From Deltaproteobacteria bacterium (GTDB lineage: Bacteria > Myxococcota_A > Polyangia > Haliangiales > Haliangiaceae): 64,000 bases of DNA. The stretch spans positions 1 to 64,000 of the forward strand of contig JAIOQA010000154.1 in the NCBI GenBank assembly GCA_021413675.1, in the 5' to 3' direction. Below are positions 1 through 64,000 of the stretch, piece by piece. Within the stretch, counting starts at the first letter, position 1. Each line of letters starts with the position of its first letter. Below the pieces are notes generated by a model. That model searched no databases, had not been told where the DNA came from, and saw nothing but the letters and a program-made list of their open reading frames with translations. A program made the translations under genes and the position numbers.

Positions 1-309
1 GCGCAGCGCGGTGAGCGAGATGCGCGCCCCGCTCCGCTCGATCGCCGCGGCGAGGTGCGCGTCGCGGAGCTGGCCCGCGCGATACGCGTCACGGTACCAG
101 GCGCGGGGCATCAGGAGCTGCGCGCCGCTGACCGACGCGAGCGAGGCGGCGACCTCGGGCAGCGGGCGGTCGATCTGCGGCCAGAACGGATTCACGGCGA
201 TGAAGCGATCGAGCGGCCAGGTCGGCGCGATCCGCGCGCACGCCCGGGCGATCGCGTCGGCGAGATCCGGGGCCGGGCTGGTGCGGTTCGCGGGCGATGG
301 GACGGTCAT
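1..309 (-). CDS. dabA: DabA, inorganic carbon transporter subunit (DUF2309), 5' part only
   Basis: The first 103 residues of DabA are present; the gene runs off the left edge. DabA is the cytoplasmic zinc-containing, beta-carbonic-anhydrase-like partner of the membrane protein DabB, and together they accumulate bicarbonate using the proton gradient. The recognisable stretch is PLDRFIAVNPFW at about residues 32-43, typical of the DUF2309/YbcC N-terminus. The zinc ligands lie beyond the window. The ATG start sits 2 bases after the dabB stop, so the two genes form one operon. Family assignment is by sight and fits the neighbour well. Confidence 0.88.
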   Translation of the reverse strand, partial: MTVPSPANRTSPAPDLADAIARACARIAPTWPLDRFIAVNPFWPQIDRPLPEVAASLASVSGAQLLMPRAWYRDAYRAGQLRDAHLAAAIERSGARISLTALR

Positions 310-311
310 GG

Positions 312-1880
312 TCAGGCCTCCCCGTGAGCTTCGAGGGTGATGACGCGCGGCGCCTCGGATCGCGGCAGGCGAGGCGGCCAGACGCGGAAGGTCAGGCGGG
401 TGAAGAGCTCGTCCAGATACAGCCCGGCGAAGAGCCAGGGGTAGAGGGTCTGCGCGAGGCGCCCGTCGGGACGACGCGCGAGGGTGCTCTGGACCGCGAA
501 GAGCGCGAGGAAGCCGGCGCCGACCAGCGCCCAGCCGAGCGTGTGCCACGCGCCCGAGGGCGCCGGCGGCACGAGCCGCGCGGCGACCGCGTGCCAGCCG
601 ATGTACAGCAGCGCGACGCCGACGACGCGCATCGCGAGCGCGCGGGCGCCGCCGGCGCCGGTGCTGGCGATCAGCGGGACCATCGCGAGGGCGACGAGGA
701 TCGCGAGCACGAGGGGCTCGAGGCCGCCGGCCCCAGCGAGCTCATCCGCGATGGCGAGGCCGAGCGCCGCGCCCCCGAGGGCGATCGCCGCGCTCGCGCC
801 GAGGCGCCGCCACGAGGGTCGCGGCGCTCGCGCTCGCAGCGCGTGCAAACGCCACCGATCCACGGCGGACCCGGACTCGAGGAACGCGTGGGCCTTGTAG
901 AGCGAGTGCGCGACGAGGTGGAGCAGCGCGAGGTGCCAGGCGCCGAGCCCGCACTGCACGAGCATCAGGCCCATCTGCGCGCACGTCGACCAGGCGAGCG
1001 CGACCTTGACGCTGATCCGGGTCGTCATGACGAGCGCGGCGATCAGCGCCGAGGTGAGCCCGAGCCCGACGAGGAGCAGCTGCGCCGGCGCGGCGTGCGC
1101 CATCAGCGGTGCCAGCCGGATCATCACGAAGCCGCCGATGTTGACGATGCCCGCGTGGAGGAGCGCGGACACCGGCGTCGGCGCCTCCATCACCTGGATC
1201 AGCCAGCCGTGGAACGGCAGCTGCGCCGACTTGAGGGCGACCGCGAGCACGACCAGCACCGCGGCGAGCTGCATCGACGGCGTGAGCGCCGGGGTCGCGT
1301 TCGCCCAGGCCGCGATCCGGTCGAGCTCCAGGCTACCGACGTTCGTCTGGATGAGCGCGAGGCACGTCCACAGGCACGCGTCGGCGAACCGGCTGACGAG
1401 GAACTTCTTGTGGGCCGCGATCAGCGCCGCGGGGCGGTCGGCGTAGAACGTCAGGAGCTGGTGGAGCGCGAGGCTGGTCGCGGTCCACGCGATCGCGATG
1501 ATCAGCAAGTTGTTCGCGATCACGAGGGACGTGACCGCGGCCAGCGTCAGGAGGAGCCAGCGGAGATAGCGCGCCAGCCCGGGATCGCCGTCGAGGTAGG
1601 TGCGCGAGTACCGGATGATCACGAGCCCGATGCCCGCGACCAGGAGCAGCATCGCGCAGGTGACGGCGTCGACGCGCACGCCCAACCTGGGCGCGGCGCC
1701 CGGCGCGAGCGCGGTGCCGACGGTGACGAGCAGCGCCAGCCCGAGGGCCACGGCGCCGACGCGGGCGGCGCGGGTCGCCGACCGCGGGGACGGCGGGGCG
1801 AGCGCGGCGACGACGAGGATCGCGGGGACGGCGAGCGCCAGGCCAGGCACCACGAGCGGCCACTGCTCGAGTGGGTTCAT
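312..1880 (-). CDS. dabB: DabB, NuoL/MrpA-like proton-conducting subunit
   Basis: This 522-residue, almost wholly hydrophobic protein belongs to the complex I/Mrp antiporter family. The family signature KSAQLPFHGWLIQVMEAPTP followed by VSALLHAG is clear near the middle. It would form the proton channel that powers DabA. The ATG giving MNPLEQWPLVVPGLALAV was chosen because it begins just before the first membrane helix; the frame stays open upstream into the promoter region but that part looks non-coding. dabA follows 2 bases downstream, which distinguishes it from a stray NuoL. Confidence 0.87.
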   Translation of the reverse strand: MNPLEQWPLVVPGLALAVPAILVVAALAPPSPRSATRAARVGAVALGLALLVTVGTALAPGAAPRLGVRVDAVTCAMLLLVAGIGLVIIRYSRTYLDGDPGLARYLRWLLLTLAAVTSLVIANNLLIIAIAWTATSLALHQLLTFYADRPAALIAAHKKFLVSRFADACLWTCLALIQTNVGSLELDRIAAWANATPALTPSMQLAAVLVVLAVALKSAQLPFHGWLIQVMEAPTPVSALLHAGIVNIGGFVMIRLAPLMAHAAPAQLLLVGLGLTSALIAALVMTTRISVKVALAWSTCAQMGLMLVQCGLGAWHLALLHLVAHSLYKAHAFLESGSAVDRWRLHALRARAPRPSWRRLGASAAIALGGAALGLAIADELAGAGGLEPLVLAILVALAMVPLIASTGAGGARALAMRVVGVALLYIGWHAVAARLVPPAPSGAWHTLGWALVGAGFLALFAVQSTLARRPDGRLAQTLYPWLFAGLYLDELFTRLTFRVWPPRLPRSEAPRVITLEAHGEA

Positions 1881-1953
1881 GCCGGTACGTGTACGCGATC
1901 GACGTAGTTCTTCAAAAACACATTCTTTGGCTGATAATGTTCGCGATAAGCGA
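1881..1953. promoter_or_regulatory. Divergent promoter region between dabB and the LysR gene
   Basis: This 73-base gap separates two divergent genes and is clearly more AT-rich than its surroundings, especially 1908-1940. A palindrome, TTCGC-N5-GCGAA (1940-1954), contains a T-N11-A LysR-type box (1941-1953) and touches the ATG of the regulator gene. By analogy with LysR family members, the regulator probably binds here to control dabBA and itself. That is inference from position and symmetry. Confidence 0.55.
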
Positions 1954-2892
1954 ATGATCGTCTCGGTCGAGCAGGTCAACTTCCACCACCTCCGCTACTT
2001 CTGGGCGGTCGCCCGGGACGGCAACCTGACCCGCACCGCGGCGCGGCTGCGGGTCGCGCAGTCGGCGCTGTCGGCGCAGATCCGCCTGCTCGAGGATCAG
2101 CTGGGCGAGGCGCTGTTCGCCCGCGAAGGGCGCCGGCTGGCGCTCACCGAGGCCGGGACGATCGCGCTCGCGTACGCGGACGAGATCTTCACCGCGGGCG
2201 GCGAGCTGGTCGCGACCCTCGCGCGGGGGCGGCGCCGCGAGCAGGTGCTGCGCGTCGGCGCGGTCGCGACGCTCTCGCGCAACTTCCAGGAGTCGTTCAT
2301 CACACCGCTGCTCGCGGAGCCCGACGTGCGCCTGTGCCTCGAGGCCGGCGCGCTCGATGACCTGCTGGTCCGGCTACAGGCCCACGCGCTCGACGTGGTG
2401 CTCGCGAACCGGCCGCCCGTGCGCGAGCCGGAGCGCCGGCTGCGCTGTCGCCGCATCGCGCACCAGCCGGTCAGCATCGTCGGTGCGCGCCGGCGCAAGG
2501 CGTTCCGCTTTCCCGCGAGCCTGGCCAACGAGCCGATGATCGTCCCGGGCCCCGAGAGCGACATCCGCTCGGCGTTCGACGCGCTGTGCGAGCAGCGCGG
2601 CGTGCGCGTGCGGGTCCTCGCCGAGGTCGACGACATGGCCACGATGCGCCTCCTGGCGCGCGACGCGCACGCGCTGACGCTGGTGCCCTCGGTCGTGGTG
2701 CGTGACGAGCTCCGGAGCGGCGTGCTGCACGAGCACTGCGTCGTGCCCGAGCTGTTCGAGAGCTTCTACGCCATCACGATCGCGCGGACGTTCCCGCACC
2801 CGCTCCTGCGGTCGCTGCTCGTGCGCGACGAGGACGAGCTCCTCGCGATGGCGCCGCGCGGTCGCGCGCGCGCGGTCAGTCGTCGGAGGTGA
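1954..2892 (+). CDS. LysR-type transcriptional regulator, NhaR-like
   Basis: A 312-residue LysR protein. The N-terminal winged helix-turn-helix begins VNFHHLRYFWAVARDGN, continues through TAARLRVAQSALSAQIRLLE and ends with LFAREGRRLALTEAG. The YADEIFTAGGEL segment after it resembles NhaR, the activator of sodium/proton antiporter genes. The rest is the usual effector-binding domain. The ATG at 1954 was chosen because it places the HTH at the normal distance from the N-terminus. Divergence from dabBA suggests it senses a signal linked to carbon or ion supply. Its last 17 bases overlap the convergent lipoprotein gene. Confidence 0.85.
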   Translation: MIVSVEQVNFHHLRYFWAVARDGNLTRTAARLRVAQSALSAQIRLLEDQLGEALFAREGRRLALTEAGTIALAYADEIFTAGGELVATLARGRRREQVLRVGAVATLSRNFQESFITPLLAEPDVRLCLEAGALDDLLVRLQAHALDVVLANRPPVREPERRLRCRRIAHQPVSIVGARRRKAFRFPASLANEPMIVPGPESDIRSAFDALCEQRGVRVRVLAEVDDMATMRLLARDAHALTLVPSVVVRDELRSGVLHEHCVVPELFESFYAITIARTFPHPLLRSLLVRDEDELLAMAPRGRARAVSRRR

Positions 2893-3223
2893 CGCCGACC
2901 AGCAGCTGCGAGCCGACCGCCTGCAGGTGCAGCGTCCACGAGCCGCCGACGTTGTCGGAGCCGAGCGTCTCGCGCGCGACCTCGCGGCCGTCGACCAGCA
3001 CGATCTGCTCGCCGTCGCCGACCTCGCGGTAGTCGGACATCGCCGCGGGCGCGACCGCCGCGAAGTCGGCGGTCCCGAACTGCACGCGGTGCACGGCGCC
3101 GGTCTCGTTGGCGACCGAGACCATCTTCGGCGGCCCGTCGTCGGAGTCGGCGCAGGCGCCGAGCGAGGCGAGCGAGGTCACGAACAGGAACGGCAAGAGG
3201 CGGAAGGTCGAGGAGAGGCGCAT
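2876..3223 (-). CDS. Small putative lipoprotein, unknown function
   Basis: A 115-residue protein with a lipoprotein signal: a basic start (MRLSSTFR), a hydrophobic stretch and a Cys after SLASLGA. The mature part of about 90 residues has no family I recognise; it looks like a small beta-rich domain with alternating hydrophobic residues (WTLHLQAVGSQLLVGV near the C-terminus). It is convergent with the LysR gene and overlaps its 3' end by 17 bases. GAGGAGAGGC-like sequence before the ATG is a plausible ribosome binding site. Confidence 0.65.
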   Translation of the reverse strand: MRLSSTFRLLPFLFVTSLASLGACADSDDGPPKMVSVANETGAVHRVQFGTADFAAVAPAAMSDYREVGDGEQIVLVDGREVARETLGSDNVGGSWTLHLQAVGSQLLVGVTSDD

Positions 3224-3415
3224 GGCGATCGCTTGAGCACGCGGCGGGCCAGCGCGCGTGCGCCGCGGGATCGCGGCTCTGGCGCGCGCGGAGGGCGAGG
3301 CATCAACGCGCGGTCACACCACAGCGCGCGGCGCGGCGTGCACAGCGGCGCGCGCTGCCGGGGCTTGCCACGTGCTGTGGGGGCGGAGACACCAGGCGTG
3401 CCGGCGGGCTAGGAG

Positions 3416-3931
3416 TCAGCCGCGCGATCGCGAGGACGCCTTCGCCTTCGTCTTCGTCTTCGCCTTCGTCATCGTCTTCGCGACGTGGGGCGTTGCCTTC
3501 GCTGGCTTCGCGGGCCTCGCGCGCTTCGCCGGTGGCGGCACGATCGTCGTCGGCGCCTTCTTCCGCGGCGCGCGCGGATCCTTCGGCGGCAGCGTCGCGA
3601 CGAAGCCGGTGGTCCGCGCGATCCAGCGCTTCACCTGGGCGACCGTCGCGCAGCCGCGCGGCAGCACCGCCGCGAAGCCGCGCATCGTGCGGCCGCCCAT
3701 CACCATCGGCACGACGTCGGGCTCGGCGAGGGCGGCGTCGTGGGTGTCGCGGCCCACGCGCACCATCATGCCGCCGCTCGCGATGCCGGCGAAGCCCGGC
3801 GTCAGCGTGCCGACGAACATGTGGCCGTCGAGCAGGAACGCGATGCCGCCGAACATGACGCGCTCCTCGACGCCCGCGCGTCCACCGAGCGCGGCGCGGA
3901 TCCGTGCGGCCAGCTCGTCCTTGTAGGCCAT
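3416..3931 (-). CDS. TfoX N-terminal domain protein with basic C-terminal tail
   Basis: A 171-residue protein. Residues 1-110 match the TfoX N-terminal domain: ERVMFGGIAFLLDGHMFVG is the typical core, followed by the MVMGGRTMRGFAAV segment. TfoX in gamma-proteobacteria links to competence, but stand-alone N-domain proteins such as this have no settled role. The last 60 residues are a low-complexity Lys/Ala/Pro/Thr tail (TKAKTKTKAKASSRSRG), the kind found on DNA-associated proteins; nucleic-acid binding is inference. The ATG lies 2 bases beyond the stop of the PRPP synthetase gene, so they are co-transcribed. Confidence 0.8.
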   Translation of the reverse strand: MAYKDELAARIRAALGGRAGVEERVMFGGIAFLLDGHMFVGTLTPGFAGIASGGMMVRVGRDTHDAALAEPDVVPMVMGGRTMRGFAAVLPRGCATVAQVKRWIARTTGFVATLPPKDPRAPRKKAPTTIVPPPAKRARPAKPAKATPHVAKTMTKAKTKTKAKASSRSRG

Positions 3932-3933
3932 CG

Positions 3934-4830
3934 TCAGCTCGCGAGCATCGCGCGCGCCGCCTCGGCGAGCGCGTCGTCGACCTCGATCGCGTTCGAGGCG
4001 TGGGCGATCGTGTTGCACGTGACGATCCGCGCCGCGCCCGCGGCCAGCAGATCGGCGTGGGCGCCATCCGCGAACACGCCGTGGATGCCGACGCACACCG
4101 GCGCGGCCGCACCCGCGGCGCGCACCGCGACGACCGTCTCGATCATCGTGCGCGCGGTCGAGATGATGTCGTCGACCAAGACCGGCGTGCGATCGCGATG
4201 CGCATCGAGCTGCGGCGCGGTGACCGAGACGTCGCGGTCGCCGCGGCGGGTCTTCTCGAGCACGACGCACGGCGCGTCGCAGTCGCGCGCCACCGCGAGG
4301 GCCCACTGCTCGCTCTCGGCATCCGGCCCGACGATCACCGGCCGCGGCACCTCGCGCCGGATCCACGCCGCGATCGCCGGCGCCGCCCGCGCGACCTTCG
4401 TCGGGATGCGGTAGATCTGATCGAGCGAGGCCAGGCGGTGCAGGTGCGGATCGACGGTGGCGAGCCAGTCGACCGTGCGCGACATGAGCGCCGCGAAGTA
4501 GGTCGCGGTGACGCCCTCGCCGGGGTGGAAGCGCGCGTCCTGGCGCATGAACGACAGGTACGGCGCGACCAGGCCGACGCGCTTCGCGCCGAGATCGCGC
4601 GCGGTGGCGGCCAGGAACAGGAGCGGCAGCAGCTTGTCGCCGGGCTGATCGAGACCGCCGACCAGCACGACCTCGCGATCGACGACCGGCGAGTCGATGC
4701 GGACGTAGACCTCGCCGTCGGGGAACTGCCGCACCAGCACGTCGGCCCGCTCGCCGCCGAGCCGCTCGACCAGCCGCTGCGCGTGGCGCTCGCCGCCGGG
4801 AATCGCGATCACGACGGGCGGTGCCAGCAC
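3934..4830 (-). CDS. prs: Ribose-phosphate pyrophosphokinase family protein
   Basis: A 298-residue PRPP synthetase homologue, which would transfer pyrophosphate from ATP to ribose 5-phosphate, feeding nucleotide, His and Trp synthesis. Visible features are the RQFPDGEVYVRI segment, the APYLSFMRQDARF region, a KTRR catalytic-loop piece and the PRPP-binding loop VLVDDIISTARTM. It is somewhat shorter than the usual 310-320 residues and resembles the archaeal or class-variant forms, so it may be a second, specialised copy. Translation probably starts at GTG 4830; no ATG exists near the conserved N-terminus. Confidence 0.85.
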   Translation of the reverse strand: MLAPPVVIAIPGGERHAQRLVERLGGERADVLVRQFPDGEVYVRIDSPVVDREVVLVGGLDQPGDKLLPLLFLAATARDLGAKRVGLVAPYLSFMRQDARFHPGEGVTATYFAALMSRTVDWLATVDPHLHRLASLDQIYRIPTKVARAAPAIAAWIRREVPRPVIVGPDAESEQWALAVARDCDAPCVVLEKTRRGDRDVSVTAPQLDAHRDRTPVLVDDIISTARTMIETVVAVRAAGAAAPVCVGIHGVFADGAHADLLAAGAARIVTCNTIAHASNAIEVDDALAEAARAMLAS

Positions 4831-4842
4831 GCCTCGATTCTA

Positions 4843-5421
4843 TCAGCTCGGCGTGGCGCTGGGATCGCGCGCGACGGCCGCGAGGTGGTCGAGCGCGCGG
4901 CGGCTCGCGTCAACCTGCATCGCGCGCACGATCGGCGCGAACAGCCTCGCGAGCCGCGTGCCCGGCCGACTCCAGCTGCGCAGCGCCACCCGGACGCGGC
5001 CGGTCGCCAGGTGCTTCTCGACGGAGAAGGTCTCCTCCCCGAGCTCGGGATGCCCGACCAGGGTGCGATACGTGAACCCGGCGCGCGCCCAGTCGCCGTC
5101 GACCCGGTCGAACACGTCGGTCACGCGCGCCGCGAAGAACAGCCGCACGATCCGGAACCGCACGAAGTGCACCCCGACCGCGTCACCGACCGCCACCGGC
5201 TCCCGATCGAGCACGCCGGCGACGAGCGACGGTGGGAAGATCGAATACCGGAGGATCGACGTCTGCACGGTCCGGAACACCGGCCCTGGCCCCCCCGGTG
5301 GCTCGGTGCCGACGTCGCGCTCGTACACGTCCTCGTGCTCGCGCCCGGTGCGGGTCACGTCGACGAACGGACGGTCGCGCCAGCGGTCGAGCCGCGGTCT
5401 CCGGACGACGAGGATGTCCAC
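4843..5421 (-). CDS. DUF1990 family protein
   Basis: A 192-residue cytoplasmic protein of the DUF1990 family. Characteristic segments are FTYRTLVGHPELGEETFSVE and the later SWSRPGTRLARLFAPIVR, which closely match the family's conserved C-terminal half. Function is unknown for the family. The start is GTG (VDILVVRRP). It lies 10 bases after the preceding hydrolase gene and 12 bases before the PRPP synthetase gene, so it belongs to the same minus-strand transcription unit, but those neighbours do not suggest a shared pathway. Confidence 0.8.
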   Translation of the reverse strand: MDILVVRRPRLDRWRDRPFVDVTRTGREHEDVYERDVGTEPPGGPGPVFRTVQTSILRYSIFPPSLVAGVLDREPVAVGDAVGVHFVRFRIVRLFFAARVTDVFDRVDGDWARAGFTYRTLVGHPELGEETFSVEKHLATGRVRVALRSWSRPGTRLARLFAPIVRAMQVDASRRALDHLAAVARDPSATPS

Positions 5422-5431
5422 GCGCGAGCGG

Positions 5432-6229
5432 CTACAGCGCCTTCAGGTGCGTGAGCCGCAGCAGCTTCGGGATGACCTTGCCGCTGGTCACGATCTCCAT
5501 GTGGCCGTACTGCGAGCGAATGTAGAGCAGCCGCGAGCGGCGCTCGCGCTTGGTGAAGGCGCCCGACGGCATCTTGTCGCGCACCGACGCGAACGGGTAC
5601 TTCTTGGCGAAGCCCTGCGACGCCACCGCGGTGTCCGAGCCGACGACGATCAGCTTGTGCTCGTCGGCGCGCTTGCCGGTCGCGATGTACTCGTCGAAGG
5701 CCTTCTCACCGCCGTAGAGCGCGTCGAGCAGGATGATCTGCTCGATCAGGCGGTGATCGGTCCACTGCATGACGGTGCGGAACGCGCCCGAGTGCCCCAT
5801 GACGATCGTCGGGCCGTCGGGGATGCGGATGTTGGCCTGGGCCAGCGCCTTGCGCAGGTCGGTCAGCGCGGGCCACTTCACCGACTCGTCGTTGTTGCTG
5901 GGTGCGTCGGGCACCACGAACAGCGCGTTCGGGTTGCTCTGGCGGACCGGCTTCGCGAGCTTGTGGTCGCGCCAGGCGCCGTCGGCGTCGGTCCAGTAGC
6001 CGTGGACGTAGACCACCGTGCCGGCGGTCGCGCGATCGTAGCCGGCGGGGATCCACACGTGGACCGCGCCCTCGGCGGTCTTGATCCGCCAGTGGGTGCC
6101 GCCCTCGACCTTGTCCTCGGTCTTCTCGAGGCGGTGCGAGGCGTGCTCCTCGGAGGCCTTGCGCTTGGCCGCGGCGGGCCCACCGACGAAGCCGACGAGC
6201 GCGAGCGGTGCGAGCCAGCGACGATTCAT
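5432..6229 (-). CDS. Secreted alpha/beta hydrolase-like protein
   Basis: A 265-residue protein with an N-terminal signal (MNRRWLAPLALVGFVGGPAAA). The body has alpha/beta-hydrolase features: the TVVYVHGYWTDADGAW oxyanion-region strand and the nucleophile elbow GHSGAF (G-H-S-G). A C-terminal His in YGHMEIVTSGKV could complete the triad. The substrate is unknown. The start ATG overlaps the stop of the upstream gene in an ATGA arrangement, suggesting translational coupling and possibly a shared periplasmic function. Confidence 0.75.
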   Translation of the reverse strand: MNRRWLAPLALVGFVGGPAAAKRKASEEHASHRLEKTEDKVEGGTHWRIKTAEGAVHVWIPAGYDRATAGTVVYVHGYWTDADGAWRDHKLAKPVRQSNPNALFVVPDAPSNNDESVKWPALTDLRKALAQANIRIPDGPTIVMGHSGAFRTVMQWTDHRLIEQIILLDALYGGEKAFDEYIATGKRADEHKLIVVGSDTAVASQGFAKKYPFASVRDKMPSGAFTKRERRSRLLYIRSQYGHMEIVTSGKVIPKLLRLTHLKAL

Positions 6230-7398
6230 GGCGCTCCGGGCGTGGTCAGCATGAGGTGGACGTGGCCCGCCGAGTCGGGGTAGCCGAACCGGAACGGCAG
6301 CTTGCGCTTCGGCTGCGACTTCCACAGCTTGCGGAACGCGTCGTTGTCGTTCTCCGAGGCGCCGAGGTAGCTGCCATCGAACGAGCCGTAGGTGGTCTGG
6401 ACCAGCCCGGCCTTCTTCGCGAACCGCGGCGGGATGCCGGTCGAATCGGACGCCATGAACACCAGATGCGCGATCAGGTAGTCCCGGATGACCTTGAAGT
6501 CGGAGAGCCACAGCAGATAGCTGGCGGCCTTCGTGATCACCGCCACCTTGCCCTTGGCCTCGAGGTGCGCGAGCAGCGGCGAGCCCTTGAGCTTGTCGTC
6601 GGCGAGGTTGGCCGAGAAGTGGCGATGGACGATGAGCGGCGCCGACGCCACGCCCTTCTTGCGGAAGGTGAGCTCCATGTTGTCGTAGGCGCGCGAGTAG
6701 TCGGTGTCGACCCAGCTGCCCTTGATCTTCTTGGCCTTCTCGTCGGCGAGCGCGGTGATGTCGGCGTCGGTCAGGTAGATGACCGCGCCGTCGGGGCCGA
6801 GCTTGAAGTAGCGCAAGGACACCGGCTCGTAGCCGGTCGCGACCAGGCCGGTCATGAAGTACGCGAGCTGGCCGGGGATCGGGCCGCGCTCGAGCTTCAT
6901 CATGTTGGTCGAGGCCGAGTCGTTGTTGACCAGGAGCCCGCGGATCGAGTCGCGGAACAGCCGCAGCGACGACTTCAGGTGGCGCGCGTCGAGGCCGGCC
7001 AGCCGGGTCGGATCGCCCGGGTGCTCGAGCGACATCGTCGTGATCTCGCGCGCATCCGGGTAGACCGTGAGCGCCGAGACCAGGTCGCCGCCGCCGAACG
7101 GGTACACCACCGTGGTCGGCAGGCCCTTCGGCCGGACCTCGCCGAAAAACGCCGACGCCGGGGTCAGGTACTTGGTCTCGAACTTCGTCAGCCGCTCGCG
7201 CATCTCCTTGCAGTGCGCGTCGACGATCTTCGCGTCGAAGCCGGGCGGCACCGGGCCGTCATCGGCGCAGGCCACCACCCGGTAGAACAGGCGGGCGTCG
7301 CTCGCGAAGTCCCGGCCCGCGGCGGCATCGGCGCGGGCGACGCGCGGCGCAGCGGCCGCGAGCGCGGCGAGGACGACCAACCGGCGAAACATGCTCAT
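6226..7398 (-). CDS. Secreted protein of unknown function, coupled to a hydrolase
   Basis: A 390-residue exported protein; signal peptide MSMFRRLVVLAALAAAAPRVARA. I do not recognise the family. It contains segments such as VVYPFGGGDLVSALTVYPDA, GYEPVSLRYF and FRFGYPDSAGHVHLMLTTPG, and is moderately rich in Lys, unlike most proteins here. Two ATGs (7398 and 7392) are possible; the first is used. Its stop overlaps the start of the following alpha/beta-hydrolase gene by 4 bases, so the pair is probably made together, perhaps acting on one extracellular substrate (inference). Confidence 0.65.
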   Translation of the reverse strand: MSMFRRLVVLAALAAAAPRVARADAAAGRDFASDARLFYRVVACADDGPVPPGFDAKIVDAHCKEMRERLTKFETKYLTPASAFFGEVRPKGLPTTVVYPFGGGDLVSALTVYPDAREITTMSLEHPGDPTRLAGLDARHLKSSLRLFRDSIRGLLVNNDSASTNMMKLERGPIPGQLAYFMTGLVATGYEPVSLRYFKLGPDGAVIYLTDADITALADEKAKKIKGSWVDTDYSRAYDNMELTFRKKGVASAPLIVHRHFSANLADDKLKGSPLLAHLEAKGKVAVITKAASYLLWLSDFKVIRDYLIAHLVFMASDSTGIPPRFAKKAGLVQTTYGSFDGSYLGASENDNDAFRKLWKSQPKRKLPFRFGYPDSAGHVHLMLTTPGAP

Positions 7399-7457
7399 TA
7401 CTAGATCGAGACGCGCGGACCGGGGCAACTTATTCGACGCCGCGGTGGCTTTCCTGC

Positions 7458-8858
7458 TCACCCCGCGGGCGCCGGGTTCAACCAGTCCCCGCCGACCAGG
7501 CGGTGGGGGTCGAGCTCGGCCTTCAGGGCGCGGAGCCGTTGCCCGGCCGCCCCGAGCTGATGATCGATCAGCGCCGGGTCGCCGAGATCGATCGACATGA
7601 AGTACAGATGCGCGCCGTCCCGGACCGCGGCTGCGCCCAGCTCGCGCAGGACCGGGAGCATGGCCGCTGCCTCGCCGGGCGCCACCGACGGCCGCAGCGC
7701 GACCATCAACGCGAAGTCGCCGGGCGGGAGCGGCGCCAGCGGCAGCTTGCCGAGGTTGCGGACCAGCATCATCGCCGAGCCCAGCGGAAGCGCGCGGGTG
7801 ATGCCGTGCCGGGCGACCTGCTGCGCGATCGTGCGCCACCGCTCGAGCCCGTGAGGCAGCGGGAACGTGAGCTCCAGCGCGGGCGTCGACAGCGCGGTGT
7901 CGGTCGGGGCGTCGGCGCGCGCGTCGACGAGATCGAGGAGCCGGGGCGCGCTGATCCAGGCCGGCCGGATCAGCGCCAGGCCGGGATCGGGACCGGTCAC
8001 CCGATCGGCGAGGTTCCCGAGGTAGCCCTCGACGGTGGTCGAGAAGCCGTTGGGGTGCCAGCACACGCGGACCTGCAGGTAGTCGTAGAGCCGGTATGCC
8101 GCGATCGCCCCGGCGTCGCGCACGTAGTCATCGACCGAGCTCCACCGCACCTGCCGGCCCACCAGGACCATCGGGCGCCGCATCGTGCGGAGGGTGACCG
8201 CGGCGATGATGCCGAGCTGACCGCGCCCGGCGAGCACGAAGCCGAACAGCTCGTCGCGCGGCGTGAGGCGATGGACCTCGCCATCGGGGGTGACCACGGT
8301 CAGCGCGATCACGCCGTCGATCTGCAGGCCGTGGAGGTGCGAGGCGTCGCCAAAGCCGCCGACCGCGAGCGTGCCGCCGACCGTGGTGCGCAGGTTGTTG
8401 GTCAGGACCAGCGGCCGGCGCCCCTGCGGCGCGAGCTGCAGCACCGCGTCGCGCCAGAGCGCGCCACCCTCGAGCTCGAGCTCCTCGGCCTCGGGGCGAT
8501 CGGCGAGGATGCGCGACATCGCGGTGAGATCGATGACCGCGCCCACGCCGAGCGGCTGGCCACCCGACGAGTGGGCGGTTCCGCGAACGACGTAAGCGAC
8601 CCTCGCGTCGGCCAGGAAGCGCACGCACGCGATCAGCTGGGCGAGGTCGCGCGGGCCGAGCACGAACGCCGGGATCCGTTCCTCGAGCTTGCCGAAGTCG
8701 ACGCACGGATTCGTCTCGCTGTCGAACCGCTCGGGGGCCTCCGCGAGCAGCGCCGCGCGATCGCGTCGCTCGGGCGCCACGACGAATCCGTCGGGCCAGC
8801 GCACCGCCACGCCGTGCGTTGCGGCCCAGGTCTCGACCTCGCGGCGCCCCGGGATCAT
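7458..8858 (-). CDS. FAD-binding (PCMH/VAO-type) oxidoreductase
   Basis: A 466-residue oxidoreductase with the vanillyl-alcohol-oxidase/cytokinin-dehydrogenase layout. The N-terminal FAD-binding domain shows YVVRGTAHSSGGQPLG (pyrophosphate binding), TVGGTLAVGGFGDASHLHG and GRGQLGIIAAVTL; the C-terminal substrate domain ends DPHRLVGGDWLNPAPAG. Members oxidise alcohols, amines or lactones, with oxygen or another acceptor. The start ATG overlaps the stop of the methyltransferase gene (ATGA). No covalent-FAD His is obvious: the usual RGxGHS is RGTAHS here. Association with the RiPP-like region about 3.3 kb away is possible but unproved. Confidence 0.85.
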   Translation of the reverse strand: MIPGRREVETWAATHGVAVRWPDGFVVAPERRDRAALLAEAPERFDSETNPCVDFGKLEERIPAFVLGPRDLAQLIACVRFLADARVAYVVRGTAHSSGGQPLGVGAVIDLTAMSRILADRPEAEELELEGGALWRDAVLQLAPQGRRPLVLTNNLRTTVGGTLAVGGFGDASHLHGLQIDGVIALTVVTPDGEVHRLTPRDELFGFVLAGRGQLGIIAAVTLRTMRRPMVLVGRQVRWSSVDDYVRDAGAIAAYRLYDYLQVRVCWHPNGFSTTVEGYLGNLADRVTGPDPGLALIRPAWISAPRLLDLVDARADAPTDTALSTPALELTFPLPHGLERWRTIAQQVARHGITRALPLGSAMMLVRNLGKLPLAPLPPGDFALMVALRPSVAPGEAAAMLPVLRELGAAAVRDGAHLYFMSIDLGDPALIDHQLGAAGQRLRALKAELDPHRLVGGDWLNPAPAG

Positions 8859-9763
8859 GGGCGCCTCCCCGCGTAGACGGTCGCCTCGGGGGCGCTCGCC
8901 AGCGTGAAGGTCCGGATGTCGGTCAGGCCCGCGTCGGTCATCCACGTGCGGATCGTCGCGGCGTCGTAGAGGTCGCCTTCGGCGGTGAAGATCGCCGCGC
9001 CCAGCGCGAAGAGGCAGGCGCGGAGCGCCTCGGCACCGCCGCGCGTCGGCTCCTTGATCCAGAGCTCGCCACCGGCCCGGAGCGTGTGCGCGACTCGCGC
9101 GACGAGCGTCGCGCCGGTGCGCGGACCATGCTCGTGCAACACGTTGTTGAGCAGCGCCACGTCCGCGAACGGCGCCGGCGCATACGCGACGAGATCGGCA
9201 GACACGGTCTCGAGCCGCGCGGCGTGGCGCGCGAGTCGCTGGCGCGCCATCGCGACCCGATCGGTGCGATCGACCAGCACGGCGCGGATCTCGGACGTCT
9301 CGGCGAGGAGGACCGCGAGGACGTCGCCCCACCCACCGCCGGCGTCGAGGCATGTGCCGGTGGTCGGCAAGGTCGTCGCGAGGCGCGCGCCGAGCTCACG
9401 CGCCGGCGCGCCCGTCGCGTCGCTCAGCAGGCCAGCGACCGAGAGCGCGGCGCTCTCGACCCGCAGCGACAGGCCATCTTGGTTCGGGTCGAACGGACGG
9501 TCTCGCTGGATGATCTGCGCGAGCAGCGCCGCGCCCGGCGCGCCGCGATCACCCGTGGGCCACCGATCGGCGGCGCGGACGCGCGCGTCCGCGTCCGCGA
9601 GCAACAGCCCTTCGAGCAGCAACCCATCGACCAGGCGCTGCAACCGTCGCGGCCCCCAGCTCTGGGCGCGGGCGACCGCGTCGACGTGCTGTGGCGCGGC
9701 GAAGTGCGCGGACAGCGCGAGTGCCTCGCCAGCGCCGCGGATGGCCGCACGCAACCGGTTCAT
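8855..9763 (-). CDS. Class I SAM-dependent methyltransferase, COMT-like
   Basis: A 302-residue methyltransferase. An N-terminal helical, winged-helix-like dimerisation part (about 1-140) precedes the Rossmann domain, with motif I LDAGGGWGDVLAVLL, an acidic VLVDRTDRV at the end of strand 2, and the post-motif NNVLHEHGPR that carries the His typical of plant-type O-methyltransferases. It probably methylates a small-molecule hydroxyl (inference). ATGA overlaps with both neighbours place it between a membrane protein gene and the FAD oxidase gene in one operon. Confidence 0.78.
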   Translation of the reverse strand: MNRLRAAIRGAGEALALSAHFAAPQHVDAVARAQSWGPRRLQRLVDGLLLEGLLLADADARVRAADRWPTGDRGAPGAALLAQIIQRDRPFDPNQDGLSLRVESAALSVAGLLSDATGAPARELGARLATTLPTTGTCLDAGGGWGDVLAVLLAETSEIRAVLVDRTDRVAMARQRLARHAARLETVSADLVAYAPAPFADVALLNNVLHEHGPRTGATLVARVAHTLRAGGELWIKEPTRGGAEALRACLFALGAAIFTAEGDLYDAATIRTWMTDAGLTDIRTFTLASAPEATVYAGRRP

Positions 9764-10527
9764 CGCGCCAGACCGAGAAACACCCGCAAGGTCGTGGCGG
9801 TCTCGTCGATCGCGCACTGCTGGCCCTTGCTCCGCCACTGCCGCACGACCGTGACGCGGCGCCCACCGGACAGGACCAGCGCCATGCCGACCGAGTAGAA
9901 GCTACCCGCCTGCGGGTCGACGCCGGTGATCTCGGACAGCGGCCACGCCTGGTCTGCCGAACGCAAGAGGCCGCGCGATCGCCAGCGAAGCTGGCCATCG
10001 TCGCGCGATGCGGTGATCGTGCCGCGCGTCCGCCACGCGAGGCAGAGCACGCCGAAGAAGCCGCACATGAAGGCGCTCGCCCAGTAGCCCATGTCGAAGT
10101 GGCGGATCGGTGCGGTGACCGCGAGGGAGGCGCCGTCGTGCGCCGCCGTGAACGCCGCGATCACCCGCGCGTTCTGCGCCACCTGCGCGCCGAGCTCGGG
10201 ATCGTGAAACGACTTGCCCAGCTCGCGCGTACCGGTCGTGAGATCGAGGGCGAGCACGGTGGCGCCGCTCGACGTCGTCGCGACATGCGCGCCCTGGAGC
10301 TGGTCGAGCGCGAACTCCTCGCGCGAGCTCGAGATCCGCGAGGCGCTCTCGATCGCACACCGCTTGCTCGTGCGGTCACAGGTCAGCGTCGCCTGGCTGG
10401 GGAGCGCGACCGCCACCCCGACCAGCCCCAGCGCGAGGAGGGGGAAGAAGACCGCGAACAACGTGAACAACCCGCCTGACCCGAAGCGCACCGTGAGCGT
10501 GCGATCGCCTTGCGTGGTCCTCAGCAC
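9760..10527 (-). CDS. Membrane protein with two helices, unknown function
   Basis: A 255-residue protein with one helix near residues 19-42 (LFTLFAVFFPLLALGLVGVA), an external-looking domain of about 110 residues, and a second hydrophobic stretch around MGYWASAFMCGFFGVLCLAW. The following 80 residues resemble a small PH-like domain (TITASRDDGQLRWRSRG ... WPLSEITGVDPQ). No family name is offered. Translation appears to start at GTG 10527. The stop overlaps the methyltransferase ATG by 4 bases. Confidence 0.6.
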   Translation of the reverse strand: MLRTTQGDRTLTVRFGSGGLFTLFAVFFPLLALGLVGVAVALPSQATLTCDRTSKRCAIESASRISSSREEFALDQLQGAHVATTSSGATVLALDLTTGTRELGKSFHDPELGAQVAQNARVIAAFTAAHDGASLAVTAPIRHFDMGYWASAFMCGFFGVLCLAWRTRGTITASRDDGQLRWRSRGLLRSADQAWPLSEITGVDPQAGSFYSVGMALVLSGGRRVTVVRQWRSKGQQCAIDETATTLRVFLGLAR

Positions 10528-10533
10528 AGGCGG

Positions 10534-11415
10534 TCAGTCCTGCCAGAGGATGAACGAGCCAGCGCTCTGGTTTCGAATGGGCAGCAGTTGCACCGAGTGG
10601 ACCAGCTGCATGAAGACGCCGCGGTTGGTGACGAGGTTGGCTTCGTCGCTCTCGAGCCGCAGCATGTACAGGTTGCGGCCATCGTCGAGAGCGCAGTTGT
10701 GCACCGTGCGCGTCACGCCACCGGGGAGGTGGCCGGTCACGATGGTGATCTGGCCGCGCAGGCCCGACCGGGTCACGACCTGCACCGGCGCCTGCGGCGG
10801 CCCGGGCGTGAAGTCCTGCGAGAGGTCTTCGAGCAGCATCCGATCCTGCAGGTGATCGAGCGACACCGCGCTCGGGCGAGCATCGAAGACCATGATGAGG
10901 CCGTGGTCCTTCGGGAAGTGCGGGGCCATCCAGGCCACGCCGCGGTGGATCCGCAGCCCGGCCCACCCCTGGGGCACGTCGTAGACGTAGGGGCGTCGCC
11001 GGTTGTCGCCGAGCCCTAGCGAGTAGTGCTTGGTGAGCCGCCGCACCACGCCGCGAACGCGCTCGCCCGCGACCGGATCGACCGCCGCGCCGTCGACCGC
11101 CGCGAAGAAGTCATCGCCGAAGATGACGCCGACGGTGCGGGTGACGAGGCGGCCGCCGACCGTCACGGAGATCGGGATAAGCGCCGCATACTCGCCTTCG
11201 TTGGTCTGGATGCGCTCGACCGGGCCTGCCTTGAAGTCCCGAGCGGACGCCGGCATCGTGCCGCGGAGTTGCGCGATCAGGGTGGCAATCGAGATCAGCG
11301 GTGTGTTCCGGGTCCGGACCCGGATCGTGCCGTTGTCTGGACCCTCGGGCGATGCGAGCAGGACGCCATCCGCCAGGATCGTACGCCGCCACCCGCTCAG
11401 CGACATGTCGCTCAT
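10534..11415 (-). CDS. Conserved hypothetical protein, possible double DcrB/DUF1795-like
   Basis: A 293-residue soluble protein without signal peptide. Two halves look related: each has a strand-rich layout with an internal YDVPQGWAGLRI- or GWRRTILADGVLLA-like beginning and a VGGRLVTRTVGVIF- or RTVHNCALDDGRNLYMLRLE-like middle. This recalls DcrB/DUF1795 folds, a family that includes chaperones of type VI effectors; the similarity is weak and by eye. It starts 36 bases from a divergent gene of similar flavour at 11452, suggesting the two work together. Confidence 0.55.
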   Translation of the reverse strand: MSDMSLSGWRRTILADGVLLASPEGPDNGTIRVRTRNTPLISIATLIAQLRGTMPASARDFKAGPVERIQTNEGEYAALIPISVTVGGRLVTRTVGVIFGDDFFAAVDGAAVDPVAGERVRGVVRRLTKHYSLGLGDNRRRPYVYDVPQGWAGLRIHRGVAWMAPHFPKDHGLIMVFDARPSAVSLDHLQDRMLLEDLSQDFTPGPPQAPVQVVTRSGLRGQITIVTGHLPGGVTRTVHNCALDDGRNLYMLRLESDEANLVTNRGVFMQLVHSVQLLPIRNQSAGSFILWQD

Positions 11416-11451
11416 TGCAATGCCTCGGCGCAGGGAGAGTATGATGCGCTC

Positions 11452-11931
11452 ATGGATCTGATTCTACCACTTCCGGGGGACTGGTCGGTTGAGTCGCGGG
11501 ACGGTACGCGGATCGCGCACGTCGCCGGCTCCAGCATCACCGTCACGATCGCGCCGCTGATCCCTCGCCCGGACGATCCGCGTCGCTGGGCGCAAGCGGC
11601 GGTCGTGGAGGCCTACCCGCGCGGCGCGGCGATCGAGGTCGTCCATTCCGCCGATGCGACCACCGATGACGGCTGGCCGTTGATCGTCATCCAGACGCAA
11701 GCGCAGCCGGGCGGCGCCCGTATCCACCTCTTCTATACGTTCCTGGTCTACGCGGGGTCCGTGTTGATCGCGGCACCCGACGGCACGACGCTCGACGCGC
11801 ATCGCGCCGCGCTCCTCGACCTCGCCGGCAAGGGCCGGCCGGACTTCGAGCGTGGCCCCGTCGCCCTCAGCCAGCTCTGGGCGGGCGTGGAGCTCCTCCC
11901 GAGCTCTTCCTCCGGTCCAGGAAGTACTTGA
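11452..11931 (+). CDS. Conserved hypothetical protein, DcrB/DUF1795-like
   Basis: A 159-residue soluble protein beginning MDLILPLPGDWSVESRDGTR. The early PLPGDW motif, the RWAQAAVVEAYPRG helix and the HLFYTFLVYAGSVLIAA strands resemble small DUF1795/DcrB-like proteins. The C-terminus is a Ser/Gly tail. An AGGGAGAG stretch at 11432-11439 could serve as ribosome binding site, with somewhat long spacing. It is divergent from the larger gene at 10534 and its last 65 bases overlap the convergent membrane protein gene, so at least one 3' end must be tolerant. Confidence 0.6.
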   Translation: MDLILPLPGDWSVESRDGTRIAHVAGSSITVTIAPLIPRPDDPRRWAQAAVVEAYPRGAAIEVVHSADATTDDGWPLIVIQTQAQPGGARIHLFYTFLVYAGSVLIAAPDGTTLDAHRAALLDLAGKGRPDFERGPVALSQLWAGVELLPSSSSGPGST

Positions 11932-12103
11932 TCGCGACGAGGATGCCGCCGGCGACGACGATCACGCCGACGATCCACGCGGTCACGATGTACGCGCCGC
12001 GCCGCTGCTCTGGTTTCAGGAACGGATAGATCACGATCGCGAGCACGATGATCGCGCCGAAGTTGATCGCGGCGCGGATGAGATACTGTCGTCGCGTTGC
12101 CAT
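11867..12103 (-). CDS. Small two-helix membrane protein
   Basis: A 78-residue protein with two predicted membrane helices (INFGAIIVLAIVIYPFL and AYIVTAWIVGVIVVAGGILVAI), a positively charged start (MATRRQYLIR) and a basic Pro/Gly-rich tail. Function unknown. The hydrophobic pattern is too regular to be chance, so I believe it is a gene despite a 65-base tail-to-tail overlap with the plus-strand gene ending at 11931. It could anchor or partner the adjacent DUF1795-like proteins (inference). Confidence 0.6.
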   Translation of the reverse strand: MATRRQYLIRAAINFGAIIVLAIVIYPFLKPEQRRGAYIVTAWIVGVIVVAGGILVAIKYFLDRRKSSGGAPRPPRAG

Positions 12104-12134
12104 GGCCGGACTCTAGCCCGATTCGAGGAAGCGA

Positions 12135-12824
12135 ATGCCGCTGCATGTAATCCAGCTGTTGACCAAGGAGGAGCTCGAGACCGTGCAGCGCACGATCGCG
12201 AGCGCGACGTTCGGCGACGGCGCCGTCACGAGCGGCGTCATCGCGCGACAGGCGAAACACAACCAGGAGCTCTCGCCGGAGGGTTCAGAGGGGGGGGCGC
12301 TGATCAACCAGATCTTGACCCGCGCCTTCTCGCGACACGCGATCTACCGCGCGTGGGCCCTGCCCCGCGAGAACACCGCCTTCATCGTGAATCGCTACGA
12401 AGAGGGCATGTACTACGACGACCACGTCGACAATGGCGTCCACGACTTCGGTGGCGGACGCTGGGTCCGCAGCGACCTCGCGATCACCGTGTTCCTGTCG
12501 GATCCGTCGACGTACGACGGCGGGGAGCTCGTGATCGACTCGGATCGCGAGTCCAACATGGTCAAGCTCCGCGTCGGCGAGGCGGTCGTCTATCCGGCGA
12601 CCTCGATCCACCGCGTCGAGCGGGTGCGCCGGGGCGTGCGGATCGCGGCGGTGTGCTGGGTCGAGAGCTTGATCCGCGACGGCGCCCAGCGCGCGTTGCT
12701 CTTCGACCTCGCGACGGTGATCGAGACCACGCTGCGCGAGGAGCCGACCCCCCAGCGCCAGAAGACGCTGACCAGCCTGTCGAAGGTGCGCCACAACCTC
12801 CTGCGCATGTGGGTCGATCGGTAG
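12135..12824 (+). CDS. PKHD-type Fe(II)/2-oxoglutarate dioxygenase (PiuC/YbiX-like)
   Basis: A 229-residue hydroxylase. The iron triad is visible: H97 and D99 in YYDDHVDN and H159 in ATSIHRVE, with R169 as the 2-oxoglutarate ligand. The N-terminus (MPLHVIQLLTKEELETVQR) and C-terminal helices (LTSLSKVRHNLLRMWVDR) match the PiuC/YbiX family in order and length. That family is often near iron-uptake genes, but here the neighbours are TfuA and YcaO, so a tailoring role on a peptide or on bound iron chelator is possible. It is the first of three different 2OG-oxygenase types within 8 kb. Confidence 0.88.
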   Translation: MPLHVIQLLTKEELETVQRTIASATFGDGAVTSGVIARQAKHNQELSPEGSEGGALINQILTRAFSRHAIYRAWALPRENTAFIVNRYEEGMYYDDHVDNGVHDFGGGRWVRSDLAITVFLSDPSTYDGGELVIDSDRESNMVKLRVGEAVVYPATSIHRVERVRRGVRIAAVCWVESLIRDGAQRALLFDLATVIETTLREEPTPQRQKTLTSLSKVRHNLLRMWVDR

Positions 12825-12857
12825 CTCGCGGCTGCCGCCCGACGCGCGGCCCCGCGA

Positions 12858-13532
12858 TCAGCCCGCGGTGGCCCAGGGGCGCGCCGCGACGAAGTCGATC
12901 AGGTCGAGGGCTTTCCAGCGATACGCGTCGAAGCTCGCCAGCCACGCGTTGACCCACGCCGGGCTGCTCGGGCACGACGCCACGACCGCATCACGGACGC
13001 GGGCGAGCGTCCGCTCGCCGTACCAGCACGCCGTGAGCTGCCCGAGGATGGCCACGTGCTCGTCGGAAGAGAGGCGGGCATCCGCGACGGCCGCGGCGAG
13101 CGCCGCGCGCACGTGCACGAGCGGCTCGCTGAGCTCGCGATACGGAGGCTCCGGCGCGTGCAGGAGCGCGACCTCGTCGTCCCGGAAGTCGTCGTCCTGG
13201 CAGTAGCGCTCGAAGACCCGCCCGAAGCCGCGCATCCCCAGGGGGTGCATCTCGCGCGCGCGGATCGCGCCCATCGACGACAGGCCCCAGATCTGCCAGC
13301 CCGATCGGATCGCATCGCGCAGCTCCGCGTGCCCCACCGCGAGGGACTCGTGGAACAGTCCGTCGACGAGGATCGCGCACCCGGCGGGGTGGCGCGCCGC
13401 CATCGCCGCGATGGTTCCACGCTCGGCGGGTGGCTCGAGGATGTAGGGCTCGAGATCGAGTGGCGCGATGGCGCGCGCGCGCGACAGCGTCGGGCCCGCG
13501 AACAGGAACGGTCGGACGTGGAGGCTGGGCAT
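12858..13532 (-). CDS. tfuA: TfuA-like protein, YcaO partner
   Basis: A 224-residue TfuA homologue. The start RPFLFAGPTLSR, the PPAERGTIAAMAA segment, ILVDGLFHESLAVGHAEL, then SSMGAIRAREMHPLGMRGFG and DDEVALLH are the family's conserved blocks. TfuA works with YcaO enzymes to thioamidate peptide backbones, delivering sulfur, as in methanogen McrA and thioviridamide-type RiPPs; it also occurs in the trifolitoxin cluster. Divergent from the YcaO gene starting 110 bases away. The ATG at 13532 is used since it directly precedes the conserved first strand. Confidence 0.9.
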   Translation of the reverse strand: MPSLHVRPFLFAGPTLSRARAIAPLDLEPYILEPPAERGTIAAMAARHPAGCAILVDGLFHESLAVGHAELRDAIRSGWQIWGLSSMGAIRAREMHPLGMRGFGRVFERYCQDDDFRDDEVALLHAPEPPYRELSEPLVHVRAALAAAVADARLSSDEHVAILGQLTACWYGERTLARVRDAVVASCPSSPAWVNAWLASFDAYRWKALDLIDFVAARPWATAG

Positions 13533-13642
13533 GGCGAGCGGCTCTACTCGCCATGGTAACCGTGCCAGCGCGCGAAGGGCAGGGACGCGACGTGCGCGCC
13601 CGCTCCTTGCCAAGCGCGGCGGGGCTGGGGAACATCACCGAG

Positions 13643-14869
13643 ATGGCGATCCGCACCAGCTCCAGCGTTCGTGACGTCGCGCTCGAGGTGACGTGGGCGC
13701 GGGCTCGCGCGCTCGCGCCGACGCTCGGGATCACGCGGATCACCGAGACGACGTGGCTCGATCGCGCCGGTGTCCCGGTGGCGGTCGCGATCCGCCCAGA
13801 CGCCGCGCCCGGCAGTCTGTGTGTCACGGCCGGCAAGGGCATGACCGTGATGGAGGCGATGGTCGGCGCCACGATGGAAGCGATCGAATACGCCTGGGCC
13901 GAGCACAACCGGGCGTCGTTGCGAGTGCATCGCCAGCCGGCATCGGCGGTGCTCGATGGCGCGACGCGACCGCACGCGCTGCTCGACCTGTGTCCGATCT
14001 GGGGCCAACCGATCGCGTTCGAGGCCGTGCTCGATTGTGTCGAGATGCACGACATCGTCACGGAAACGCCGATGCTGGTCCCCGCAGAGCTGGTGTTTCA
14101 CCCGTTCAAGCAGAATTCGGGACTCAGCTACTTCGGCACCAGCACCAACGGCTTGTGTTCGGGGAACACGGTGGAAGAAGCCACCGTGCACGGTCTGTGC
14201 GAGGTGGTCGAACGCGACGTCCTGTCGTTTCACCGCGTGCGTGGGCGCTCGCTGCTGGTCGACCCTGCCACGCTGCCGCCAGCGCTCGCCGCCCTCGCCG
14301 CGCGGCTCGCCGACACCGGCTTCGACCTGACGCTGCGCGCGCTGCCGAACCCGTTCCAGTTGCCATGCTACCTGGCGTTCTCGTCGGATCGCGAGCAACG
14401 CAGGATGACGCTCCCGGGGTCCGGCTGCCATCCCTCGCGCGAGATCGCCGCCACGCGCGCGATCTGCGAGACGCTCCAGGCGCGGCTCAGCTTGATCCAC
14501 GGCGGCCGTGACGACCTCGCGGGCTGGGCGCATCACGACGGGAAATCCCGCGATCAGGTCGAACGCGAGTATCACGAATTCCTGGCGGGGTTCGGGGCCG
14601 CGCCCGGTGCGGTCGCGTTCGACCAGACGTTCGTCGACGGGGCGGCGCTCGACACGGTCGGGGCGCTCCGGGCCGACATCCTGTCGCGGCTCACGGGCCA
14701 AGGGTTCGGGCGCGTGTTGCGCACGGTCTACACGCCGCGTGACTATCCGGTCCAGGTCGTGCGCGTCCTGGTGCCCGGGCTCGAGTTCTACAGTCGCGAG
14801 ACTCGTCGCCGGGGGCCGCGGCTCGCGGCCTTCATTCGATCGATGCCCCCGCCCCCGCAGCGGGGATGA
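13643..14869 (+). CDS. ycaO: YcaO-domain peptide backbone-activating enzyme
   Basis: A 408-residue YcaO protein, which uses ATP to phosphorylate a backbone amide oxygen so that a thiol or sulfide can attack. Family blocks in order: LGITRITETTWLDRAGVPV, SLCVTAGKGMTVMEAMVG, TMEAIEYAWAEHN, GTSTNGLCSGNTVEEATVHG with CEVVERD, and PGSGCHPSREIAATRAICET. The C-terminus ends SMPPPPQRG, proline-rich as in many cyclodehydratases but not a clean PxPxP. With TfuA next door, thioamidation is the first guess, azoline formation the second. The ATG at 13643 leaves 110 bases for divergent promoters; ATG 13553 is an alternative adding 30 residues. Confidence 0.92.
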   Translation: MAIRTSSSVRDVALEVTWARARALAPTLGITRITETTWLDRAGVPVAVAIRPDAAPGSLCVTAGKGMTVMEAMVGATMEAIEYAWAEHNRASLRVHRQPASAVLDGATRPHALLDLCPIWGQPIAFEAVLDCVEMHDIVTETPMLVPAELVFHPFKQNSGLSYFGTSTNGLCSGNTVEEATVHGLCEVVERDVLSFHRVRGRSLLVDPATLPPALAALAARLADTGFDLTLRALPNPFQLPCYLAFSSDREQRRMTLPGSGCHPSREIAATRAICETLQARLSLIHGGRDDLAGWAHHDGKSRDQVEREYHEFLAGFGAAPGAVAFDQTFVDGAALDTVGALRADILSRLTGQGFGRVLRTVYTPRDYPVQVVRVLVPGLEFYSRETRRRGPRLAAFIRSMPPPPQRG

Positions 14870-14882
14870 GCGCGGGGGCTCG

Positions 14883-14994
14883 GCTCAGAGCCTGTGAAGC
14901 TTTCGCTTCCAGGCTCTCTCTCGATCGATCGGCCCCGTCGAGGACGACGGTCCCGATCTCATCCGGACCCTGAGCCGGCGACTTCGTCGCCTCA
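14883..14994. repeat. Structured intergenic repeat, copy A
   Basis: This roughly 110-base element recurs at 42470-42580 and 43580-43693. Shared landmarks: a hairpin around AGCTTTCGCT flanked by AGCCTG/CAGGCT (14889-14915), a central GATCGATCGGCC (14922-14933), a CCCGATCTCATCCGGA-like block, and a terminal hairpin TGAGCCGGCGAC-TTC-GTCGCCTCA. The last four bases CTCA supply the stop codon of the minus-strand methyltransferase gene. It lies between two convergent genes and could terminate both. Likely a REP-like mobile palindrome (inference). Confidence 0.8.
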
Positions 14995-16053
14995 CGTGCG
15001 GGTCGCGACCACGAGCCACGAGCTGACGCGATTGGTGACCATGCTCGCGTTGGGCCACACCTCGTGGTCGAGCCACGCCTCGCGGCGGATCTGGAATCCG
15101 TTCTCCGCCAGGTGGTGCCGGCTCTCCTCGACGGTCCACATCTCGGCCGGCTCGTAGCGGGCGTAGCCGAGCGGCCCGAAGTGCATCAGTGTCCCGCCGC
15201 GCGGCAACAGCGCGTGCGCGACGCGGAGCAGCTGGGGAAATCCGACGATGTCCGTGAAGAACGACGAGAGCAGCAGGTCCGCGTGCTGTCGGAGGATCGG
15301 CGGACGCAACGCGTCGGCGACGCACGTGATCACGTTGGGCGCGGCGGGGCGGTGCAGCGTGATCTCCGGGCAGAGGTCCGCGATCGCGCGGGCGTTGGAC
15401 TCGAGGGGATCACACGCGACGAGATCGCTCGACGCGAGCAGCGCGTTGGTCGCGCCGAACGCGACCTCGAGATCGATCGCGACCACCTCCGCGCAGCGCT
15501 CGCGAAGCTCCCACCCGATCCGCCCGGCACCCGCGCCGAGGCACACGGCGCGCGTCTTTGGACCGAGGTCGCCACACCCGTCGCGGATGATCGTGGCGAC
15601 CTGCGCCAGCATCTGCTCGCTGCGCGCCCGCCATCCCCAGTCCGTGACCAGGTGACGAACGATCGCGTTGAGGTTGAGGCCACCCGCGTGGCGGGGCCCG
15701 CCGTCGAGGTCGCCGGCAGGGTCCGCCGGCCCCGGGCCCAGCGCCTCGCTGATCAGCGCCAGCCAGGCTTCCAGCAGCACCAGATTGCGCTGCAATCCGG
15801 TGCTGATCCGCGACAACGCCTCCGGGTCGCGTGCGCGCTGCGTACGCAGCTCGTCGAATCCGACCAGCGCACTCCGCATCATCGACGCGTGACGACCGTA
15901 ACGCGCGCGAGACGCACGAAGATGTACCTGCGGGTCGACGACCAGCACCGGCACGACCCCAGCCAGGACCGGGAACTGCGCGCCGCATGCGCAGCGTATG
16001 GACCGCCCACTCGTTGCAGCGAGAATGTCACCGCAACGGGGGCAGGCGAGCAT
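14992..16053 (-). CDS. Zinc-ribbon methyltransferase, N2227-like
   Basis: A 353-residue protein. The N-terminus is a zinc ribbon (CPRCG ... CACG, residues 4-23). A helical part (MMRSALVGFDELRTQRARDP, then LQRNLVLLEAWLALISEAL) is followed by a Rossmann methyltransferase with motif I VCLGAGAGRIGWEL, acidic VVAIDLEV, and a late HFGPLGYARYEPAEMWTVEE block. The layout recalls N2227/carnosine N-methyltransferase-like enzymes. Next to YcaO it may N- or C-methylate the peptide product (inference). Its stop codon lies inside a dispersed repeat. Confidence 0.75.
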   Translation of the reverse strand: MLACPRCGDILAATSGRSIRCACGAQFPVLAGVVPVLVVDPQVHLRASRARYGRHASMMRSALVGFDELRTQRARDPEALSRISTGLQRNLVLLEAWLALISEALGPGPADPAGDLDGGPRHAGGLNLNAIVRHLVTDWGWRARSEQMLAQVATIIRDGCGDLGPKTRAVCLGAGAGRIGWELRERCAEVVAIDLEVAFGATNALLASSDLVACDPLESNARAIADLCPEITLHRPAAPNVITCVADALRPPILRQHADLLLSSFFTDIVGFPQLLRVAHALLPRGGTLMHFGPLGYARYEPAEMWTVEESRHHLAENGFQIRREAWLDHEVWPNASMVTNRVSSWLVVATRT

Positions 16054-16062
16054 CCGCCGGGA

Positions 16063-16554
16063 CTACCAGCTCGTGACGGTGTCCCACGCGGACGACGCAG
16101 CGCCGCCGATGGCCGCGCCGGCGTCAGCGACACCGTGCTCGATACCACCGACCACGGAACCAGCCGAGAAGCTGTAGTCGTCGCCGAGGACCGCACCCGA
16201 CAGGGCGCCGAGTCCGTTGAGGGCCAGTTCGCCTGCGCCGAGGTAGAGCGCGGCGGGCGGGCAGAACGAGGCGGCGGCACCAGCGCCACCGAGCGTCGCT
16301 TCACCCATCTCGGTGTAGAACTCGTTGTTGGCGTACGAACCCTGGGCCTGGTCCGTGTGCTGCATCATCTCGTAGCCGTGGTAGGCCGCCTGCCCGCCAC
16401 CGATCGCGGCTCCGAGGAACGGCAGCGCCTTGCCTACGGTCGCGCCAACGCCGCTGTGCATCAGCGGCTCTGCGAAGTGCTCCGCAACGTGCGCTGCCGG
16501 CAAGATGTACTTCTCGAGGAAGCCTCCGGCGCCTCCACCTTCATGTTCAGCCAT
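16063..16554 (-). CDS. Gly/Ala-rich glycine-zipper protein, candidate pathway substrate
   Basis: A 163-residue protein starting MAEHEGGGAGGFLEKY, with a good GGGAGA ribosome binding site. It is dominated by Gly and Ala with two hydrophobic glycine-zipper stretches (VGKALPFLGAAIGGGQAAYH; LGGAGAAASFCPPAALYLGA) and ends AAIGGAASSAWDTVTSW. One Cys. No signal peptide. I do not recognise a family. It lies 9 bases after the zinc-ribbon methyltransferase gene on the opposite reading order (upstream in the operon) within the YcaO region, so it could be a large precursor or a pore-forming bacteriocin-like substrate. A type VI or toxin-like secreted protein is the main alternative. Confidence 0.6.
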   Translation of the reverse strand: MAEHEGGGAGGFLEKYILPAAHVAEHFAEPLMHSGVGATVGKALPFLGAAIGGGQAAYHGYEMMQHTDQAQGSYANNEFYTEMGEATLGGAGAAASFCPPAALYLGAGELALNGLGALSGAVLGDDYSFSAGSVVGGIEHGVADAGAAIGGAASSAWDTVTSW

Positions 16555-16608
16555 GGGTCGTCTCCCGCTCTGTGGGTGAAAAGAGAAACTGCTGCACGTA
16601 CTACGGGG

Positions 16609-16617
16609 CCCCCCCCC
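16609..16617. repeat. C9 homopolymer tract in divergent promoter region
   Basis: A run of nine C between two divergent start codons (16554 and 16697), preceded by ACGGGG and followed by GT so that ACGGGG/CCCCGT can pair around it. Runs this long are rare elsewhere in the window. In other bacteria such tracts in promoters vary in length and switch expression; whether this one varies cannot be seen from a single sequence. Confidence 0.7.
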
Positions 16618-16696
16618 GTGACCTTCCCGTACGATATTGGAATTGCCGCAGGGGATCCAGTGGTGCGGGAACGTGTTGTAGTTCAGGCGGTTGCCC

Positions 16697-17494
16697 ATGG
16701 AAGATGACGACCCACTCCCGCGCCTCGCGGCGCTCATCCACGAGATCGCGGCTGATCTGGGCGCGTTGCCGCCTGGCCTGCGCGATCCCGTGCGCAAGGA
16801 TCTCCGGCAGTTCCTCCAGCGCGCGGCGGCGATGGCCGGCGCGGTGCGTGCTCTGCACGGGAGCCAGGTCGCGGGGCAGCTCGAGCGGCTCACGCAGGAT
16901 CTCACGCAGGATCTGCGGATCGCGATCACCGGCACGGCGCCGCCCCCGTGGATCACGGTCGGCTTCCCCCCTGCCACGGTCGTCGCCAACCTCGGGCGCG
17001 GCCTGCCGTTCCAGAACGGCGCGGCGCGCTACGTCTACTTCGCGCTCGCGCTCGAGCACTTCTTCTATCCGGGGCAGGCGCAGTTCCTGGTCCGCGAGAT
17101 CCGCCGCGTGCTCGCGGACGACGGCGCGGTGCGAATCGTGGTGCCGGACATCGGCGCGTATGCCCGGGCGTATGCCCGCGACGACCGCACGTTCTTCGAA
17201 GGCCATCGCCGTTACTGGGACTGGGCAGAGAAGGTGCGTACTCCGATGGAGTTTCTGCAGGTGATGTCCGGCGCCGGCGGCGGTCGCGGGCACAGCGACT
17301 TCTTCGGCCACAAGAACGGCTACGACTTCGAGACGCTGGAGATGCTGCTCCACGACAACGGCTTCCGCACGGTCGAGCGGGTCGCGTATCGCGAGGGCGC
17401 GATCGCCGAGCTCATCCTGGACGAGTACAGCCACGACGCCGGCTTCGCGTGCGGGGACGAGTCGTACAGCCTGTTTGTGGAGGCGCGTCCGTGA
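16697..17494 (+). CDS. Methyltransferase-like protein with an altered SAM loop
   Basis: A 265-residue protein. The first 75 residues are a helical extension. The remainder follows the predicted SAM-methyltransferase family whose core reads GLPF...YxxxxLEHF...REIRRVLxDDGAVRIVVPDI; here ARYVYFALALEHFFYPGQA and REIRRVLADDGAVRIVVPD are clear. The position of the usual glycine-rich SAM loop reads AITGTAPPPWITVG, without LNLGCG. It may therefore bind another ligand or be a non-catalytic partner. AGGCGG at 16685-16690 supports the ATG at 16697. It precedes the PhyH gene closely, in one plus-strand operon. Confidence 0.72.
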   Translation: MEDDDPLPRLAALIHEIAADLGALPPGLRDPVRKDLRQFLQRAAAMAGAVRALHGSQVAGQLERLTQDLTQDLRIAITGTAPPPWITVGFPPATVVANLGRGLPFQNGAARYVYFALALEHFFYPGQAQFLVREIRRVLADDGAVRIVVPDIGAYARAYARDDRTFFEGHRRYWDWAEKVRTPMEFLQVMSGAGGGRGHSDFFGHKNGYDFETLEMLLHDNGFRTVERVAYREGAIAELILDEYSHDAGFACGDESYSLFVEARP

Positions 17495-17555
17495 GTCGGT
17501 GTATCGTCGGGCAGTGCACGCCGACGAGATCGTGGCCCGCGCGAGAGATCGAAGC

Positions 17556-18377
17556 ATGTGGCGCCGGATGTCGCCGTGGATGACGGTCGAGGGTGATGCG
17601 GAGGCGCTGGAGCCGTTTCCGCTCCCGGGCTCGCTCCGCCATCGCATGGTGCACGATGGCTACGCGCAGCTCGCCGATGTCGTGCCGGCGGCCTTCACCG
17701 CGAACCTCGCGTCGACCGTCGTCAACCTTCGCCAGCGCGGCATCCCGCCGATCTTCGTGTTCGTCTACGACCAGTTCTGGCAGCTCGCGCGTCGGTTCGA
17801 GCGACTGCTCGACGACATCGTCGGCGCCGGCCACGTCATGTTGCCCAACGTGTGGACGTGGTACGTCGACCCCGCGGCGAGCGAGTCCGGCTGGGCGCCG
17901 CATCGCGATCGGAAACCGGACACGCTGCTGCCCGACGGCATGCCCAAGGCCGTGTCCGTGTGGGTGCCCCTGACCGACGCTGACCCGACCAACGGCTGCA
18001 TGTACGTGGTCCCGGCGTACCTGGATGCCGATTATCAACAGCGCGAGTTCACCAAGCTGCGCTGCGCGCTCCACGACGCGCGCGCGCTGCCCGCCACCGC
18101 TGGATCGTTCCTGTGCTGGACGCAAGCGCTGGCCCACTGGGGCGGTCGGTCGAGCGACCTCGCGCGGCATCCGCGGATCAGCATCGGGCTGGAGTTCCAG
18201 CGCGGCGACAGCGAGCCCTACGACTTCCCGCGCGTGCGGCGCGTGCCGCCGTCATTCGAGGAGCGGCTCGCGCTGATCGCCAAGATGATCTACCTGTACT
18301 GGACCCGCGCGAACATGCCGCGACCGTACATGGAGGTCGCGATCCGGCTCGGCCAGCAGCTGGCCCGGTTCGCGTGA
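17556..18377 (+). CDS. Phytanoyl-CoA dioxygenase (PhyH)-like Fe(II)/2OG oxygenase
   Basis: A 273-residue oxygenase. The facial triad is HRD in SGWAPHRDRKP plus the distal His in ALAHWGGRSS; HPRISIGLEF offers the Arg for 2-oxoglutarate. KAVSVWVPLTDADPTNGCMY is the usual PhyH core. PhyH enzymes hydroxylate or chlorinate many small molecules and peptide side chains. ATG 17556 (after GAGAGATCGAAGC) is preferred; in-frame GTGs at 17514 and 17499 would extend it. The stop overlaps the GTG of the next gene (GTGA), so the two are translationally coupled. Confidence 0.82.
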   Translation: MWRRMSPWMTVEGDAEALEPFPLPGSLRHRMVHDGYAQLADVVPAAFTANLASTVVNLRQRGIPPIFVFVYDQFWQLARRFERLLDDIVGAGHVMLPNVWTWYVDPAASESGWAPHRDRKPDTLLPDGMPKAVSVWVPLTDADPTNGCMYVVPAYLDADYQQREFTKLRCALHDARALPATAGSFLCWTQALAHWGGRSSDLARHPRISIGLEFQRGDSEPYDFPRVRRVPPSFEERLALIAKMIYLYWTRANMPRPYMEVAIRLGQQLARFA

Positions 18378-19435
18378 GCTCGCCGCTCCCGCCGCTGTAC
18401 GCCGCGTGGATCGACGCGCTGCTCGGCGGGACCCTGCCGAGCGAGGTGCGCGCGACCTGCGACGCGTGCGCGATGGCGCCGCGCGCGGACGATCCGCCCG
18501 GCGAGCGCCGCTTCGATCCGGGCCTCAAGTGCTGCACCTTCTATCCCGACCTGCCGAACTTCTCCGTCGGTGCGATCCTCGCCGATCCGAGCGCCAGCGG
18601 GCGCCGGGAGATCGATCGTCGCTTCGGGCTCGGCGCCGGCATCACGCCCCTCGGGATGACGCGCCCGACGGTGTATCAGCTGGTGTTCGCGCAGGGCGGC
18701 AACGCGTTCGGGCGGAGCAACGCGCTGCGGTGCGGCTTCCTCGATGCCGGCGGGCGCTGCGGGATCTGGGCGCATCGCGAGTCGACCTGCGTGAGCTACT
18801 ACTGCAAGTTCGAGCGCGGCGCGATCGGGCGCAACCTGTGGCGTGCGCTCCAGGACCTGCTGGGCTCGATCGAACGCCAGCTCGCGCAATGGTGCGTGCT
18901 CGAGCTGGACCCCGGCGGCGCCGCGATCGCGTCGCTGTTTCGCGCGCCGAGCGCACCGGCGTTCGGGCATCGCGCGCTCGACGGCGTCGGTGATCCCGCC
19001 GAGCTGCGCCTCGTCTGGGGCACGTGGGCGGGACGCGAGCGCGAGTTCTTCGCGCGCGCGCACGCGCTCGTGCGCGGGCTGACCTGGGCGCGCGTCCTCG
19101 AGGTGTGTGGGCCGGAGGTCGCGGGCCGCGCGAAGGTCCTCGTCGCCGCGTACCAGCGCCATGGCGACCCGACGGTGCCGGACTCCCTCCGACTCGGCCC
19201 GCATCAGGTCACGCCGCTCGACGCCCACCGCGTCTGGCTGCGCGGCTACAGCACGATCGATCCCGTCGAGGTCGCCCCGGCGGAGGCCGCCGCGTTGACC
19301 GCGTTCGACGGTCGACCGACCGAGGTCGTCGTCGCGGAGCTGGCGGCGCGCGGCGTCCCGATCTCGTCGACGCAGATCACGCGGCTGGCGGAGTTCGAGG
19401 TGCTGATCCCGGCGTCCACGCTCGTCCGCAGGTAG
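18374..19435 (+). CDS. Cysteine-rich protein of unknown function, possible wHTH tail
   Basis: A 353-residue protein with clustered cysteines: CDACAM (about 31-36), KCCTFY, RCGFLDAGGRCGIW and STCVSYYCKF. The spacing suggests a metal or Fe-S centre, somewhat like YkgJ-type cysteine-cluster proteins, though not a clean match. The final 80 residues (ALTAFDGRPTEVVVAELAAR ... LAEFEVLIPA) look like a small winged-helix of the kind found in PqqD/RRE peptide-recognition domains; this is by eye only. Start is GTG overlapping the PhyH stop. Context suggests a role in handling the peptide or delivering metal or sulfur. Confidence 0.65.
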   Translation: MSSPLPPLYAAWIDALLGGTLPSEVRATCDACAMAPRADDPPGERRFDPGLKCCTFYPDLPNFSVGAILADPSASGRREIDRRFGLGAGITPLGMTRPTVYQLVFAQGGNAFGRSNALRCGFLDAGGRCGIWAHRESTCVSYYCKFERGAIGRNLWRALQDLLGSIERQLAQWCVLELDPGGAAIASLFRAPSAPAFGHRALDGVGDPAELRLVWGTWAGREREFFARAHALVRGLTWARVLEVCGPEVAGRAKVLVAAYQRHGDPTVPDSLRLGPHQVTPLDAHRVWLRGYSTIDPVEVAPAEAAALTAFDGRPTEVVVAELAARGVPISSTQITRLAEFEVLIPASTLVRR

Positions 19436-19440
19436 CGGCG

Positions 19441-20043
19441 CTACCCCCGCACGCGCGTCAGGAAGTACACCTGGATCAGGCGGCCGGTCGCCAGGTCATG
19501 GCCGAACTCGTCGTGTGGCGAGTGGAACATGGACGCCGAGAACAGGATCAGGCGGTTGGGGACGAGCGGGACCTGCATCTGCAGCTCCCACTTGTCCTTG
19601 TCGTTGCTGTCGGGCGCGAATTGCTCGCGGAGCAGGCGCGCCCGCTCGACGGGATCCGCGGGCGCGGCGAGCAGCCCGGTCGGCCGGTGCTTCCAGAAGC
19701 ACGTGCCAATGCGACCGTCGCACTGCGCCTGGGTGTTCAGGTAGATGACCGCGGAGAGCTGGGTCGCGTCGATGTGCACGTTGCGAGGGCGTTCGTCACC
19801 CGCCACCGTGCTCCGGAAGTGCCCGGACCCGATGTCGGGTGTGAAGGCCACCGGGCTCCCGGCGATCACGGTCAGCTTCTCGAGGGCCTCGCGCGTGCCG
19901 AACGACCGGCGCGAGTTGCGGCCGGGGTACTTGCCGCTCTGGGGCGTCTTGACGCCATCTTCGTACTCGGCGGCAAGCGCGGTGGCGCGGATCGCCTCGA
20001 AGTCGTCGTAGAAGTCGTCGACCACGGTGAGGGCCATCCGCAT
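19441..20043 (-). CDS. DUF6445-like Fe(II)/2OG oxygenase
   Basis: A 200-residue protein resembling the DUF6445 branch of 2OG oxygenases. It has the HxD pair in NVHIDATQLSAVIYLN, a GTCFWKHRPTG block, and SASMFHSPHDEFGH with the distal His, then GRLIQVYFLTRV carrying the co-substrate Arg. The first strand is TVVDDFYDDFEAIRATAL. ATG 20043 follows AGGATGCGGTC; ATG 20037 is possible. It is convergent with the cysteine-rich gene, 5 bases apart, and lies in the same minus-strand unit as the GT-B-like and radical SAM genes. Confidence 0.78.
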   Translation of the reverse strand: MRMALTVVDDFYDDFEAIRATALAAEYEDGVKTPQSGKYPGRNSRRSFGTREALEKLTVIAGSPVAFTPDIGSGHFRSTVAGDERPRNVHIDATQLSAVIYLNTQAQCDGRIGTCFWKHRPTGLLAAPADPVERARLLREQFAPDSNDKDKWELQMQVPLVPNRLILFSASMFHSPHDEFGHDLATGRLIQVYFLTRVRG

Positions 20044-20057
20044 GACCGCATCCTAGC

Positions 20058-21266
20058 TCAGCTGCGCACGCGATCGAACGCGTCGGCGGGCGAGGGGAGC
20101 GCCCGGACCTGGCGTGCGTACGCCTGCTGGTGCTGGCGTTGCGCGTCGGCGACGGCGGGCTCGAACAGCAGCTGGGCGCACGTCTGGCGGAGGCCGGGCA
20201 GGTCGAGCACCTCGGCGGACGCGAACGTCGCGCAGTACGGATTGCCGGCGAAGACCGGGCCCAGGAAGTCGTGGAGCCCGAGCGGCCACACGCGAAAGCG
20301 CTGGTGCGACGGCTTCAGCGCGAGCCATCGCCGCACCTCCGGCGAGGGCGGGCTGGGCAGCGCGGCGGCGATCTCGTCCGGCGTGCCGGCGAACGAGTTG
20401 GTCGCGATCACCACCGGTAGCTGGTTTGCGATCGCTGCGCCGACGGTCGTCGCCGACAGGTTGAGGCTGAGGAGCAGATCACCGGCCGCCAGGAACTCGG
20501 CGAAGCGAGGGGCCGGCACCGGCGCTTGCCAGTGGTAGCGATCGCCGAGCGCGGTGGCGCCGAACGCCTCGGGCCCGACGTGCAGCACCCGCACGCGCGG
20601 GCCCAGCGTCGCGAGGTGGTCGAACAGCACGCGCGGCAGCATCGCGGCCGCCTCGGCGCTCACGGCATCGGGCTGCGCGCGCGGGCGCTGCCAGGTCGCC
20701 GTGGTCGTGATCAGCAGGCGATCCTCATCGGCCAGCCCGAGCCGCGCGCGCGCCTTGGTGCGATCGACGCGCGCGCCCGCGGGCAGCGCGTCGTAGCCGC
20801 CCGCCACGTCTGGCGCGACGAACGGCACCGGCACCAGGCGCCGCTCGACCGCGAGCGCCTCGCGCGGCAGGTCCCAGCGCGCGCCGAGCGCATCCCACAC
20901 CAGATCGGTCGCGGGCAGGTTCCAGACATCGAGCGCGAGCACCGGGACCGGCATGGCGCGCAGGAACGTCGCGGCCCGGCCGTGCAACGAGAGCGACAGA
21001 AAGACGCTCGCGAGATCGACGAGCACGAGGTCGTCGCAACGCTCGGCGGCCAGGAGGTCGAGGACCGCGAGATCGACGCGCGTCGCGATCGCATCGGTCA
21101 AGCCCACGCGGAACGGCGCGTCCTTGAGCACGACCGAGAGGCTCGACGGCGCGAGGAAGAGGATGCGATCGCCGCGCGCGTGGAGCGCCTCCGCGAGCCG
21201 CAACCCGAGCACGGCTTCACCGAACGCGCCGTTGCCCATCGCGAGGAACAGGTGAGTCCGCGGCAC
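20058..21266 (-). CDS. GT-B-like (glycosyltransferase-like) protein
   Basis: A 402-residue protein with the two-Rossmann GT-B layout: LFLAMGNGAFGEAVLGLRLA at the start, a middle VRVLHVGPEAFG, and FLAAGDLLLSLNLSATTVGA with GAAIANQLPVVIATNSFAG near the C-terminus, where nucleotide-sugar enzymes carry their donor site. It may be the DUF6365 family, but I am unsure. Function inferred: sugar transfer or a related group transfer in the same pathway. The GTG start overlaps the last base of the radical SAM stop codon, so it is translated immediately after it. Confidence 0.65.
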   Translation of the reverse strand: MPRTHLFLAMGNGAFGEAVLGLRLAEALHARGDRILFLAPSSLSVVLKDAPFRVGLTDAIATRVDLAVLDLLAAERCDDLVLVDLASVFLSLSLHGRAATFLRAMPVPVLALDVWNLPATDLVWDALGARWDLPREALAVERRLVPVPFVAPDVAGGYDALPAGARVDRTKARARLGLADEDRLLITTTATWQRPRAQPDAVSAEAAAMLPRVLFDHLATLGPRVRVLHVGPEAFGATALGDRYHWQAPVPAPRFAEFLAAGDLLLSLNLSATTVGAAIANQLPVVIATNSFAGTPDEIAAALPSPPSPEVRRWLALKPSHQRFRVWPLGLHDFLGPVFAGNPYCATFASAEVLDLPGLRQTCAQLLFEPAVADAQRQHQQAYARQVRALPSPADAFDRVRS

Positions 21267-23389
21267 TACACCAGCACCATGCCATGAGGACGAAACGGTT
21301 CGAACCAGGTGGGGTCGTCGAAATCGGCCGTCCGAGGCCCGACCGCGGAGCGCCAGGCCTGCGCGCGGCACCATGACAGCTGATCGGCGATCGTGCGCGG
21401 CACCTGGAAGCGGAGTTGCTCGCCTCGGTCGCTGGCGACGGTCAGCCAGCCGTTGGCCCAGAACGGCCGGCCACCCAGCCAGCACAGCCGCGTCTGCTCG
21501 CCGGCTGGTTCCGCGGCGGCGAGCACGTCGGTGACGAAGTCCGGCGCGACCGTGGGCGCCGGCAACCGGGCGCTGGTGAACCAGTCACGCACGTCGCGCT
21601 CGAGGTCCTTGCCGCGCGCGTACTGGCGCAACGCCGCGGTCAGCGCCGCGAGGATCCACTCGTGGTCCGGTGGTACCGCGACCCGTTGATAGTCGAGGTT
21701 GTAGCGCGCGAATCCCTGGAACCGGCGCTCCGCGACCCGGATGCCGAAGCGATCCGGGGTCCGCCCGACCGGCGCATGGGCGGTCGCCGAGAAGTGGTGG
21801 AAATACCCCGACTGCAGGATTCGCGCGCGCGTCATCTGCCGCAACAGCTCGAGGCTGTTGATGGTGTCCTGGGGCGTCTCGCCGGGAAAGCCGTAGATGA
21901 GATACGCGTGCGTCCGCACGCCCGCGCGGGTCATGCCGTGCAGCACGCGGATCACCTGCTCGACGGTGATCCCCTTCGCGATGAGCGCCAGCAGCCGATC
22001 GCTGGCGACCTCGATCCCTCCCGTGACCGCCACCAGGCCCGCGGCCGCGAGCAGGCGACTGCGATCGGGCGTGAACCCAGGATCGAACCGGACGTTGCCG
22101 TAGAACTGATACCCGCGCTGGCGGCGGCGCAGCTCGAGGGCGAGGTTGGTCAGGAGCGGCGGTGGGATCGCCTCGTCGGTGAAATGAAACGAAGCCAGCC
22201 CGGTCTGGGCCGCCATCGCGTCCATCTGATCGGCGATCGCCGCGGCAGGCAGTGGATCGAAGTCCTGGATGTACGGCAGGTGAATGTCGCAGAACGTGCA
22301 CTTCTTCCAGTAGCAGCCGTGCGCCGCCGTGAGCTTGAGCCACGGGCCTTCGTCGGCCGTCCGGAACACCGGGTTGAGCGTGCTGATCGGCTGGATGTAC
22401 TGGCGCAAGTCGATGCCGCCGTAGTCCGGCGCCGGCAACTCGCGAAACCGCGGCGCGCGCGCGTCCGCGCCGGCGTGCCAGATCACCGTGGTGGCCTCGC
22501 GCGCGAAGGTGCGCACGAGCGGCGCCGTGGGGTCGGTGGTCAGGCGGGCGCAGATCTGCTGCAGCGGGACTTCGCCATCGTCGAGCACGACATAGTCGAC
22601 GTGATCGAACACGCGCGCCTCGGTCAGCGAGCGCAGCTCGGTCGACGGGTATCCTCCGCCGAGCGCCCGCGCCGCGCGGGGGCGGTGCCGCGCGGCCCAC
22701 GCACCGAGGCGAAAGGCTCCGAGCACGTTGCCCGGGAACGGACACGTGAAGCCCACGAGGTCGACGTCCCTCGGGATGAGCACCTCGGCGGCCTCCTCCA
22801 GCATCGCCTCGACCACGTTGGGTGGTCGCGCGATCTCGGCAGCGAGCGGATCGAAGCTCGATGCCGACGACGCCAGGCGGTCGCCGTACGTCGTCATCCC
22901 GAAGAGCGGCGCTACCGTGTGCTGGATGAGGTATCCGAGATCCTGGATCATCCGCGATGCCAGGTACCGCGCGCGGTCGCCATGGCCGTACGTCCCGAAG
23001 AGCTCGTCGTAGGTCTCGGGATCGTGCCGCCGGTAGCCGGGGCCTCGCGGCAAGCGGTCCACGAGCCTGAGCGCGAGCGACGCGTCGCGACCCTGCAGCA
23101 GCCGGATCGCGTCGTCGATCGTGTCCGCGTACCGATCGCGGTCGACGTAGAGCGGCGCGAGCTCGCTCGTCAGCTGCTGGCGATCGATCGCGTCGAACAC
23201 GCGCTCGATGCCGGCCCGGCTGAAGACCCGCAGGAACAGCTCGATGCTGAGATCGATCGGCGTCACCTCGTGGCCGAGCTGACGCAGCCAACCGCTGAGT
23301 CGCGGCAACGCGGCGTAGGCCGTGTTGAGGTTCGACATCGGCGGCACGATGACGGCGATCTTCAGCACGCTGCGAACGCCGGCGCTCAT
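21266..23389 (-). CDS. B12-binding radical SAM protein
   Basis: A 707-residue enzyme. The N-terminal 200-340 residues include a cobalamin-binding-type Rossmann region (VDLVGFTCPFPGNVLGAFRL ... ALGGGYPSTE, DYVVLDDGE). The radical SAM core follows with cysteines C359, C364 and C367 in GCYWKKCTFCDIH, that is C-x4-C-x2-C, not the usual C-x3-C-x2-C. TGGIEVASDRLLALIAKGI and YLIYGFPGETPQDT are standard later motifs. A C-terminal 150-residue domain is present. Such enzymes methylate unreactive carbons in natural products, or build RiPP crosslinks. ATG 23389 is preferred to GTG 23398. It leads an operon with the GT-B-like and DUF6445-like genes. Confidence 0.88.
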   Translation of the reverse strand: MSAGVRSVLKIAVIVPPMSNLNTAYAALPRLSGWLRQLGHEVTPIDLSIELFLRVFSRAGIERVFDAIDRQQLTSELAPLYVDRDRYADTIDDAIRLLQGRDASLALRLVDRLPRGPGYRRHDPETYDELFGTYGHGDRARYLASRMIQDLGYLIQHTVAPLFGMTTYGDRLASSASSFDPLAAEIARPPNVVEAMLEEAAEVLIPRDVDLVGFTCPFPGNVLGAFRLGAWAARHRPRAARALGGGYPSTELRSLTEARVFDHVDYVVLDDGEVPLQQICARLTTDPTAPLVRTFAREATTVIWHAGADARAPRFRELPAPDYGGIDLRQYIQPISTLNPVFRTADEGPWLKLTAAHGCYWKKCTFCDIHLPYIQDFDPLPAAAIADQMDAMAAQTGLASFHFTDEAIPPPLLTNLALELRRRQRGYQFYGNVRFDPGFTPDRSRLLAAAGLVAVTGGIEVASDRLLALIAKGITVEQVIRVLHGMTRAGVRTHAYLIYGFPGETPQDTINSLELLRQMTRARILQSGYFHHFSATAHAPVGRTPDRFGIRVAERRFQGFARYNLDYQRVAVPPDHEWILAALTAALRQYARGKDLERDVRDWFTSARLPAPTVAPDFVTDVLAAAEPAGEQTRLCWLGGRPFWANGWLTVASDRGEQLRFQVPRTIADQLSWCRAQAWRSAVGPRTADFDDPTWFEPFRPHGMVLV

Positions 23390-23466
23390 CACTGCCACGA
23401 TACCAGCTCAGGCCGTTCGCGCGCGGCTGGCATCGCGAATCGCCGCGCCACTGCCCGGCTCGCCCG

Positions 23467-24006
23467 TCAGTTCAGGCTCGACGGGTCGCGGGCCTGCTTG
23501 GGGCCGACCAGGCTGCGCAGCACGACCCGCGAGACCTCCTCGCCGCTGGCGTCGCGCAGGCTGATGCGGATCGGGTACTCGGCGCGGACCGCGGTGGCGG
23601 GGATCGGGCTGTCGGCGAAGGCGGTGATCGGGCCGCGGGCCTTCTTGGAGTACTCGATGTCCATGCCGGTGACGATGAAGCGGGCGTCGTCGGGCAGCGA
23701 GTAGGCGAGGGCGAGGTTGCCGGTCATCTCGGCGAGGTTGGCGAGCGCGATCGCGTGCACGCACTGCAGGTGGTTGCGGACCTGGCGGCGGTCGGCCATC
23801 ACCACGCGGGCGTGGCCGGGGCGGAGCTCGATCACGCTCGCGCCGATGGTGCCGGTGTACGGCGCCATGCGCCCGACGATGCGCGAGAACAGGACGCGGC
23901 CGCCGGGCAGGTTGCACAGGAAGTCCCAGGCGTCGCGGATCGCGTTCTTGGCGCCGTCGACGCGGGGCAGGGGAATCAACTTACCGAGGACCGCCGACAG
24001 CTGCAT
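23467..24006 (-). CDS. DUF4442 hotdog-fold thioesterase-like protein
   Basis: A 179-residue protein of the DUF4442 hotdog family. The pattern MAPYTGTIGASVIELRPGHA, then RNHLQCVHAIALANLAEMTG, which carries the conserved NHxxxxHA-like segment, and later GMDIEYSKKARGPI is characteristic. Substrates are thought to be acyl-CoA thioesters, unproved here. It is separated from the radical SAM gene by 77 bases of the same strand direction, and probably lies outside the peptide pathway. Confidence 0.8.
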   Translation of the reverse strand: MQLSAVLGKLIPLPRVDGAKNAIRDAWDFLCNLPGGRVLFSRIVGRMAPYTGTIGASVIELRPGHARVVMADRRQVRNHLQCVHAIALANLAEMTGNLALAYSLPDDARFIVTGMDIEYSKKARGPITAFADSPIPATAVRAEYPIRISLRDASGEEVSRVVLRSLVGPKQARDPSSLN

Positions 24007-24030
24007 GCGCGGAGCGTAGCACCCGCGCGG

Positions 24031-25731
24031 TCACGGGGGCGTGACCAGATCCCAGGCCTCGAGGTGCGCGGGGCCGGCGCCGATCGCGTCGCACGAGCTG
24101 ACGAACACGCGATCGCCCATGACCAGCGGCTCGAGGTACTTGTGGCCGGGGCCGTCGAGGGCGCCGCGCTCCACGATCGCGCCATCGCGCACGCGGATGA
24201 GGAACAGCACGCCATCCTTGCTGTGCTCGGCGCCGGGATCGGCGATCACCGCGTACGCGACGCCGTCGTGCTCGACCAGCGCGAGCCGGCCGGTGTGCTC
24301 GCGGAACCGCGCGACAGCCTCGGCGGAGTCGCGCGCGGGCGCGGACCAGCGCTCGCGCAGGCGCGGCGTGCCGTCGGGCGCCTCGAGGTCGATCGCGACC
24401 ACGCCGGCGGCGTGGTGATCGTCGAAGTAGAAGGTCGGGACCAGCGCGACCGCGGTGCCATCGATGGTCGTGACGACCGGCCGCGTGACCATCGTGCCGG
24501 CCCAGTTGGCGGTGCAGTCGTTGGCGCCGGCGCCGCAGAACTCGCGGACCTGCAGGCGATCGAGCATCGTGCCCAGGTGCTCGGCGTCGAACAGGTAGAC
24601 CGCGCCATCCTTGGCGGGCAAGACCCCGACCGCCTGGCCGTGGTGCAGCACCGCGCGGGTCGGTGAATCGGCGCCGAGATCGAGATCGAGCTTGCCGTAG
24701 CACTCGAGGAGCGTGAGGCCGGCGCAGCGATCGCCGGGCGGCGCGAGCGGCGGGTCGGCGGGGCGGAGGCGCGGCACGAACAGATCGGCGCACGAGGCCA
24801 TGCACGCCTCGGCGGGCGACGAGGTATCGAAGCTCGCGCACGCGACCGGATCGCAGCCGGGATCGAAGCCGAGATCCGGCGGCACGCGCATGACGGTGTT
24901 GGCGTAGTCGTGGCGCGCGAGATCGAGCTGGCCGTTGCCGGTGGGGACCCACAGCTCGTAGCTGTCGGCGGTCGGGACCAGCGTCGGGCCGCTCGGCGCC
25001 CAGATGCCGCCGCCGCAGATCCGATCATCGGAGCCCGAGTCGCCGGGCGGGCCGCAGTCGGTCTCGGGCGTGGTGACGAGCGTGCCGGCGATCGCGTTGC
25101 CGCCGGCGCGCCACGCATCGAGATCGAGTTCGAAGATCCAGCCGTGCCAGGGCTGGATGTCGCGCAGGTTGCCGAAGGTCGCGTAGACCACGCCGAGCTC
25201 GTCGCCCGGCCGCTTCGCGGCGACCAGCGCGGCGCGCGAGAAGTTGTTGCTGGCGAGGAACGCGACGTCGCCGCCCGCGCCGGGCGCCGATGCGGCGAGC
25301 GTCACCGTCGGGAACGCGGGGTCGAGGACGCCGGTGGTCGCGTCGATCACCGCGACGTGATGCGCGGAGCGGGCCTCGCCGATCGCGTCCTGCCACGCGA
25401 CCACGAGGCGATCGCCGACCACCGCGGGCGTGGCCGCCAGCCAGGCGCGGCCGCCGGTGGGGCCGGGCAGGGTCATGCGCCAGCGCTCGGTGCCGGCGCG
25501 ATCGTACGCGACGACCACGCCCTCGGTCGTCGCGATCACGGCGAGGGCCTCGGTCCCGATGACGACCTCGACCGGCGAGGCCCAGGTGCAGCCGGCGACG
25601 TCGTCGGTGCGGAACGCGCGCGTCATGCTGACCGTCGGGTCCGCGTCGATGGTGTGCAGGTTGTCGCCGCAGGCGGTCGCCGTGACGCCGAGCACGAGGG
25701 CGGCGGCGAGCGAAGCGAGGCGACTCGGCAT
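24031..25731 (-). CDS. Lipoprotein with PQQ-like beta-propeller
   Basis: A 566-residue lipoprotein: signal MPSRLASLAAALVLGVTATAC with Cys21 as the lipidation site. Repeated blade motifs such as VVAYDRAGTERWRMTLPGPT, VAVIDATTGVLDPAFPTVTL and GAVYLFDAEHLG indicate a PQQ-type propeller; several Cys pairs (about 230-340) suggest disulfides in exported protein. The Asp/Asn-rich start GDNLHTIDADP is common in myxobacterial lipoproteins. No enzymatic residues can be assigned. Divergent from the acyl-CoA thioesterase gene. Confidence 0.72.
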   Translation of the reverse strand: MPSRLASLAAALVLGVTATACGDNLHTIDADPTVSMTRAFRTDDVAGCTWASPVEVVIGTEALAVIATTEGVVVAYDRAGTERWRMTLPGPTGGRAWLAATPAVVGDRLVVAWQDAIGEARSAHHVAVIDATTGVLDPAFPTVTLAASAPGAGGDVAFLASNNFSRAALVAAKRPGDELGVVYATFGNLRDIQPWHGWIFELDLDAWRAGGNAIAGTLVTTPETDCGPPGDSGSDDRICGGGIWAPSGPTLVPTADSYELWVPTGNGQLDLARHDYANTVMRVPPDLGFDPGCDPVACASFDTSSPAEACMASCADLFVPRLRPADPPLAPPGDRCAGLTLLECYGKLDLDLGADSPTRAVLHHGQAVGVLPAKDGAVYLFDAEHLGTMLDRLQVREFCGAGANDCTANWAGTMVTRPVVTTIDGTAVALVPTFYFDDHHAAGVVAIDLEAPDGTPRLRERWSAPARDSAEAVARFREHTGRLALVEHDGVAYAVIADPGAEHSKDGVLFLIRVRDGAIVERGALDGPGHKYLEPLVMGDRVFVSSCDAIGAGPAHLEAWDLVTPP

Positions 25732-25789
25732 CGCCGATGGATAGCACCGCCGGCTGCGATCGCGGGCGCGCTGCGCGTACGATCGGCGC

Positions 25790-26242
25790 GTGAGCTCCGC
25801 GCCGTTCTGTTACCGGCTGCGCGTTCGCTACGGCGAATGCGACGGCCAGAAGATCGTCTTCAACGCCCGCTATGGCGAGTACGCCGACGCGGCGATGATC
25901 GAGTACCAGCGCGCGCTGTGGGGCGCGGTCGATGGGCCGGGCGCGGTCGACATGCGGCTGGCGCGGCAGGCGACCGACTGGTTCGCGTCGGCGCGCTTCG
26001 ACGACGTGCTCGAGCTCGCGGTGAGCACCGCCGCGGTCGGGACGACCTCGTTCACGATCCGCTGCGAGTTCCGGCGCTGGCCCGATGGCCTGCGGATCGC
26101 GACCACCGAGACCGTGTACGTGGCGACCGATGCCGATCACGGGCGCAAGCGGCCGATCACCGACGCCGAGCGCGAGGTCCTGCTGCGCGGCGCGCCGGGG
26201 GTGCTGATCGACTGCGCGGCGAGCGGCCTTACGCAGGCCTGA
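25790..26242 (+). CDS. Acyl-CoA thioesterase, 4HBT family
   Basis: A 150-residue single-domain hotdog thioesterase. RVRYGECDGQKIVFNARYGEYADAA is the 4HBT signature, with Glu/Asp in the YGECD position where the catalytic Asp of 4-hydroxybenzoyl-CoA thioesterases falls; FASARFDDVLELAVSTAAVG and TSFTIRCEFRR follow. It probably hydrolyses short acyl- or aryl-CoA. Translation starts at GTG 25790, since no upstream ATG lies in frame near the conserved start. Confidence 0.82.
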   Translation: MSSAPFCYRLRVRYGECDGQKIVFNARYGEYADAAMIEYQRALWGAVDGPGAVDMRLARQATDWFASARFDDVLELAVSTAAVGTTSFTIRCEFRRWPDGLRIATTETVYVATDADHGRKRPITDAEREVLLRGAPGVLIDCAASGLTQA

Positions 26243-26277
26243 CACGCGATCGGTCGGGCGGCGCGTTACCACCCGCC

Positions 26278-26856
26278 ATGCAACCCTCGACACGACCGCT
26301 CCTCGCGGTCCTCGCGCTCGCGCCGATGATCGCCACGCGCGCTGCGGCTCGGCCCACGCCGACGGGCACCGACCTGCCGCTCGTCATCGCGCTCGCCCGC
26401 CAGTGCGTGGCCGGCGCACCGCACGGCGGCAAGGGTCCGGGCGGCGGCGCGCTCGATCGCAACCCGCTCGCGCTCGGGCGCCTCGGCGCAGGCCCGACCT
26501 GGGGCGTGCTGTTCGACGAGGCCGCGTCGCCTTCGCGCGGCTCGGTGACGGTGGTGATCGATCCGGTCGCGCGGACCTGCGATGGCCGGCGCGTGCGGGT
26601 CGCGAAGCCCGCGTCGCGGATCATCGATGTCGACGCGCTGATCGCGGCGGCGCGGCGCTGCGCCGCGGGCGCGCCGTGGTCGGGCAGGGGCGTCGGCGGC
26701 AGCCCGCTATCGAGCGCGGCGCCGACGGTGACGTATCACCCGTTCGACGATGGCCTGGTGCTGGGCTTCGCGGAGACCCAGTTCGACGGAGCGCCATCGG
26801 GGCTGGATCTCGCGATCTCCTTCGACGGCATCTGCGGCGCCGTGGCGATGGATTGA
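26278..26856 (+). CDS. Secreted protein of unknown function
   Basis: A 192-residue exported protein with signal MQPSTRPLLAVLALAPMIATRAAA. The mature part contains two similar units, LPLVIALARQCVAGAPHGGK and VDALIAAARRCAAGAPWSGR, each followed by a Gly-rich turn and a strand, implying an internal duplication. No family is recognised. The stop is 2 bases before the next small lipoprotein gene, so they are likely co-expressed. Confidence 0.65.
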   Translation: MQPSTRPLLAVLALAPMIATRAAARPTPTGTDLPLVIALARQCVAGAPHGGKGPGGGALDRNPLALGRLGAGPTWGVLFDEAASPSRGSVTVVIDPVARTCDGRRVRVAKPASRIIDVDALIAAARRCAAGAPWSGRGVGGSPLSSAAPTVTYHPFDDGLVLGFAETQFDGAPSGLDLAISFDGICGAVAMD

Positions 26857-26858
26857 GC

Positions 26859-27212
26859 ATGCGCACGATCCTGATGATCCTCGGCCTCGCGTGGTCGTCG
26901 TGCACGGCGGGGCGCCCGCCGGGTGGCGCGCCGGCGCCGGTGAGCGCCCCCGCGTCGGTGAGCGCGCCGGCATCTCCGCCCGCGCCGCTGGTGATGCGCC
27001 CGTGCAGCCCGGTCACGGGGCTGCACACGCGCGATCCGGTGCTCGCGATCGCCTGCCTGGGCTGCATCGAGAAGTACTCGAGCAACATGGGCCTGCCGCC
27101 CGGCGTCACGTTCGATCAGTGCGTCGACGCGAGCGCGGTGCGCGTGCGCGCCAAGCTGGCGCGCGATCCGCACTACTACGATCCGGTCATGAAGGGCTTG
27201 CGCGGGCCCTGA
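26859..27212 (+). CDS. Small lipoprotein, unknown function
   Basis: A 117-residue lipoprotein with lipobox LAWSSC, a Pro/Ala/Ser spacer (APAPVSAPASVSAPASPPA) and a compact C-terminal domain with paired cysteines (IACLGCIEKYSS, TFDQCVD). The spacer is typical of surface-tethered myxobacterial lipoproteins. No function can be given. Convergent with the CLC transporter gene, 4 bases apart. Confidence 0.65.
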   Translation: MRTILMILGLAWSSCTAGRPPGGAPAPVSAPASVSAPASPPAPLVMRPCSPVTGLHTRDPVLAIACLGCIEKYSSNMGLPPGVTFDQCVDASAVRVRAKLARDPHYYDPVMKGLRGP

Positions 27213-27216
27213 CCGG

Positions 27217-28542
27217 CTAGATCCCGCCGCCGTCCTCGACGACCTCGGCCACCGGGGGCCCGACCAGGCGCGCGGGCCAGACCACGCGGCGGCGGCGCAG
27301 CTCCTCGGTGTAGAGCGACTCGCGGTGGATCGCGCGCGCGGTGAGCGTGGCGATCGTCGACGCGAGCAGCACCGGCAGCGCGAGCGAGGCGTCGCTGGTC
27401 AGCTCGAGCATCATGACCGCCGCCATCAGCGGGGCGTGCGTGGTCGAGGCGCAGGCCGCGGCCATGCCCGCCACGGTGCACGCGCCGCCGTCGACGTGGA
27501 TGCCGACCGCGACCAGCCCGAGCGCGACCAGGCGGCCGGCCGCGGCGCCGAGGAACAGGGCCGGTGTGAACACGCCGCCGGGCACGCCCGAGCCGACCGA
27601 CGCCGAGGTCGCGACCGCGCGCGCGACCAGGAACAGCGCGAGCACGCCCGCGGCGGCGCCGACGTCGAGGAGGCCGCGCAGCGCCTCGAGGCCGTTGCCT
27701 GCGACCTCGGGCACGCCGATCGCGATCGCGCCGGCGATCGCGCCGCCGATCGCGGCGCGCACCGATGGCGGCCCCGGGATGCGCGCGAACCCGTGCTCGG
27801 CCAGCGACAGCAGGCGCATGAACAGCACGCCGATGACGCCAACCCCGACCCCGATGCCGGCGTAGACCACGAGCTCGATCGGCGAGCCCATGGCGAATGT
27901 CCGGGCGCCGTACAGCGGCCCGAAGCCGGCGATGATCGAGGCCAGCGCGGCGGCGACCGCGGTCGCGAGGATGAGCCGGATCGCCGTCGAGATCGTGACG
28001 ACCTCGGCGACGAACAGCAGCGCGGCCAGCGGCGTGCCGTAGGCCGCCGCGAAGCCGGCGGCGGTGCCAGCGGCGATCAGGATGCGGCGCTGCGCGGCGA
28101 GCAGCGCGATCCGCTGGCCGAGGGCGTCGCCGATGCCGGCGCCGAGCTGGATGATCGGACCCTCGCGGCCGATCGCGCTGCCGGTGGCGACCGCGGTGAA
28201 GCAGGCGACGACGCGCGCGGCGCTGGCGCGGAACGAGATCCGACCGCGACCGAGGGCGACCGCCTCCATCACGCCGCCGACGCCGCTGTTGCCGCCCCGC
28301 GCGATCTGCGCGATCAGCGCCGCCAGCGCCGCGCCGCTCGCGGGCAGCGCGATGCACGCCCACCACGGCAGCATCGCCATGCCGTGCAGCACGCTGCGAT
28401 CGCCGAGGACCAGCGCGTAGACCTCGTGGAGCCCGTCGCGGAAGCCGACCGCGGCCAGCGCCGCGACCGCGGCGACCACCAGCACCGCCAGCGCGAAGCG
28501 CGCCTGCGAGGCAGGCGCGGGCGGCGCATCGGCGGATGACAC
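27217..28542 (-). CDS. CLC family chloride transporter/channel
   Basis: A 441-residue membrane protein with CLC signatures: ATGSAIGREGPIIQLGAGIG, whose Glu is the gating glutamate, and GSGVPGGVFTPALFLGAAAG with the third selectivity motif. In AAYGTPLAALLFVAEVV, the second of the two adjacent glutamates used for proton transfer in the E. coli exchanger reads Val, so it may move protons poorly; this alignment is by eye. Start is GTG. It lies 37 bases after ureG on the same strand, which might place it in the urease transcript, where chloride or proton flux could matter for ammonia-driven pH change (inference). Confidence 0.85.
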   Translation of the reverse strand: MSSADAPPAPASQARFALAVLVVAAVAALAAVGFRDGLHEVYALVLGDRSVLHGMAMLPWWACIALPASGAALAALIAQIARGGNSGVGGVMEAVALGRGRISFRASAARVVACFTAVATGSAIGREGPIIQLGAGIGDALGQRIALLAAQRRILIAAGTAAGFAAAYGTPLAALLFVAEVVTISTAIRLILATAVAAALASIIAGFGPLYGARTFAMGSPIELVVYAGIGVGVGVIGVLFMRLLSLAEHGFARIPGPPSVRAAIGGAIAGAIAIGVPEVAGNGLEALRGLLDVGAAAGVLALFLVARAVATSASVGSGVPGGVFTPALFLGAAAGRLVALGLVAVGIHVDGGACTVAGMAAACASTTHAPLMAAVMMLELTSDASLALPVLLASTIATLTARAIHRESLYTEELRRRRVVWPARLVGPPVAEVVEDGGGI

Positions 28543-28579
28543 GCGCGCATCCTACAGCGGTCGCCGGTGCGGCGCGAGG

Positions 28580-29359
28580 TCAGCGCACGGGCACCGCGGC
28601 TCGCCACGCGCCGCGGATGCGCGCGACGATCTCGTCGAGCCCTACGCCGTGCGCGGCCTGCGCGAACACCACCGGCCCGGCCCCGCGCATGCGCGCCGCG
28701 TCGCGCGCCATCACGCCGAGGTCGGCGCCAACCAGCGGCGCGAGGTCGGTCTTGTTGATGACGAGCAGATCGGATTGCGTGATGCCGGGGCCGCCCTTGC
28801 GCGGGACCTTGTCGCCGCCCGCGACGTCGATGACATAGATCGTGTAGTCGACCAGCTCGCGGCTGTACTGCGCGGCGAGGTTGTCGCCGCCGCTCTCGAC
28901 GATCAGCAGCTCGGGATGCACCGATCGCATCAGGGCTTCGAGCGCGAGCAGGTTCGGCGTGATGTCCTCGCGGATCGCGGCGTGCGGACAGCCGCCGGTC
29001 TCGACCGCGCGGATGCGCTCGTCGGGCAGCGCCTGGTGGCGGGTCAGGAACTCGGCGTCCTCGCGCGTGAAGATGTCGTTGGTGACGACGCCGAGCGAGA
29101 CCTGATCGCGCAGCGCGCGGCACAGCGCGAGCACCAGCGCGGTCTTGCCGCTGCCGACCGGCCCGCCGATGCCGATCGTGTACGCGCGCGCGCCGAAGTC
29201 GCGCGCGATCGGCGCGTCGCGCTCCGCGAACGTCCCCGGATCCGGCCACGCCTCGTGCGTGTGCCCGCTTTCCCCGTGCCCGTGCCCGTGCCCGTGCCCG
29301 GACTCGCCGTCACTCTCCCCGTGACTGTGCGCGCCCAGCCCATCGTGCTCGTGAATCAT
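28580..29359 (-). CDS. ureG: UreG, urease accessory GTPase with His-rich N-terminus
   Basis: A 259-residue UreG, the GTPase that drives nickel insertion into apo-urease. The core begins [20 protein letters not shown] (P-loop) and includes [27 protein letters not shown] (Cys-Pro-His nickel site), [13 protein letters not shown] and INKTDLA. The first 47 residues are a His-rich stretch ([22 protein letters not shown]) that should bind nickel; it may replace UreE, absent from this operon. ATG 29359 is preferred because AAGGAG lies 7 bases before it; ATG 29386 overlapping the ureF stop is possible. Confidence 0.93.
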
Positions 29360-29382
29360 CGCGTCGCTCCTTCTCTCCGGGC

Positions 29383-30036
29383 TCATGACTGAAACAACCG
29401 CGCATACAGCCGGTCATGCGCGCCCTGCGCGACATCGATCATCGGCGCCACGCCACACGCGTCCTCTGCACTCCACCCTCGCGCCGCACGCGCCGCCTCC
29501 CCGATCTCCTCCCGCAGCGCGAACACCAGCCGCTGCGCCCGGAGCGGCCCCACGACCCCGAGCCTCACCGCCGCCGACGCCGCGCCGCGCACCGCGCCGA
29601 ACAGGAACAGCGTCCGCGCATCCTCCGCCGATACCCCCGCGACCGCCATCGCCGCGCCCACCGCCACCGCGCCGTGGCCATACGGCAGCGCCGCGCGCAT
29701 CCCCGCGATCGCCTGCATCCCGAACGCCGCGTCCGCCGCCATCAGGAACGCCTGCCCCTGCGCGCGGCTCGCGCGGTTCGCGACATGACCTGACAGAAAC
29801 GCCTCCGCCGCGCGATCGCTCCTCACCACACACGCCGCATCGCCCGCGTGCGCGTCATTCACGAACGGCAACCCGCCATGCGCGACATGCCACACCAGCT
29901 CGCGCAGCCGCAGCGCCAGCGCCGCCTCCCCGCGCAGGTGCCCGAGCGCGCGCAGCGCCTCGAGCCCGAGCGAGTGCGCGAACCCGCCCGAGGGGAACCC
30001 CGAGTCCGCGAGCTGGAGCAACAGCGGATCGAGCAT
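29383..30036 (-). CDS. ureF: UreF, urease accessory protein
   Basis: A 217-residue UreF, which with UreD and UreG forms the complex that activates urease. [18 protein letters not shown] at the start is the classic UreF signature, followed by [10 protein letters not shown] and [13 protein letters not shown]. The conserved C-terminal [20 protein letters not shown] is present. It begins 4 bases after the ureC stop. The protein is normal in length and all features are intact. Confidence 0.92.
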
Positions 30037-30040
30037 CGCG

Positions 30041-31752
<1,712 letters not shown>

Positions 31753-31756
<4 letters not shown>

Positions 31757-32430
31757 GGCGTGCCTCCGGCGGTGGCGACCAGGTTGACGTCGCGGGTCTC
31801 GCCCGGCTCGAACCGCACCGCGGTGCCGGCGGGGATGTCGAGGCGCATGCCTTCGGCCGCCGCGCGATCGAACTGCAGCGCGCGATTGGTGCGCGCGAAC
31901 GGATAGTGGCTGCCGACCTGGATCGCGCGATCGCCGGTGTTGGTGACCGCGACGCGACAGGTGCGGCGACCGGCGTTGAGCTCGATCTCACCGGGGGCGA
32001 TCCCGATCGCGCCCGGCGCCTCGTCGGAATCTCCCGACATCGGATCGCGCTCGCCCTCCGCGAACAGCGCCAGCGCCGGCACCGGCAAGAAGCTGCCGTA
32101 CAGCGCGAGCGCCAGGTCGCCGTCCTCGCGCGCGATCGGCGCGTGCACCGTGACCAGCTTCGAGCCGTCGGGGAACGTGCCCTCGACCTGGACCTCGCTG
32201 ATCATCTCGGCAACGCCGGCCATGACCTGCCGCCTTCCCAGCATGCGCTTGCCGAGATCCATCAGCTCCGCGACCCGCTTGCCGTCGCGGATCAGCTCCA
32301 GCAGCTGGGTCGCGATCAGCGCGATCGCCTCGGGGTAGTTCAGGCGCAGGCCACGGGCGAGGCGCTTCTGTGCGAGCACCCCCGCCTGGTGCAGCACCAG
32401 CTTGTCGAGCTCCTGCGGGGTGAGACGCAC
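31753..32430 (-). CDS. ureAB: Fused urease gamma-beta subunit UreAB
   Basis: A 225-residue fusion of urease gamma (residues 1-100: [40 protein letters not shown]) and beta (about 130-225: [35 protein letters not shown]). Helicobacter UreA is fused the same way. The linker (about 100-130) is acidic. The beta part has [18 protein letters not shown] where most ureases show HYHFFEVN; the altered residues are near the alpha-beta interface. Start is GTG. A 9-base gap separates it from ureD. Confidence 0.92.
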
Positions 32431-32439
32431 CGCGTCAGG

Positions 32440-33252
32440 CTACCACCGCCGCGCCCACGGATCATCGCCGAGCAGCGCCGCGACCGGCGCGCGCAGGTGA
32501 GCCGCGATCACCGCGAGCAGCGCCTCGACGGTCGGCGCGGCGATCCGCGCGATCGCGCCCCATGGCTGCGGGCTCGCAGTGATCAACGCGTCGTCGATCG
32601 TGCGCGGCAGCGGGCCAGCGGCGGCATCGAGGATCGCGGCCGCGATCGACGCGACCCGCGGGCCCGCGACCACGATCGTCGCGATCGCGCCAGCGCCACC
32701 CATGCGCGCGGCGATGGCGCCGTGCTCGGGTGCGAGCAGCATCGCCTCCGACAGCGCGCGCTCGTCACCGATGTCGACGGTGAGCCGGGTGGCGAGTCGA
32801 TCGAACGCCCAGCGCTCGCCGCGCGCCACGCGGCCGGCCGCGATCGCATCGACGCACACGAGCGATGCGTCGGCCGCGAGCGCGAACGCCTGGCGCTGAT
32901 CGAGCGCCGCGCCGGCGAAGCACACGACCGGATCGGGCCACGCGATCAGCGTGCCGCCGCGATCCACCCGCGCGCGGATCGCGGTGCGCGAGCGCGCCGT
33001 GCGGAACACCTTGCTCGACGCCTGCGACGACAGGAACAGGGTCGCGCCGGCCTCGACCTCGATGTCGAGCGCGAGGTCATCGGCGCCGATGAGCCCGCCG
33101 CCGAGGCTGGCCTGATAGACCCACGCCGCATCGCCGCCGCCGCTCGGCGCCAGGAGCCGCAGCGGCCCCGCCGGGCGCGCGCCCGCGACCACCGATCGGC
33201 CCGCGACCTGGGCGATCGTCAGCTGCGCGGTCGCGGTCATCGCCGCGACCAT
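32440..33252 (-). CDS. ureD: UreD, urease accessory protein
   Basis: A 270-residue UreD (UreH), the scaffold that binds apo-urease and the UreF-UreG complex for nickel delivery. Recognisable pieces are VYQASLGGGLIGADDLALDI, LFLSSQASSKVFRTA, and WPDPVVCFAGAALDQRQAFA. It is the first gene of the operon ureD-ureAB-ureC-ureF-ureG. Two ATGs (33252 and 33240) are possible; neither has a clear ribosome binding site. The upstream gene ends 10 bases before, so the promoter may lie within or before the L,D-transpeptidase gene. Confidence 0.9.
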   Translation of the reverse strand: MVAAMTATAQLTIAQVAGRSVVAGARPAGPLRLLAPSGGGDAAWVYQASLGGGLIGADDLALDIEVEAGATLFLSSQASSKVFRTARSRTAIRARVDRGGTLIAWPDPVVCFAGAALDQRQAFALAADASLVCVDAIAAGRVARGERWAFDRLATRLTVDIGDERALSEAMLLAPEHGAIAARMGGAGAIATIVVAGPRVASIAAAILDAAAGPLPRTIDDALITASPQPWGAIARIAAPTVEALLAVIAAHLRAPVAALLGDDPWARRW

Positions 33253-33262
33253 AGCAGGCCGC

Positions 33263-34579
33263 TCAGGGCTCGATGATCTTGCCGTCGAAGTCGCGCCACG
33301 GCGGATCCGGCGCGTAGGTGCTGCGCACGCGAACCGGCGTGCCCCTGGGATCGCCCTCGACCTCGGTCCACCCGTCGGGCACCGAGGGCTCGGTCCAGTC
33401 GTAGAGCTGGTGCGCGTCGTGGGGCGAGAGGTTCACGCAGCCGTGGCTGCGGCGGCGGCCGAAGCCGTCGTGCCAGTAGGTGCCGTGCAGCGCGAAGTTC
33501 TTGCGGAAGCGCATCGAGTACGGGACCTCGGCGACGTTCCACGCCTCGGCCGCGCCGACCGGCGCCTGCATGCGGACCTTCGCGGCCTTGCCGTCGAGGC
33601 GATAGATGCCGGTCGGGGTGTCCCACTTCACGCGGCCGGTCGAGACCAGCGTCGCGAACACCGGGGTGTCGCCGTCGTAGGCGACCAGCGTCTGCTGATC
33701 GAGATCCACGTCGATCCAGCGCTCGCCATCGATCACGCCGGTCGGGCGCGCGGCGAGCGCGGCCACGCGCAGGTCGCGTCGCTCGACCCACTCGTCGACG
33801 CCGATGCGGGCGAAGTCGCGCGTCGACTCGAGCACCGGCACCAGCTCGCGGGTCGCGAGCTCGCGCACCTTCTCGCCGCGGCGCGCGGCGGTCTTGCGGA
33901 CCAGGACCTTGGCGCCGTGGGCGTGCGGCACGACCCACGCGAACGGCCACGCCGGCGGCGGCTGGGCGGCGAGATCGATGCCCGCGAACGACGACGGCGA
34001 CTGCCAGGCGAGGCGATCGCGCGAGATGTAGCCCTGATCGGTCCACACGTAGCGCTGGCCGTTCACCGTGATCGAGCGGGCGTTCGGGCTGATCGCCACG
34101 TAGGTCTTGTCGGGCACGTGGCTCGACGGCGTGCCGGCGCGGATCGACGCCGCGTCGGCGAAGGCATCGGCGCCGTCCTTGCGAACATCGGCGTAGCGCG
34201 TGCCCTCCACCGCGGGCGTGGCCTGGGCGACCGCGACCGCCGCCGCGGTCGGTGGCGCGACGGCGATCGGATCGTCCTTCGGCAGCAGATCCTTGGCGCA
34301 GACCCAGCCGCGCGGCGCGAGCTCGACCCACGCCTTGCAGCGATCGCGGGTCATCGCGATGCGTCGCCACGCGGCGTGCGCGCCCCGGCCGATCGTGCCG
34401 AGCCGCGTGCCGGTGCCGGCGTCGGCGAGCACCTTGGTCTGGCGTCGGATCTCGACCGAGCGCGTGGTCGTCGGCCAGCCGAGCGACGCGGGTGTTGCAT
34501 CATCCGCGCGCGCGACGCCGCTCATCGCGACGCACGCCACGGCCGTCAGTAGCGCCCCCCAGCGCCCTCGATTGGTCAC
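33263..34579 (-). CDS. L,D-transpeptidase (YkuD) with SH3-like N-terminal repeats
   Basis: A 438-residue exported protein (signal [21 protein letters not shown]). The C-terminal YkuD domain has [14 protein letters not shown] and [20 protein letters not shown], including the catalytic His and Cys, so it should crosslink peptidoglycan stems or attach lipoproteins to the wall. Residues 40-290 contain SH3-like segments ([38 protein letters not shown]). Start is GTG, placed at the beginning of the signal. It reads into ureD with only 10 bases between. Confidence 0.88.
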
Positions 34580-34731
34580 GAGGAAATCGTAACACCCGGC
34601 GCGTCGCCGCGCCTGTTTGTATTCGTCTCCGCCCCTCATCACCGACGACAACGCGCGGTGTGCCTCGGCCATTCACGGGCTGCCATGGCGCGTGCGCGCG
34701 ATCACGCGCGACCACTGGTACGATTCGCCGC

Positions 34732-35718
<987 letters not shown>

Positions 35719-35992
35719 CCTCGACGTGCGTCGACGTCGACGTGATCGTTCGACGTGGGCGTGAGCGTGGGCGTCGACGGCGACGGCGACGGCGACGTCC
35801 GACCCTTGACCTCGCCGTCGGCGTGAGCCGACAGGCCGAGACCAGCGGGCACCGCGTGCGTCGCCGTCGCCGTCGAGGTTTTTCGTCGCCGTCGCCGTCG
35901 CTGACAAGGTCAACGTCGACGACGACGTCGTCGCCCACGTCAATGCCCACGTCAAAGCCCACGTCGACGACGACGTGCGCGGCCGCGGCCGG
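35719..35992. repeat. GTCGAC/GCCGTC low-complexity region with long inverted repeat
   Basis: This 274-base gap between convergent genes is built from short GTCGAC, GGCGAC and CACGTC units. A 17-base arm (35774-35790) is the exact reverse complement of 35860-35876, and the same arm also matches 35884-35900, so two alternative hairpins are possible. No convincing coding frame was found. The T5 run at 35879-35883 follows the first partner arm, so it may serve as a terminator for cysK. Confidence 0.65.
35774..35883 (+). terminator. Possible terminator hairpin after cysK
   Basis: The arm TCGACGGCGACGGCGAC (35774-35790) pairs with GTCGCCGTCGCCGTCGA (35860-35876), a perfect 17-base stem with a loop of 69 bases, followed by GG and five T. 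The large loop makes it unlike a classical intrinsic terminator, so confidence is low. Confidence 0.3.
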
Positions 35993-36751
35993 TCAGAACC
36001 GCAGCGACATGCAGGTCAGCGCGCCGTCCATCTTCTCGACCTCGCGCTGATCGAGCGTCCACACCGGCAGCCCGAGCGTCTCGAGCAGCGCCTGGGTGCG
36101 AGGGAAGCCCTGCGGCATGAGCAGCGTGCCGTTGATCCACAGGATGTTGGCGGCGTAGGCCTCGTCAGCGGGCACGACGACGTGGCGATAGCCCGCGAGC
36201 TCGGGCATCGCCGCCAGCGCCGCGGTCACGACCAGCGTCTCGCCGCCGGCCCAGGTCACGCTGCTCTTGAGGTGCAGCGCCTCGGGCACCGGCAGCGGCA
36301 CGACGCGATAGCCGTGCGGCGCGAGGATCGCCGCGAGCTGCGCCGCGCCCGCCGCGTTGGTGCGCGCGCTCATGCCCACGAACAGCGTGCGATCGACCAG
36401 CAGCACGTCGCCGCCGTCGACCGTCGCCGGCGCGGTCAGCCGCTGCACCGGCCGGAAGCGCGCGATCACCGGCGCCATCGCATCGGCCTCGCCGAGGCGC
36501 GCGGCCGCACCTGGGCGCGTGACGATCGCGAGCTCCGGGAACATCAGCGCGGTGTCCTCGACGAAGTACGCGTCGGGGTGCCCCGCGAGCGGCTCGAGGT
36601 GGGTGATCGCCAGGCCGAGGCGGGTGAGCGCGTCGACATACGCCGCGTGCTGGCGCCGCAGCGCCGCGACATCGGGGCGGCCGAGATCGACGGTGGTGAG
36701 CCCGTCCGCGGCATCGGGGCCGGGCGCGCGGACGATCGCCTGCGTGAACAT
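35993..36751 (-). CDS. Dimethylarginine dimethylaminohydrolase-like (DDAH) protein
   Basis: A 252-residue amidinotransferase-fold hydrolase. DAYFVEDTALMFPELAIVTRP, TVDGGDVLLVDRTLFVG and LHLKSSVTWAG carrying the catalytic His are typical of DDAH, and the C-terminal MDGALTCMSLRF carries the nucleophilic Cys. DDAHs release citrulline and dimethylamine from methylated arginine; related enzymes use arginine or other guanidines. ATG 36751 gives the normal length. The DUF1993 gene on the same strand is 17 bases upstream. Confidence 0.87.
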   Translation of the reverse strand: MFTQAIVRAPGPDAADGLTTVDLGRPDVAALRRQHAAYVDALTRLGLAITHLEPLAGHPDAYFVEDTALMFPELAIVTRPGAAARLGEADAMAPVIARFRPVQRLTAPATVDGGDVLLVDRTLFVGMSARTNAAGAAQLAAILAPHGYRVVPLPVPEALHLKSSVTWAGGETLVVTAALAAMPELAGYRHVVVPADEAYAANILWINGTLLMPQGFPRTQALLETLGLPVWTLDQREVEKMDGALTCMSLRF

Positions 36752-36768
36752 GCGCTCGGGCCTGCGGC

Positions 36769-37281
36769 TCAGGTGTGGACCGGCATCGCGCCGATGAACG
36801 CCTGCTTGCCGAGCGCGACGCCGTTGTGGCGCAGGATGTCGTACGCGGTCACGACGTGGAAGTAGAAGTTCGGGATCGCGACCTGCGTGATGTAGTCGGC
36901 GCCGGTCAGCCACGCGCCGTGCAGCCACGGCGGCGAGACCTTGCGCTCCTCGGCGCCAGCACAGGATTCGCGCGTGACCGTCTCGAGGTGCGCGCGGACC
37001 GTCGCGATGCGCGCGCGGAGCTCGACCATCGTGGTCTCGGTGTCGGGGTGCGAGGGCGGGGTGGTGCCGCTCATGTACGCGCCGGCGTACTTGGCCGCGT
37101 CGCACGCCGACTGCACCTGCTGGATGAGCGTGAACATGTCGGCCGCGAGGCGCGAGTTCGCGATCACGTCGGGCGAGAACTTCTTCTGCTCCGCGAGCGC
37201 GACCGCGGCGCCGAGCCACGCGTCGAGGTTGCCGAGCATCTTGGAGAACTGCGGGATGGTCTGATCGAAGAGAGTCGTCAT
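36769..37281 (-). CDS. DUF1993 family protein
   Basis: A 170-residue helical protein of the DUF1993 family, recognised by the start TLFDQTIPQFSKMLGNLDAW, the middle FTLIQQVQSACDAAKYAGA and the end IPNFYFHVVTAYDILRHNGV. The fold resembles DinB-like four-helix bundles; biological role unknown. A GAGGA sequence lies 5 bases before the ATG. It sits in a minus-strand run with a sirtuin gene upstream and the DDAH-like gene downstream. Confidence 0.83.
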   Translation of the reverse strand: MTTLFDQTIPQFSKMLGNLDAWLGAAVALAEQKKFSPDVIANSRLAADMFTLIQQVQSACDAAKYAGAYMSGTTPPSHPDTETTMVELRARIATVRAHLETVTRESCAGAEERKVSPPWLHGAWLTGADYITQVAIPNFYFHVVTAYDILRHNGVALGKQAFIGAMPVHT

Positions 37282-37301
37282 GGGTTCCTCGAGCGTTGGC
37301 G

Positions 37302-38132
37302 TTAGTGGCCGATCATCGTGCGGCGCGGCGCGAGCGCCTTGTACGCCGCCCAGATCGCCTTGAGCGCGGTGCGCGCGGTGGCCTTGAGGCGGTACTGCAC
37401 GACCTCGGAGAGATCGGTGTCGCCGGGGTTGATCTCGACGGTCGGGATGCCCTCGCTGCGCGCGACCAGCACCGGCCGCGCGATGTACGGGAACAGCGCC
37501 GACGTGCCGATCGCGAAGACCACATCGAAGCCCTTCGCGAGCTCGTCCTCGAACTGCTGGAACGGCCCGGGCGGCAGCGCCTCGCCGAACAGCACGACCT
37601 CGGGCCGCACGATCGCGCGGCACTCCGGGCAGCGGGGCGGAAAGGATAGCTGCGCGAAGTCCGGAACGCGCGTGCGCCAGTGGCACGCGGTGCAGCGCAG
37701 ATCGTGGAGATCGCCGTGGATCGCGATCACGTTCTTCGAGCCGGCCACGCGGCGCAGCCCGTCGACGTTCTGGGTGAACACCAGCGTGCGATCGAGGCGC
37801 TGCTCGAGCTCGGCGAGGATCTCGTGACCGCGGTTGGGCTCGGCGCCGCGGCACGCGAGCTCCATGCGGTGCAGGTGCTTCCAGGTGAGCTCCGGCCGCC
37901 GGGCCATCATCTCGCCGGAGAGGATCGTCTCGATCGGCAGGCCCTCGTCGGCGGCGGCGCCGTCGTAGAGGCCGCCGATGCCGCGGTAGGTGGGCAGGCC
38001 CGAGTCGGCGGAGATGCCGGCGCCGGTGATGAAGAGCGCGCGCCGCGCCTTCCCCAGCACCGCCGCGACGGCGTCAGCCAGCTCTTTCTTGACCGTCGTG
38101 CGCCGGCGCACCGGCGGGGGCTGGGTTGGCAT
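37302..38132 (-). CDS. Sir2-family NAD-dependent protein deacylase
   Basis: A 276-residue sirtuin. GAGISADSGLPTYRG binds NAD, TQNVDGL and HGDLHDLRC include the catalytic His, and two CxxC pairs (CTAC and CPEC) make the zinc site; RPEVVLFGEALP and GTSALFPYIARPV complete the Rossmann part. It removes acyl groups from lysine. ATG 38132 is used; the upstream ATG 38147 is equally possible. Its 5' end overlaps the 3' end of the transporter gene by about 59 bases on the same strand, an uncommon depth. Confidence 0.9.
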   Translation of the reverse strand: MPTQPPPVRRRTTVKKELADAVAAVLGKARRALFITGAGISADSGLPTYRGIGGLYDGAAADEGLPIETILSGEMMARRPELTWKHLHRMELACRGAEPNRGHEILAELEQRLDRTLVFTQNVDGLRRVAGSKNVIAIHGDLHDLRCTACHWRTRVPDFAQLSFPPRCPECRAIVRPEVVLFGEALPPGPFQQFEDELAKGFDVVFAIGTSALFPYIARPVLVARSEGIPTVEINPGDTDLSEVVQYRLKATARTALKAIWAAYKALAPRRTMIGH

Positions 38133-39711
38133 GCGCGCCGGAAACATACCCCGGCCGCGAGGCAGGGCGAGCGTTCCACAGCACGAGCGCGAGCGCGAGG
38201 CCGATGATCGCGACCGGGATCATCGCTCCCGGCCACGCGTACCAGTTCGACACCACCGCGGCCTCGGGCGTGCCCTTCTCCGGGAGCAGATCGCCGTAGA
38301 GAAACGCCTGCGCGGCGTTGCCCAGGTAGACGAAGCCGTCGATCAACCCGACCGCGACGCCCACGTTCTTCAACCCGCCGAAGTCCGCGCTCGCCGTACC
38401 CGACAGCATGCCGTGGACGCCGATGATCGACATCGCCATGATGGCGATCAGCCAGCTGACCGCCATCGGGTTGGCGAGCGCGGGGATGATCGCGATCGCA
38501 CCTCCCAGCATGATCCCGTAGAGCACCGCCGCCACCGGCGCGCGCCGCGAGCCGAACAGGTGATCGCTGATCGCGCCGGCGAAGATGCCACCGGTGATGC
38601 CGGCGATGCACGACACCAGGCCCCAGTGCGCGAACACGTACGCGTCGCTGCCGCCGACGCCCTTGGCGAAGTCGCGATACCACTTGAGGATGCCCTGGCG
38701 CAGGAAGCCCGAGCAGAACTCGATGACCGCGATGATGAGGATCACCCGGTTCGACATCAGGCGCTTGATCACCTGGAACGCCGTCTCGGGCTTGCCGTCG
38801 GCGCGTGCTGGCACCGTGCCGGTCGCGTCGCCGAGCGCGAAATCGACGAGGCCAGCGTCGGACGGGCGATCGCGGACGAAGATCGCCGACAGCACCCAGA
38901 AGACCACCAGCAACCCGGCTGGCACGAAGAAGAGCCACTGCGCCGGCGCGAACTGCACGATGCGCGTGCCCCAGTCGTACGCGAAGTAGATGCCGAGCGA
39001 GATGAGGATCCCGAAGATCCCGCCAAACGTGCCGCGCTCGCGGATATGGAACCACGCCGCGTTGACCTTCACGATCGACACCGCGCCGAAGCTCTGGAAG
39101 TACATGTTGACGCCGAACACCACCGCCAGTGCGGTCACCGACGGCGTGCCCTGCCAGATCATGATCCCGAGCGCGACGTTCGCGACCGCTGCGCCCGCAG
39201 CGGCGATCAGGATCGTCACGCGACCGCCCCAGCGATCGGTCAGCGGTCCGTTCAGCAGGAACGAGAAGCCGTAGACCAGCGAGCCGATGCCGTCGATCGT
39301 GCCAAAATCGTGGCCGCTGATGCCGCCGGCGTCCTTCAGGACGTTGAGGTTGTACCGGCCCATGTAGAGGAACGCGTAGGTCAGGCCGAGCGGCAGCCAG
39401 TTCATGACCCGGCGCACGCGGTAGGCGCGCGTGTGGCCGACGTCGACCTTGGGGAGGCGCGCGACGACCAGCACGATCACGACCAGCAGGATCGAGATCG
39501 GCAGCAGCTCCTCGTAGAGCGGGGGCGGCGGCTTGGCCGGCTTCACCTCGGGCTTGGCCGCGGCGGGCGCCGCCGGTGGCGCGGCGGTCGTGCTGCTCGA
39601 GGAACCGGCGGCGGGTGCGTCGGGGGCGGCCGCAGCCATGGCCGCGAACCCGAACACGAGCCCGAGGAGGACCAACAGCGCGGCGAGCCGCGTGAACAAC
39701 CGAGTGCGCAT
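38074..39711 (-). CDS. MFS transporter, GlpT/UhpT-like, with exported N-terminal extension
   Basis: A 545-residue transporter. The body from about residue 85 is an organophosphate/phosphate antiporter-like MFS protein: YMGRYNLNVLKDAGGISGHD, GFSFLLNGPLTDRWGGR, and VNAAWFHIRERGTFGGIFG. Before it is a signal-peptide-like helix (MRTRLFTRLAALLVLLGLVF ... AAAA), a Pro/Ala-rich spacer (about 30-62), and an extra helix. That gives a 14-helix layout or a cleaved leader, unusual for the family. The substrate is probably a phosphorylated compound (inference). Confidence 0.83.
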   Translation of the reverse strand: MRTRLFTRLAALLVLLGLVFGFAAMAAAAPDAPAAGSSSSTTAAPPAAPAAAKPEVKPAKPPPPLYEELLPISILLVVIVLVVARLPKVDVGHTRAYRVRRVMNWLPLGLTYAFLYMGRYNLNVLKDAGGISGHDFGTIDGIGSLVYGFSFLLNGPLTDRWGGRVTILIAAAGAAVANVALGIMIWQGTPSVTALAVVFGVNMYFQSFGAVSIVKVNAAWFHIRERGTFGGIFGILISLGIYFAYDWGTRIVQFAPAQWLFFVPAGLLVVFWVLSAIFVRDRPSDAGLVDFALGDATGTVPARADGKPETAFQVIKRLMSNRVILIIAVIEFCSGFLRQGILKWYRDFAKGVGGSDAYVFAHWGLVSCIAGITGGIFAGAISDHLFGSRRAPVAAVLYGIMLGGAIAIIPALANPMAVSWLIAIMAMSIIGVHGMLSGTASADFGGLKNVGVAVGLIDGFVYLGNAAQAFLYGDLLPEKGTPEAAVVSNWYAWPGAMIPVAIIGLALALVLWNARPASRPGYVSGAHANPAPAGAPAHDGQERAG

Positions 39712-39804
39712 GGGCGGAGCGCCGGAACGTACTCGGACATCGTCGCCGTTGTGTGACAATCCGGTGACTCCGCCTCGTAGCGCCGCGCGTGGCATCATGC
39801 CGCG

Positions 39805-40395
39805 GTGCCACGCGTCGCTGCCCTCGTCCTTGCGATCGCCGCCGGCTGCGGTGCCGCCGCGCCGAACACCTGGCAGGTCCACGCCACCGCGGCCGGTCCG
39901 GTCTACGAGTACACCGAGGACACCAAGGGGTATGCGCCCGGTGATCCCGGCGGCTACCTCGTGCTCGCGAAGGACGACACGCCCGCCGGCCGGCGCGCGC
40001 TGCGGACGGTGCTCGCCGGCTTCGGAACCGTGGACGAGGCGGCGTCCGGCGGCTTCGTCGTCAGGCTGACCGACGCCGCGCTGGTCCAGGTCGCGCTCGC
40101 GCCCGGCGTCGCCAGCGTGGCGCCGCTCGCCGCCGACGCGCGGCGCGGCGAGCTCGGCGCTGGCGATGGGACGATCGTCGCGACGATCGATCTCTTCGAC
40201 GACGCGCGCCCCGAGGAGATCGCCGCGGTCGCCGCGTGGCTCACCGCGCACGGCGCGCAGCTCGCGCAGACGGGCGGAACGATCGTCGGCACGATGTCGG
40301 CGGCAGTCGCGCGCGAGGCCGCGCGCCTCGGCCCGGTGCGGTGGGTGGCGGCGCGGGTCGGTGATGAGGCGGAGGCGGCAGGCCAGGCTAGGTAG
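39805..40395 (+). CDS. Small lipoprotein with an inhibitor-I9-like domain
   Basis: A 196-residue lipoprotein; GTG start, signal LVLAIAAGC. The middle (GGYLVLAKDDTPAGRRALRT ... GFVVRLTDAALVQVALAPGV then ASVAPL) follows the pattern of subtilase propeptide/I9 inhibitor domains, though no protease is encoded next to it. It may be a stand-alone protease inhibitor; this is by eye. A second similar unit lies at 110-185. Divergent from the transporter gene. Confidence 0.55.
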   Translation: MPRVAALVLAIAAGCGAAAPNTWQVHATAAGPVYEYTEDTKGYAPGDPGGYLVLAKDDTPAGRRALRTVLAGFGTVDEAASGGFVVRLTDAALVQVALAPGVASVAPLAADARRGELGAGDGTIVATIDLFDDARPEEIAAVAAWLTAHGAQLAQTGGTIVGTMSAAVAREAARLGPVRWVAARVGDEAEAAGQAR

Positions 40396-40646
40396 CTGAC
40401 GGCGAGGGTGGGCGTGCAAGAGACGCGTTCCTGACGCCAGCCGCAGCATGTAGCGGCCGGGGCGGCGACGGCGCTGAATCGCGAGCACGTGCCGGGGCGC
40501 GCGAGGGCAGGAGCGCGTACTCCGGCGAAGTTCGCGCAGCACGGGACCGAGCGCGTCCCAGACCCCCATCTCGCTCAGGTCCAACCTTCAGGAGCGCGAT
40601 TCTGGTTGCACTATTCGACGCTGAATACTATAACGGCGAAATCACG
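40396..40646. other. Intergenic region upstream of the transposase
   Basis: Between the lipoprotein stop and the RAYT ATG. The first 190 bases are GC-rich with no frame I believe in; the last 60 bases, around ATACTATAACGGCGAAATC, are AT-rich and are the likely promoter region of the transposase. The 8-mer GGTTGCAC at 40604 recurs after the gene at 41388. Confidence 0.4.
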
Positions 40647-41366
40647 ATGTCGGCGCCGGTCCAGCAGGAGCTCCCGTGGCGCACGCGCGGCGGGAAGCGC
40701 GCGGGCGCGGGGCGTCCGCCGCGGGGGCCGCGGTCGAGCGAGAAGCACAAGGCACGTCCGGCGATCGATCCGCGCCATCCGCTGCACGTGGTCATCCGTG
40801 CGCGGCCGGGCCTCAAGCTTCGCCGGCGCGCGGGCTGGCTCGCGGTCCGGCACGGGCTCGCGATCACCTGCCGGCGGAGCGACTTCCGCATCTGTCACGT
40901 GTCGGTCCAGGGCAACCACGTGCACCTGATCGTCGAGGCGGACACGCACATGGCGCTCGCGCGCGGCATGCAGGGCTTCCAGATCGCGTGCGCGCGCCGC
41001 TTCAACGCCAACACGCGCCGCAGCGGCGGGGTGTTCGCGGATCGCTATCACCCGCGACCGCTGCGCACCTTGCGCGAGACCCGCAACGCGCTCGCGTACG
41101 TGCTGAACAACTGGCGGCGGCATCGCGAGGACCTCACCGCCCGCCACCTCGCGTTCGATCCGTTCGCCTCGGCGCGCGCCTTCGACGGCTGGGCGAACGA
41201 TCCTCGACGCAGCCACCTCGAGTTCGTGCCGGTGGTGATGCCCACGACCTGGCACCTCACGCACGGCTGGCGGCGCTACGGGCCGATCGCACCGCACCAC
41301 CGGCCCGGGCCGATCGACGCCGCAGCGGCAGGCGGGGCAGTCGCGCCGGCCGCTGCGGCACGTTGA
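40647..41366 (+). CDS. RAYT-like HUH (Y1) transposase
   Basis: A 239-residue single-domain HUH transposase of the REP-associated type. The metal-binding HUH is HVH in SVQGNHVHLIVEAD, and a candidate catalytic Tyr lies in GVFADRYHPRPLRTLRETR. HARRGGKRAGAGRPPRGPR-like basic N-terminus is common in such proteins in delta-proteobacteria. It has no obvious terminal inverted repeats of its own. RAYTs act on palindromic REP elements elsewhere in the genome; this window has three copies of one candidate. Confidence 0.87.
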   Translation: MSAPVQQELPWRTRGGKRAGAGRPPRGPRSSEKHKARPAIDPRHPLHVVIRARPGLKLRRRAGWLAVRHGLAITCRRSDFRICHVSVQGNHVHLIVEADTHMALARGMQGFQIACARRFNANTRRSGGVFADRYHPRPLRTLRETRNALAYVLNNWRRHREDLTARHLAFDPFASARAFDGWANDPRRSHLEFVPVVMPTTWHLTHGWRRYGPIAPHHRPGPIDAAAAGGAVAPAAAAR

Positions 41367-41504
41367 CGCTGCGACCGGCGCAGCTCCGGTTGCACGGTTC
41401 ACCGAACAGAGGTCGCGTGCACGACCGCCGCGGGCCGCGCGAACCATGGTGGCGCGCCGTCGAGGTAGCTGACCACGGCATCGCCGCGGTAGGCTGACGT
41501 CGAC

Positions 41505-42434
41505 ATGAACCGCATCGCGATCGCCGTCGTCAGCGCGCTCGTTCTAGGCCTGGGCTGTGGCAAGGGCGGTGGAGGCGGCGGCACGGGCGGAGGCAACGGC
41601 AACGGCAACGGCAACGGCAGCGGTCGCGCGGCGGCTGCCCCGGGCTCGGTGGAGATCTACGTCGGCGGCAAGGTCGTCGCGACCGCGGACGCGAAGTGGG
41701 CCGCGCGCTGGGCGCCGCTGGCCGAGTTGGTGCCGGCGGAGGCGCGCAACCCGAAGAGCTGGAACGTGCTCGAGATCCACACCGCGAGCGGACGGGTGAC
41801 CACGATGCCCGAGCCGGCGTCGACGCAGCCGGACCTGATCGCGGCGCTGTTCCCGGGCAAGGACGGCATCGACTTCGGCATGTTCACGGCGGAGGCGCTG
41901 TCGAAGAAGGGCACGCCGACGATGATCGAGACCAACGTCGTCGACGTGCGCGTGAAGTTCACGCCGGGTGCGCCGGGCGCGATGGGCGGTGCCGGCAGCG
42001 CGGGCAGCGCGGCGGGGGGCTCCGGCGGCGCCGAGGGCGGCGGCCAGCACAAGGACGACCAGGGCCCGGACCTCTCGGTCGTCACGCTCAACATCAAGCA
42101 GCCGTCGGGCGCGCACCTGCTCACCGGCGAGGAGCTCGGCAAGATCGCCAAGGTCGCGCCGCCGACCGGCGACACCGAGACCACCGGCTGGGACGTCGCC
42201 TCGATCCTCGCGGCGCAGAAGATCAAGCCGACCGGCAAGGTCGTGGTCTCCGATGACACCGGCGCGGCGGTCGAGATCGCCGCGGGCGATCTGGTGCCGG
42301 CCAAGTCGCTCGCGTTCCTCAAGCTCAACAAGCAGTCGCAGCTGCGCTTCCGCCTGTTCCAGAAGACCGAGGGCGGGACCTGGGCGGTCACCGGCGAGCT
42401 ACGCGGCGTCACGCAGATCGAGATCGTTCCGTAG
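41505..42434 (+). CDS. Lipoprotein with Gly/Asn repeat linker
   Basis: A 309-residue lipoprotein; lipobox LVLGLGC at residues 12-18. A Gly-rich linker (GGGNGNGNGNGSG) follows, then two similar domains separated by a second linker (GGAGSAGSAAGGSGGAEGGG). First domain VEIYVGGKVVATADAKWAAR; second KVVVSDDTGAAVEIAAGDLV. They look like twin small beta domains, possibly ligand-binding; no family recognised. The gene ends at dispersed repeat copy B. Confidence 0.68.
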   Translation: MNRIAIAVVSALVLGLGCGKGGGGGGTGGGNGNGNGNGSGRAAAAPGSVEIYVGGKVVATADAKWAARWAPLAELVPAEARNPKSWNVLEIHTASGRVTTMPEPASTQPDLIAALFPGKDGIDFGMFTAEALSKKGTPTMIETNVVDVRVKFTPGAPGAMGGAGSAGSAAGGSGGAEGGGQHKDDQGPDLSVVTLNIKQPSGAHLLTGEELGKIAKVAPPTGDTETTGWDVASILAAQKIKPTGKVVVSDDTGAAVEIAAGDLVPAKSLAFLKLNKQSQLRFRLFQKTEGGTWAVTGELRGVTQIEIVP

Positions 42435-42469
42435 CCGCGCACACGCTCGCGTCCAGCGCATCGGCGCGC

Positions 42470-42580
42470 GCTCAGCGCCCGTGAGGCTTCGCCTCCAGGC
42501 TCTTCTTTGATCGATCGGCCCGCGCGAGGACGCGCAGCCCGATCTCCTCCGGAACCTGAGCCGGCGACGTCGTCGCCTCA
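42470..42580. repeat. Structured intergenic repeat, copy B
   Basis: Second copy of the element at 14883. It shows AGGCTTCGCCT inside flanking GCCCGTG/CCAGGC, the central GATCGATCGGCC (42509-42520), GCGCGAGGACGCGC, CCCGATCTCCTCCGGA and the closing hairpin TGAGCCGGCGAC-GTC-GTCGCCTCA. Compensating changes inside the stems relative to the other copies suggest that structure is kept. Its last bases TCA are the stop codon of the minus-strand lipoprotein gene. It separates two convergent genes. Confidence 0.8.
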
Positions 42581-43450
42581 GCGCGCGATCAGCCCCTTGC
42601 ATGCGTTCATCGCGGCGGTCGCCTCCGCGGCGGACTTCGCGCCGGCCCACGGCTCGCACAGCAGATCGATCGCGCCGAGCTTGGCGCGGACGGTCGCGCG
42701 GTAGATGAGGCCCTGGGCCTCGATGCCGCCGTTCCAGGTCTGGTACGCGACCGCGAAGCCGCCTGGCGCGGTGCCCTGCTCGATCACCTTGAGGCCCTTG
42801 GTGGCGTCGGCGGTCGCGGCCTCGACGGTCGCGGCGGTGTCGGCGGTGGCGAGCGAGGCCTTGAGGTTCATCGTGCCGTCGCTGAGCCCGACGCCGTCCT
42901 CGGTCGGCGTGAACGGGACCGCGAGCCCTCCACCCGATGCGCTGACCGCGAGGCACGCGGCGCGCCCGCGATCGTGCGCGATCTGATCGGCGCCGTTCGA
43001 GCGGCAGCGCCAGACCGCGCCGCCGAGCGTGCGTTCGGCCGTGGTGACGATCGTCGCGTCGCTCTCGCGGTAGCGGACCGCCCAGCCATCGGCGAGCTTC
43101 TCGTCGGAGACGAAGGTCGCGCCGCTGTCGGTGAGCTCCTGCTTGAAGTCGGCGACCGTGCTCGCCTGATCGCGATGCTCGCCAGCGACATCGTCGGTGG
43201 AGAACGAGGTCGCGCTCGCGGGCACGGGCATCGCGAGGGGCAGCGGGCCGGCGGGTGCGGTCGGCGCGGCGGGCGCGGGTGCGGGCGTGGGCGCGGCGAC
43301 CGCAGGGGCAGGGGCAGGTGCCGCCACTGGCGTCGGCGCAGCCGCGGCCTCGGCAGGCTTGGCGGCGGCGTCGGGCGCCTTGCTCTTGCACGCGGTGAGC
43401 GCGGCGGCGACGAGGATGGACGAGAGGGCGATCGAGGATGCGCGGTTCAT
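42578..43450 (-). CDS. Lipoprotein with Pro/Ala linker, unknown function
   Basis: A 290-residue lipoprotein; signal and lipobox AAALTAC. A 65-residue Pro/Ala linker (APTPVAAPAPAPAVAAPTPA) leads to a 200-residue domain with four cysteines (WRCRSN, AACLAV, DLLCEP, MNACKG), probably two disulfides. I do not recognise the fold. Start ATG 43450. It shares the design, and the adjoining repeat, with the convergent gene before it, suggesting surface-exposed proteins. Confidence 0.65.
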   Translation of the reverse strand: MNRASSIALSSILVAAALTACKSKAPDAAAKPAEAAAAPTPVAAPAPAPAVAAPTPAPAPAAPTAPAGPLPLAMPVPASATSFSTDDVAGEHRDQASTVADFKQELTDSGATFVSDEKLADGWAVRYRESDATIVTTAERTLGGAVWRCRSNGADQIAHDRGRAACLAVSASGGGLAVPFTPTEDGVGLSDGTMNLKASLATADTAATVEAATADATKGLKVIEQGTAPGGFAVAYQTWNGGIEAQGLIYRATVRAKLGAIDLLCEPWAGAKSAAEATAAMNACKGLIAR

Positions 43451-43579
43451 GCGTCGAGCGAATTGCAGCGCGCGTGCCGCACGTCGCCGCACATCATCTC
43501 GCGCGGTTGTCGCACTGGCGCCCATTCGCGCCTGCCACGCGCGGCACGACCTGCCATCCGCGGCAGGCGCCGCCCCGCG
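43451..43579. other. Upstream region of the lipoprotein gene
   Basis: About 130 bases between the lipoprotein ATG and repeat copy C, which probably contains the promoter of the lipoprotein gene. No convincing frame, palindrome or other motif could be picked out by eye. Confidence 0.3.
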
Positions 43580-43690
43580 CGTCAGAGCCTGGGAAGCTTT
43601 CGCTTCCAGGCCCTTGTTCGATCGATCGGCCCGCGCGATGACGCGCAGCCCGATCTCATCCGCACCATGAGCCGCCGAGCTTCGCTCGGC

Positions 43691-43693
<3 letters not shown>
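43580..43693. repeat. Structured intergenic repeat, copy C
   Basis: Third copy of the element. GCCTGGGAAGC-TTTC-GCTTCCAGGC is a near-perfect hairpin (43587-43611); the centre has CGATCGATCGGCC, GCGCGATGACGCGC and CCCGATCTCATCCG; the end is TGAGCCGCCGAGC-TTCG-CTCGGCTCA. The last bases TCA are the stop codon of the Old Yellow Enzyme gene. Unlike A and B it lies between two genes of the same strand. Copies B and C are only about 1 kb apart. Confidence 0.82.
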
Positions 43694-45160
<1,467 letters not shown>

Positions 45161-45252
45161 CCGAGGCGTCTTACCACGCGGCGATGCGCGGCTCGCGATC
45201 GCCCGGGGGCGCGAGTCGGCAGCATGCTGCCGATCTGCTGCGTGAGCGGCTG

Positions 45253-47700
45253 TTAGGGCGCAGCGGTCCCCGCCAGCTCGACCGTGAACGACTCGTGCTC
45301 GAGCGGGAACATCCCGGGATCGAGGCGCAGGTTCCACGCGGTCTCGACCAGACAGTCGGCCATCGGCGAGTGCGCGTCAGGCTGCGCGTCGACCAGCTCG
45401 TGGCGCGTGGTCTCGATCTCGAGCGTCGCGCTCCAGGGCGCGGTCGGCTTGACCGAGGCGACGCATGCCGCCGTGTCGATCAGCCGACGGAAGTCGGGCT
45501 TGTGGCGCGCCGTCATGCCGCCGCCGCCGTAGCCGTGGCCGACCGTGCCGTACGAGCCGTGGCCGAGCAGGCCGCCGCGCAACAGGCCGATCGTCGACGG
45601 GCGCGTGCCCGGCTCGGCGGCGACGTACGACGTCACGGGCGACACCGCGCGGCCCTTGAGCGCGACCACCATCTGCTCGGCCTCCGACAGGTCGTGGTAC
45701 TCGTCGGCGCCGAACACGAACGCCGCGGTCGCGATCGAGAACGGCGCACCGACCGGGATGACCTTGCGGTACGGGTCGCTCCACAGCGTGCCGGTGAGCG
45801 TGACCCGATCCGGCGCCGGCTTGGCCAGCGTGTCGATCATCAGGCGCACGCCGGCGCCCTCGTGCAGCACGTCGCTGTCGAGCGCGAACCCGGTCACCGC
45901 GGCCTTCTCGAGGCGGGTCGGCCGCACCAGCTCGAGCACCGGCGGCGCGAGCTCCTTGATCGTGCGGGCGGGCAGGCCGGTGACGGTGACGTCGATGCCG
46001 TGGTGCTGGGTCGCGAGCGCCGCGAACGGCGCGTCGTCGTGGCGGTCGAGCTGCGGGCGATCGTCGCCGTCGACGGCCGGTACGATGACGTGCACGACGA
46101 CATCCTTCGGCAGCGCGGCGAGCGCGGCCTGGGCCAGCGGCTCGGTCAGCGCGCTGCGCACGAGCTGATCGGTGGCGAGCACGATCCGGCGCGGCCCCTT
46201 GCGATCGCGGAGCAGCGAGGTCGCGAGCCGCGCGCCCTCGTCGAGCGCGCTGCCGTTGCCGAGCGCGAAGGCGCCCCTGGCCTGGGCATCGGCGATCGCA
46301 GTCACGAGCTTCGCGGCAGGCACGAACGATCCGAACACCCGGGTCGCGTGACGGCGGTAGGTGACGACCTCGATCTCGGCGTCGGGCACGTGGGTGGCGT
46401 AGGCCTGGAGCACGTCGAGCTGACCGCGCAGCGCCTCAAGGCCGATCGAGTACGACGCGTCGACGACGAACACGACCTGCGCGTGCTTCGGCGTGGGGAC
46501 CAGCTGCGGCGCGACGTCGAGCTCGAGCCGCGAGAACGCGTGCTGCGACGACGCGACCACCTTGCCCAGCCGCGCCGCGAGCATCGTCATCGGCGGTGGC
46601 TCGATCGCGACCGTCGCGACGCCGCCCTCGGTCGGGTTCGCGGGCGCGTCGGGGATGAAGATCGGCGTGTCCTTCGCGTCGACGACGGTCCGAGCGCCGC
46701 CCTCATCGAGCGTGAGCGACCACTTGTCGAGCGTGCCGGTGTCGAGGCCGGCGTGATCGGACACGACCAGCCGCCAGGTGCCGGCGCCGGTGGTCTTGGC
46801 GGGCAGGTCGAGCGCGAACGTGCCGCGCACGTCGTTGGCGCTGCCGCCGGTGCCGTCGTAGACCTCGACCTTCTCGCCCGCCGGTGTCAGCAGCTCGACC
46901 CGCAGGTCGCTCTTGTACGTGTGGCGGATGTCCATCGTGACGGTCGCCCTGGCGAACGTGCGCGCGGTGCGGCGTTCGCTCGGCACCTCGAGCGCGCTCG
47001 ACACGTAGCTCGCGCTCGCGTCCACGCCGATCGCCTCCTCCCATGGCTGGTGCACCGGCGGGCGTAGCTCGATCGGCGCGCCCGCCTTCACCCGCACGCC
47101 ATCGACGACGATCGGCAGGTCGGCGCCGCCCCAGCCCGGGCGGACCGTGAGCACCGGCGTCGCGAGCGGGCGGGTCGCGTTCTCGGCGTCGATCTCCGAG
47201 AGCGCCGCGAGGCGGGGGTACGAGATGAAGTAGCGCCCGCCCTCGTAGCGGGTCGGTGCGGTCAGCGTGTACTCGACGGTCGAGGTCGAGCCCGGCATGA
47301 CCGGGAAGATCTGCAGCGAGAGCGTGTCCGCCCACATCCACGCGAGCAGCGCCGGATCTTTCGGGGCGTGAGCGCCGTAGCCGGTCATCTGCTCGTAGAG
47401 CTTGGCCGCGGCCTCGCGCTCCATCAGCTCGCCGGTGTACCAGCGGTCGTGGGCCTTGATGCGCAGGCCGGTCGCGGCGGCGCCGTAGGGCAGGCCGAGC
47501 TCGAGCTCGACCTGATCGGCGACCTTGCCGGGGTTCGAGAACACCCGGCGCACCGTGTAGGTCGCGATGCCGTCCGCGATCCGGACATCGACCGTGTGCG
47601 AGACCTCGACCACCGGCATGCGGCGGGTGGCGATGAAGTTGTCCGCGTGGGCGGCGGACGACAGGACCCCGAGCGCGACGAGGGTGGCGATGCGCGTCAT
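45253..47700 (-). CDS. Exported VIT, P-domain and von Willebrand A protein
   Basis: An 815-residue exported protein. After the signal (MTRIATLVALGVLSSAAHA), residues 20-150 are a VIT domain (VSHTVDVRIADGIATYTVRR ... MEREAAAKLYEQM). Residues 240-345 match a proprotein-convertase P domain (VTMDIRHTYKSDLRVELLTP ... LDKWSLTL). Residues 420-590 are a vWA domain with MIDAS VFVVDASYSIGLEAL. The tail has a Gly-rich run (GHGSYGTVGHGYGGGG) and three Cys. VIT-vWA proteins mediate adhesion; the inserted P domain is unusual. GTG 47715 is an alternative start. Confidence 0.78.
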   Translation of the reverse strand: MTRIATLVALGVLSSAAHADNFIATRRMPVVEVSHTVDVRIADGIATYTVRRVFSNPGKVADQVELELGLPYGAAATGLRIKAHDRWYTGELMEREAAAKLYEQMTGYGAHAPKDPALLAWMWADTLSLQIFPVMPGSTSTVEYTLTAPTRYEGGRYFISYPRLAALSEIDAENATRPLATPVLTVRPGWGGADLPIVVDGVRVKAGAPIELRPPVHQPWEEAIGVDASASYVSSALEVPSERRTARTFARATVTMDIRHTYKSDLRVELLTPAGEKVEVYDGTGGSANDVRGTFALDLPAKTTGAGTWRLVVSDHAGLDTGTLDKWSLTLDEGGARTVVDAKDTPIFIPDAPANPTEGGVATVAIEPPPMTMLAARLGKVVASSQHAFSRLELDVAPQLVPTPKHAQVVFVVDASYSIGLEALRGQLDVLQAYATHVPDAEIEVVTYRRHATRVFGSFVPAAKLVTAIADAQARGAFALGNGSALDEGARLATSLLRDRKGPRRIVLATDQLVRSALTEPLAQAALAALPKDVVVHVIVPAVDGDDRPQLDRHDDAPFAALATQHHGIDVTVTGLPARTIKELAPPVLELVRPTRLEKAAVTGFALDSDVLHEGAGVRLMIDTLAKPAPDRVTLTGTLWSDPYRKVIPVGAPFSIATAAFVFGADEYHDLSEAEQMVVALKGRAVSPVTSYVAAEPGTRPSTIGLLRGGLLGHGSYGTVGHGYGGGGMTARHKPDFRRLIDTAACVASVKPTAPWSATLEIETTRHELVDAQPDAHSPMADCLVETAWNLRLDPGMFPLEHESFTVELAGTAAP

Positions 47701-47919
47701 CAGGGGATGAGACACCCGCGCCGCCGATCGGTTGCCGGAATCGTCCGCGCCGACGAGGAACCGCGGCGGGAGTCGCCGCGTACCGCGGCGGGGGCACGCG
47801 TCGGCCAGCTCGACAGATCATGTCGATTTTATCGATGGTATTTCGACATCATGCGAGTCAGTCGACGCTTGACCGGAGCCGCATGCGTCGCATGTTCAAG
47901 CCACACACAGGAGGCGACC
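47701..47919. promoter_or_regulatory. Divergent promoter region with ATGTCGA palindrome
   Basis: This 219-base gap lies between the vWA gene and the plus-strand gene at 47920. An AT-rich part around 47820-47855 holds the inverted repeat ATGTCGA (47820-47826) and TCGACAT (47843-47849), spaced 16 bases. That is a typical layout for a dimeric regulator binding site. A -35-like TTGACC at 47869-47874 follows. AGGAGG (47909-47914) is a strong ribosome binding site, 5 bases before the ATG at 47920. Confidence 0.5.
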
Positions 47920-48880
47920 ATGAAGCTCTACGGCACCATCGCAGTTCACGTGCGCGGCGAGGACATCCTCCGGCAGCCGGGCTGGACCGAGCGCATCCGC
48001 AAGGCGTTCGGCGGCGCGCCCGATCTGCGCACCGGCCGCATGCGCGCGAGCCTCGAGGCCACCGCGCTGGTCGATGCGATCCGGACCGCGCTGCGCACGC
48101 TCGCGGTCGACGACGCGGTCTCGCTCGTCGTCGACGATCTCGTCGTGTTCCAGGATCACGAGCGCACGCCCAACGATCTCGGCGACCTGTTCCTGGCGTT
48201 CCACGAGTACTCGTCGGCGATCGGCGGCGGGTTCGACATCCTCCGCCTCGCGGTCGAGCACACCGAGGCCGGCGTCCACCACGTCGTCGAGGTCCAGGCT
48301 CACACCGAGCACGCGATCGGCGAACCCGCGGTTCGCATCATCGTGTCGAGCCGGATCGCGGCGTTCGCGCCGGTCGCGGGCGAGTCGGCCGAGGCCTACC
48401 GCGCGCGCGTCGAGCCGCTCGCCAAGGACACCGCGACCGTCGAGGTCGGGCGCCTCGCGTTCGATAGCTTCGTCACGCGAGTGCGCGACGCGGTCCAGCG
48501 CGCGCTGCCCGAGGCCCGGGCCGAGGTCGTGCGCAGCGACCTGCGCGTGGTCAAGCCGGGCGCCGACGGCCGCGTCCGCGACGAGCGCGCGGTGCCGCCC
48601 GACGACCCGCACTACGATCCGCACGCGGCCTACTACCCGAACCCGATGGCCAACGCGCTCAACATGATGATGTGGGGCGCGCTCGCCGGCGCGATGTTCA
48701 TGCCGGGCATGCCCTCGGTCACCGTGGTCAACGAGACCAACGCCCCGACCGAGGAGCCGGGTGCCGGCGAGGGCGACGCGGGCGGCGCGGACGCGGGCGG
48801 CGATGCCGGTGGCGACGCGGATGCGGGCGGCTGGGCGGACGCGCCCGCCGGGGGCGAGGTCGACGCCTCGTTCGGCGACT

Positions 48881-48894
<14 letters not shown>
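47920..48894 (+). CDS. Hypothetical protein, strongly translated
   Basis: A 324-residue soluble protein. I recognise no domain. Residues 1-240 look like a compact globular protein (MKLYGTIAVHVRGEDILRQP, then FLAFHEYSSAIGGGFDILRL). Residues 250-285 include a hydrophobic, Met-rich stretch (NALNMMMWGALAGAMFMPGM). The last 45 residues are a Gly/Ala/Asp tail (GDAGGADAGGDAGGDADAGG) typical of low-complexity exposed ends. The AGGAGG ribosome binding site is the best in the window. Its end overlaps the ABC ATPase gene by 14 bases, tail to tail. Confidence 0.7.
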
Positions 48895-49632
<738 letters not shown>

Positions 49633-49636
<4 letters not shown>

Positions 49637-50883
49637 GTGCCCCTCAGCACGTCGACGGGCTCGACCCGCGACGCGCGCCACGCGGGCACCAGGCTGGCCA
49701 GGAGGCCGACCCCGACCGCGAACCCGAACGCGAGGACGTAGACGATCGGCCGCTCGTAGATCGCGAACGTCGACGGCTTGGAGTAGCCCATGCCCGACGC
49801 GCTCTTGAGGAGGCGCATCCCGGCCAGCACGAAGTGGCCCGCGGCCGCGCCGAGCGCCGCGCCGAGCACCGCGATCACCGCGCCCTCGGTCAGGAAGATC
49901 GCGAGCACGTCGCGCGAGCCGTAGCCCACGCTCTTGAGCAGCGCGATGTCGCGGCGTTTCTCGAGCACGATCATGATCTGGATCGACAGGATGCCGAACC
50001 CGCCGACGAGCAGCACCGCGCCGATGATGAGGCCGGTGATCATGTTCTGCTGATCGAACACCCCGAGCATGCTGGCGTTGGTCTCCTGCCAGCTCTCGGC
50101 GTCGTAGTGGAACAGCGCCTCGAGCTGCGCGGTGACCGCCGGAGCGTGATCGGGATCGACGAGGCGCAGCTCGATGCGATCGATCGCGTCGCCGCGGCCG
50201 AGGATGGTCTGCGCCCGCCGGGTCGCGACGTAGATGCGGCCCTTGTCGAGCGCCGCCACGCCGGTCTCGAAGATCGCGACGACTCGCAACACGACCCGAT
50301 CGCCCAGCGCCGACGCGCAGCTCAGGTTGTCGCCGACCTTCACGCCGAGCAGATCGGCGAGCTGGTGGCCGATCATCGCGCCGTCGACCGCGCCGGTCAG
50401 GCCGCCGAGTTGCCCGTCGACGACCATCGAGCGCAGCGGCGTGACCACGTCCTGGACCTCGGGATCGATGCCGCGCAGCTCGACTGGCGTCTCCTTGCTG
50501 CCCGCGGACGCGACCGCGCTGCCGACGACCAGCGGCGCGACCGCGGCCACGCCCTCGAGCGCGCGCATCGCTCGCACGGTCTCGGTCGGGCGCGCGATCC
50601 GCTGCTGCCGATCGGTGCTGGTCTGGCGCACGATCGCCGTCGCGCTCGGGCCGCCCAGCAGCTGATCGACGATCGGCGTGGTGTCGCCGAGGGTCTTGTC
50701 GAACACCACGACGTGCGGGCTGATCTGCAGGATCGTGTCGAGGAACTTGGTCTGGAACCCGCGCATGATGCCGGTGATCGCGATGAGCGTGAGCACGCCG
50801 AGCATCACGCCCAGCACCGCGATGCCGTTGAGCAGCTTGCGGTGCCACAGCTGGCGCCCCGCGATGAACAGCGTCGCCCTCAT
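49633..50883 (-). CDS. FtsX-family ABC permease (MacB/LolE/DevC-like)
   Basis: A 416-residue permease with the four-helix FtsX pattern: a first helix near 15-40 (LNGIAVLGVMLGVLTLIAIT), a large periplasmic domain (about 45-280), then three helices near the C-terminus (MITGLIIGAVLLVGGFGILS, AIFLTEGAVIAVLGAALGAA, YVLAFGFAVGVGLLASLVPA). It ends AWRASRVEPVDVLRG, the family's coupling end. It transfers force from the ATPase to a periplasmic adaptor, here encoded immediately upstream with ATGA overlap. Confidence 0.9.
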
Positions 50884-52070
50884 GTGCCGGCTCGGGCGCT
50901 CGCCGCCACCCGCTCGCCGACGGTGAGCTTGGCGCTCGCCGCGTCGACGATCGCCTGGGTGCCCTCGGTCGCGCCGGTCAGGAGCTCGGCGTGGGTGAGA
51001 TCGCGGATGCCGATCGTCACCGCGCGCTTGACCGCGCGGCCGTCCTCGACGAACCACGCCTGGTCACCGTCGAGCGCCTCGATGGGCACCAGCAGCACCG
51101 CGTCCTTGCGCTGCACGATGATGTTGGCCTCGGCGGTCATGCCGACCCGGAGCCCGGCGATCGGCTGATCGAGCCGGACCTTGACCGTGTACGACCGGCG
51201 CACGCGATCGGGCTCGGGCAGGATCTGGGTGACGGTGCCGGCGAAGGCCTTGCCCGGGAACGCGTAGAACGACAGCGCCACCGCCGATGGCGCTGGGCCA
51301 TCCTGGACGCGCGCGATGTCGGCCTCGTCGACGTGCAGCTCGATCAAGAGCGTCGAGACGTCGGCGACCTCGAACATCGCCTGGTTCTGCGCGACCACCT
51401 CGCCGGGCTCGACGTCGCGGCGCAGGACCAGGCCGGCGAGCGGCGAGGTCACGGCGCTCTCGTCGACCTCGGTCGCGAGCGACTTCACCTGGCTCGCGAG
51501 CTGATCGCGGGTCGCGGCGAGCTCGAGCCGCGCCGAGCGCAGCTGATCATCGGCCGCGTCGGCCTGAGCCTCGAGCTGCGCGGCCTTGGCGCGCGCGACA
51601 TCGACCTCCTGCTGGGTGATCGCGGCGCTGCGCGCGAGCTTCTCGGTGCGCGCGAGCTCGAGGGTCGCGAGGTCGAGCTGGGTGCGCAGCGCGCGGGCGG
51701 TGGCCTCCAGGCCGGCGAGCTGCGGCGATCGGCCGCTGGCCTGGCGCTCGGCCTTCGACAGCTGGGTCTGACCCTGTGAGAGCGCGTACTCGCGGACCGG
51801 GTCCTGGATCCTGGCGAGCAGCTGGCCCTTGGTGACCACGTCGCCCTCGTTGGCGGCGATGAGCTCGACGTGCTCGCCGATCCGCGCCTTGACCACCACC
51901 TTCTGGATCGGCTCGACCGTACCGGTGGCGTAGACCGCCTCGACCGCGCGGCCGCGGGTGACCGCCTCGACCGTGACGGCGGTCGGGCGGAGCATGCGAT
52001 ACGCGACCGCCCCGCCAGCGACGGCGAGCACGGCGAGGGCGATGAGCCAGCGGCGCAGGTGACGAGGCAT
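50880..52070 (-). CDS. Periplasmic adaptor (HlyD/MacA family membrane fusion protein)
   Basis: A 396-residue adaptor anchored by an N-terminal helix (RRWLIALAVLAVAGGAVAY). Lipoyl half motifs VVVKARIGEHVELIAANEGD and DESAVTSPLAGLVLRRDVEP surround a coiled-coil hairpin (about 115-210, rich in Ala/Glu/Gln/Leu); beta-barrel and membrane-proximal domains follow. It completes a MacAB/DevBCA tripartite exporter; an outer membrane TolC partner is not encoded here. Substrate unknown. ATG 52070 directly precedes the membrane helix. Confidence 0.9.
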   Translation of the reverse strand: MPRHLRRWLIALAVLAVAGGAVAYRMLRPTAVTVEAVTRGRAVEAVYATGTVEPIQKVVVKARIGEHVELIAANEGDVVTKGQLLARIQDPVREYALSQGQTQLSKAERQASGRSPQLAGLEATARALRTQLDLATLELARTEKLARSAAITQQEVDVARAKAAQLEAQADAADDQLRSARLELAATRDQLASQVKSLATEVDESAVTSPLAGLVLRRDVEPGEVVAQNQAMFEVADVSTLLIELHVDEADIARVQDGPAPSAVALSFYAFPGKAFAGTVTQILPEPDRVRRSYTVKVRLDQPIAGLRVGMTAEANIIVQRKDAVLLVPIEALDGDQAWFVEDGRAVKRAVTIGIRDLTHAELLTGATEGTQAIVDAASAKLTVGERVAASARAGT

Positions 52071-52163
52071 CGCCTCGACATGGAGCAAACGGGGGACCAG
52101 CCGGTGATGCGCGGAATCACTGGCGGCAGCGCGGTGGTCGCGCAATCCGTGCGCGGGGCCGGA

Positions 52164-52595
52164 TCAGGGGACGCGCGTGTACGCGTTGCGGCTGGCGGCG
52201 GGGAACGTCGGCGCGTCATAGTCGACCACCGGCTTCACCTCGCCCACCGAGGCCGCGAGCCGCGGCCCGAGCTGGCGGATCGCGCGCCAGCGCTGGAGCG
52301 GCCGGGTAGTGACGAACACGGCCACCGCCGCGCCGACCGCGACGACCACGCCGGTCATCGGCACGTGGGCGAGCAGCCCCGCGAGCGTCGTCGCCACGCC
52401 GGTCGCCCCCGATGCCGCCAGTCGCCGCGGCGATCCACCATCCAGCTCGATCTGGACCGCCTCCGCGCACCGATGGCAGAGCCCGCGCCCGGCGATGTGC
52501 GCGCCGCAGCGGGGCCGATGACACGCTGCGCAGGCGCAGGTGGCCGGTTCGTCGCAGTAGCACCGCTCGGCGAAGGCTTGCTCGCGGTAGGTCAT
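52164..52595 (-). CDS. Cysteine-rich zinc-finger-like membrane protein
   Basis: A 143-residue protein. The N-terminal 45 residues hold a cysteine/histidine cluster (CYCDEPATCACAACHRPRCG then HIAGRGLCHRC) resembling a B-box or zinc-ribbon, followed by one hydrophobic segment (TGVATTLAGLLAHVPMTGVV and VVAVGAAVAVFVTTR) that may form one or two membrane helices. Such small zinc-finger/membrane proteins are common in myxobacteria and have no known role. Divergent from the yebC gene, 75 bases apart. Confidence 0.7.
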   Translation of the reverse strand: MTYREQAFAERCYCDEPATCACAACHRPRCGAHIAGRGLCHRCAEAVQIELDGGSPRRLAASGATGVATTLAGLLAHVPMTGVVVAVGAAVAVFVTTRPLQRWRAIRQLGPRLAASVGEVKPVVDYDAPTFPAASRNAYTRVP

Positions 52596-52670
52596 GCCCG
52601 AAAAGTAGCAGTGGGTCGCGACGCTGGCGCGGTAGCCAGAGGCCCCCGGTTTGGGCTATGAGCGGTGGAT

Positions 52671-53369
52671 ATGGGTGGAATGTGGAAAAACAAGGGCAAG
52701 TCCGAGACGGCCGCCGCCAAGGGCAAGATCTTCTCGAAGCTCGCCAAGGAGATCATGATCGCCGCCAAGGGCGGCGCTGATCCCGCTGCAAACGCCAGGC
52801 TGCGCATGACCATCGAGGCCGCGAAGAAGGCCTCCATGCCCAAGGAGACCCTCGAGCGCGCCATCAAGAAGGGCGCCGGCCTCCTCGATGACACGGCCTC
52901 GTTCGAGACCGTGACCTACGAGGGCTTCGCCCCGCACCGCGTGCCGGTGATCGTCGAGTGCCTCACCGACAACAAGAACCGGACCGCGCCGAACATCCGC
53001 ATCCTGTTCCGCAAGGGCCAGCTCGGCAACTCCGGGTCGGTCTCGTGGGACTTCTCGCACGTCGGGTTGATCGAGGCGTCGCCTGGCCCGGGCGCGCCCG
53101 ACGCCGAGACCGCCGCGATCGAGGCGGGCGCCCAGGAGGTCGAGGACGGCGAGGACGGCGCGAGCCGCTTCTACACCGAGGCCCACGATCTCGACACGGT
53201 CAGCCGCGCGCTCGGCGGCCAGCACTGGACCGTGACCTCGGCGGTGCTGGCGTGGAAGGCCAAGAACCCGGTCACCCTCGACGCCGCGGCCCGCGCCGAG
53301 GTCGAGGCGTTCCTGCACGAGCTCGACGAGGACGACGACGTCCAGCACATCTACGCCGGCCTGGCCTGA
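52671..53369 (+). CDS. yebC: YebC/PmpR family protein
   Basis: A 232-residue YebC-family protein, a class linked to transcription control and to helping ribosomes through proline stretches. [20 protein letters not shown], then [20 protein letters not shown] and RAIKKGAG are the hallmark N-domain; [20 protein letters not shown] and the [14 protein letters not shown] segment follow. The ATG at 52671 ([12 protein letters not shown]) is used; GTG 52665 is possible. Length and domains are normal. Confidence 0.92.
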
Positions 53370-53449
53370 TCCGGGCGGCGCCGGTCGCGGCCCGCGCGGG
53401 GGCTGGCCAAGCGATTGGCGGTGCCGCTATCGTACTGGCGGAGGACCCC

Positions 53450-54016
53450 ATGCCCGCACCCGCCCTTGCCGTGACCGCGCACCTGGCCGACAACGTCCGC
53501 ACGATGCGCGAGGCTCGCGGCCTGTCGCAGCAGCAGATCGCCGCGCAGGCCGGCATCCCGCGCGCGACCTGGACCAACCTCGAGTCGGGCGGGGCCAACC
53601 CGACGCTCGCGGTGCTCGTCCGGGTCGCGGACACGCTGCAGGTCCGGCTCGACGAGCTGCTCGCGGCGCCGCGCCAGCCCGGCCGGCACGTGCCGGTCTC
53701 GGCCCTGCCGACGCGCACCCGCGGCCAGGTCACGGTGCGCAAGCTCCTGCCGGATCCGGTCGCGGGGCTCGAGGTCGAGCGCCTCACGCTGCCGCCGGGC
53801 GCGCGCATGGGCGGCATCCCGCACACGCCAGGCACGCGCGAGTACCTGACGTGCGAGCGCGGCACCGTCGAGCTCGCGGTCGATGGCGCGCTGTACCGGC
53901 TCGCCGCCGGCGACGTGGTCGTGTTCCGCGGCGACCAGCGCCACGGCTATCACAACCCCGGGCGCGTCGAGGCGATCGCCTTCAGCGTGATCGCGTTCGC
54001 GCCGACGGCGGCGTGA
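53450..54016 (+). CDS. XRE-family regulator with cupin domain
   Basis: A 188-residue transcription factor. Residues 11-68 are a helix-turn-helix (NVRTMREARGLSQQQIAAQA, RATWTNLESGGANPTLAVLV), and residues 105-185 a cupin (GIPHTPGTREYLTCERGTVE, AAGDVVVFRGDQRHGYHNPG). Such proteins sense small metabolites and often control a neighbouring enzyme gene. GGAGG (53440-53444) lies 5 bases before the ATG. Neighbours do not show an obvious target. Confidence 0.88.
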   Translation: MPAPALAVTAHLADNVRTMREARGLSQQQIAAQAGIPRATWTNLESGGANPTLAVLVRVADTLQVRLDELLAAPRQPGRHVPVSALPTRTRGQVTVRKLLPDPVAGLEVERLTLPPGARMGGIPHTPGTREYLTCERGTVELAVDGALYRLAAGDVVVFRGDQRHGYHNPGRVEAIAFSVIAFAPTAA

Positions 54017-54062
54017 TGCCGGGCGGGCGGAATCGCGGCGGCGCCGCGGGCGTTGGATCGCC

Positions 54063-54425
54063 ATGAACCCGCGGCTGAGGCGTCAGGCGGTCATCGCCGC
54101 GATCGGCGTCGCGCTCGGCGTGATCGCGCTGGCGTATCGCGGGCCCGGCCGCCAGATCGTGCGCGGCCACGTCGGCGACATCGGCGCGACGATGCTGGTG
54201 TTCGCGCTGGTCAGCGCGGCCTGGCGCGGGCCGCGCTGGGCGCGCGCCTCGGCGACCGCCGCGATCGCGCTGGCGATCGAGCTGCGCCAGACGTTCGCGG
54301 CCGCGCCCGAGGACGTCGTCGGCACGATGGTCCTGGGCAGCACGTTCGACGCCTGGGATCTGGTCGCGTACGCCGTCGGGATCGCGGCGGCGTGGCTGAT
54401 CGATCGGGCAGCGCCTCCGACCTGA
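54063..54425 (+). CDS. DUF2809 family membrane protein
   Basis: A 120-residue inner membrane protein with four short helices. The pattern AYRGPGRQIVRGHVGDIGAT near the start, AIELRQTF in the middle and FDAWDLVAYAVGIAAAWLID at the end is characteristic of DUF2809. Function unknown. It starts 46 bases after the XRE-cupin gene on the same strand and could be its target operon. Confidence 0.82.
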   Translation: MNPRLRRQAVIAAIGVALGVIALAYRGPGRQIVRGHVGDIGATMLVFALVSAAWRGPRWARASATAAIALAIELRQTFAAAPEDVVGTMVLGSTFDAWDLVAYAVGIAAAWLIDRAAPPT

Positions 54426-54547
54426 GCCCGGATCAGCCTGCCGCGCTTTGCCACGCTGCGCCGCGCCCGGTCGGCCATCGCAGACCGATGCTGTCCGGGG
54501 CGCGTTGGTAGGGAATGCGCCGTCGCGCATTGCCCGCCGAGGTCGTC

Positions 54548-54727
54548 ATGGTTCGTCCGTTCACCGCCGTCATGGCCACGTCCACCGTCTCGGTGACGAT
54601 CTCGTCCGCCGATCCGGCGCCGCCGCGGCCGCGCACGCCGACCTCTCGCGAGCTGCGCAGCGTGCCGCTGCCACCGGGGGCCGAACCCGCCGCCGCGCGC
54701 CCCGGCGCTACCGATCGCGCATCGTGA
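54548..54727 (+). CDS. Doubtful small protein
   Basis: A possible 59-residue protein in the gap of about 280 bases between DUF2809 and the minus-strand lipoprotein. It begins MVRPFTAVMATSTVSVTIS after a GAGG sequence and is then Pro/Arg/Ala-rich with no structure. It overlaps the end of the minus-strand gene by 20 bases. It may be chance; it is listed because the gap holds nothing better. Confidence 0.2.
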   Translation: MVRPFTAVMATSTVSVTISSADPAPPRPRTPTSRELRSVPLPPGAEPAAARPGATDRAS

Positions 54728-55289
54728 TCAGCTCGCCGACGACGCTGACCGTCACCAGCACGGCGGTGCGCTCGGGCGAGCCCGTGTCCGGCAGGTGCGC
54801 ATCGACCGCGACCTCGACGCCGACGGCGCGCCAGGTCGCGAGCCGCGGGAACAGGTCGAAGTCGGTCCAGCCCTTCTCGGAGTGGTAGTCGCTGCCGCCG
54901 CCGCCCAGGCGGTGCGCGAACGGGAACCAGGTCATCGCGCCGCCGACCATCGTGCGGTCGGGCAGGCCGTAGCGATCGCGTCCGAACACCGGACCGAACC
55001 GCACGCCGACGCGGAAGGGCCAGGGCCCGCCGAAGTTCTGGTAGTCGATGCTGTCGAACAGCACGGCGCGCGCGTGCCGGTCGTACAGCACGCCGCCGTT
55101 GGGCGAGATGTACACGCCCTGGTGCCCGGGGAAGCTGTAACCGACGGCGAGGCCGGCGGTCGCGAGCATGCCGGTCGAGCCGGCGCTCGACTGGGTCGGC
55201 CCGATCCCGCCGTGGAGCGTGATGCAGCCGCCGGACGCGAGCGCGAGGGCGGCGATCGACCAGGCGGCGCGCCGGGCAGGGGAGGGCAT
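54708..55289 (-). CDS. Putative lipoprotein, unknown function
   Basis: A 193-residue exported protein; the start ATG 55289 gives MPSPARRAAWSIAALALASG then GC, a plausible lipoprotein signal. The mature part is rich in Gly and aromatic residues (GVYISPNGGVLYDRHARAVL, RVGVRFGPVFGRDRYG, GGGSDYHSEKGWTDFDLF), suggesting a beta-barrel-like or beta-sandwich protein. Upstream Met 55319 and GTG 55355 are also in frame. No family is assigned. Confidence 0.6.
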   Translation of the reverse strand: MPSPARRAAWSIAALALASGGCITLHGGIGPTQSSAGSTGMLATAGLAVGYSFPGHQGVYISPNGGVLYDRHARAVLFDSIDYQNFGGPWPFRVGVRFGPVFGRDRYGLPDRTMVGGAMTWFPFAHRLGGGGSDYHSEKGWTDFDLFPRLATWRAVGVEVAVDAHLPDTGSPERTAVLVTVSVVGELITMRDR

Positions 55290-55418
55290 GGCGACTGGCA
55301 CGCGCGACACCGGTTCCATGGTCTCACCGAATCGCCCCGACGCGATCGCGATCACATCGCGACCCGCCGTCCGCGCGCAGCGGCGGAATGCGTGAGGTCA
55401 CGCCGGCGTTGCTCCGAC

Positions 55419-56324
55419 GTGACGATCGCGCGTCTCCTGATCCTGGCTCCGCTCCTCGCCTGCGGCCGCGGCGGCGGGTTCGATGCGGGCGAGGCCCGCC
55501 TGTCGACGCTCGACGCGCCGGCCCCGACCTGCGACGGCACCGCCACCGAGCTGGCGCCCGGGCTCACCGCCGAGCGCTGGTCGATGAGCGACGCGCCGGC
55601 GACGCCGATCGCCGATCGCTGCATCGACGTCGTGCGGATCGATCTGGCGCGCTACCAGGCGCGCCTCGGCTCGAGCGCGCGCGACGGCGCGAGCCGGCCG
55701 GCGACCGCGTGGGCCGAGGATCTCGGCGCCGCCGCGGTCATCAACCTCGGGATGTTCAAGGACGACGGCCTGCCGGTCGCGCTCGCCGTCGACGCGCGCG
55801 GCGCGATCAGCGGCAAGGACAACCCGAAGTTCGGCGGCTTCCTCGCGTTCGATCCGGTCGATCCCGCGGATCCGCCGGCGGTCGTCGCCGGGCGCACGTG
55901 CACCGGCTTCGATCTGCCGGCGCTGCGCCGCCGCTACCGCGCGGTCGTGCAGAGCTACCGGCTCCTCGAGTGCGACGGCCAGGCGATCGCGTGGAAGGAC
56001 GCGAAGTCGTACTCGGCGGCCGCGGTCGGCGTCGATCGCGCCGGGCGACTCGTGATGATCCATGTCCGGGCGCCGTACACGATGGGGGCGCTGTCGGCGG
56101 CGCTCGCGCAGCCCGCGCTCGGGTTGCGCGGCGCGATCTTCGTCGAGGGCGGGCCCGAGGCCTCGCTCGTGGTGCGCGGCCAGGTGCGCTCGATCGAGCG
56201 CGTGGGCAGCTTCGAGACCAGCTTCCTCGAGGCCGACTCCAACCATCGCTTCTGGGATCTCCCCAACGTGATCGTCGCGGTCGCCCGATCTCCGCTGCGA
56301 CCGACAACCTCGCCGAGTTTGTGA
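55419..56324 (+). CDS. Phosphodiester glycosidase (NAGPA-like) lipoprotein
   Basis: A 301-residue lipoprotein; GTG start, lipobox LAPLLAC at about residues 9-15. The domain matches the phosphodiester glycosidase family: AAAVINLGMFKDDGLPVALA, NPKFGGFLAFDP, AAAVGVDRAGRLVMIHV and GAIFVEGGPEASLVVRG near the end. Family enzymes uncover mannose 6-phosphate in animals, or act on bacterial cell-wall and exopolysaccharide linkages; the substrate is not known. Its stop codon lies inside a small inverted repeat (56317-56331). Confidence 0.82.
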   Translation: MTIARLLILAPLLACGRGGGFDAGEARLSTLDAPAPTCDGTATELAPGLTAERWSMSDAPATPIADRCIDVVRIDLARYQARLGSSARDGASRPATAWAEDLGAAAVINLGMFKDDGLPVALAVDARGAISGKDNPKFGGFLAFDPVDPADPPAVVAGRTCTGFDLPALRRRYRAVVQSYRLLECDGQAIAWKDAKSYSAAAVGVDRAGRLVMIHVRAPYTMGALSAALAQPALGLRGAIFVEGGPEASLVVRGQVRSIERVGSFETSFLEADSNHRFWDLPNVIVAVARSPLRPTTSPSL

Positions 56325-56331
56325 AACAAAC
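56317..56331. repeat. Inverted repeat over stop codon
   Basis: GTTTG-N5-CAAAC, centred on the TGA stop of the phosphodiester glycosidase gene. A second hairpin, GGCAG-N7-CTGCC, follows at 56337-56353. Together they could terminate this gene or act in the leader of the PhoH-like gene that begins 26 bases later. Confidence 0.45.
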
Positions 56332-56336
56332 GGCAC

Positions 56337-56353
56337 GGCAGTTTGACACTGCC
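56337..56353. terminator. Possible hairpin terminator or leader structure
   Basis: GGCAG (56337-56341) and CTGCC (56349-56353) pair around TTTGACA. No T run follows, so it is not a textbook intrinsic terminator. TTTGACA may instead serve as a -35-like element of the PhoH-like gene. Confidence 0.35.
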
Positions 56354-56379
56354 ACGCACCCCTGGGGGATGATGGGAGC

Positions 56380-57690
56380 GTGGCGGTCAAGAACTACGTG
56401 CTCGACACCAATGTCCTGCTCCACGATCCGCGCGCTGTCTATGCGTTCGCGGACAACCACGTGGTCATCCCGATCTACGTCATCGAGGAGATCGATACCT
56501 TCAAGAAGGATCTGTCGGAGCTCGGGCGCAACGCCCGCATGATCGCGCGGCTGCTCGACGAGTCGCGCAAGGACGGCGGCCTGTCCAAGCCGCAGCCGCT
56601 CGAGAACGGCGGCACCGTCCAGGTGGTGCTCTCGAAGAACCCGCCCAAGAACCCGAGCTACGACTCGCGGTCGATGGATCAGCGGATCCTCGAGGTCGCG
56701 CTCGAGGTCCGCGACGCCCACCCGGAGACGCCGACGATCCTGGTCACCAAGGACGTCAACATGCGCATCCGCGGCGATGCGCTCGGCCTGGTCGCGGTCG
56801 ACTACGACTCCGAGAGCATCTCGATCGACGAGCTGTACCCGGGCCACCGCGAGCTGTCGGTCGACGCCGGCACGATCGACGCGCTCTACGCCGAGGGCGG
56901 CGTCAAGGTCGAGTCGGAGGCGATGTACCCGAACGAGTATCTGCTGCTCAAGGACGAGACCTCGGGCAAGAGCGCGCTCGCCCGGTGGAACAAGGAGACC
57001 GGCAAGGTCGCGCCGATCAAGAAGCTGCGCGAGGGCGTCTGGGGCATCCGGCCGCGCAACAAGGAGCAGAACTACGCGCTCGACCTCTTGCTCGACGACT
57101 CGGTCAAGCTGGTCACGCTCGTCGGCAAGGCCGGCACCGGCAAGACCCTGCTCGCGCTCGCCGCGGGCCTGCAGAAGGTCACCGAGGAGCAGACCTATCA
57201 CAAGCTGCTCGTGTCGCGACCGATCTTCCCGCTCGGCCGCGACATCGGCTACCTCCCCGGCGACATCGAGGAGAAGCTCAACCCGTGGATGCAGCCGATC
57301 TACGACAACCTCGAGCTGCTCCTCGGCCTCAACAAGACCGACAAGAAGGACGGCCGCAGCTCGGCGGAGCTGATGGAGCTCGGGTTCGTCGAGGTCGAGC
57401 CGCTCACGTACATCCGCGGTCGCTCGCTGCCCAACGTCTTCATGATCGTCGACGAGGCCCAGAACCTGACGCCGCACGAGGTCAAGACGATCATCACGCG
57501 CGCCGGCGAGGGCACGAAGATCATCCTCACCGGTGACCCGTACCAGATCGATCACCCGTACCTCGACTCGTCGAACAACGGCCTGACCACGGTCGCGGAG
57601 CGGTTCAAGCCCCAGGCGATCGCCGGCCACGTCACGCTGGCCAAGGGCGAGCGGTCGCAGCTCGCGGAGCTCGCGACCCAGATCTTGTGA
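56380..57690 (+). CDS. PIN-PhoH (PhoH2-type) RNA helicase/nuclease
   Basis: A 436-residue fusion. The N-terminal PIN nuclease domain (residues 1-135) has NYVLDTNVLLHDPRAVYAF with the first acidic residue and VTKDVNMRIRGDAL with later acids. The C-terminal PhoH ATPase has VTLVGKAGTGKTLLALAAG (Walker A), VSRPIFPLGRDIGYLPGDIE and MIVDEAQNLTPHEV (Walker B). PhoH2 proteins unwind and cut RNA. GTG 56380 (MAVKNYVLD) is the start. The TGATG junction links it to the next gene. Confidence 0.93.
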   Translation: MAVKNYVLDTNVLLHDPRAVYAFADNHVVIPIYVIEEIDTFKKDLSELGRNARMIARLLDESRKDGGLSKPQPLENGGTVQVVLSKNPPKNPSYDSRSMDQRILEVALEVRDAHPETPTILVTKDVNMRIRGDALGLVAVDYDSESISIDELYPGHRELSVDAGTIDALYAEGGVKVESEAMYPNEYLLLKDETSGKSALARWNKETGKVAPIKKLREGVWGIRPRNKEQNYALDLLLDDSVKLVTLVGKAGTGKTLLALAAGLQKVTEEQTYHKLLVSRPIFPLGRDIGYLPGDIEEKLNPWMQPIYDNLELLLGLNKTDKKDGRSSAELMELGFVEVEPLTYIRGRSLPNVFMIVDEAQNLTPHEVKTIITRAGEGTKIILTGDPYQIDHPYLDSSNNGLTTVAERFKPQAIAGHVTLAKGERSQLAELATQIL

Positions 57691-58190
57691 TGCGGGTCGC
57701 CGGTCGTGCCGCGGCCGCGACGGGCGTGCTCGCGCTCGGCGCGGCGCTCCTGATCGGTCGCGCCGGCGCTGACGATCCGGGCTGGGAGCTGCGCGCGGGC
57801 GACCTCGCGCTGGCCAGCGGCGCCAGCGGCGCGGTGTCGCTGACCATCGCGCCGGCGGCGGGCAAGACGGTCTCGGCCGACGGGCCGGTGCGCGTCGACG
57901 TGGTCGCGGTCGACGGCGGCGTGGGCGTGCCGCGGCGGCGCTACACCCGCAAGGACGCCGCCGATCCCGCGGCCGACGCGCCGCGCTTCGATCTCAAGGT
58001 CCGCGCGCTCACCGCCGGCGATCACGATCTCGCGATCGACGTGCGGTTCTGGCTGTGCGGCGCGCGGATCTGCGCGCCGGTGCGCGCGCACCGCACGGTG
58101 ACGATCCACGTCGCCGCGCCGCCGGACGCGATGCCGCCCGATGCCAGGCCGCCGCCGGATGCGCCGCCGCCCGACGGTCGCCGGCGCTGA
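57690..58190 (+). CDS. Exported protein with Pro/Asp-rich tail
   Basis: A 166-residue protein. After a signal (MRVAGRAAAATGVLALGAAL) comes a beta-sandwich-like part (LRAGDLALASGASGAVSLTI ... GDHDLAIDVRFWLCGARICA) whose paired Cys (CGARIC) probably form a disulfide, as in DsbD-alpha-like or thiol-associated domains. The tail is PPDAMPPDARPPPDAPPPDG. Function unknown. Its ATG overlaps the PhoH stop by one base, so it is translationally coupled to it. Confidence 0.65.
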   Translation: MRVAGRAAAATGVLALGAALLIGRAGADDPGWELRAGDLALASGASGAVSLTIAPAAGKTVSADGPVRVDVVAVDGGVGVPRRRYTRKDAADPAADAPRFDLKVRALTAGDHDLAIDVRFWLCGARICAPVRAHRTVTIHVAAPPDAMPPDARPPPDAPPPDGRRR

Positions 58191-58294
58191 GGCGCGGCGC
58201 GCGGCGCACGATCCGCGAGCCAAGGTTCGCGCCCCCGCTTCGCGCGTGCGTGAGATCGCATCGCCGGCACCGCGCGGCGGTATGCTCCAGGTCC

Positions 58295-59083
58295 ATGACA
58301 CGCGCCCCGCTCGTCCTCGCCGCGCTGGTCCCGCTCGCGTTCGCCGCGCCAGCGTTCGCCGATCCCACGGTCGGCGCTCACGTCGAGTGCTTCCACGGCA
58401 CCGAGCGCGTGCCGATCCAGAAGCGCCGCGCGCTGTCGAAGCCGATCGTCTGCGCGATCAAGATCGATCAGGGCGAGCCGGCGCCGTCGGCGAAGGCGCA
58501 GCTCGTGATCGTGCAGGACGGCTCGCCGCACAAGAGCACGGTCACCAACAGCGATCAGTTCGTGCCCGAGGACGTCGGCGACGGCATCTACTACCCGTTC
58601 CCGACCCTGCTGCGCGCCGGCGTCGACTACCGCGCGTGCAAGGACTTCACCGTGCTCGGTCGGATCCTCGACGGCACCGCCGAGGTCTGGCGCGGCGGCG
58701 CGACGATCCAGCCGAAGTGCCGCGCGGCCCGCAAGCTGCCCCTGGTCGGCAGCTGCCACTGGGACACCCCGACGACCGGGACCGGCGCGGCGCCCGAGCT
58801 GGTGTGCGTGGTGCAGACCAAGAACCTCAAGACCAAGGTGCCGGCGTACACGGCGTGGCTGAAGGTGCACGGCACCGATCATCAGAAGGTCGACACCTTC
58901 GGCGACTACCCCGACGACACGTTCGCGGTCGAGGCGCGGTTCGCCGCGAGCGACGCCTCGTGCGGCGGGACGATCGACGCGGTCGCCGAGAATCCGCTGG
59001 GCCAGGCGGTCTGGTCGGCGTCGATCGCGGTGCCGTGCCCGGCCGGCGCGACGTCGGACATGGCGCCCAAGGCGACGCCGTAG
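58295..59083 (+). CDS. Secreted cysteine-containing protein, unknown
   Basis: A 262-residue exported protein; signal MTRAPLVLAALVPLAFAAPA then FA. Six cysteines are spread evenly (HVECFHG, IVCAIK, YRACKD, PKCRAA, SCHWDT, DASCGG), suggesting several disulfides in an exported, possibly two-domain protein. No family recognised. The 104-base gap before it is likely its promoter. It is convergent with the M16 peptidase gene. Confidence 0.65.
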   Translation: MTRAPLVLAALVPLAFAAPAFADPTVGAHVECFHGTERVPIQKRRALSKPIVCAIKIDQGEPAPSAKAQLVIVQDGSPHKSTVTNSDQFVPEDVGDGIYYPFPTLLRAGVDYRACKDFTVLGRILDGTAEVWRGGATIQPKCRAARKLPLVGSCHWDTPTTGTGAAPELVCVVQTKNLKTKVPAYTAWLKVHGTDHQKVDTFGDYPDDTFAVEARFAASDASCGGTIDAVAENPLGQAVWSASIAVPCPAGATSDMAPKATP

Positions 59084-59096
59084 CGCCGCAGGCCGC

Positions 59097-60386
59097 TCAG
59101 GCCCAGTCGCGGATGACCTGGCGCAGCTCGCCCTGACGGGCGCGGCTGAGCGCGCCGACGACGGCGACGACCAGGTTGTCGCGGTGGATCACGCGGCGCG
59201 CGACCTCGGTGACGTCGGCGACCGTGACCGCGTCGATCTGCGCGAGGCGCTGCGCGAGCGACGGCGGCGTGTAGTACAGCGCCACGCCGCCGAACCAGCC
59301 GGCCATCGCGCTGGCGTCGTCGAGCGAGGCCAGGAGCTCGTAGCGGTAGCGGGTTCGGGCCTTGGCCAGATCGGCCTCGGTGACGCCGCCCTCGCGCAGG
59401 CCGCCGAGCAGCGCGAGCAGCTCGCCGACCAGGGTCGGGACCTTGGCGTTCGCGGTCGCGCCGGTGACCTCGAGCAGCGCCGCATCGGCGAGCGGCTCGA
59501 TGCCCGCGTTGATCGAGTACGCGAGGCCCTTCTGATCGCAGAGCTGGTAGTGCAGCCGGGTCGACATGCCGTCGTCGAGGCAGCGCAGGAGCGCCACGAA
59601 CGGCATGTACATCGGGTCGAGCTCGGGGATGCCGCGCAGGAGCAGCGAGATGCTGGTCTGCGCGCCCGAGTCCGTGACGTGCTTCCAGCGCGGGCCGCCC
59701 TCGAGCAGCCGCGCGGGCTCGGCGGTCGCGGCCTGGCCGCGCGGCCACGCCGTGAGGTGGCGCTCGGCGGACGCGACGATCTCGGCGTGCTTCACCGGAC
59801 CCGCGACGCAGAGGATCGCGTTCTCGGTGCCGTAGAAGCGCGCGAAGTGGCGGCGGACATCCGCGTCGGTGAACCGCTCGACGTTGCCGCGCGGCCCGAT
59901 GATGCGCTGGCCGAGCGGGTGATCATCGAACATCAGGCCGCGAGCGATGTCGTCGGCGTTGATCTCGACGTCGCTCTCGTCATAGTCCTCGTTGATCTCC
60001 TCGAGGATCAGCGCGCGTTCGAGCTCGATGTCGCCGAACTTCGGCCGGCCGAGCAGCTCGCCGTAGAGCGCGAGCCCCTGATCGACCAGGGCCGGCTCGA
60101 ACGAGGTCTGGAACAGCGTGTAGTCGCGACCGGTCTCGGCGTGGAGCGTGCCGCCGAGCCGCTCGATCGCGGTGTTGAGCGCGAGCGAGGTCGGGTAGGC
60201 ATCCGTGCCGCGGAACAGCATGTGCTCCGTGAAGTGCGACAGCCCGTTGTCCTCCGGCGACTCGAAGCGCGAGCCGACCTTGAGGAAGGCTGCGACGGTG
60301 GTGGTGTGCAGGTGAGGCAACGCGACCGTCGTGACCCGGAGGCCACTCGGCAACACGGTCGTCGCTACGTCAGGATCGATCGCCAC
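59097..60386 (-). CDS. M16 family zinc metallopeptidase
   Basis: A 429-residue protease. The inverted zinc site HFTEH lies at about residue 60 (DNGLSHFTEHMLFRGTDAYP), with the downstream acidic pair in the ILEEINEDYDESD segment; TVLPSGLRVTTVALPHLHTT opens the domain. The second M16 domain (from about 220) has GLAYSINAGIEP. Homologues process mitochondrial-type presequences or signal peptides. The GTG at 60386 gives the usual N-terminus; ATG 60422 is an alternative. No signal peptide is seen. Confidence 0.9.
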   Translation of the reverse strand: MAIDPDVATTVLPSGLRVTTVALPHLHTTTVAAFLKVGSRFESPEDNGLSHFTEHMLFRGTDAYPTSLALNTAIERLGGTLHAETGRDYTLFQTSFEPALVDQGLALYGELLGRPKFGDIELERALILEEINEDYDESDVEINADDIARGLMFDDHPLGQRIIGPRGNVERFTDADVRRHFARFYGTENAILCVAGPVKHAEIVASAERHLTAWPRGQAATAEPARLLEGGPRWKHVTDSGAQTSISLLLRGIPELDPMYMPFVALLRCLDDGMSTRLHYQLCDQKGLAYSINAGIEPLADAALLEVTGATANAKVPTLVGELLALLGGLREGGVTEADLAKARTRYRYELLASLDDASAMAGWFGGVALYYTPPSLAQRLAQIDAVTVADVTEVARRVIHRDNLVVAVVGALSRARQGELRQVIRDWA

Positions 60387-60639
60387 GGTCGGGCACCCTA
60401 GCAGGATGTGGCCCAAGTACATCGCCGGCCTGCGCACATCGCCATCCGCGGCGTTCGAGGCGGCCAACCGCGCGAGATCGCCCGGACCCGACAGCCAAGG
60501 GCGAACACGGGCCGACGCGACGCATGAACTGCGTCGTCGTAGATGTTAGTGAAGCCAGTGATAACGAACACTTCGCCTGGCCGCGGCGGTTGACGTGGCG
60601 TCCATCCACGCGCTATCACCAAGGTCGATCGGGGATCGG

Positions 60640-61527
60640 ATGCTGCTCAAAAAGATCGTGGTCGCCGAGGACGACGATGCCATCGCGCACATGGTGAACA
60701 TGGCGCTCGGCGACGCAGGGTTCCTGTGCCTGCGCGCGCGCGACGGCGAGGAGGCGCTGCGGCTGGTCCGCGCGCACGATCCCGACCTGCTCGTGCTCGA
60801 CGTGATGATGCCGCGGCTCGACGGGTTCGAGGTCGCGCGCCGCCTCAAGAGCGACGTCATGTGGTCGCGCACGCCGATCCTCATGCTGACCGCGCTCGCC
60901 GGCACCGATCATCAGATCGAGGGGCTCGAGGCCGGCGCCGACAGCTACATGGCCAAGCCGTTCGATCTGCGCGAGTTCAACGCGCGGGTGAAGGCGCTGG
61001 TCCGCGCGGCGCGCCGCGAGCGCGATCGCAACCCGACCACGGATCTGCCCGGGTCGCGCGCGATCGACAGCCACCTCGAGGAGGTCCTCAAGGGTGGGCC
61101 GGCCGCGGTGGTCCACATCGATCTGTTCGCGTTCGACGCCTACGCCGACACCGTCGGCTTCGGAGTCGCCGAGGACACCGTCCGCGCGCTCGCCAAGCTG
61201 ATCCTCGACGAGGCGCGCACCCAGTCGGGCGGCGGCGCGTTCGTCGGGCACATCGGCGGCTCGGACTTCCTCGTCGTCGCCGCGCCGGCGCAGGCCGAGG
61301 CGATCGCGCGCAGCGTGGTCGAGGCCTTCGACGCGCGCCGCGCCGAGATCGTTCCCGGTGACGAGGGCAAGCCGCTGGCGCTGGTCGCCGCGGTCGCGCC
61401 GACCGAGGGGCTGTCCGCGGCGCACGGCATCGACGACCTGGGCCGACGCCTGGGCAAGGCGATGAAGGCGGCGAAGGCGGCGGGCCGGTCGGGCATCGTG
61501 ATCTGGACGCCGCCGCCAGGAGTCTGA
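60640..61527 (+). CDS. Response regulator with degenerate GGDEF domain
   Basis: A 295-residue protein. Residues 1-125 are a receiver domain: EDDDAI acidic pocket, DLLVLDVMMPRLDGFEVAR with the phospho-acceptor Asp, MLTALAG Thr and MAKPFDLREF Lys. Residues 140-290 resemble a GGDEF domain, but the active-site loop reads HIGGSDFLVVA in place of GG(D/E)EF and the inhibitory RxxD site is absent, so it probably does not make c-di-GMP. It may bind GTP or act as a signalling scaffold. The kinase gene follows after one base. Confidence 0.85.
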   Translation: MLLKKIVVAEDDDAIAHMVNMALGDAGFLCLRARDGEEALRLVRAHDPDLLVLDVMMPRLDGFEVARRLKSDVMWSRTPILMLTALAGTDHQIEGLEAGADSYMAKPFDLREFNARVKALVRAARRERDRNPTTDLPGSRAIDSHLEEVLKGGPAAVVHIDLFAFDAYADTVGFGVAEDTVRALAKLILDEARTQSGGGAFVGHIGGSDFLVVAAPAQAEAIARSVVEAFDARRAEIVPGDEGKPLALVAAVAPTEGLSAAHGIDDLGRRLGKAMKAAKAAGRSGIVIWTPPPGV

Positions 61528-61528
61528 C

Positions 61529-63496
61529 GTGGCCGCCGGCGACGGTGGCCGCGACGAGATCGGCAGCGCCGACACCGTCGCGGAGACGCCGGAGTCCGGC
61601 GCCTCGGGTGGCGGGGTCTCGGCCGACTTCTCGACGCCGAGTCCGCCGCGCGGGTTCCGCGCCGTCGAGCCGGGCGCCGCGCTCGGGCGCTACACGCTCG
61701 AGGCCGAGCTGGGCGCGGGCGGCATGGCCACGGTCTATCGCGCGCGCGATCGCGAGCTGCGCCGCGACGTCGCGCTGAAGATCCTGTTCCCGCACCTCAC
61801 CAAGAAGGACGAGGTCGTGCGCCGGTTCGCGCGCGAGGCGCGGGCCGCGGCCGGGCTCGCGCACGATCACATCCTGCGGGTCTACGACGTCGGCGGCGGC
61901 GAGATCGCGGGCGGCGATCCGCCGTACATCGTGATGGAGCTGGTGCGCGGCGAGAGCCTGCGCGAGCTCGCGGAGCGCGCGGCGCCGCTGGTGGCCGAGC
62001 TGGTCGCCTGCATCGGCGCGGTGCTGTGCGACGCGCTCGCGGTCGCGCACGCCGCGGGCGTGATCCACCGCGACGTGAAGCCGGCCAACGTGCTGATCGG
62101 CCCCGGTGGGCGGCTCCTGCTCGCCGACTTCGGCGTCGCGCGCATCGAAGACGACGACTCGCTGGTCACGCGCACCGGCGCGCTGCTCGGCACGCCGTCG
62201 TTCATGTCGCCCGAGCAGGCGCAGGGCGAGCCGGTCGACGCGCGCAGCGATCTGTACGCGGTCGGCGCGACGCTCTACCAGCTCGCGACCGGCAGCCTGC
62301 CGTACAGCGGCCCGACGGCGCGCGTGGTCGCGGCGCTCGCGGTCGGGCAGCTGGTGCCGCCGCTGCGGCGCGCGCCGGCGATGGGCCCGGATCTGGCGCG
62401 GGCGATCGAGGCGCTGATGGCGACCGATGCCGAGCGCCGGCCGGCGAGCGCGCGCGAGGCGGCGAAGCTGCTGCGCGCCGCGGCCCACGCCGGTGGCGTC
62501 GATGATGTCGACGCCGAGCTCGCGCGGTTCTTCGCCGATCCGGCGGCGTATCGCGCGGCGCGCACGCCGGCGATCGTGGACCATGTCGTTCGCGAGGCGC
62601 GGTCCGCGCTGGCGCGGCGCGAGCTGCCGCGGGCGATCGCGCTCGCGGATCGCGCGGCGGCGCTGGCTCCGGCGGATCCCGCGGTCGCGGCGCTGGGCGA
62701 CGAGGTCGCCGCCGGCGGGCGGCGCGGGCGGCGCGCCGGCGTGATCGCCGGCGTCGCGCTGGTCGGGGCCGGCGCGCTGGCCTTCGCGCTGTGGCCGGCG
62801 GGTGTCCGGACCGCGGACATCGATGCCGCGCCGATCGCGATGGTCAGCGACGCGCCGCAGGTCGCGGTCGAGGTGGTCGTCGATGCAGCGCCGGTCGCGC
62901 CGATCGTGAGCGACGCCCCCGCCGAGGTCGCGCTCGCGGCTCCCGATGCGCACCTCGCGCGCAAGGACGCCGGGCCGCGCGAGGTCCGCGACGCCGCGCT
63001 CGCGCTGGTCTCCGCCGATGCGCCATCGCCCGACGCTGCGCTCGCCGTGATCACGGTGCCCGACGCCGCGCCGGCGCCTGCCCACGTGCGGGTCGCGATG
63101 GACGCGTGGTGCGAGCTGACGATCGACGGCGTCGCGCACGGCCGCGCCGATCGGTCGCGCGCGATCGAGCTCGCCGCCGGCCACCACGAGCTGGTGTGCG
63201 GGCAGGGCGCCGGTCGCCCGAGCTGGCGCGGTGCGATCGATCTCGCGCCGGGCCAGGACCGCGAGGTCTCCGGCTCGCTGCTCGCGCCGGTCGACGTCAC
63301 GATCGACGTGCGCGGCGGCGATCGCGCGATCGTCGACGGCACCGCGCACGCGCGCCAGGCGGTGGTCCGCCTCGCGCCCGGCCGGCACAAGGTCGAGGTC
63401 AAGTCCGGCGATCGCGTGATCGCCAGCGGCTGGGTGTCGGTGCCGCGGGTCGCGGCCTGCGCGTTGCGCGAGACGCCCGAGCTCGACTGCTACTGA
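61529..63496 (+). CDS. PknB-type Ser/Thr kinase with PEGA-like extracytoplasmic tail
   Basis: A 655-residue membrane kinase. The catalytic domain (about 50-320) has ELGAGGMATVYRARDREL, the Lys of VALKILF, VIHRDVKPANVLIG and LLADFGVARI, then GTPSFMSPEQAQG: all key residues intact. A membrane helix lies near 405-425 (GVIAGVALVGAGALAFALWP). The outer part has an Ala/Asp/Pro-rich stalk and PEGA-like repeats (LTIDGVAHGRADRSRAIELA; VTIDVRGGDRAIVDGTAHAR). GTG start, one base after the response regulator stop, so both belong to one operon. Confidence 0.92.
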   Translation: MAAGDGGRDEIGSADTVAETPESGASGGGVSADFSTPSPPRGFRAVEPGAALGRYTLEAELGAGGMATVYRARDRELRRDVALKILFPHLTKKDEVVRRFAREARAAAGLAHDHILRVYDVGGGEIAGGDPPYIVMELVRGESLRELAERAAPLVAELVACIGAVLCDALAVAHAAGVIHRDVKPANVLIGPGGRLLLADFGVARIEDDDSLVTRTGALLGTPSFMSPEQAQGEPVDARSDLYAVGATLYQLATGSLPYSGPTARVVAALAVGQLVPPLRRAPAMGPDLARAIEALMATDAERRPASAREAAKLLRAAAHAGGVDDVDAELARFFADPAAYRAARTPAIVDHVVREARSALARRELPRAIALADRAAALAPADPAVAALGDEVAAGGRRGRRAGVIAGVALVGAGALAFALWPAGVRTADIDAAPIAMVSDAPQVAVEVVVDAAPVAPIVSDAPAEVALAAPDAHLARKDAGPREVRDAALALVSADAPSPDAALAVITVPDAAPAPAHVRVAMDAWCELTIDGVAHGRADRSRAIELAAGHHELVCGQGAGRPSWRGAIDLAPGQDREVSGSLLAPVDVTIDVRGGDRAIVDGTAHARQAVVRLAPGRHKVEVKSGDRVIASGWVSVPRVAACALRETPELDCY

Positions 63497-63508
63497 CTGA
63501 TCACCACG

Positions 63509-64000
63509 TCACAGCTGCTGCGTGTACTTCACCGTGCCGCTGACGCACACCGAGACGTCCATCGTCCACGGCGTCGTCGGCAGCGTGCCCTGGACGTCGA
63601 GCGTGATCGCGATCGAGTTGCTGCGCAGGTACGCGAGCGCATCGACGTCGGCCACCGCATCGACCGACAGCGTCGCGCCGTCGCGCACGCAGCCCTCGCC
63701 CGAACAATCCACCACCGTCTGCGTCGGCAGCCCCGCAGCAGGATCGTCGCTGCCGACCGTGCCGCGCGCCGACGTCAGGAACCCGAAGTCGGTGACGCCG
63801 CTGGTGGCGTGGAGATCGGCGCGCACGAACTTCACGTCGCCGTCGAGCTGCGCCAGCCCCTGCAGCGAGGCGAAGTCCTCGAACACGAACTCGACGTGCG
63901 CGCCGCCGCTGCCATCGGAGGCAGGGACCTCGACGCCTTGATACTGGAGACAGACCTCCTTGGTCTCGACCTGCACCTCGAGCAACGGACAACCGCCGCT
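63509..64000 (-). CDS. Putative lipoprotein, 3' part only
   Basis: The C-terminal 163 residues of a protein whose 5' end is beyond the right edge. The first visible residues SGGCPLLEVQVETKE suggest a lipidation Cys close to the start, so only the signal peptide may be missing. The body is beta-rich, with a disulfide-like CSGEGC (about 105-110), and ends VSVCVSGTVKYTQQL. No family is recognised. Convergent with the kinase gene, 12 bases apart. Confidence 0.65.
   Translation of the reverse strand, partial: SGGCPLLEVQVETKEVCLQYQGVEVPASDGSGGAHVEFVFEDFASLQGLAQLDGDVKFVRADLHATSGVTDFGFLTSARGTVGSDDPAAGLPTQTVVDCSGEGCVRDGATLSVDAVADVDALAYLRSNSIAITLDVQGTLPTTPWTMDVSVCVSGTVKYTQQL

What the first reader, a model, noticed from the sequence alone, without database searches (positions are those of the whole stretch)
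12135..23389. Candidate YcaO-TfuA peptide-modification cluster without a classical precursor
A TfuA/YcaO pair, known to thioamidate peptide backbones, sits with three distinct Fe(II)/2OG oxygenase families, a B12-binding radical SAM enzyme, two methyltransferase-like proteins, a GT-B-like protein and a cysteine-rich protein. Many bonds of one product could be altered. No transporter, leader peptidase or short precursor peptide is visible, which departs from thioviridamide, trifolitoxin and thiopeptide clusters. The genes lie on both strands in about three transcription units. A single shared product is inference from clustering.
Basis: partly seen in the sequence, partly recalled or inferred. 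Interest (0 to 1): 0.88.

Follow-up and report, generated by a model that had tools for sequence, protein, structure and literature searches.

The report
Chaperoned protein with peptide-tailoring enzymes
A bacterium, probably a myxobacterium, carries a gene cluster in which enzymes of the kind that decorate small peptide antibiotics sit with a glycine-rich protein and a pair of chaperone-like proteins, which suggests that a whole chaperoned protein, rather than a short peptide, may be the thing that is chemically decorated.

Summary
The TfuA/YcaO pair, three Fe/2OG oxygenase families and the B12 radical-SAM enzyme are real. No short precursor was found in the window, although the closest plasmid relatives of this YcaO keep a 50-54 aa ORF just upstream. 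The cluster is wider than reported (7458-23389). Two other contigs of the same genome share its core: a 293-aa protein (g11) and GT-B-like DUF6365 on both, radical SAM (55%) and FAD oxidase (46%) on one, a Gly-rich g17 homologue on the other. g11 folds as two Mog1/DcrB-type domains, the fold of Eag effector chaperones and of some immunity proteins. It has 13 matches in this genome and 12 in a relative, mostly with a small partner (g12 here), often near Gly-rich or toxin-like genes. One such locus in the relative carries a bona fide RiPP radical-SAM methylase (TIGR03975, 550 bits). I propose that g17 (163 aa), guarded by g11/g12, is the modified substrate. TfuA-YcaO and most oxygenases are unique to this locus, and close relatives keep tfuA-ycaO beside unrelated genes, so their membership is less certain. 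No T6SS sheath was found; a contractile-injection-type sheath was. Delivery by it is only a hypothesis. No product was shown.

The parts
7458..8858 (-). g8, FAD-binding oxidoreductase (466 aa)
   Evidence: PF01565 3.1e-24; homologues at g11-family loci own C135, G387:C30, G076:C74
8855..9763 (-). g9, SAM methyltransferase (302 aa)
   Evidence: Methyltransf_2 1.9e-10; 4-bp overlaps with its neighbours; membership by position only
9760..10527 (-). g10, hydrophobic protein of unknown family (255 aa)
   Evidence: no Pfam; overlaps g9; position only
10534..11415 (-). g11, two-domain Mog1/DcrB-fold protein (293 aa), proposed cargo chaperone
   Evidence: model pLDDT 90.4; fold search; 13 matches in own genome
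11605..11931 (+). g12, small partner of g11 (108 aa as called)
   Evidence: partner HMM built without it, 9.5e-22; BLAST 2.4e-8 to a partner at L100
12135..12824 (+). g13, PKHD-type Fe(II)/2OG oxygenase (229 aa)
   Evidence: PF13640, PF18331; NCBIfam NF003974 over cut-off; membership uncertain
12858..13532 (-). g14, TfuA (224 aa)
   Evidence: PF07812 1.4e-34
13592..14869 (+). g15, YcaO (425 aa as called; ATG at 13643 possible)
   Evidence: PF02624 5.3e-63; nearest solved structure MJ1094, 6pe3, 1.3e-25
14992..15882 (-). g16, possible methyltransferase (296 aa)
   Evidence: weak hits below cut-off
16063..16554 (-). g17, Gly/Ala-rich protein (163 aa with the upstream start), proposed substrate
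   Evidence: homologue at own C102 near DUF6365 and a g11-family gene; start
16697..17494 (+). g18, possible methyltransferase (265 aa)
   Evidence: weak hit below cut-off
17568..18377 (+). g19, PhyH-type oxygenase (269 aa)
   Evidence: PF05721 2.4e-7, over cut-off; HRD motif
18374..19435 (+). g20, Cys-rich protein (353 aa)
   Evidence: 10 Cys; 42% homologue at G387:C30 near a g11-family gene, FAD oxidase and Gly-rich protein
19441..20037 (-). g21, DUF6445, 2OG-oxygenase-like (198 aa)
   Evidence: PF20043 7e-11; invariant HxD, H, R with L037
20058..21269 (-). g22, DUF6365, GT-B-like (403 aa with the upstream start)
   Evidence: PF19892 1.5e-57; fold search; start
21266..23389 (-). g23, B12-type radical SAM enzyme (707 aa), proposed C-methyltransferase
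   Evidence: PF04055 5.7e-14; best NCBIfam TIGR03975, 99.7 bits, below its cut-off 281.85; 55% paralogue at own C135

Best explanation
The locus makes and modifies one chaperoned protein. g17, a 163-aa Gly/Ala-rich protein, is the substrate. g11 and g12 (g11 of Mog1/DcrB fold) hold it in the cytosol as Eag proteins hold effector transmembrane domains. The core enzymes (B12 radical SAM C-methylase g23, GT-B-like g22, FAD oxidase g8, probably methyltransferase g9) act on it, and TfuA-YcaO (backbone thioamide) plus the oxygenases g13, g19 and g21 were added at this locus. The product then leaves the cell or is injected by an unknown route. Shown: gene content, recurrence of parts of the core on other contigs, the predicted fold of g11, the lack of a recognisable short precursor in the window. 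Inferred: that g17 is the substrate, each chemical step, the chaperone role, and export.
For: Core recurs: DUF6365 is over its cut-off in 1 of 377 phylum genomes, this one, with three copies; two more genomes have matches below the cut-off, whose loci L061 and L062 show none of the window's genes. All three own copies lie with a g11-family gene; two lie with a Gly-rich protein of the g17 family (the third is on an 8.9-kb contig that shows none); two with a radical SAM of one pair in the tree; two with the FAD oxidase. The g11 family, searched on its own, led to further loci with the same kinds of enzyme: a TIGR03975 RiPP radical SAM at 549.7 bits (cut-off 281.85) beside g11-type and partner genes in G387:C361; FAD oxidase, g20 homologue, Gly-rich protein and two ATP-grasp enzymes in G387:C30; FAD oxidase and a protein of that Gly-rich family in G076:C74. 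A partner gene is at 19 of 24 g11-family loci, 14 of them recognised by eye and 5 by the HMM made from those. The g11 model (pLDDT 90) matches SciW and EagT6 (Z 12.1 and 11.3) and DcrB. Own g11-family loci: 8 of 13 have a protein of at least 15% Gly within two genes; 11 of 37 near proteins against 10 of 135 elsewhere, P 0.0008. YcaO enzymes that modify whole proteins are in print: McrA (PMC5589413, start of abstract seen in a listing) and uL16 (PMC13063428, passages read).
Against: No opened locus combines TfuA-YcaO with the core; close relatives of the pair sit among unrelated genes. A first, looser Gly-rich test over all 24 loci (within three genes) was not significant: 14 of 100 proteins against 12 of 135, P 0.29; per locus it was 11 of 24 against 19 of 101 background centres. 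GxxxG/A motifs in g17 do not exceed its composition (14 against a shuffled mean of 11.7; 115 of 500 shuffles reach it), and no hydrophobic segment of g17 or of its C102 homologue passed a simple Kyte-Doolittle threshold, so an Eag-like mode of binding is not supported by g17 itself. The Mog1 fold is shared by immunity proteins (TplEi, first in Foldseek, TM-score only 0.32), PsbP and Mycobacterium antigens, some with higher Z. Five genes lie between g11 and g17. P values are post hoc. The assembly is in 564 contigs and 92% complete.
Confidence: 0.48

Rival explanations
1. Mosaic neighbourhood: the core (g8-g12, g17, g22, g23) is one unit, while TfuA-YcaO and some oxygenases are an independent insertion that modifies another protein of the cell, as YcaO enzymes modify uL16 or McrA.
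For: G357 and G254 keep a 45-50% identical TfuA-YcaO pair beside unrelated genes. The pair is divergent here, unlike 26 other distinct pairs. Neither the pair nor g13, g16, g18, g19, g21 has a match at the two paralogous loci.
Against: DUF6445 lies near the pair in G211 as well and is in one run with g22-g23 here; the pair lies between core genes, not at an edge. [quoted passage not shown]
Confidence: 0.27
2. Ordinary thioamidated RiPP cluster whose short precursor is encoded elsewhere in the genome or was missed.
For: The nearest plasmid relatives of this YcaO carry a 50- and a 54-aa ORF just upstream, with ThiF-type, MFS transporter and cupin genes downstream; own C424 has a 53-aa ORF with a GG motif beside its TfuA-YcaO.
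Against: No peptide of 5-30 kb in six frames matches those candidates; among short ORFs in the gaps only a 78-aa hydrophobic one stood out by eye; parts of the core are tied to a Gly-rich protein and chaperone-like genes. The rest of the genome was not searched for a precursor.
Confidence: 0.13
3. g11 and g12 are immunity proteins and g17 is an unmodified toxin; the enzymes make an unrelated metabolite.
For: Two-domain Mog1-fold immunity proteins TplEi and Tli4 give the longest Foldseek alignments of g11; g11 relatives sit by M91-type and eCIS_core proteins.
Against: g11 shows no signal peptide by eye, whereas from recall those immunity proteins are periplasmic; the g11 family accompanies very different neighbours together with a recurring small partner, which suits a chaperone; tailoring genes recur with it.
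Confidence: 0.12

Closest known systems
Thioamidated RiPP clusters with YcaO-TfuA (TfuA-type families of PMC8120280, passages read; thioamitides from recall)
   Same: TfuA and YcaO adjacent, with radical SAM, methyltransferase and oxygenase tailoring genes
   Different: No short precursor found in the window, pair divergent, substrate proposed to be a 163-aa chaperoned protein
TIGR03975 RiPP maturation radical SAM C-methyltransferases (proteusin/bottromycin-type, from recall)
   Same: B12-type radical SAM; the G387:C361 locus carries a true member beside g11-type and partner genes
   Different: g23 is below the TIGR03975 cut-off; its relatives in many phyla are of a role unknown to me
Eag (DUF1795) chaperones of T6SS effectors (PMC7773334, passages read)
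   Same: Mog1/DcrB fold, gene often beside effector-like cargo
   Different: Two domains in one chain, no DUF1795 Pfam hit, no T6SS sheath found in this genome
YcaO modification of whole proteins: McrA (PMC5589413, abstract start in a listing) and uL16 (PMC13063428, passages read)
   Same: YcaO acting on a full-length protein
   Different: Here many tailoring enzymes and chaperone-like genes lie in one locus

Membership tests
Thioamidated RiPP (YcaO-TfuA) cluster | Adjacent YcaO and TfuA genes | tested here: met
   (adjacent, but divergent)
Thioamidated RiPP (YcaO-TfuA) cluster | Short precursor peptide encoded nearby | tested here: not met
   relatives have 50-54 aa candidates
Thioamidated RiPP (YcaO-TfuA) cluster | Thioamide in the product | not testable with these tools
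   needs mass spectrometry
Thioamidated RiPP (YcaO-TfuA) cluster | YcaO aligns along the thioglycine-type archaeal enzyme | tested here: met
   residues 32-409 on MJ1094, 1.3e-25; conserved blocks read by eye, ATP residues not mapped one by one; that MJ1094 is the McrA enzyme is from recall
TIGR03975 RiPP radical SAM C-methyltransferase | g23 over the curated cut-off | tested here: not met
   99.7 against 281.85 bits (the G387:C361 enzyme: 549.7)
Eag chaperone (T6SS) | DUF1795/DcrB fold | tested here: met
   superfamily level only
Eag chaperone (T6SS) | Pfam DUF1795/DcrB sequence match | tested here: not met
   Searches (g11, E up to 0.05; homologue L101, E up to 1): no family
Eag chaperone (T6SS) | T6SS in the same genome | tested here: not met
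   no PF05943 match in own genome or G387 (draft assemblies); 4 of the 7 strong g11-family genomes have it
Eag chaperone (T6SS) | prePAAR effector with transmembrane domain as cargo | not tested
   PAAR was not searched; g17 matches no Pfam family
eCIS cargo | Contractile sheath genes in the genome | tested here: met
   PF04984 over cut-off in 7 of 7 strong g11-family genomes and 36 of 95 in all; the family also covers phage sheaths, eCIS type read by eye from gene order; shared ancestry not removed
eCIS cargo | eCIS_core (DUF4157) or other known domain in g17 | tested here: not met
   no Pfam family (eCIS_core found instead in a protein beside a g11-family gene in G076)
eCIS cargo | Gene within the eCIS locus | tested here: inconclusive
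   window on C182, sheath genes on C161; contigs not joined

The most novel reading that the evidence does not exclude
RiPP-type enzymes tailor a chaperone-guarded protein that is then delivered as a payload, most likely by the contractile (eCIS-type) particle of this bacterium; the g11-family loci would be a whole class of such payload modules, some plain and some chemically modified.
Probability: 0.2. Interest if true: 0.92.

Novelty: new variant of a known kind. Interest (0 to 1): 0.68.

Why it matters
If g17 is the substrate, RiPP chemistry (methylation, hydroxylation, glycosylation, thioamidation) would extend to a chaperoned full-size protein without leader peptide or peptide transporter, linking natural-product tailoring with effector delivery. 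It also gives a search handle (the g11/g12 pair) for clusters that precursor-based mining tools would miss.

Tried and rejected
T6SS as delivery route: no PF05943 match in own genome or G387. Link to eCIS: 7 of 7 strong g11-family genomes have PF04984 over cut-off against 36 of 95 overall (hypergeometric 0.00076), but five of the seven are one family and 24 of the 29 other members of the own family have a sheath match too, so it is weak; the weak eighth genome G426 (20.8 bits, a stop inside) has none. g20 as a marker: matches in 12 of 95 genomes; of four further loci opened (L205-L208) none has the g11 pair. g17 family: besides the two own copies only one weak match (G424, 8.9e-4) in 95 genomes. 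DUF6365 in plasmids: no match. Literature, open-licence PMC only: DUF6365 and DUF6445, no paper; YcaO with contractile injection, YcaO with DcrB, and a four-term query, no paper. GxxxG enrichment: not in g17; of eight proteins tested only one (L089, 16 of 500 shuffles) leaned that way. Classical precursor by comparison with relatives: nothing credible (no BLAST hit at E up to 1, best HMM E 1.4). The 80 of 80 CX4CX2C count is selected by the search motif and is not evidence. PDB sequence searches with g11 and g22 profiles gave no credible relative.

Rows dropped: of 25 g11-family genes that clustered by BLAST, L103 (3-kb contig, fused call) was left out of the alignment and of the counts (24 used). 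G431, G263 and G322 (L108-L110) had matches, but my gene caller gave no g11-type protein there, so they are in no neighbourhood count. At L209 (G351, g8 relative) the gene caller also worked badly, so the lack of a g11 hit there says little. In G387 two of the 12 matches are neighbouring pieces on C50. The 15 partner proteins (14 loci) for the partner HMM were chosen by eye. In the tree one row was left out by the program, and the place of the long rows (g23, own C135, G387:C361) is flagged as unsure; only the pairing of g23 with own C135 is used. Gene calls are from my own codon-usage script, not a standard annotator.
Full report
What is there. I re-called genes with a codon-usage script and scanned g8-g28 with Pfam and NCBIfam. 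g16 and g18 are only weakly methyltransferase-like. g20 is Cys-rich without a Pfam family. The gene order has six strand runs from g12 to g23. g19-g20 overlap by 4 bp, g8-g9 and g9-g10 overlap by 4 bp each with g11 close upstream, and g23-g22-g21 are close-packed on one strand, with g22 probably starting at the end of g23.

Corrected parts. g17 was called as 132 aa; the frame is open upstream to an ATG at 16554 preceded by GGGAG, giving 163 aa, 19% Gly and 20% Ala.

Same-genome paralogues. DUF6365 exceeds its cut-off in 1 of 377 phylum genomes, this one, with three copies; two other genomes have weaker matches whose neighbourhoods share no gene with the window. The other two own contigs were opened. 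C135 (8.9 kb) has a g11-like gene (32%), a g8-like FAD oxidase (46%), a g23-like radical SAM (55%) and DUF6365 (44%). C102 has a g11-like gene (35%), DUF6365 (42%) and a Gly-rich protein related to g17 (47-50%). A third radical SAM copy, C413 (45%), is on a 4.3-kb contig without the other genes. In a tree of 78 rows it groups with Myxococcota, while g23 and the C135 copy form their own pair (SH-aLRT 99) on a long branch. The tree program flags the long rows as unsure, so I use only the pairing.

The g11 family. A search of 95 relatives with g11 and its two paralogues found 13 matches in the own genome, 12 in G387 (two of them neighbouring pieces), and one or two each in six others, one of which (G426) is weak with a stop inside. 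I opened those loci except G426. A small partner protein is at 19 of 24 loci used: 14 recognised by eye (15 proteins) and 5 by the HMM built from these, among them g12 of the window at 9.5e-22. The model of g11 (24 sequences, pLDDT 90.4) has two repeats of one fold. Foldseek gives the T6SS immunity protein TplEi first (9.9e-6, long alignment, TM-score 0.32), then PsbP-type and other proteins, EagT6 (5.3e-4), and slightly weaker DcrB and SciW. In the second look Z is 12.1 for SciW and 11.3 for EagT6 (both 116 residues, 2.9 A), but 14.7 for a Mycobacterium antigen and up to 12.8 for PsbP-type proteins. The fold therefore fits a chaperone of the Eag kind without proving it.

Neighbours of the g11 family. 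In the own genome 8 of 13 loci have a protein of at least 15% Gly within two genes: 11 of 37 near proteins against 10 of 135 elsewhere (P 0.0008). A looser test tried first, within three genes over 24 loci, gave 14 of 100 against 12 of 135 (P 0.29), or 11 of 24 loci against 19 of 101 background centres; the far set there includes g17 and other cluster members, but I report both. Other neighbours include an M91-like protein (PF14891 1.6e-15 for the one scanned, L099) with two homologues at L100 and L107, and an eCIS_core protein (PF13699 9.6e-15, L104).

Tailoring enzymes at g11-family loci found without using the enzymes. G387:C361: a radical SAM enzyme that is a true TIGR03975 RiPP C-methyltransferase (549.7 bits, cut-off 281.85) beside g11-type and partner genes. 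G387:C30: FAD oxidase, Cys-rich g20 homologue (42%), Gly-rich protein and two ATP-grasp enzymes. G076:C74: FAD oxidase, a protein of the same Gly-rich family and a metallo-beta-lactamase-fold protein. Of five strong g8 matches in the seven genomes searched, four are at g11-family loci (two of these in the own genome, from which the family was defined); the fifth, in G351, lies at a contig end and was poorly tested. This is the best independent support that RiPP-type enzymes belong with these chaperone-like pairs.

TfuA-YcaO. TfuA occurs in 24 of 377 genomes. The pair of the window is closest to those of G357, G254 and G149. In G357 and G254 it stands among unrelated genes; in G149 it is with methyltransferase-like and cupin or 2OG-like proteins (by eye). 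None of the 20 TfuA regions opened shows the core. G211 has the pair one gene from DUF6445, with a MNIO enzyme (sub-cut-off matches) and two similar 70-aa ORFs. DUF6445 is rare: 9 of 377 genomes. The nearest plasmid relatives (Pantoea 38%, Paraburkholderia 37%) have a 50- and a 54-aa ORF just before ycaO, then tfuA, a ThiF-type gene (plus ThiS in Paraburkholderia), an MFS transporter and a cupin protein. Nothing like these peptides is encoded in 5-30 kb of the window. So the lack of a classical precursor in the window holds up and contrasts with relatives; the rest of the genome was not searched for one.

Interpretation. The evidence for a common core around g11/g12 and a Gly-rich protein is good (I would say 0.75). 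That g17 is the modified substrate is the simplest reading (about 0.5): it is the only conserved gene of the core that is neither enzyme-like nor chaperone-like. That TfuA-YcaO acts on it is less sure (about 0.4). YcaO enzymes that modify whole proteins exist (uL16, PMC13063428, passages read; McrA, PMC5589413, abstract start in a listing). Export is open: no T6SS sheath found in the genome, a contractile-injection-type sheath on another contig. The association of that sheath with g11-family genomes is confounded by shared ancestry.

g22 fold. The model is poor (pLDDT 59.5, three sequences), but 134 PDB chains match at E up to 0.001 and the 50 listed are glycosyltransferases or UDP-GlcNAc 2-epimerases (GT-B fold, from recall) (TM-scores 0.3-0.4).

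Novelty. Searches of open-licence PMC for YcaO with contractile injection, YcaO with DcrB, and contractile injection with effector, post-translational modification and radical SAM gave no paper; DUF6365 and DUF6445 gave none. I rate it a new variant of a known kind, because no product is shown.

Noticed in passing
L039 (G000:C424) 2626-2787, minus: 53-aa ORF with a GG motif and Cys-containing end directly upstream of a second own TfuA-YcaO pair, with oligopeptide-type ABC transporter genes (by eye): looks like a classical thioamidated RiPP cluster.
   Followed up: partly
L038 (G000:C563) 4887-16795: Third own TfuA-YcaO pair, with a MNIO enzyme, a B12 radical SAM enzyme (best match ApyD, below cut-off) and a PhyH-like protein; a large DUF4157-like protein (by eye) follows.
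   Followed up: partly
L037 (G211:C156) 6962-16526: TfuA-YcaO with DUF6445, a MNIO enzyme, a radical SAM protein (by eye) and two similar 70-aa ORFs that look like precursors.
   Followed up: partly
L211 (Pantoea ananatis plasmid) 2721-4916: A PAAR protein, a DcrB-related protein and an Imm74 immunity gene lie about 4 kb from a YcaO-TfuA cluster.
   Followed up: no
L034 (G357:C462) 14257-14415, minus: 52-aa ORF just upstream of YcaO, a possible precursor.
   Followed up: partly
window 11867-12103, minus: 78-aa ORF with hydrophobic stretches, overlapping the end of g12; may be a small membrane protein.
   Followed up: no
window 21266-23389, minus: g23 has the cluster motif CX4CX2C (HGCYWKKCTFC) instead of the usual CX3CX2C (from recall), as do its two own paralogues.
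   Followed up: partly
L104 (G076:C155) 6381-7997, minus: eCIS_core protein directly beside a g11-family gene.
   Followed up: partly
L098 (G387:C361) 69-1787: FkbH-type HAD protein on the same short contig as g11-type, partner and TIGR03975 radical SAM genes.
   Followed up: no

What the first reader, a model, noticed from the sequence alone, without database searches (positions are those of the whole stretch)
16063..16554. 163-residue Gly/Ala-rich protein as the possible substrate
It is the only non-enzymatic small protein in the YcaO region, sits next to a methyltransferase gene, and has two glycine-zipper hydrophobic stretches and no signal peptide. If modified, it would be a much larger substrate than usual, like proteusin or linear azole precursors. 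It could instead be a bacteriocin-like pore former or a secreted toxin component.
Basis: partly seen in the sequence, partly recalled or inferred. Interest (0 to 1): 0.6.

Follow-up and report, generated by a model that had tools for sequence, protein, structure and literature searches.

The report
Orphan Gly/Ala-rich protein beside YcaO-TfuA
A small, almost arginine- and lysine-free, glycine/alanine-rich protein family with three copies, found only in this bacterium's genome, sits each time among enzymes that chemically modify proteins or natural products (twice beside a sulfur-inserting YcaO-TfuA pair), so it may well be the protein those enzymes modify, but no modification has been shown.

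Summary
The 163-aa ORF at 16063-16554 (minus strand) is a real gene: ATG with a ribosome-binding site, Gly+Ala 39%, only 2 Lys and no Arg, pI 4.4, no domain match. It has two diverged paralogs in the same genome (C102, 239 aa, 47%; C563, 253 aa, 34%). No relative was found in several hundred genomes of its phylum, in two scans of 84,980 genomes, or in plasmids and phages. The three copies lie in different tailoring-enzyme loci: the window (YcaO, TfuA, B12-rSAM, methyltransferases, 2OG oxygenases, DUF6365), C563 (a second YcaO-TfuA 6 kb away, plus an MNIO enzyme), and C102 (0.8 kb from DUF6365, no YcaO seen, contig cut). The genome has only three YcaO-TfuA pairs; the third has an ordinary short precursor and no such gene. 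The window locus has no credible short precursor ORF. Its YcaO and TfuA are closest to McrA-glycine thioamidation models, so a whole-protein substrate is plausible. Against this, the family has no leader/core layout, and one copy lacks a visible YcaO. A neighbour, 11452-11931, models weakly like Eag chaperones that hold GxxxG helices, so an unmodified pore former or delivered protein is the main rival.

The parts
16063..16554 (-). P0001, 163-aa acidic, K/R-depleted, Gly/Ala-rich protein; candidate substrate or protein product
   Evidence: paralogs C102:16714-17433 and C563:85-846
14992..16053 (-). Methyltransferase with a CxxC/CxC zinc-ribbon-like N-terminus, co-directional with P0001 (9-bp gap); weak matches to the OvoA C-terminal methyltransferase model and CARME
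16555..16696 (.). Divergent intergenic region between P0001 and the next methyltransferase; presumed promoters
   Evidence: layout only
13553..14869 (+). YcaO (start codon uncertain), thioamide (McrA-glycine) type by best model
   Evidence: Pfam 213.6 bits; TIGR03266 204.9 bits, below cut-off; nearest solved structure MJ1094
12858..13532 (-). TfuA
   Evidence: PF07812 118.9 bits; NF033432 124.7 bits, below cut-off
12135..12824 (+). 2OG-Fe(II) oxygenase, PKHD-type
16697..17494 (+). Putative methyltransferase
   Evidence: weak PF08241
17514..18377 (+). PhyH-type dioxygenase
   Evidence: PF05721
18374..19435 (+).
   Evidence: sub-threshold CxxCxxCC; no PDB match
19441..20043 (-). DUF6445
   Evidence: PF20043
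20058..21266 (-). DUF6365; paralogs at C102 and C135
21266..23389 (-). B12-binding radical SAM enzyme, paralog of a widespread stand-alone enzyme of the phylum
11452..11931 (+). 159-aa protein, possibly of DUF1795/Eag (PsbP-like) fold
   Evidence: low-confidence model, top Foldseek hits EagT6 (6xrf, 1tu1); homolog at C102
10534..11415 (-). 293-aa protein divergent from 11452-11931 (36 bp); same pair divergent at C102 (35 bp); homolog at C135

Best explanation
P0001 is most likely the protein scaffold of a genome-specific kind of modification cluster: a helical, acidic, Gly/Ala-rich polypeptide that neighbouring enzymes modify, with YcaO-TfuA probably replacing one or more backbone amides (most likely at glycines) by thioamides, and methyltransferase, oxygenase or DUF6365 enzymes adding more. 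The modified protein would then insert into or cross membranes, perhaps as a pore-forming antagonist. Shown: the gene, its paralogs, their placement, the enzyme families, the lack of another precursor. Inferred: that P0001 is the substrate, the site, the order of steps, the activity.
For: Three copies only, and the P0001-like gene is the only gene family found shared by the window, C102 and C563 loci. Two of three copies lie near two of the only three YcaO-TfuA pairs in 10.8 Mb; chance of the second about 0.005 under uniform placement. The C102 copy starts 0.8 kb from DUF6365 (chance about 0.0015), a gene found in none of the other genomes among 110 relatives. The third YcaO-TfuA (C424) has its own short precursor and no P0001-like gene. 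No credible short precursor ORF in the window cluster. YcaO and TfuA best models are McrA-glycine thioamidation, and YcaO is known to act on whole proteins (McrA, PMC5589413, abstract; uL16, PMC13063428). Many invariant glycines.
Against: No leader/core layout: conservation is central and C-terminal, and the N-terminus varies in length. The C102 copy has no YcaO on the 16 kb to its left (only 1.4 kb held to its right). The C563 copy is 6 kb from YcaO with housekeeping genes between. Twenty stretches around TfuA genes of relatives have no P0001-like gene, so YcaO-TfuA does not depend on it. All association rests on one genome, the co-location odds are post hoc, and contigs are short.
Confidence: 0.4

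Rival explanations
1. P0001 is an unmodified membrane-active or delivered protein. Its GxxxG/A helices are kept soluble by Eag-like (DUF1795-fold) chaperones such as 11452-11931 and perhaps 10534-11415, then exported by an unknown, non-T6SS route. YcaO-TfuA serves another target.
For: The 159-aa protein models (pLDDT 49) with EagT6 (6xrf, 1tu1) as the top three fold matches (best E 0.04, probability 0.80), with DcrB, SciW and PsbP also in the list. Eag chaperones bind helices with GxxxG/A holes (PMC7773334). The divergent 159/293-aa pair is conserved at the window and C102, both with P0001-like genes. Extreme K/R depletion and predicted all-helical structure. An eCIS-core protein is encoded 11 kb from the C563 copy.
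Against: No prePAAR motif or PAAR domain in any copy. No VipB/TssC in the genome. The fold match is below significance on a poor model, and the Pfam scan found no DUF1795 match. No such pair was seen at C563.
Confidence: 0.3
2. P0001 is an accessory protein of these clusters (scaffold, carrier, immunity or storage protein), and YcaO-TfuA acts on a housekeeping protein or on a short precursor encoded elsewhere.
For: YcaO-TfuA pairs in relatives also lie without obvious short precursors beside kinase, PAAR and DUF2345-like genes. YcaO is known to modify uL16 and McrA (PMC13063428, PMC5589413). A short precursor-like ORF that no family model recognises is present at C424.
Against: No short precursor candidate in the window cluster. 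An accessory role does not explain why this is the gene common to otherwise different enzyme sets.
Confidence: 0.2
3. P0001 lies beside YcaO by chance.
For: Single-genome association; in C563 housekeeping genes separate it from YcaO.
Against: Recurrence at a second YcaO-TfuA pair and next to DUF6365 would be expected with odds of about 0.005 and 0.0015.
Confidence: 0.07

Closest known systems
McrA-glycine thioamidation by YcaO-TfuA (methanogens; PMC5589413)
   Same: YcaO and TfuA best-scoring NCBIfam models are TIGR03266 and NF033432; substrate would be a whole protein rich in glycine
   Different: Scores are below both curated cut-offs; substrate unproven; the other two YcaOs of the genome also score best on this model, including C424, which has a short precursor
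Thioamidated RiPPs (thioamitides, thiovarsolins; PMC6511847, PMC8120280)
   Same: Adjacent YcaO and TfuA with further tailoring enzymes
   Different: No short precursor in the cluster; the candidate is 163-253 aa and has no leader/core layout
Proteusin and other large-precursor RiPPs
   Same: Large candidate precursor; B12 radical SAM enzyme whose best NCBIfam model is rSAM_ocin_1 (99.7 bits, below cut-off 281.85)
   Different: No Nif11 or NHLP leader match; the radical SAM enzyme is a paralog of a widespread stand-alone enzyme
T6SS prePAAR effectors with Eag (DUF1795) chaperones (PMC7773334)
   Same: GxxxG/A helices; a nearby protein whose model looks Eag-like
   Different: No prePAAR, no PAAR, no toxin domain, no VipB in the genome
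Class II microcin-like bacteriocins (from general knowledge)
   Same: Gly/Ala-rich with GxxxG repeats and few basic residues
   Different: Much longer; no double-glycine leader motif; no family match; no type I secretion genes recognised nearby by eye

Membership tests
YcaO-TfuA (thioamidated) RiPP cluster | Adjacent YcaO and TfuA genes | tested here: met
   YcaO 13553-14869 and TfuA 12858-13532, full-length Pfam matches, divergent neighbours
YcaO-TfuA (thioamidated) RiPP cluster | Short precursor with leader and core nearby | tested here: not met
   no credible small ORF; control at C424 shows one
YcaO-TfuA (thioamidated) RiPP cluster | Thioamide on the proposed substrate | not testable with these tools
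   needs mass spectrometry
McrA-type protein-glycine thioamidation | YcaO and TfuA over the curated cut-offs of TIGR03266 and NF033432 | tested here: not met
   204.9 against 365 and 124.7 against 235.2; best-scoring models but below cut-off
Proteusin / Nif11 precursor | Nif11 or nitrile-hydratase-like leader | tested here: not met
   no Pfam or NCBIfam match
T6SS prePAAR effector | AARxxDxxxH motif and PAAR domain | tested here: not met
   motif absent in all three copies; no PAAR in P0001 and C102 by Pfam, none in C563 by NCBIfam
T6SS prePAAR effector | T6SS sheath (VipB/TssC) in the genome | tested here: not met
   no match in an assembly 92% complete
Eag chaperone (for 11452-11931) | DUF1795/DcrB family or fold | tested here: inconclusive
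   no Pfam match; Foldseek best E 0.04, probability 0.80 on a pLDDT-49 model
Pore-forming bacteriocin | Membrane permeabilisation | not testable with these tools
   needs expression and an assay

The most novel reading that the evidence does not exclude
P0001 and its paralogs are a new class of large, Arg/Lys-poor, glycine-zipper proteins that are thioamidated by YcaO-TfuA and further tailored, kept soluble by Eag-like chaperones outside any T6SS, and released as modified membrane-active proteins.
Probability: 0.2. Interest if true: 0.8.

Novelty: new variant of a known kind. Interest (0 to 1): 0.5.

Why it matters
Outside RiPPs, the whole-protein substrates of thioamide-forming YcaO that I met here are McrA and uL16. 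A dedicated, expanded family of 160-250-aa helical substrates in a bacterium would widen what YcaO-TfuA can do and would suggest mining criteria other than short precursors. If the Eag-like chaperone link holds, it would also put that chaperone fold outside type VI secretion.

Tried and rejected
Homologue searches in 115 relatives, 318 class and 379 phylum genomes (overlapping sets), two genome-contig scans, plasmids and phages gave only the three own-genome copies; the weak hits were inspected and are chance. The two genome-contig scans used the same two peptide patterns, so they are close to one test. Pfam, PHROGs, NCBIfam, PADLOC and PDB gave no informative match. The B12 radical SAM enzyme was first read as RiPP-specific, but 58 of 379 phylum genomes (this one included) have a match and the ones examined stand alone, so it was dropped as evidence. 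DUF6365 gave no related cluster in relatives; on a Streptomyces plasmid it sits in a polyketide-type cluster. A short hidden precursor was sought and not found. No Rfam match in 8000-24500. A profile comparison did not show 10534-11415 to be a duplicated 11452-11931. Classical T6SS delivery was rejected.

Full report
Observation. Translation of 16063-16554 on the minus strand gives 163 residues and a stop. The ATG follows GGGAG. The longer TTG ORF upstream runs antisense into the next methyltransferase, is rich in arginine and has no counterpart in the paralogs. The protein has 31 Gly, 33 Ala, 2 Lys, 0 Arg, pI 4.4 and GRAVY 0.21. K+R is 1.2%, against a mean of 10.8% for 122 proteins called from the same genome; the C563 copy, the only one of the family listed from that pool, was the lowest of all. 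Hydrophobicity is mild: only one 19-residue window region, best at 105-123, exceeds 1.2, with a mean of 1.28.

Family. A whole-genome search found a second copy at C102:16714-17433 (239 aa, 47% identical) and a third at C563:85-846 (253 aa, 34%). The shared motif is L-P-x-L-G-x(3)-G-G ... D-Q-x(4)-Y ... N-x-F ... G-x-A-T-x-G, followed by E-H-x(3)-D. All three are depleted in Lys/Arg (binomial 2e-6, 7e-5 and 2e-6) and acidic (pI 4.0-4.6). Nothing similar was found in 115 relatives, 379 phylum genomes, 318 class genomes, two scans of 84,980 genomes, or in plasmids and phages. Weak hits in those lists were read and are chance. Pfam, PHROGs, NCBIfam, PADLOC and PDB are silent or show sub-threshold noise.

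Surroundings. P0001 and the methyltransferase 14992-16053 form a likely operon (9-bp gap). Within 12-23.4 kb lie a PKHD-type 2OG oxygenase, TfuA, YcaO, a second putative methyltransferase, PhyH, a Cys-rich 353-aa protein, DUF6445, DUF6365 and a B12 radical SAM enzyme. The YcaO is nearest to MJ1094 in the PDB, and its best NCBIfam model is the McrA-glycine thioamidation YcaO (204.9 bits) rather than the azoline-forming SagD model (96 bits). TfuA's best model is the McrA-glycine thioamidation TfuA. Both are below the curated cut-offs, so this shows likeness, not membership.

Own-genome comparison. The assembly has exactly three TfuA and three YcaO matches, paired at C182 (window), C563 and C424. 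C563 carries YcaO-TfuA, an MbnB/TglH/ChrH-type MNIO enzyme, another B12 radical SAM enzyme and PhyH, about 6 kb from a P0001 paralog, with serine-dehydratase, kinase and aminotransferase genes (named by eye) and the MNIO gene between. C424 has YcaO-TfuA and a short ORF, MTKKQNNRNAKPAALTLKTEAVKRLTSNMLKDVAGGMIPLTRHSACATACTDC, with the layout of an ordinary RiPP precursor, and no P0001-like gene in 20 kb. C102 has a P0001 paralog that starts 0.8 kb from DUF6365, next to a polysaccharide pyruvyl transferase, with a HipA-like gene at the contig end, and no YcaO on the part held. C135 has DUF6365, the B12 radical SAM enzyme, an FAD oxidase and the 293-aa homologue, but its contig is cut. P0001 is the only family found shared by the window, C102 and C563. 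Under uniform placement the second YcaO association has odds of about 0.005 and the DUF6365 association about 0.0015. These figures were formed after seeing the data.

Is there another precursor? A scan for ORFs of 18-160 aa outside called genes found no candidate in the window cluster with both a ribosome-binding site and a sensible composition.

What speaks against a substrate. The alignment shows no conserved N-terminal leader with a variable core. One of three copies has no YcaO in view. In 20 stretches around TfuA genes of relatives no P0001-like gene exists. Some of those pairs (L060, L063, L066) lie by PAAR genes, DUF2345-like genes (L060, L066) and methyltransferases with a Trm112-like N-terminus (by model at L060, by eye at the others), so YcaO-TfuA in this family of bacteria seems to work in several settings.

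Chaperone lead. The 159-aa protein 11452-11931 was folded from its sequence alone with low confidence (pLDDT 49), yet the three best PDB matches are EagT6 chains (6xrf G and H, 1tu1), with DcrB, SciW and PsbP lower in the list. Eag chaperones bind helices with GxxxG/A holes (PMC7773334). The 159-aa and 293-aa genes are divergent with a 36-bp gap here and a 35-bp gap at C102, both times near P0001-like genes. However, Pfam shows no DUF1795 match, no copy of P0001 has prePAAR or PAAR, and no VipB/TssC was found in the genome. An Eag-like role outside T6SS is a lead only.

Verdict. A real, apparently genome-restricted protein family tied to modification clusters. Substrate of YcaO-TfuA is the single likeliest reading (0.4). 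An unmodified membrane-active protein with its own chaperone (0.3) and an accessory role (0.2) remain open. Mass spectrometry of co-expressed P0001 would decide.

Noticed in passing
window 14885-14992, 42464-42578, 43578-43674; C102 (L011) 515-632: A dispersed intergenic repeat of about 110 bp (81-94% identity to the C102 copy) occurs three times in the window and once near the left end of C102; one copy fills the gap between YcaO and the methyltransferase. No Rfam match for that copy.
   Followed up: partly
L031 (C424) 328-2874: A separate YcaO-TfuA pair with a short precursor-like ORF (LTLKTEAVKRLTSNMLKDVAGG leader-like part, SACATACTDC end); no Pfam or NCBIfam match for the ORF.
   Followed up: partly
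L024 (C563) 4887-9406: MNIO (MbnB/TglH/ChrH) gene, a neighbouring reading frame with a Cys/Gly-rich tail (GCSSGCSSGCSGGGGCGGGCGGGCGGCS), and YcaO-TfuA in one locus.
   Followed up: no
L024 (C563) 11564-16921: 1785-aa protein with an eCIS core domain and a C-terminal ubiquitin hydrolase (UCH) domain beside the YcaO-TfuA locus.
   Followed up: no
L060, L063, L066 (relatives in one genus): YcaO-TfuA pairs near PAAR genes and methyltransferases, with DUF2345-like genes at L060 and L066; one paper search found no description of such a link.
   Followed up: partly
window 20058-21266, 10534-11415, 7458-8858, 21266-23389; C102; C135: Three partly paralogous clusters in one genome, marked by DUF6365, which no other genome among 110 relatives has.
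   Followed up: partly
window 21266-23389: B12 radical SAM enzyme with an extended C-terminus relative to a widespread stand-alone paralog (58 of 379 phylum genomes match at E 1e-60).
   Followed up: partly
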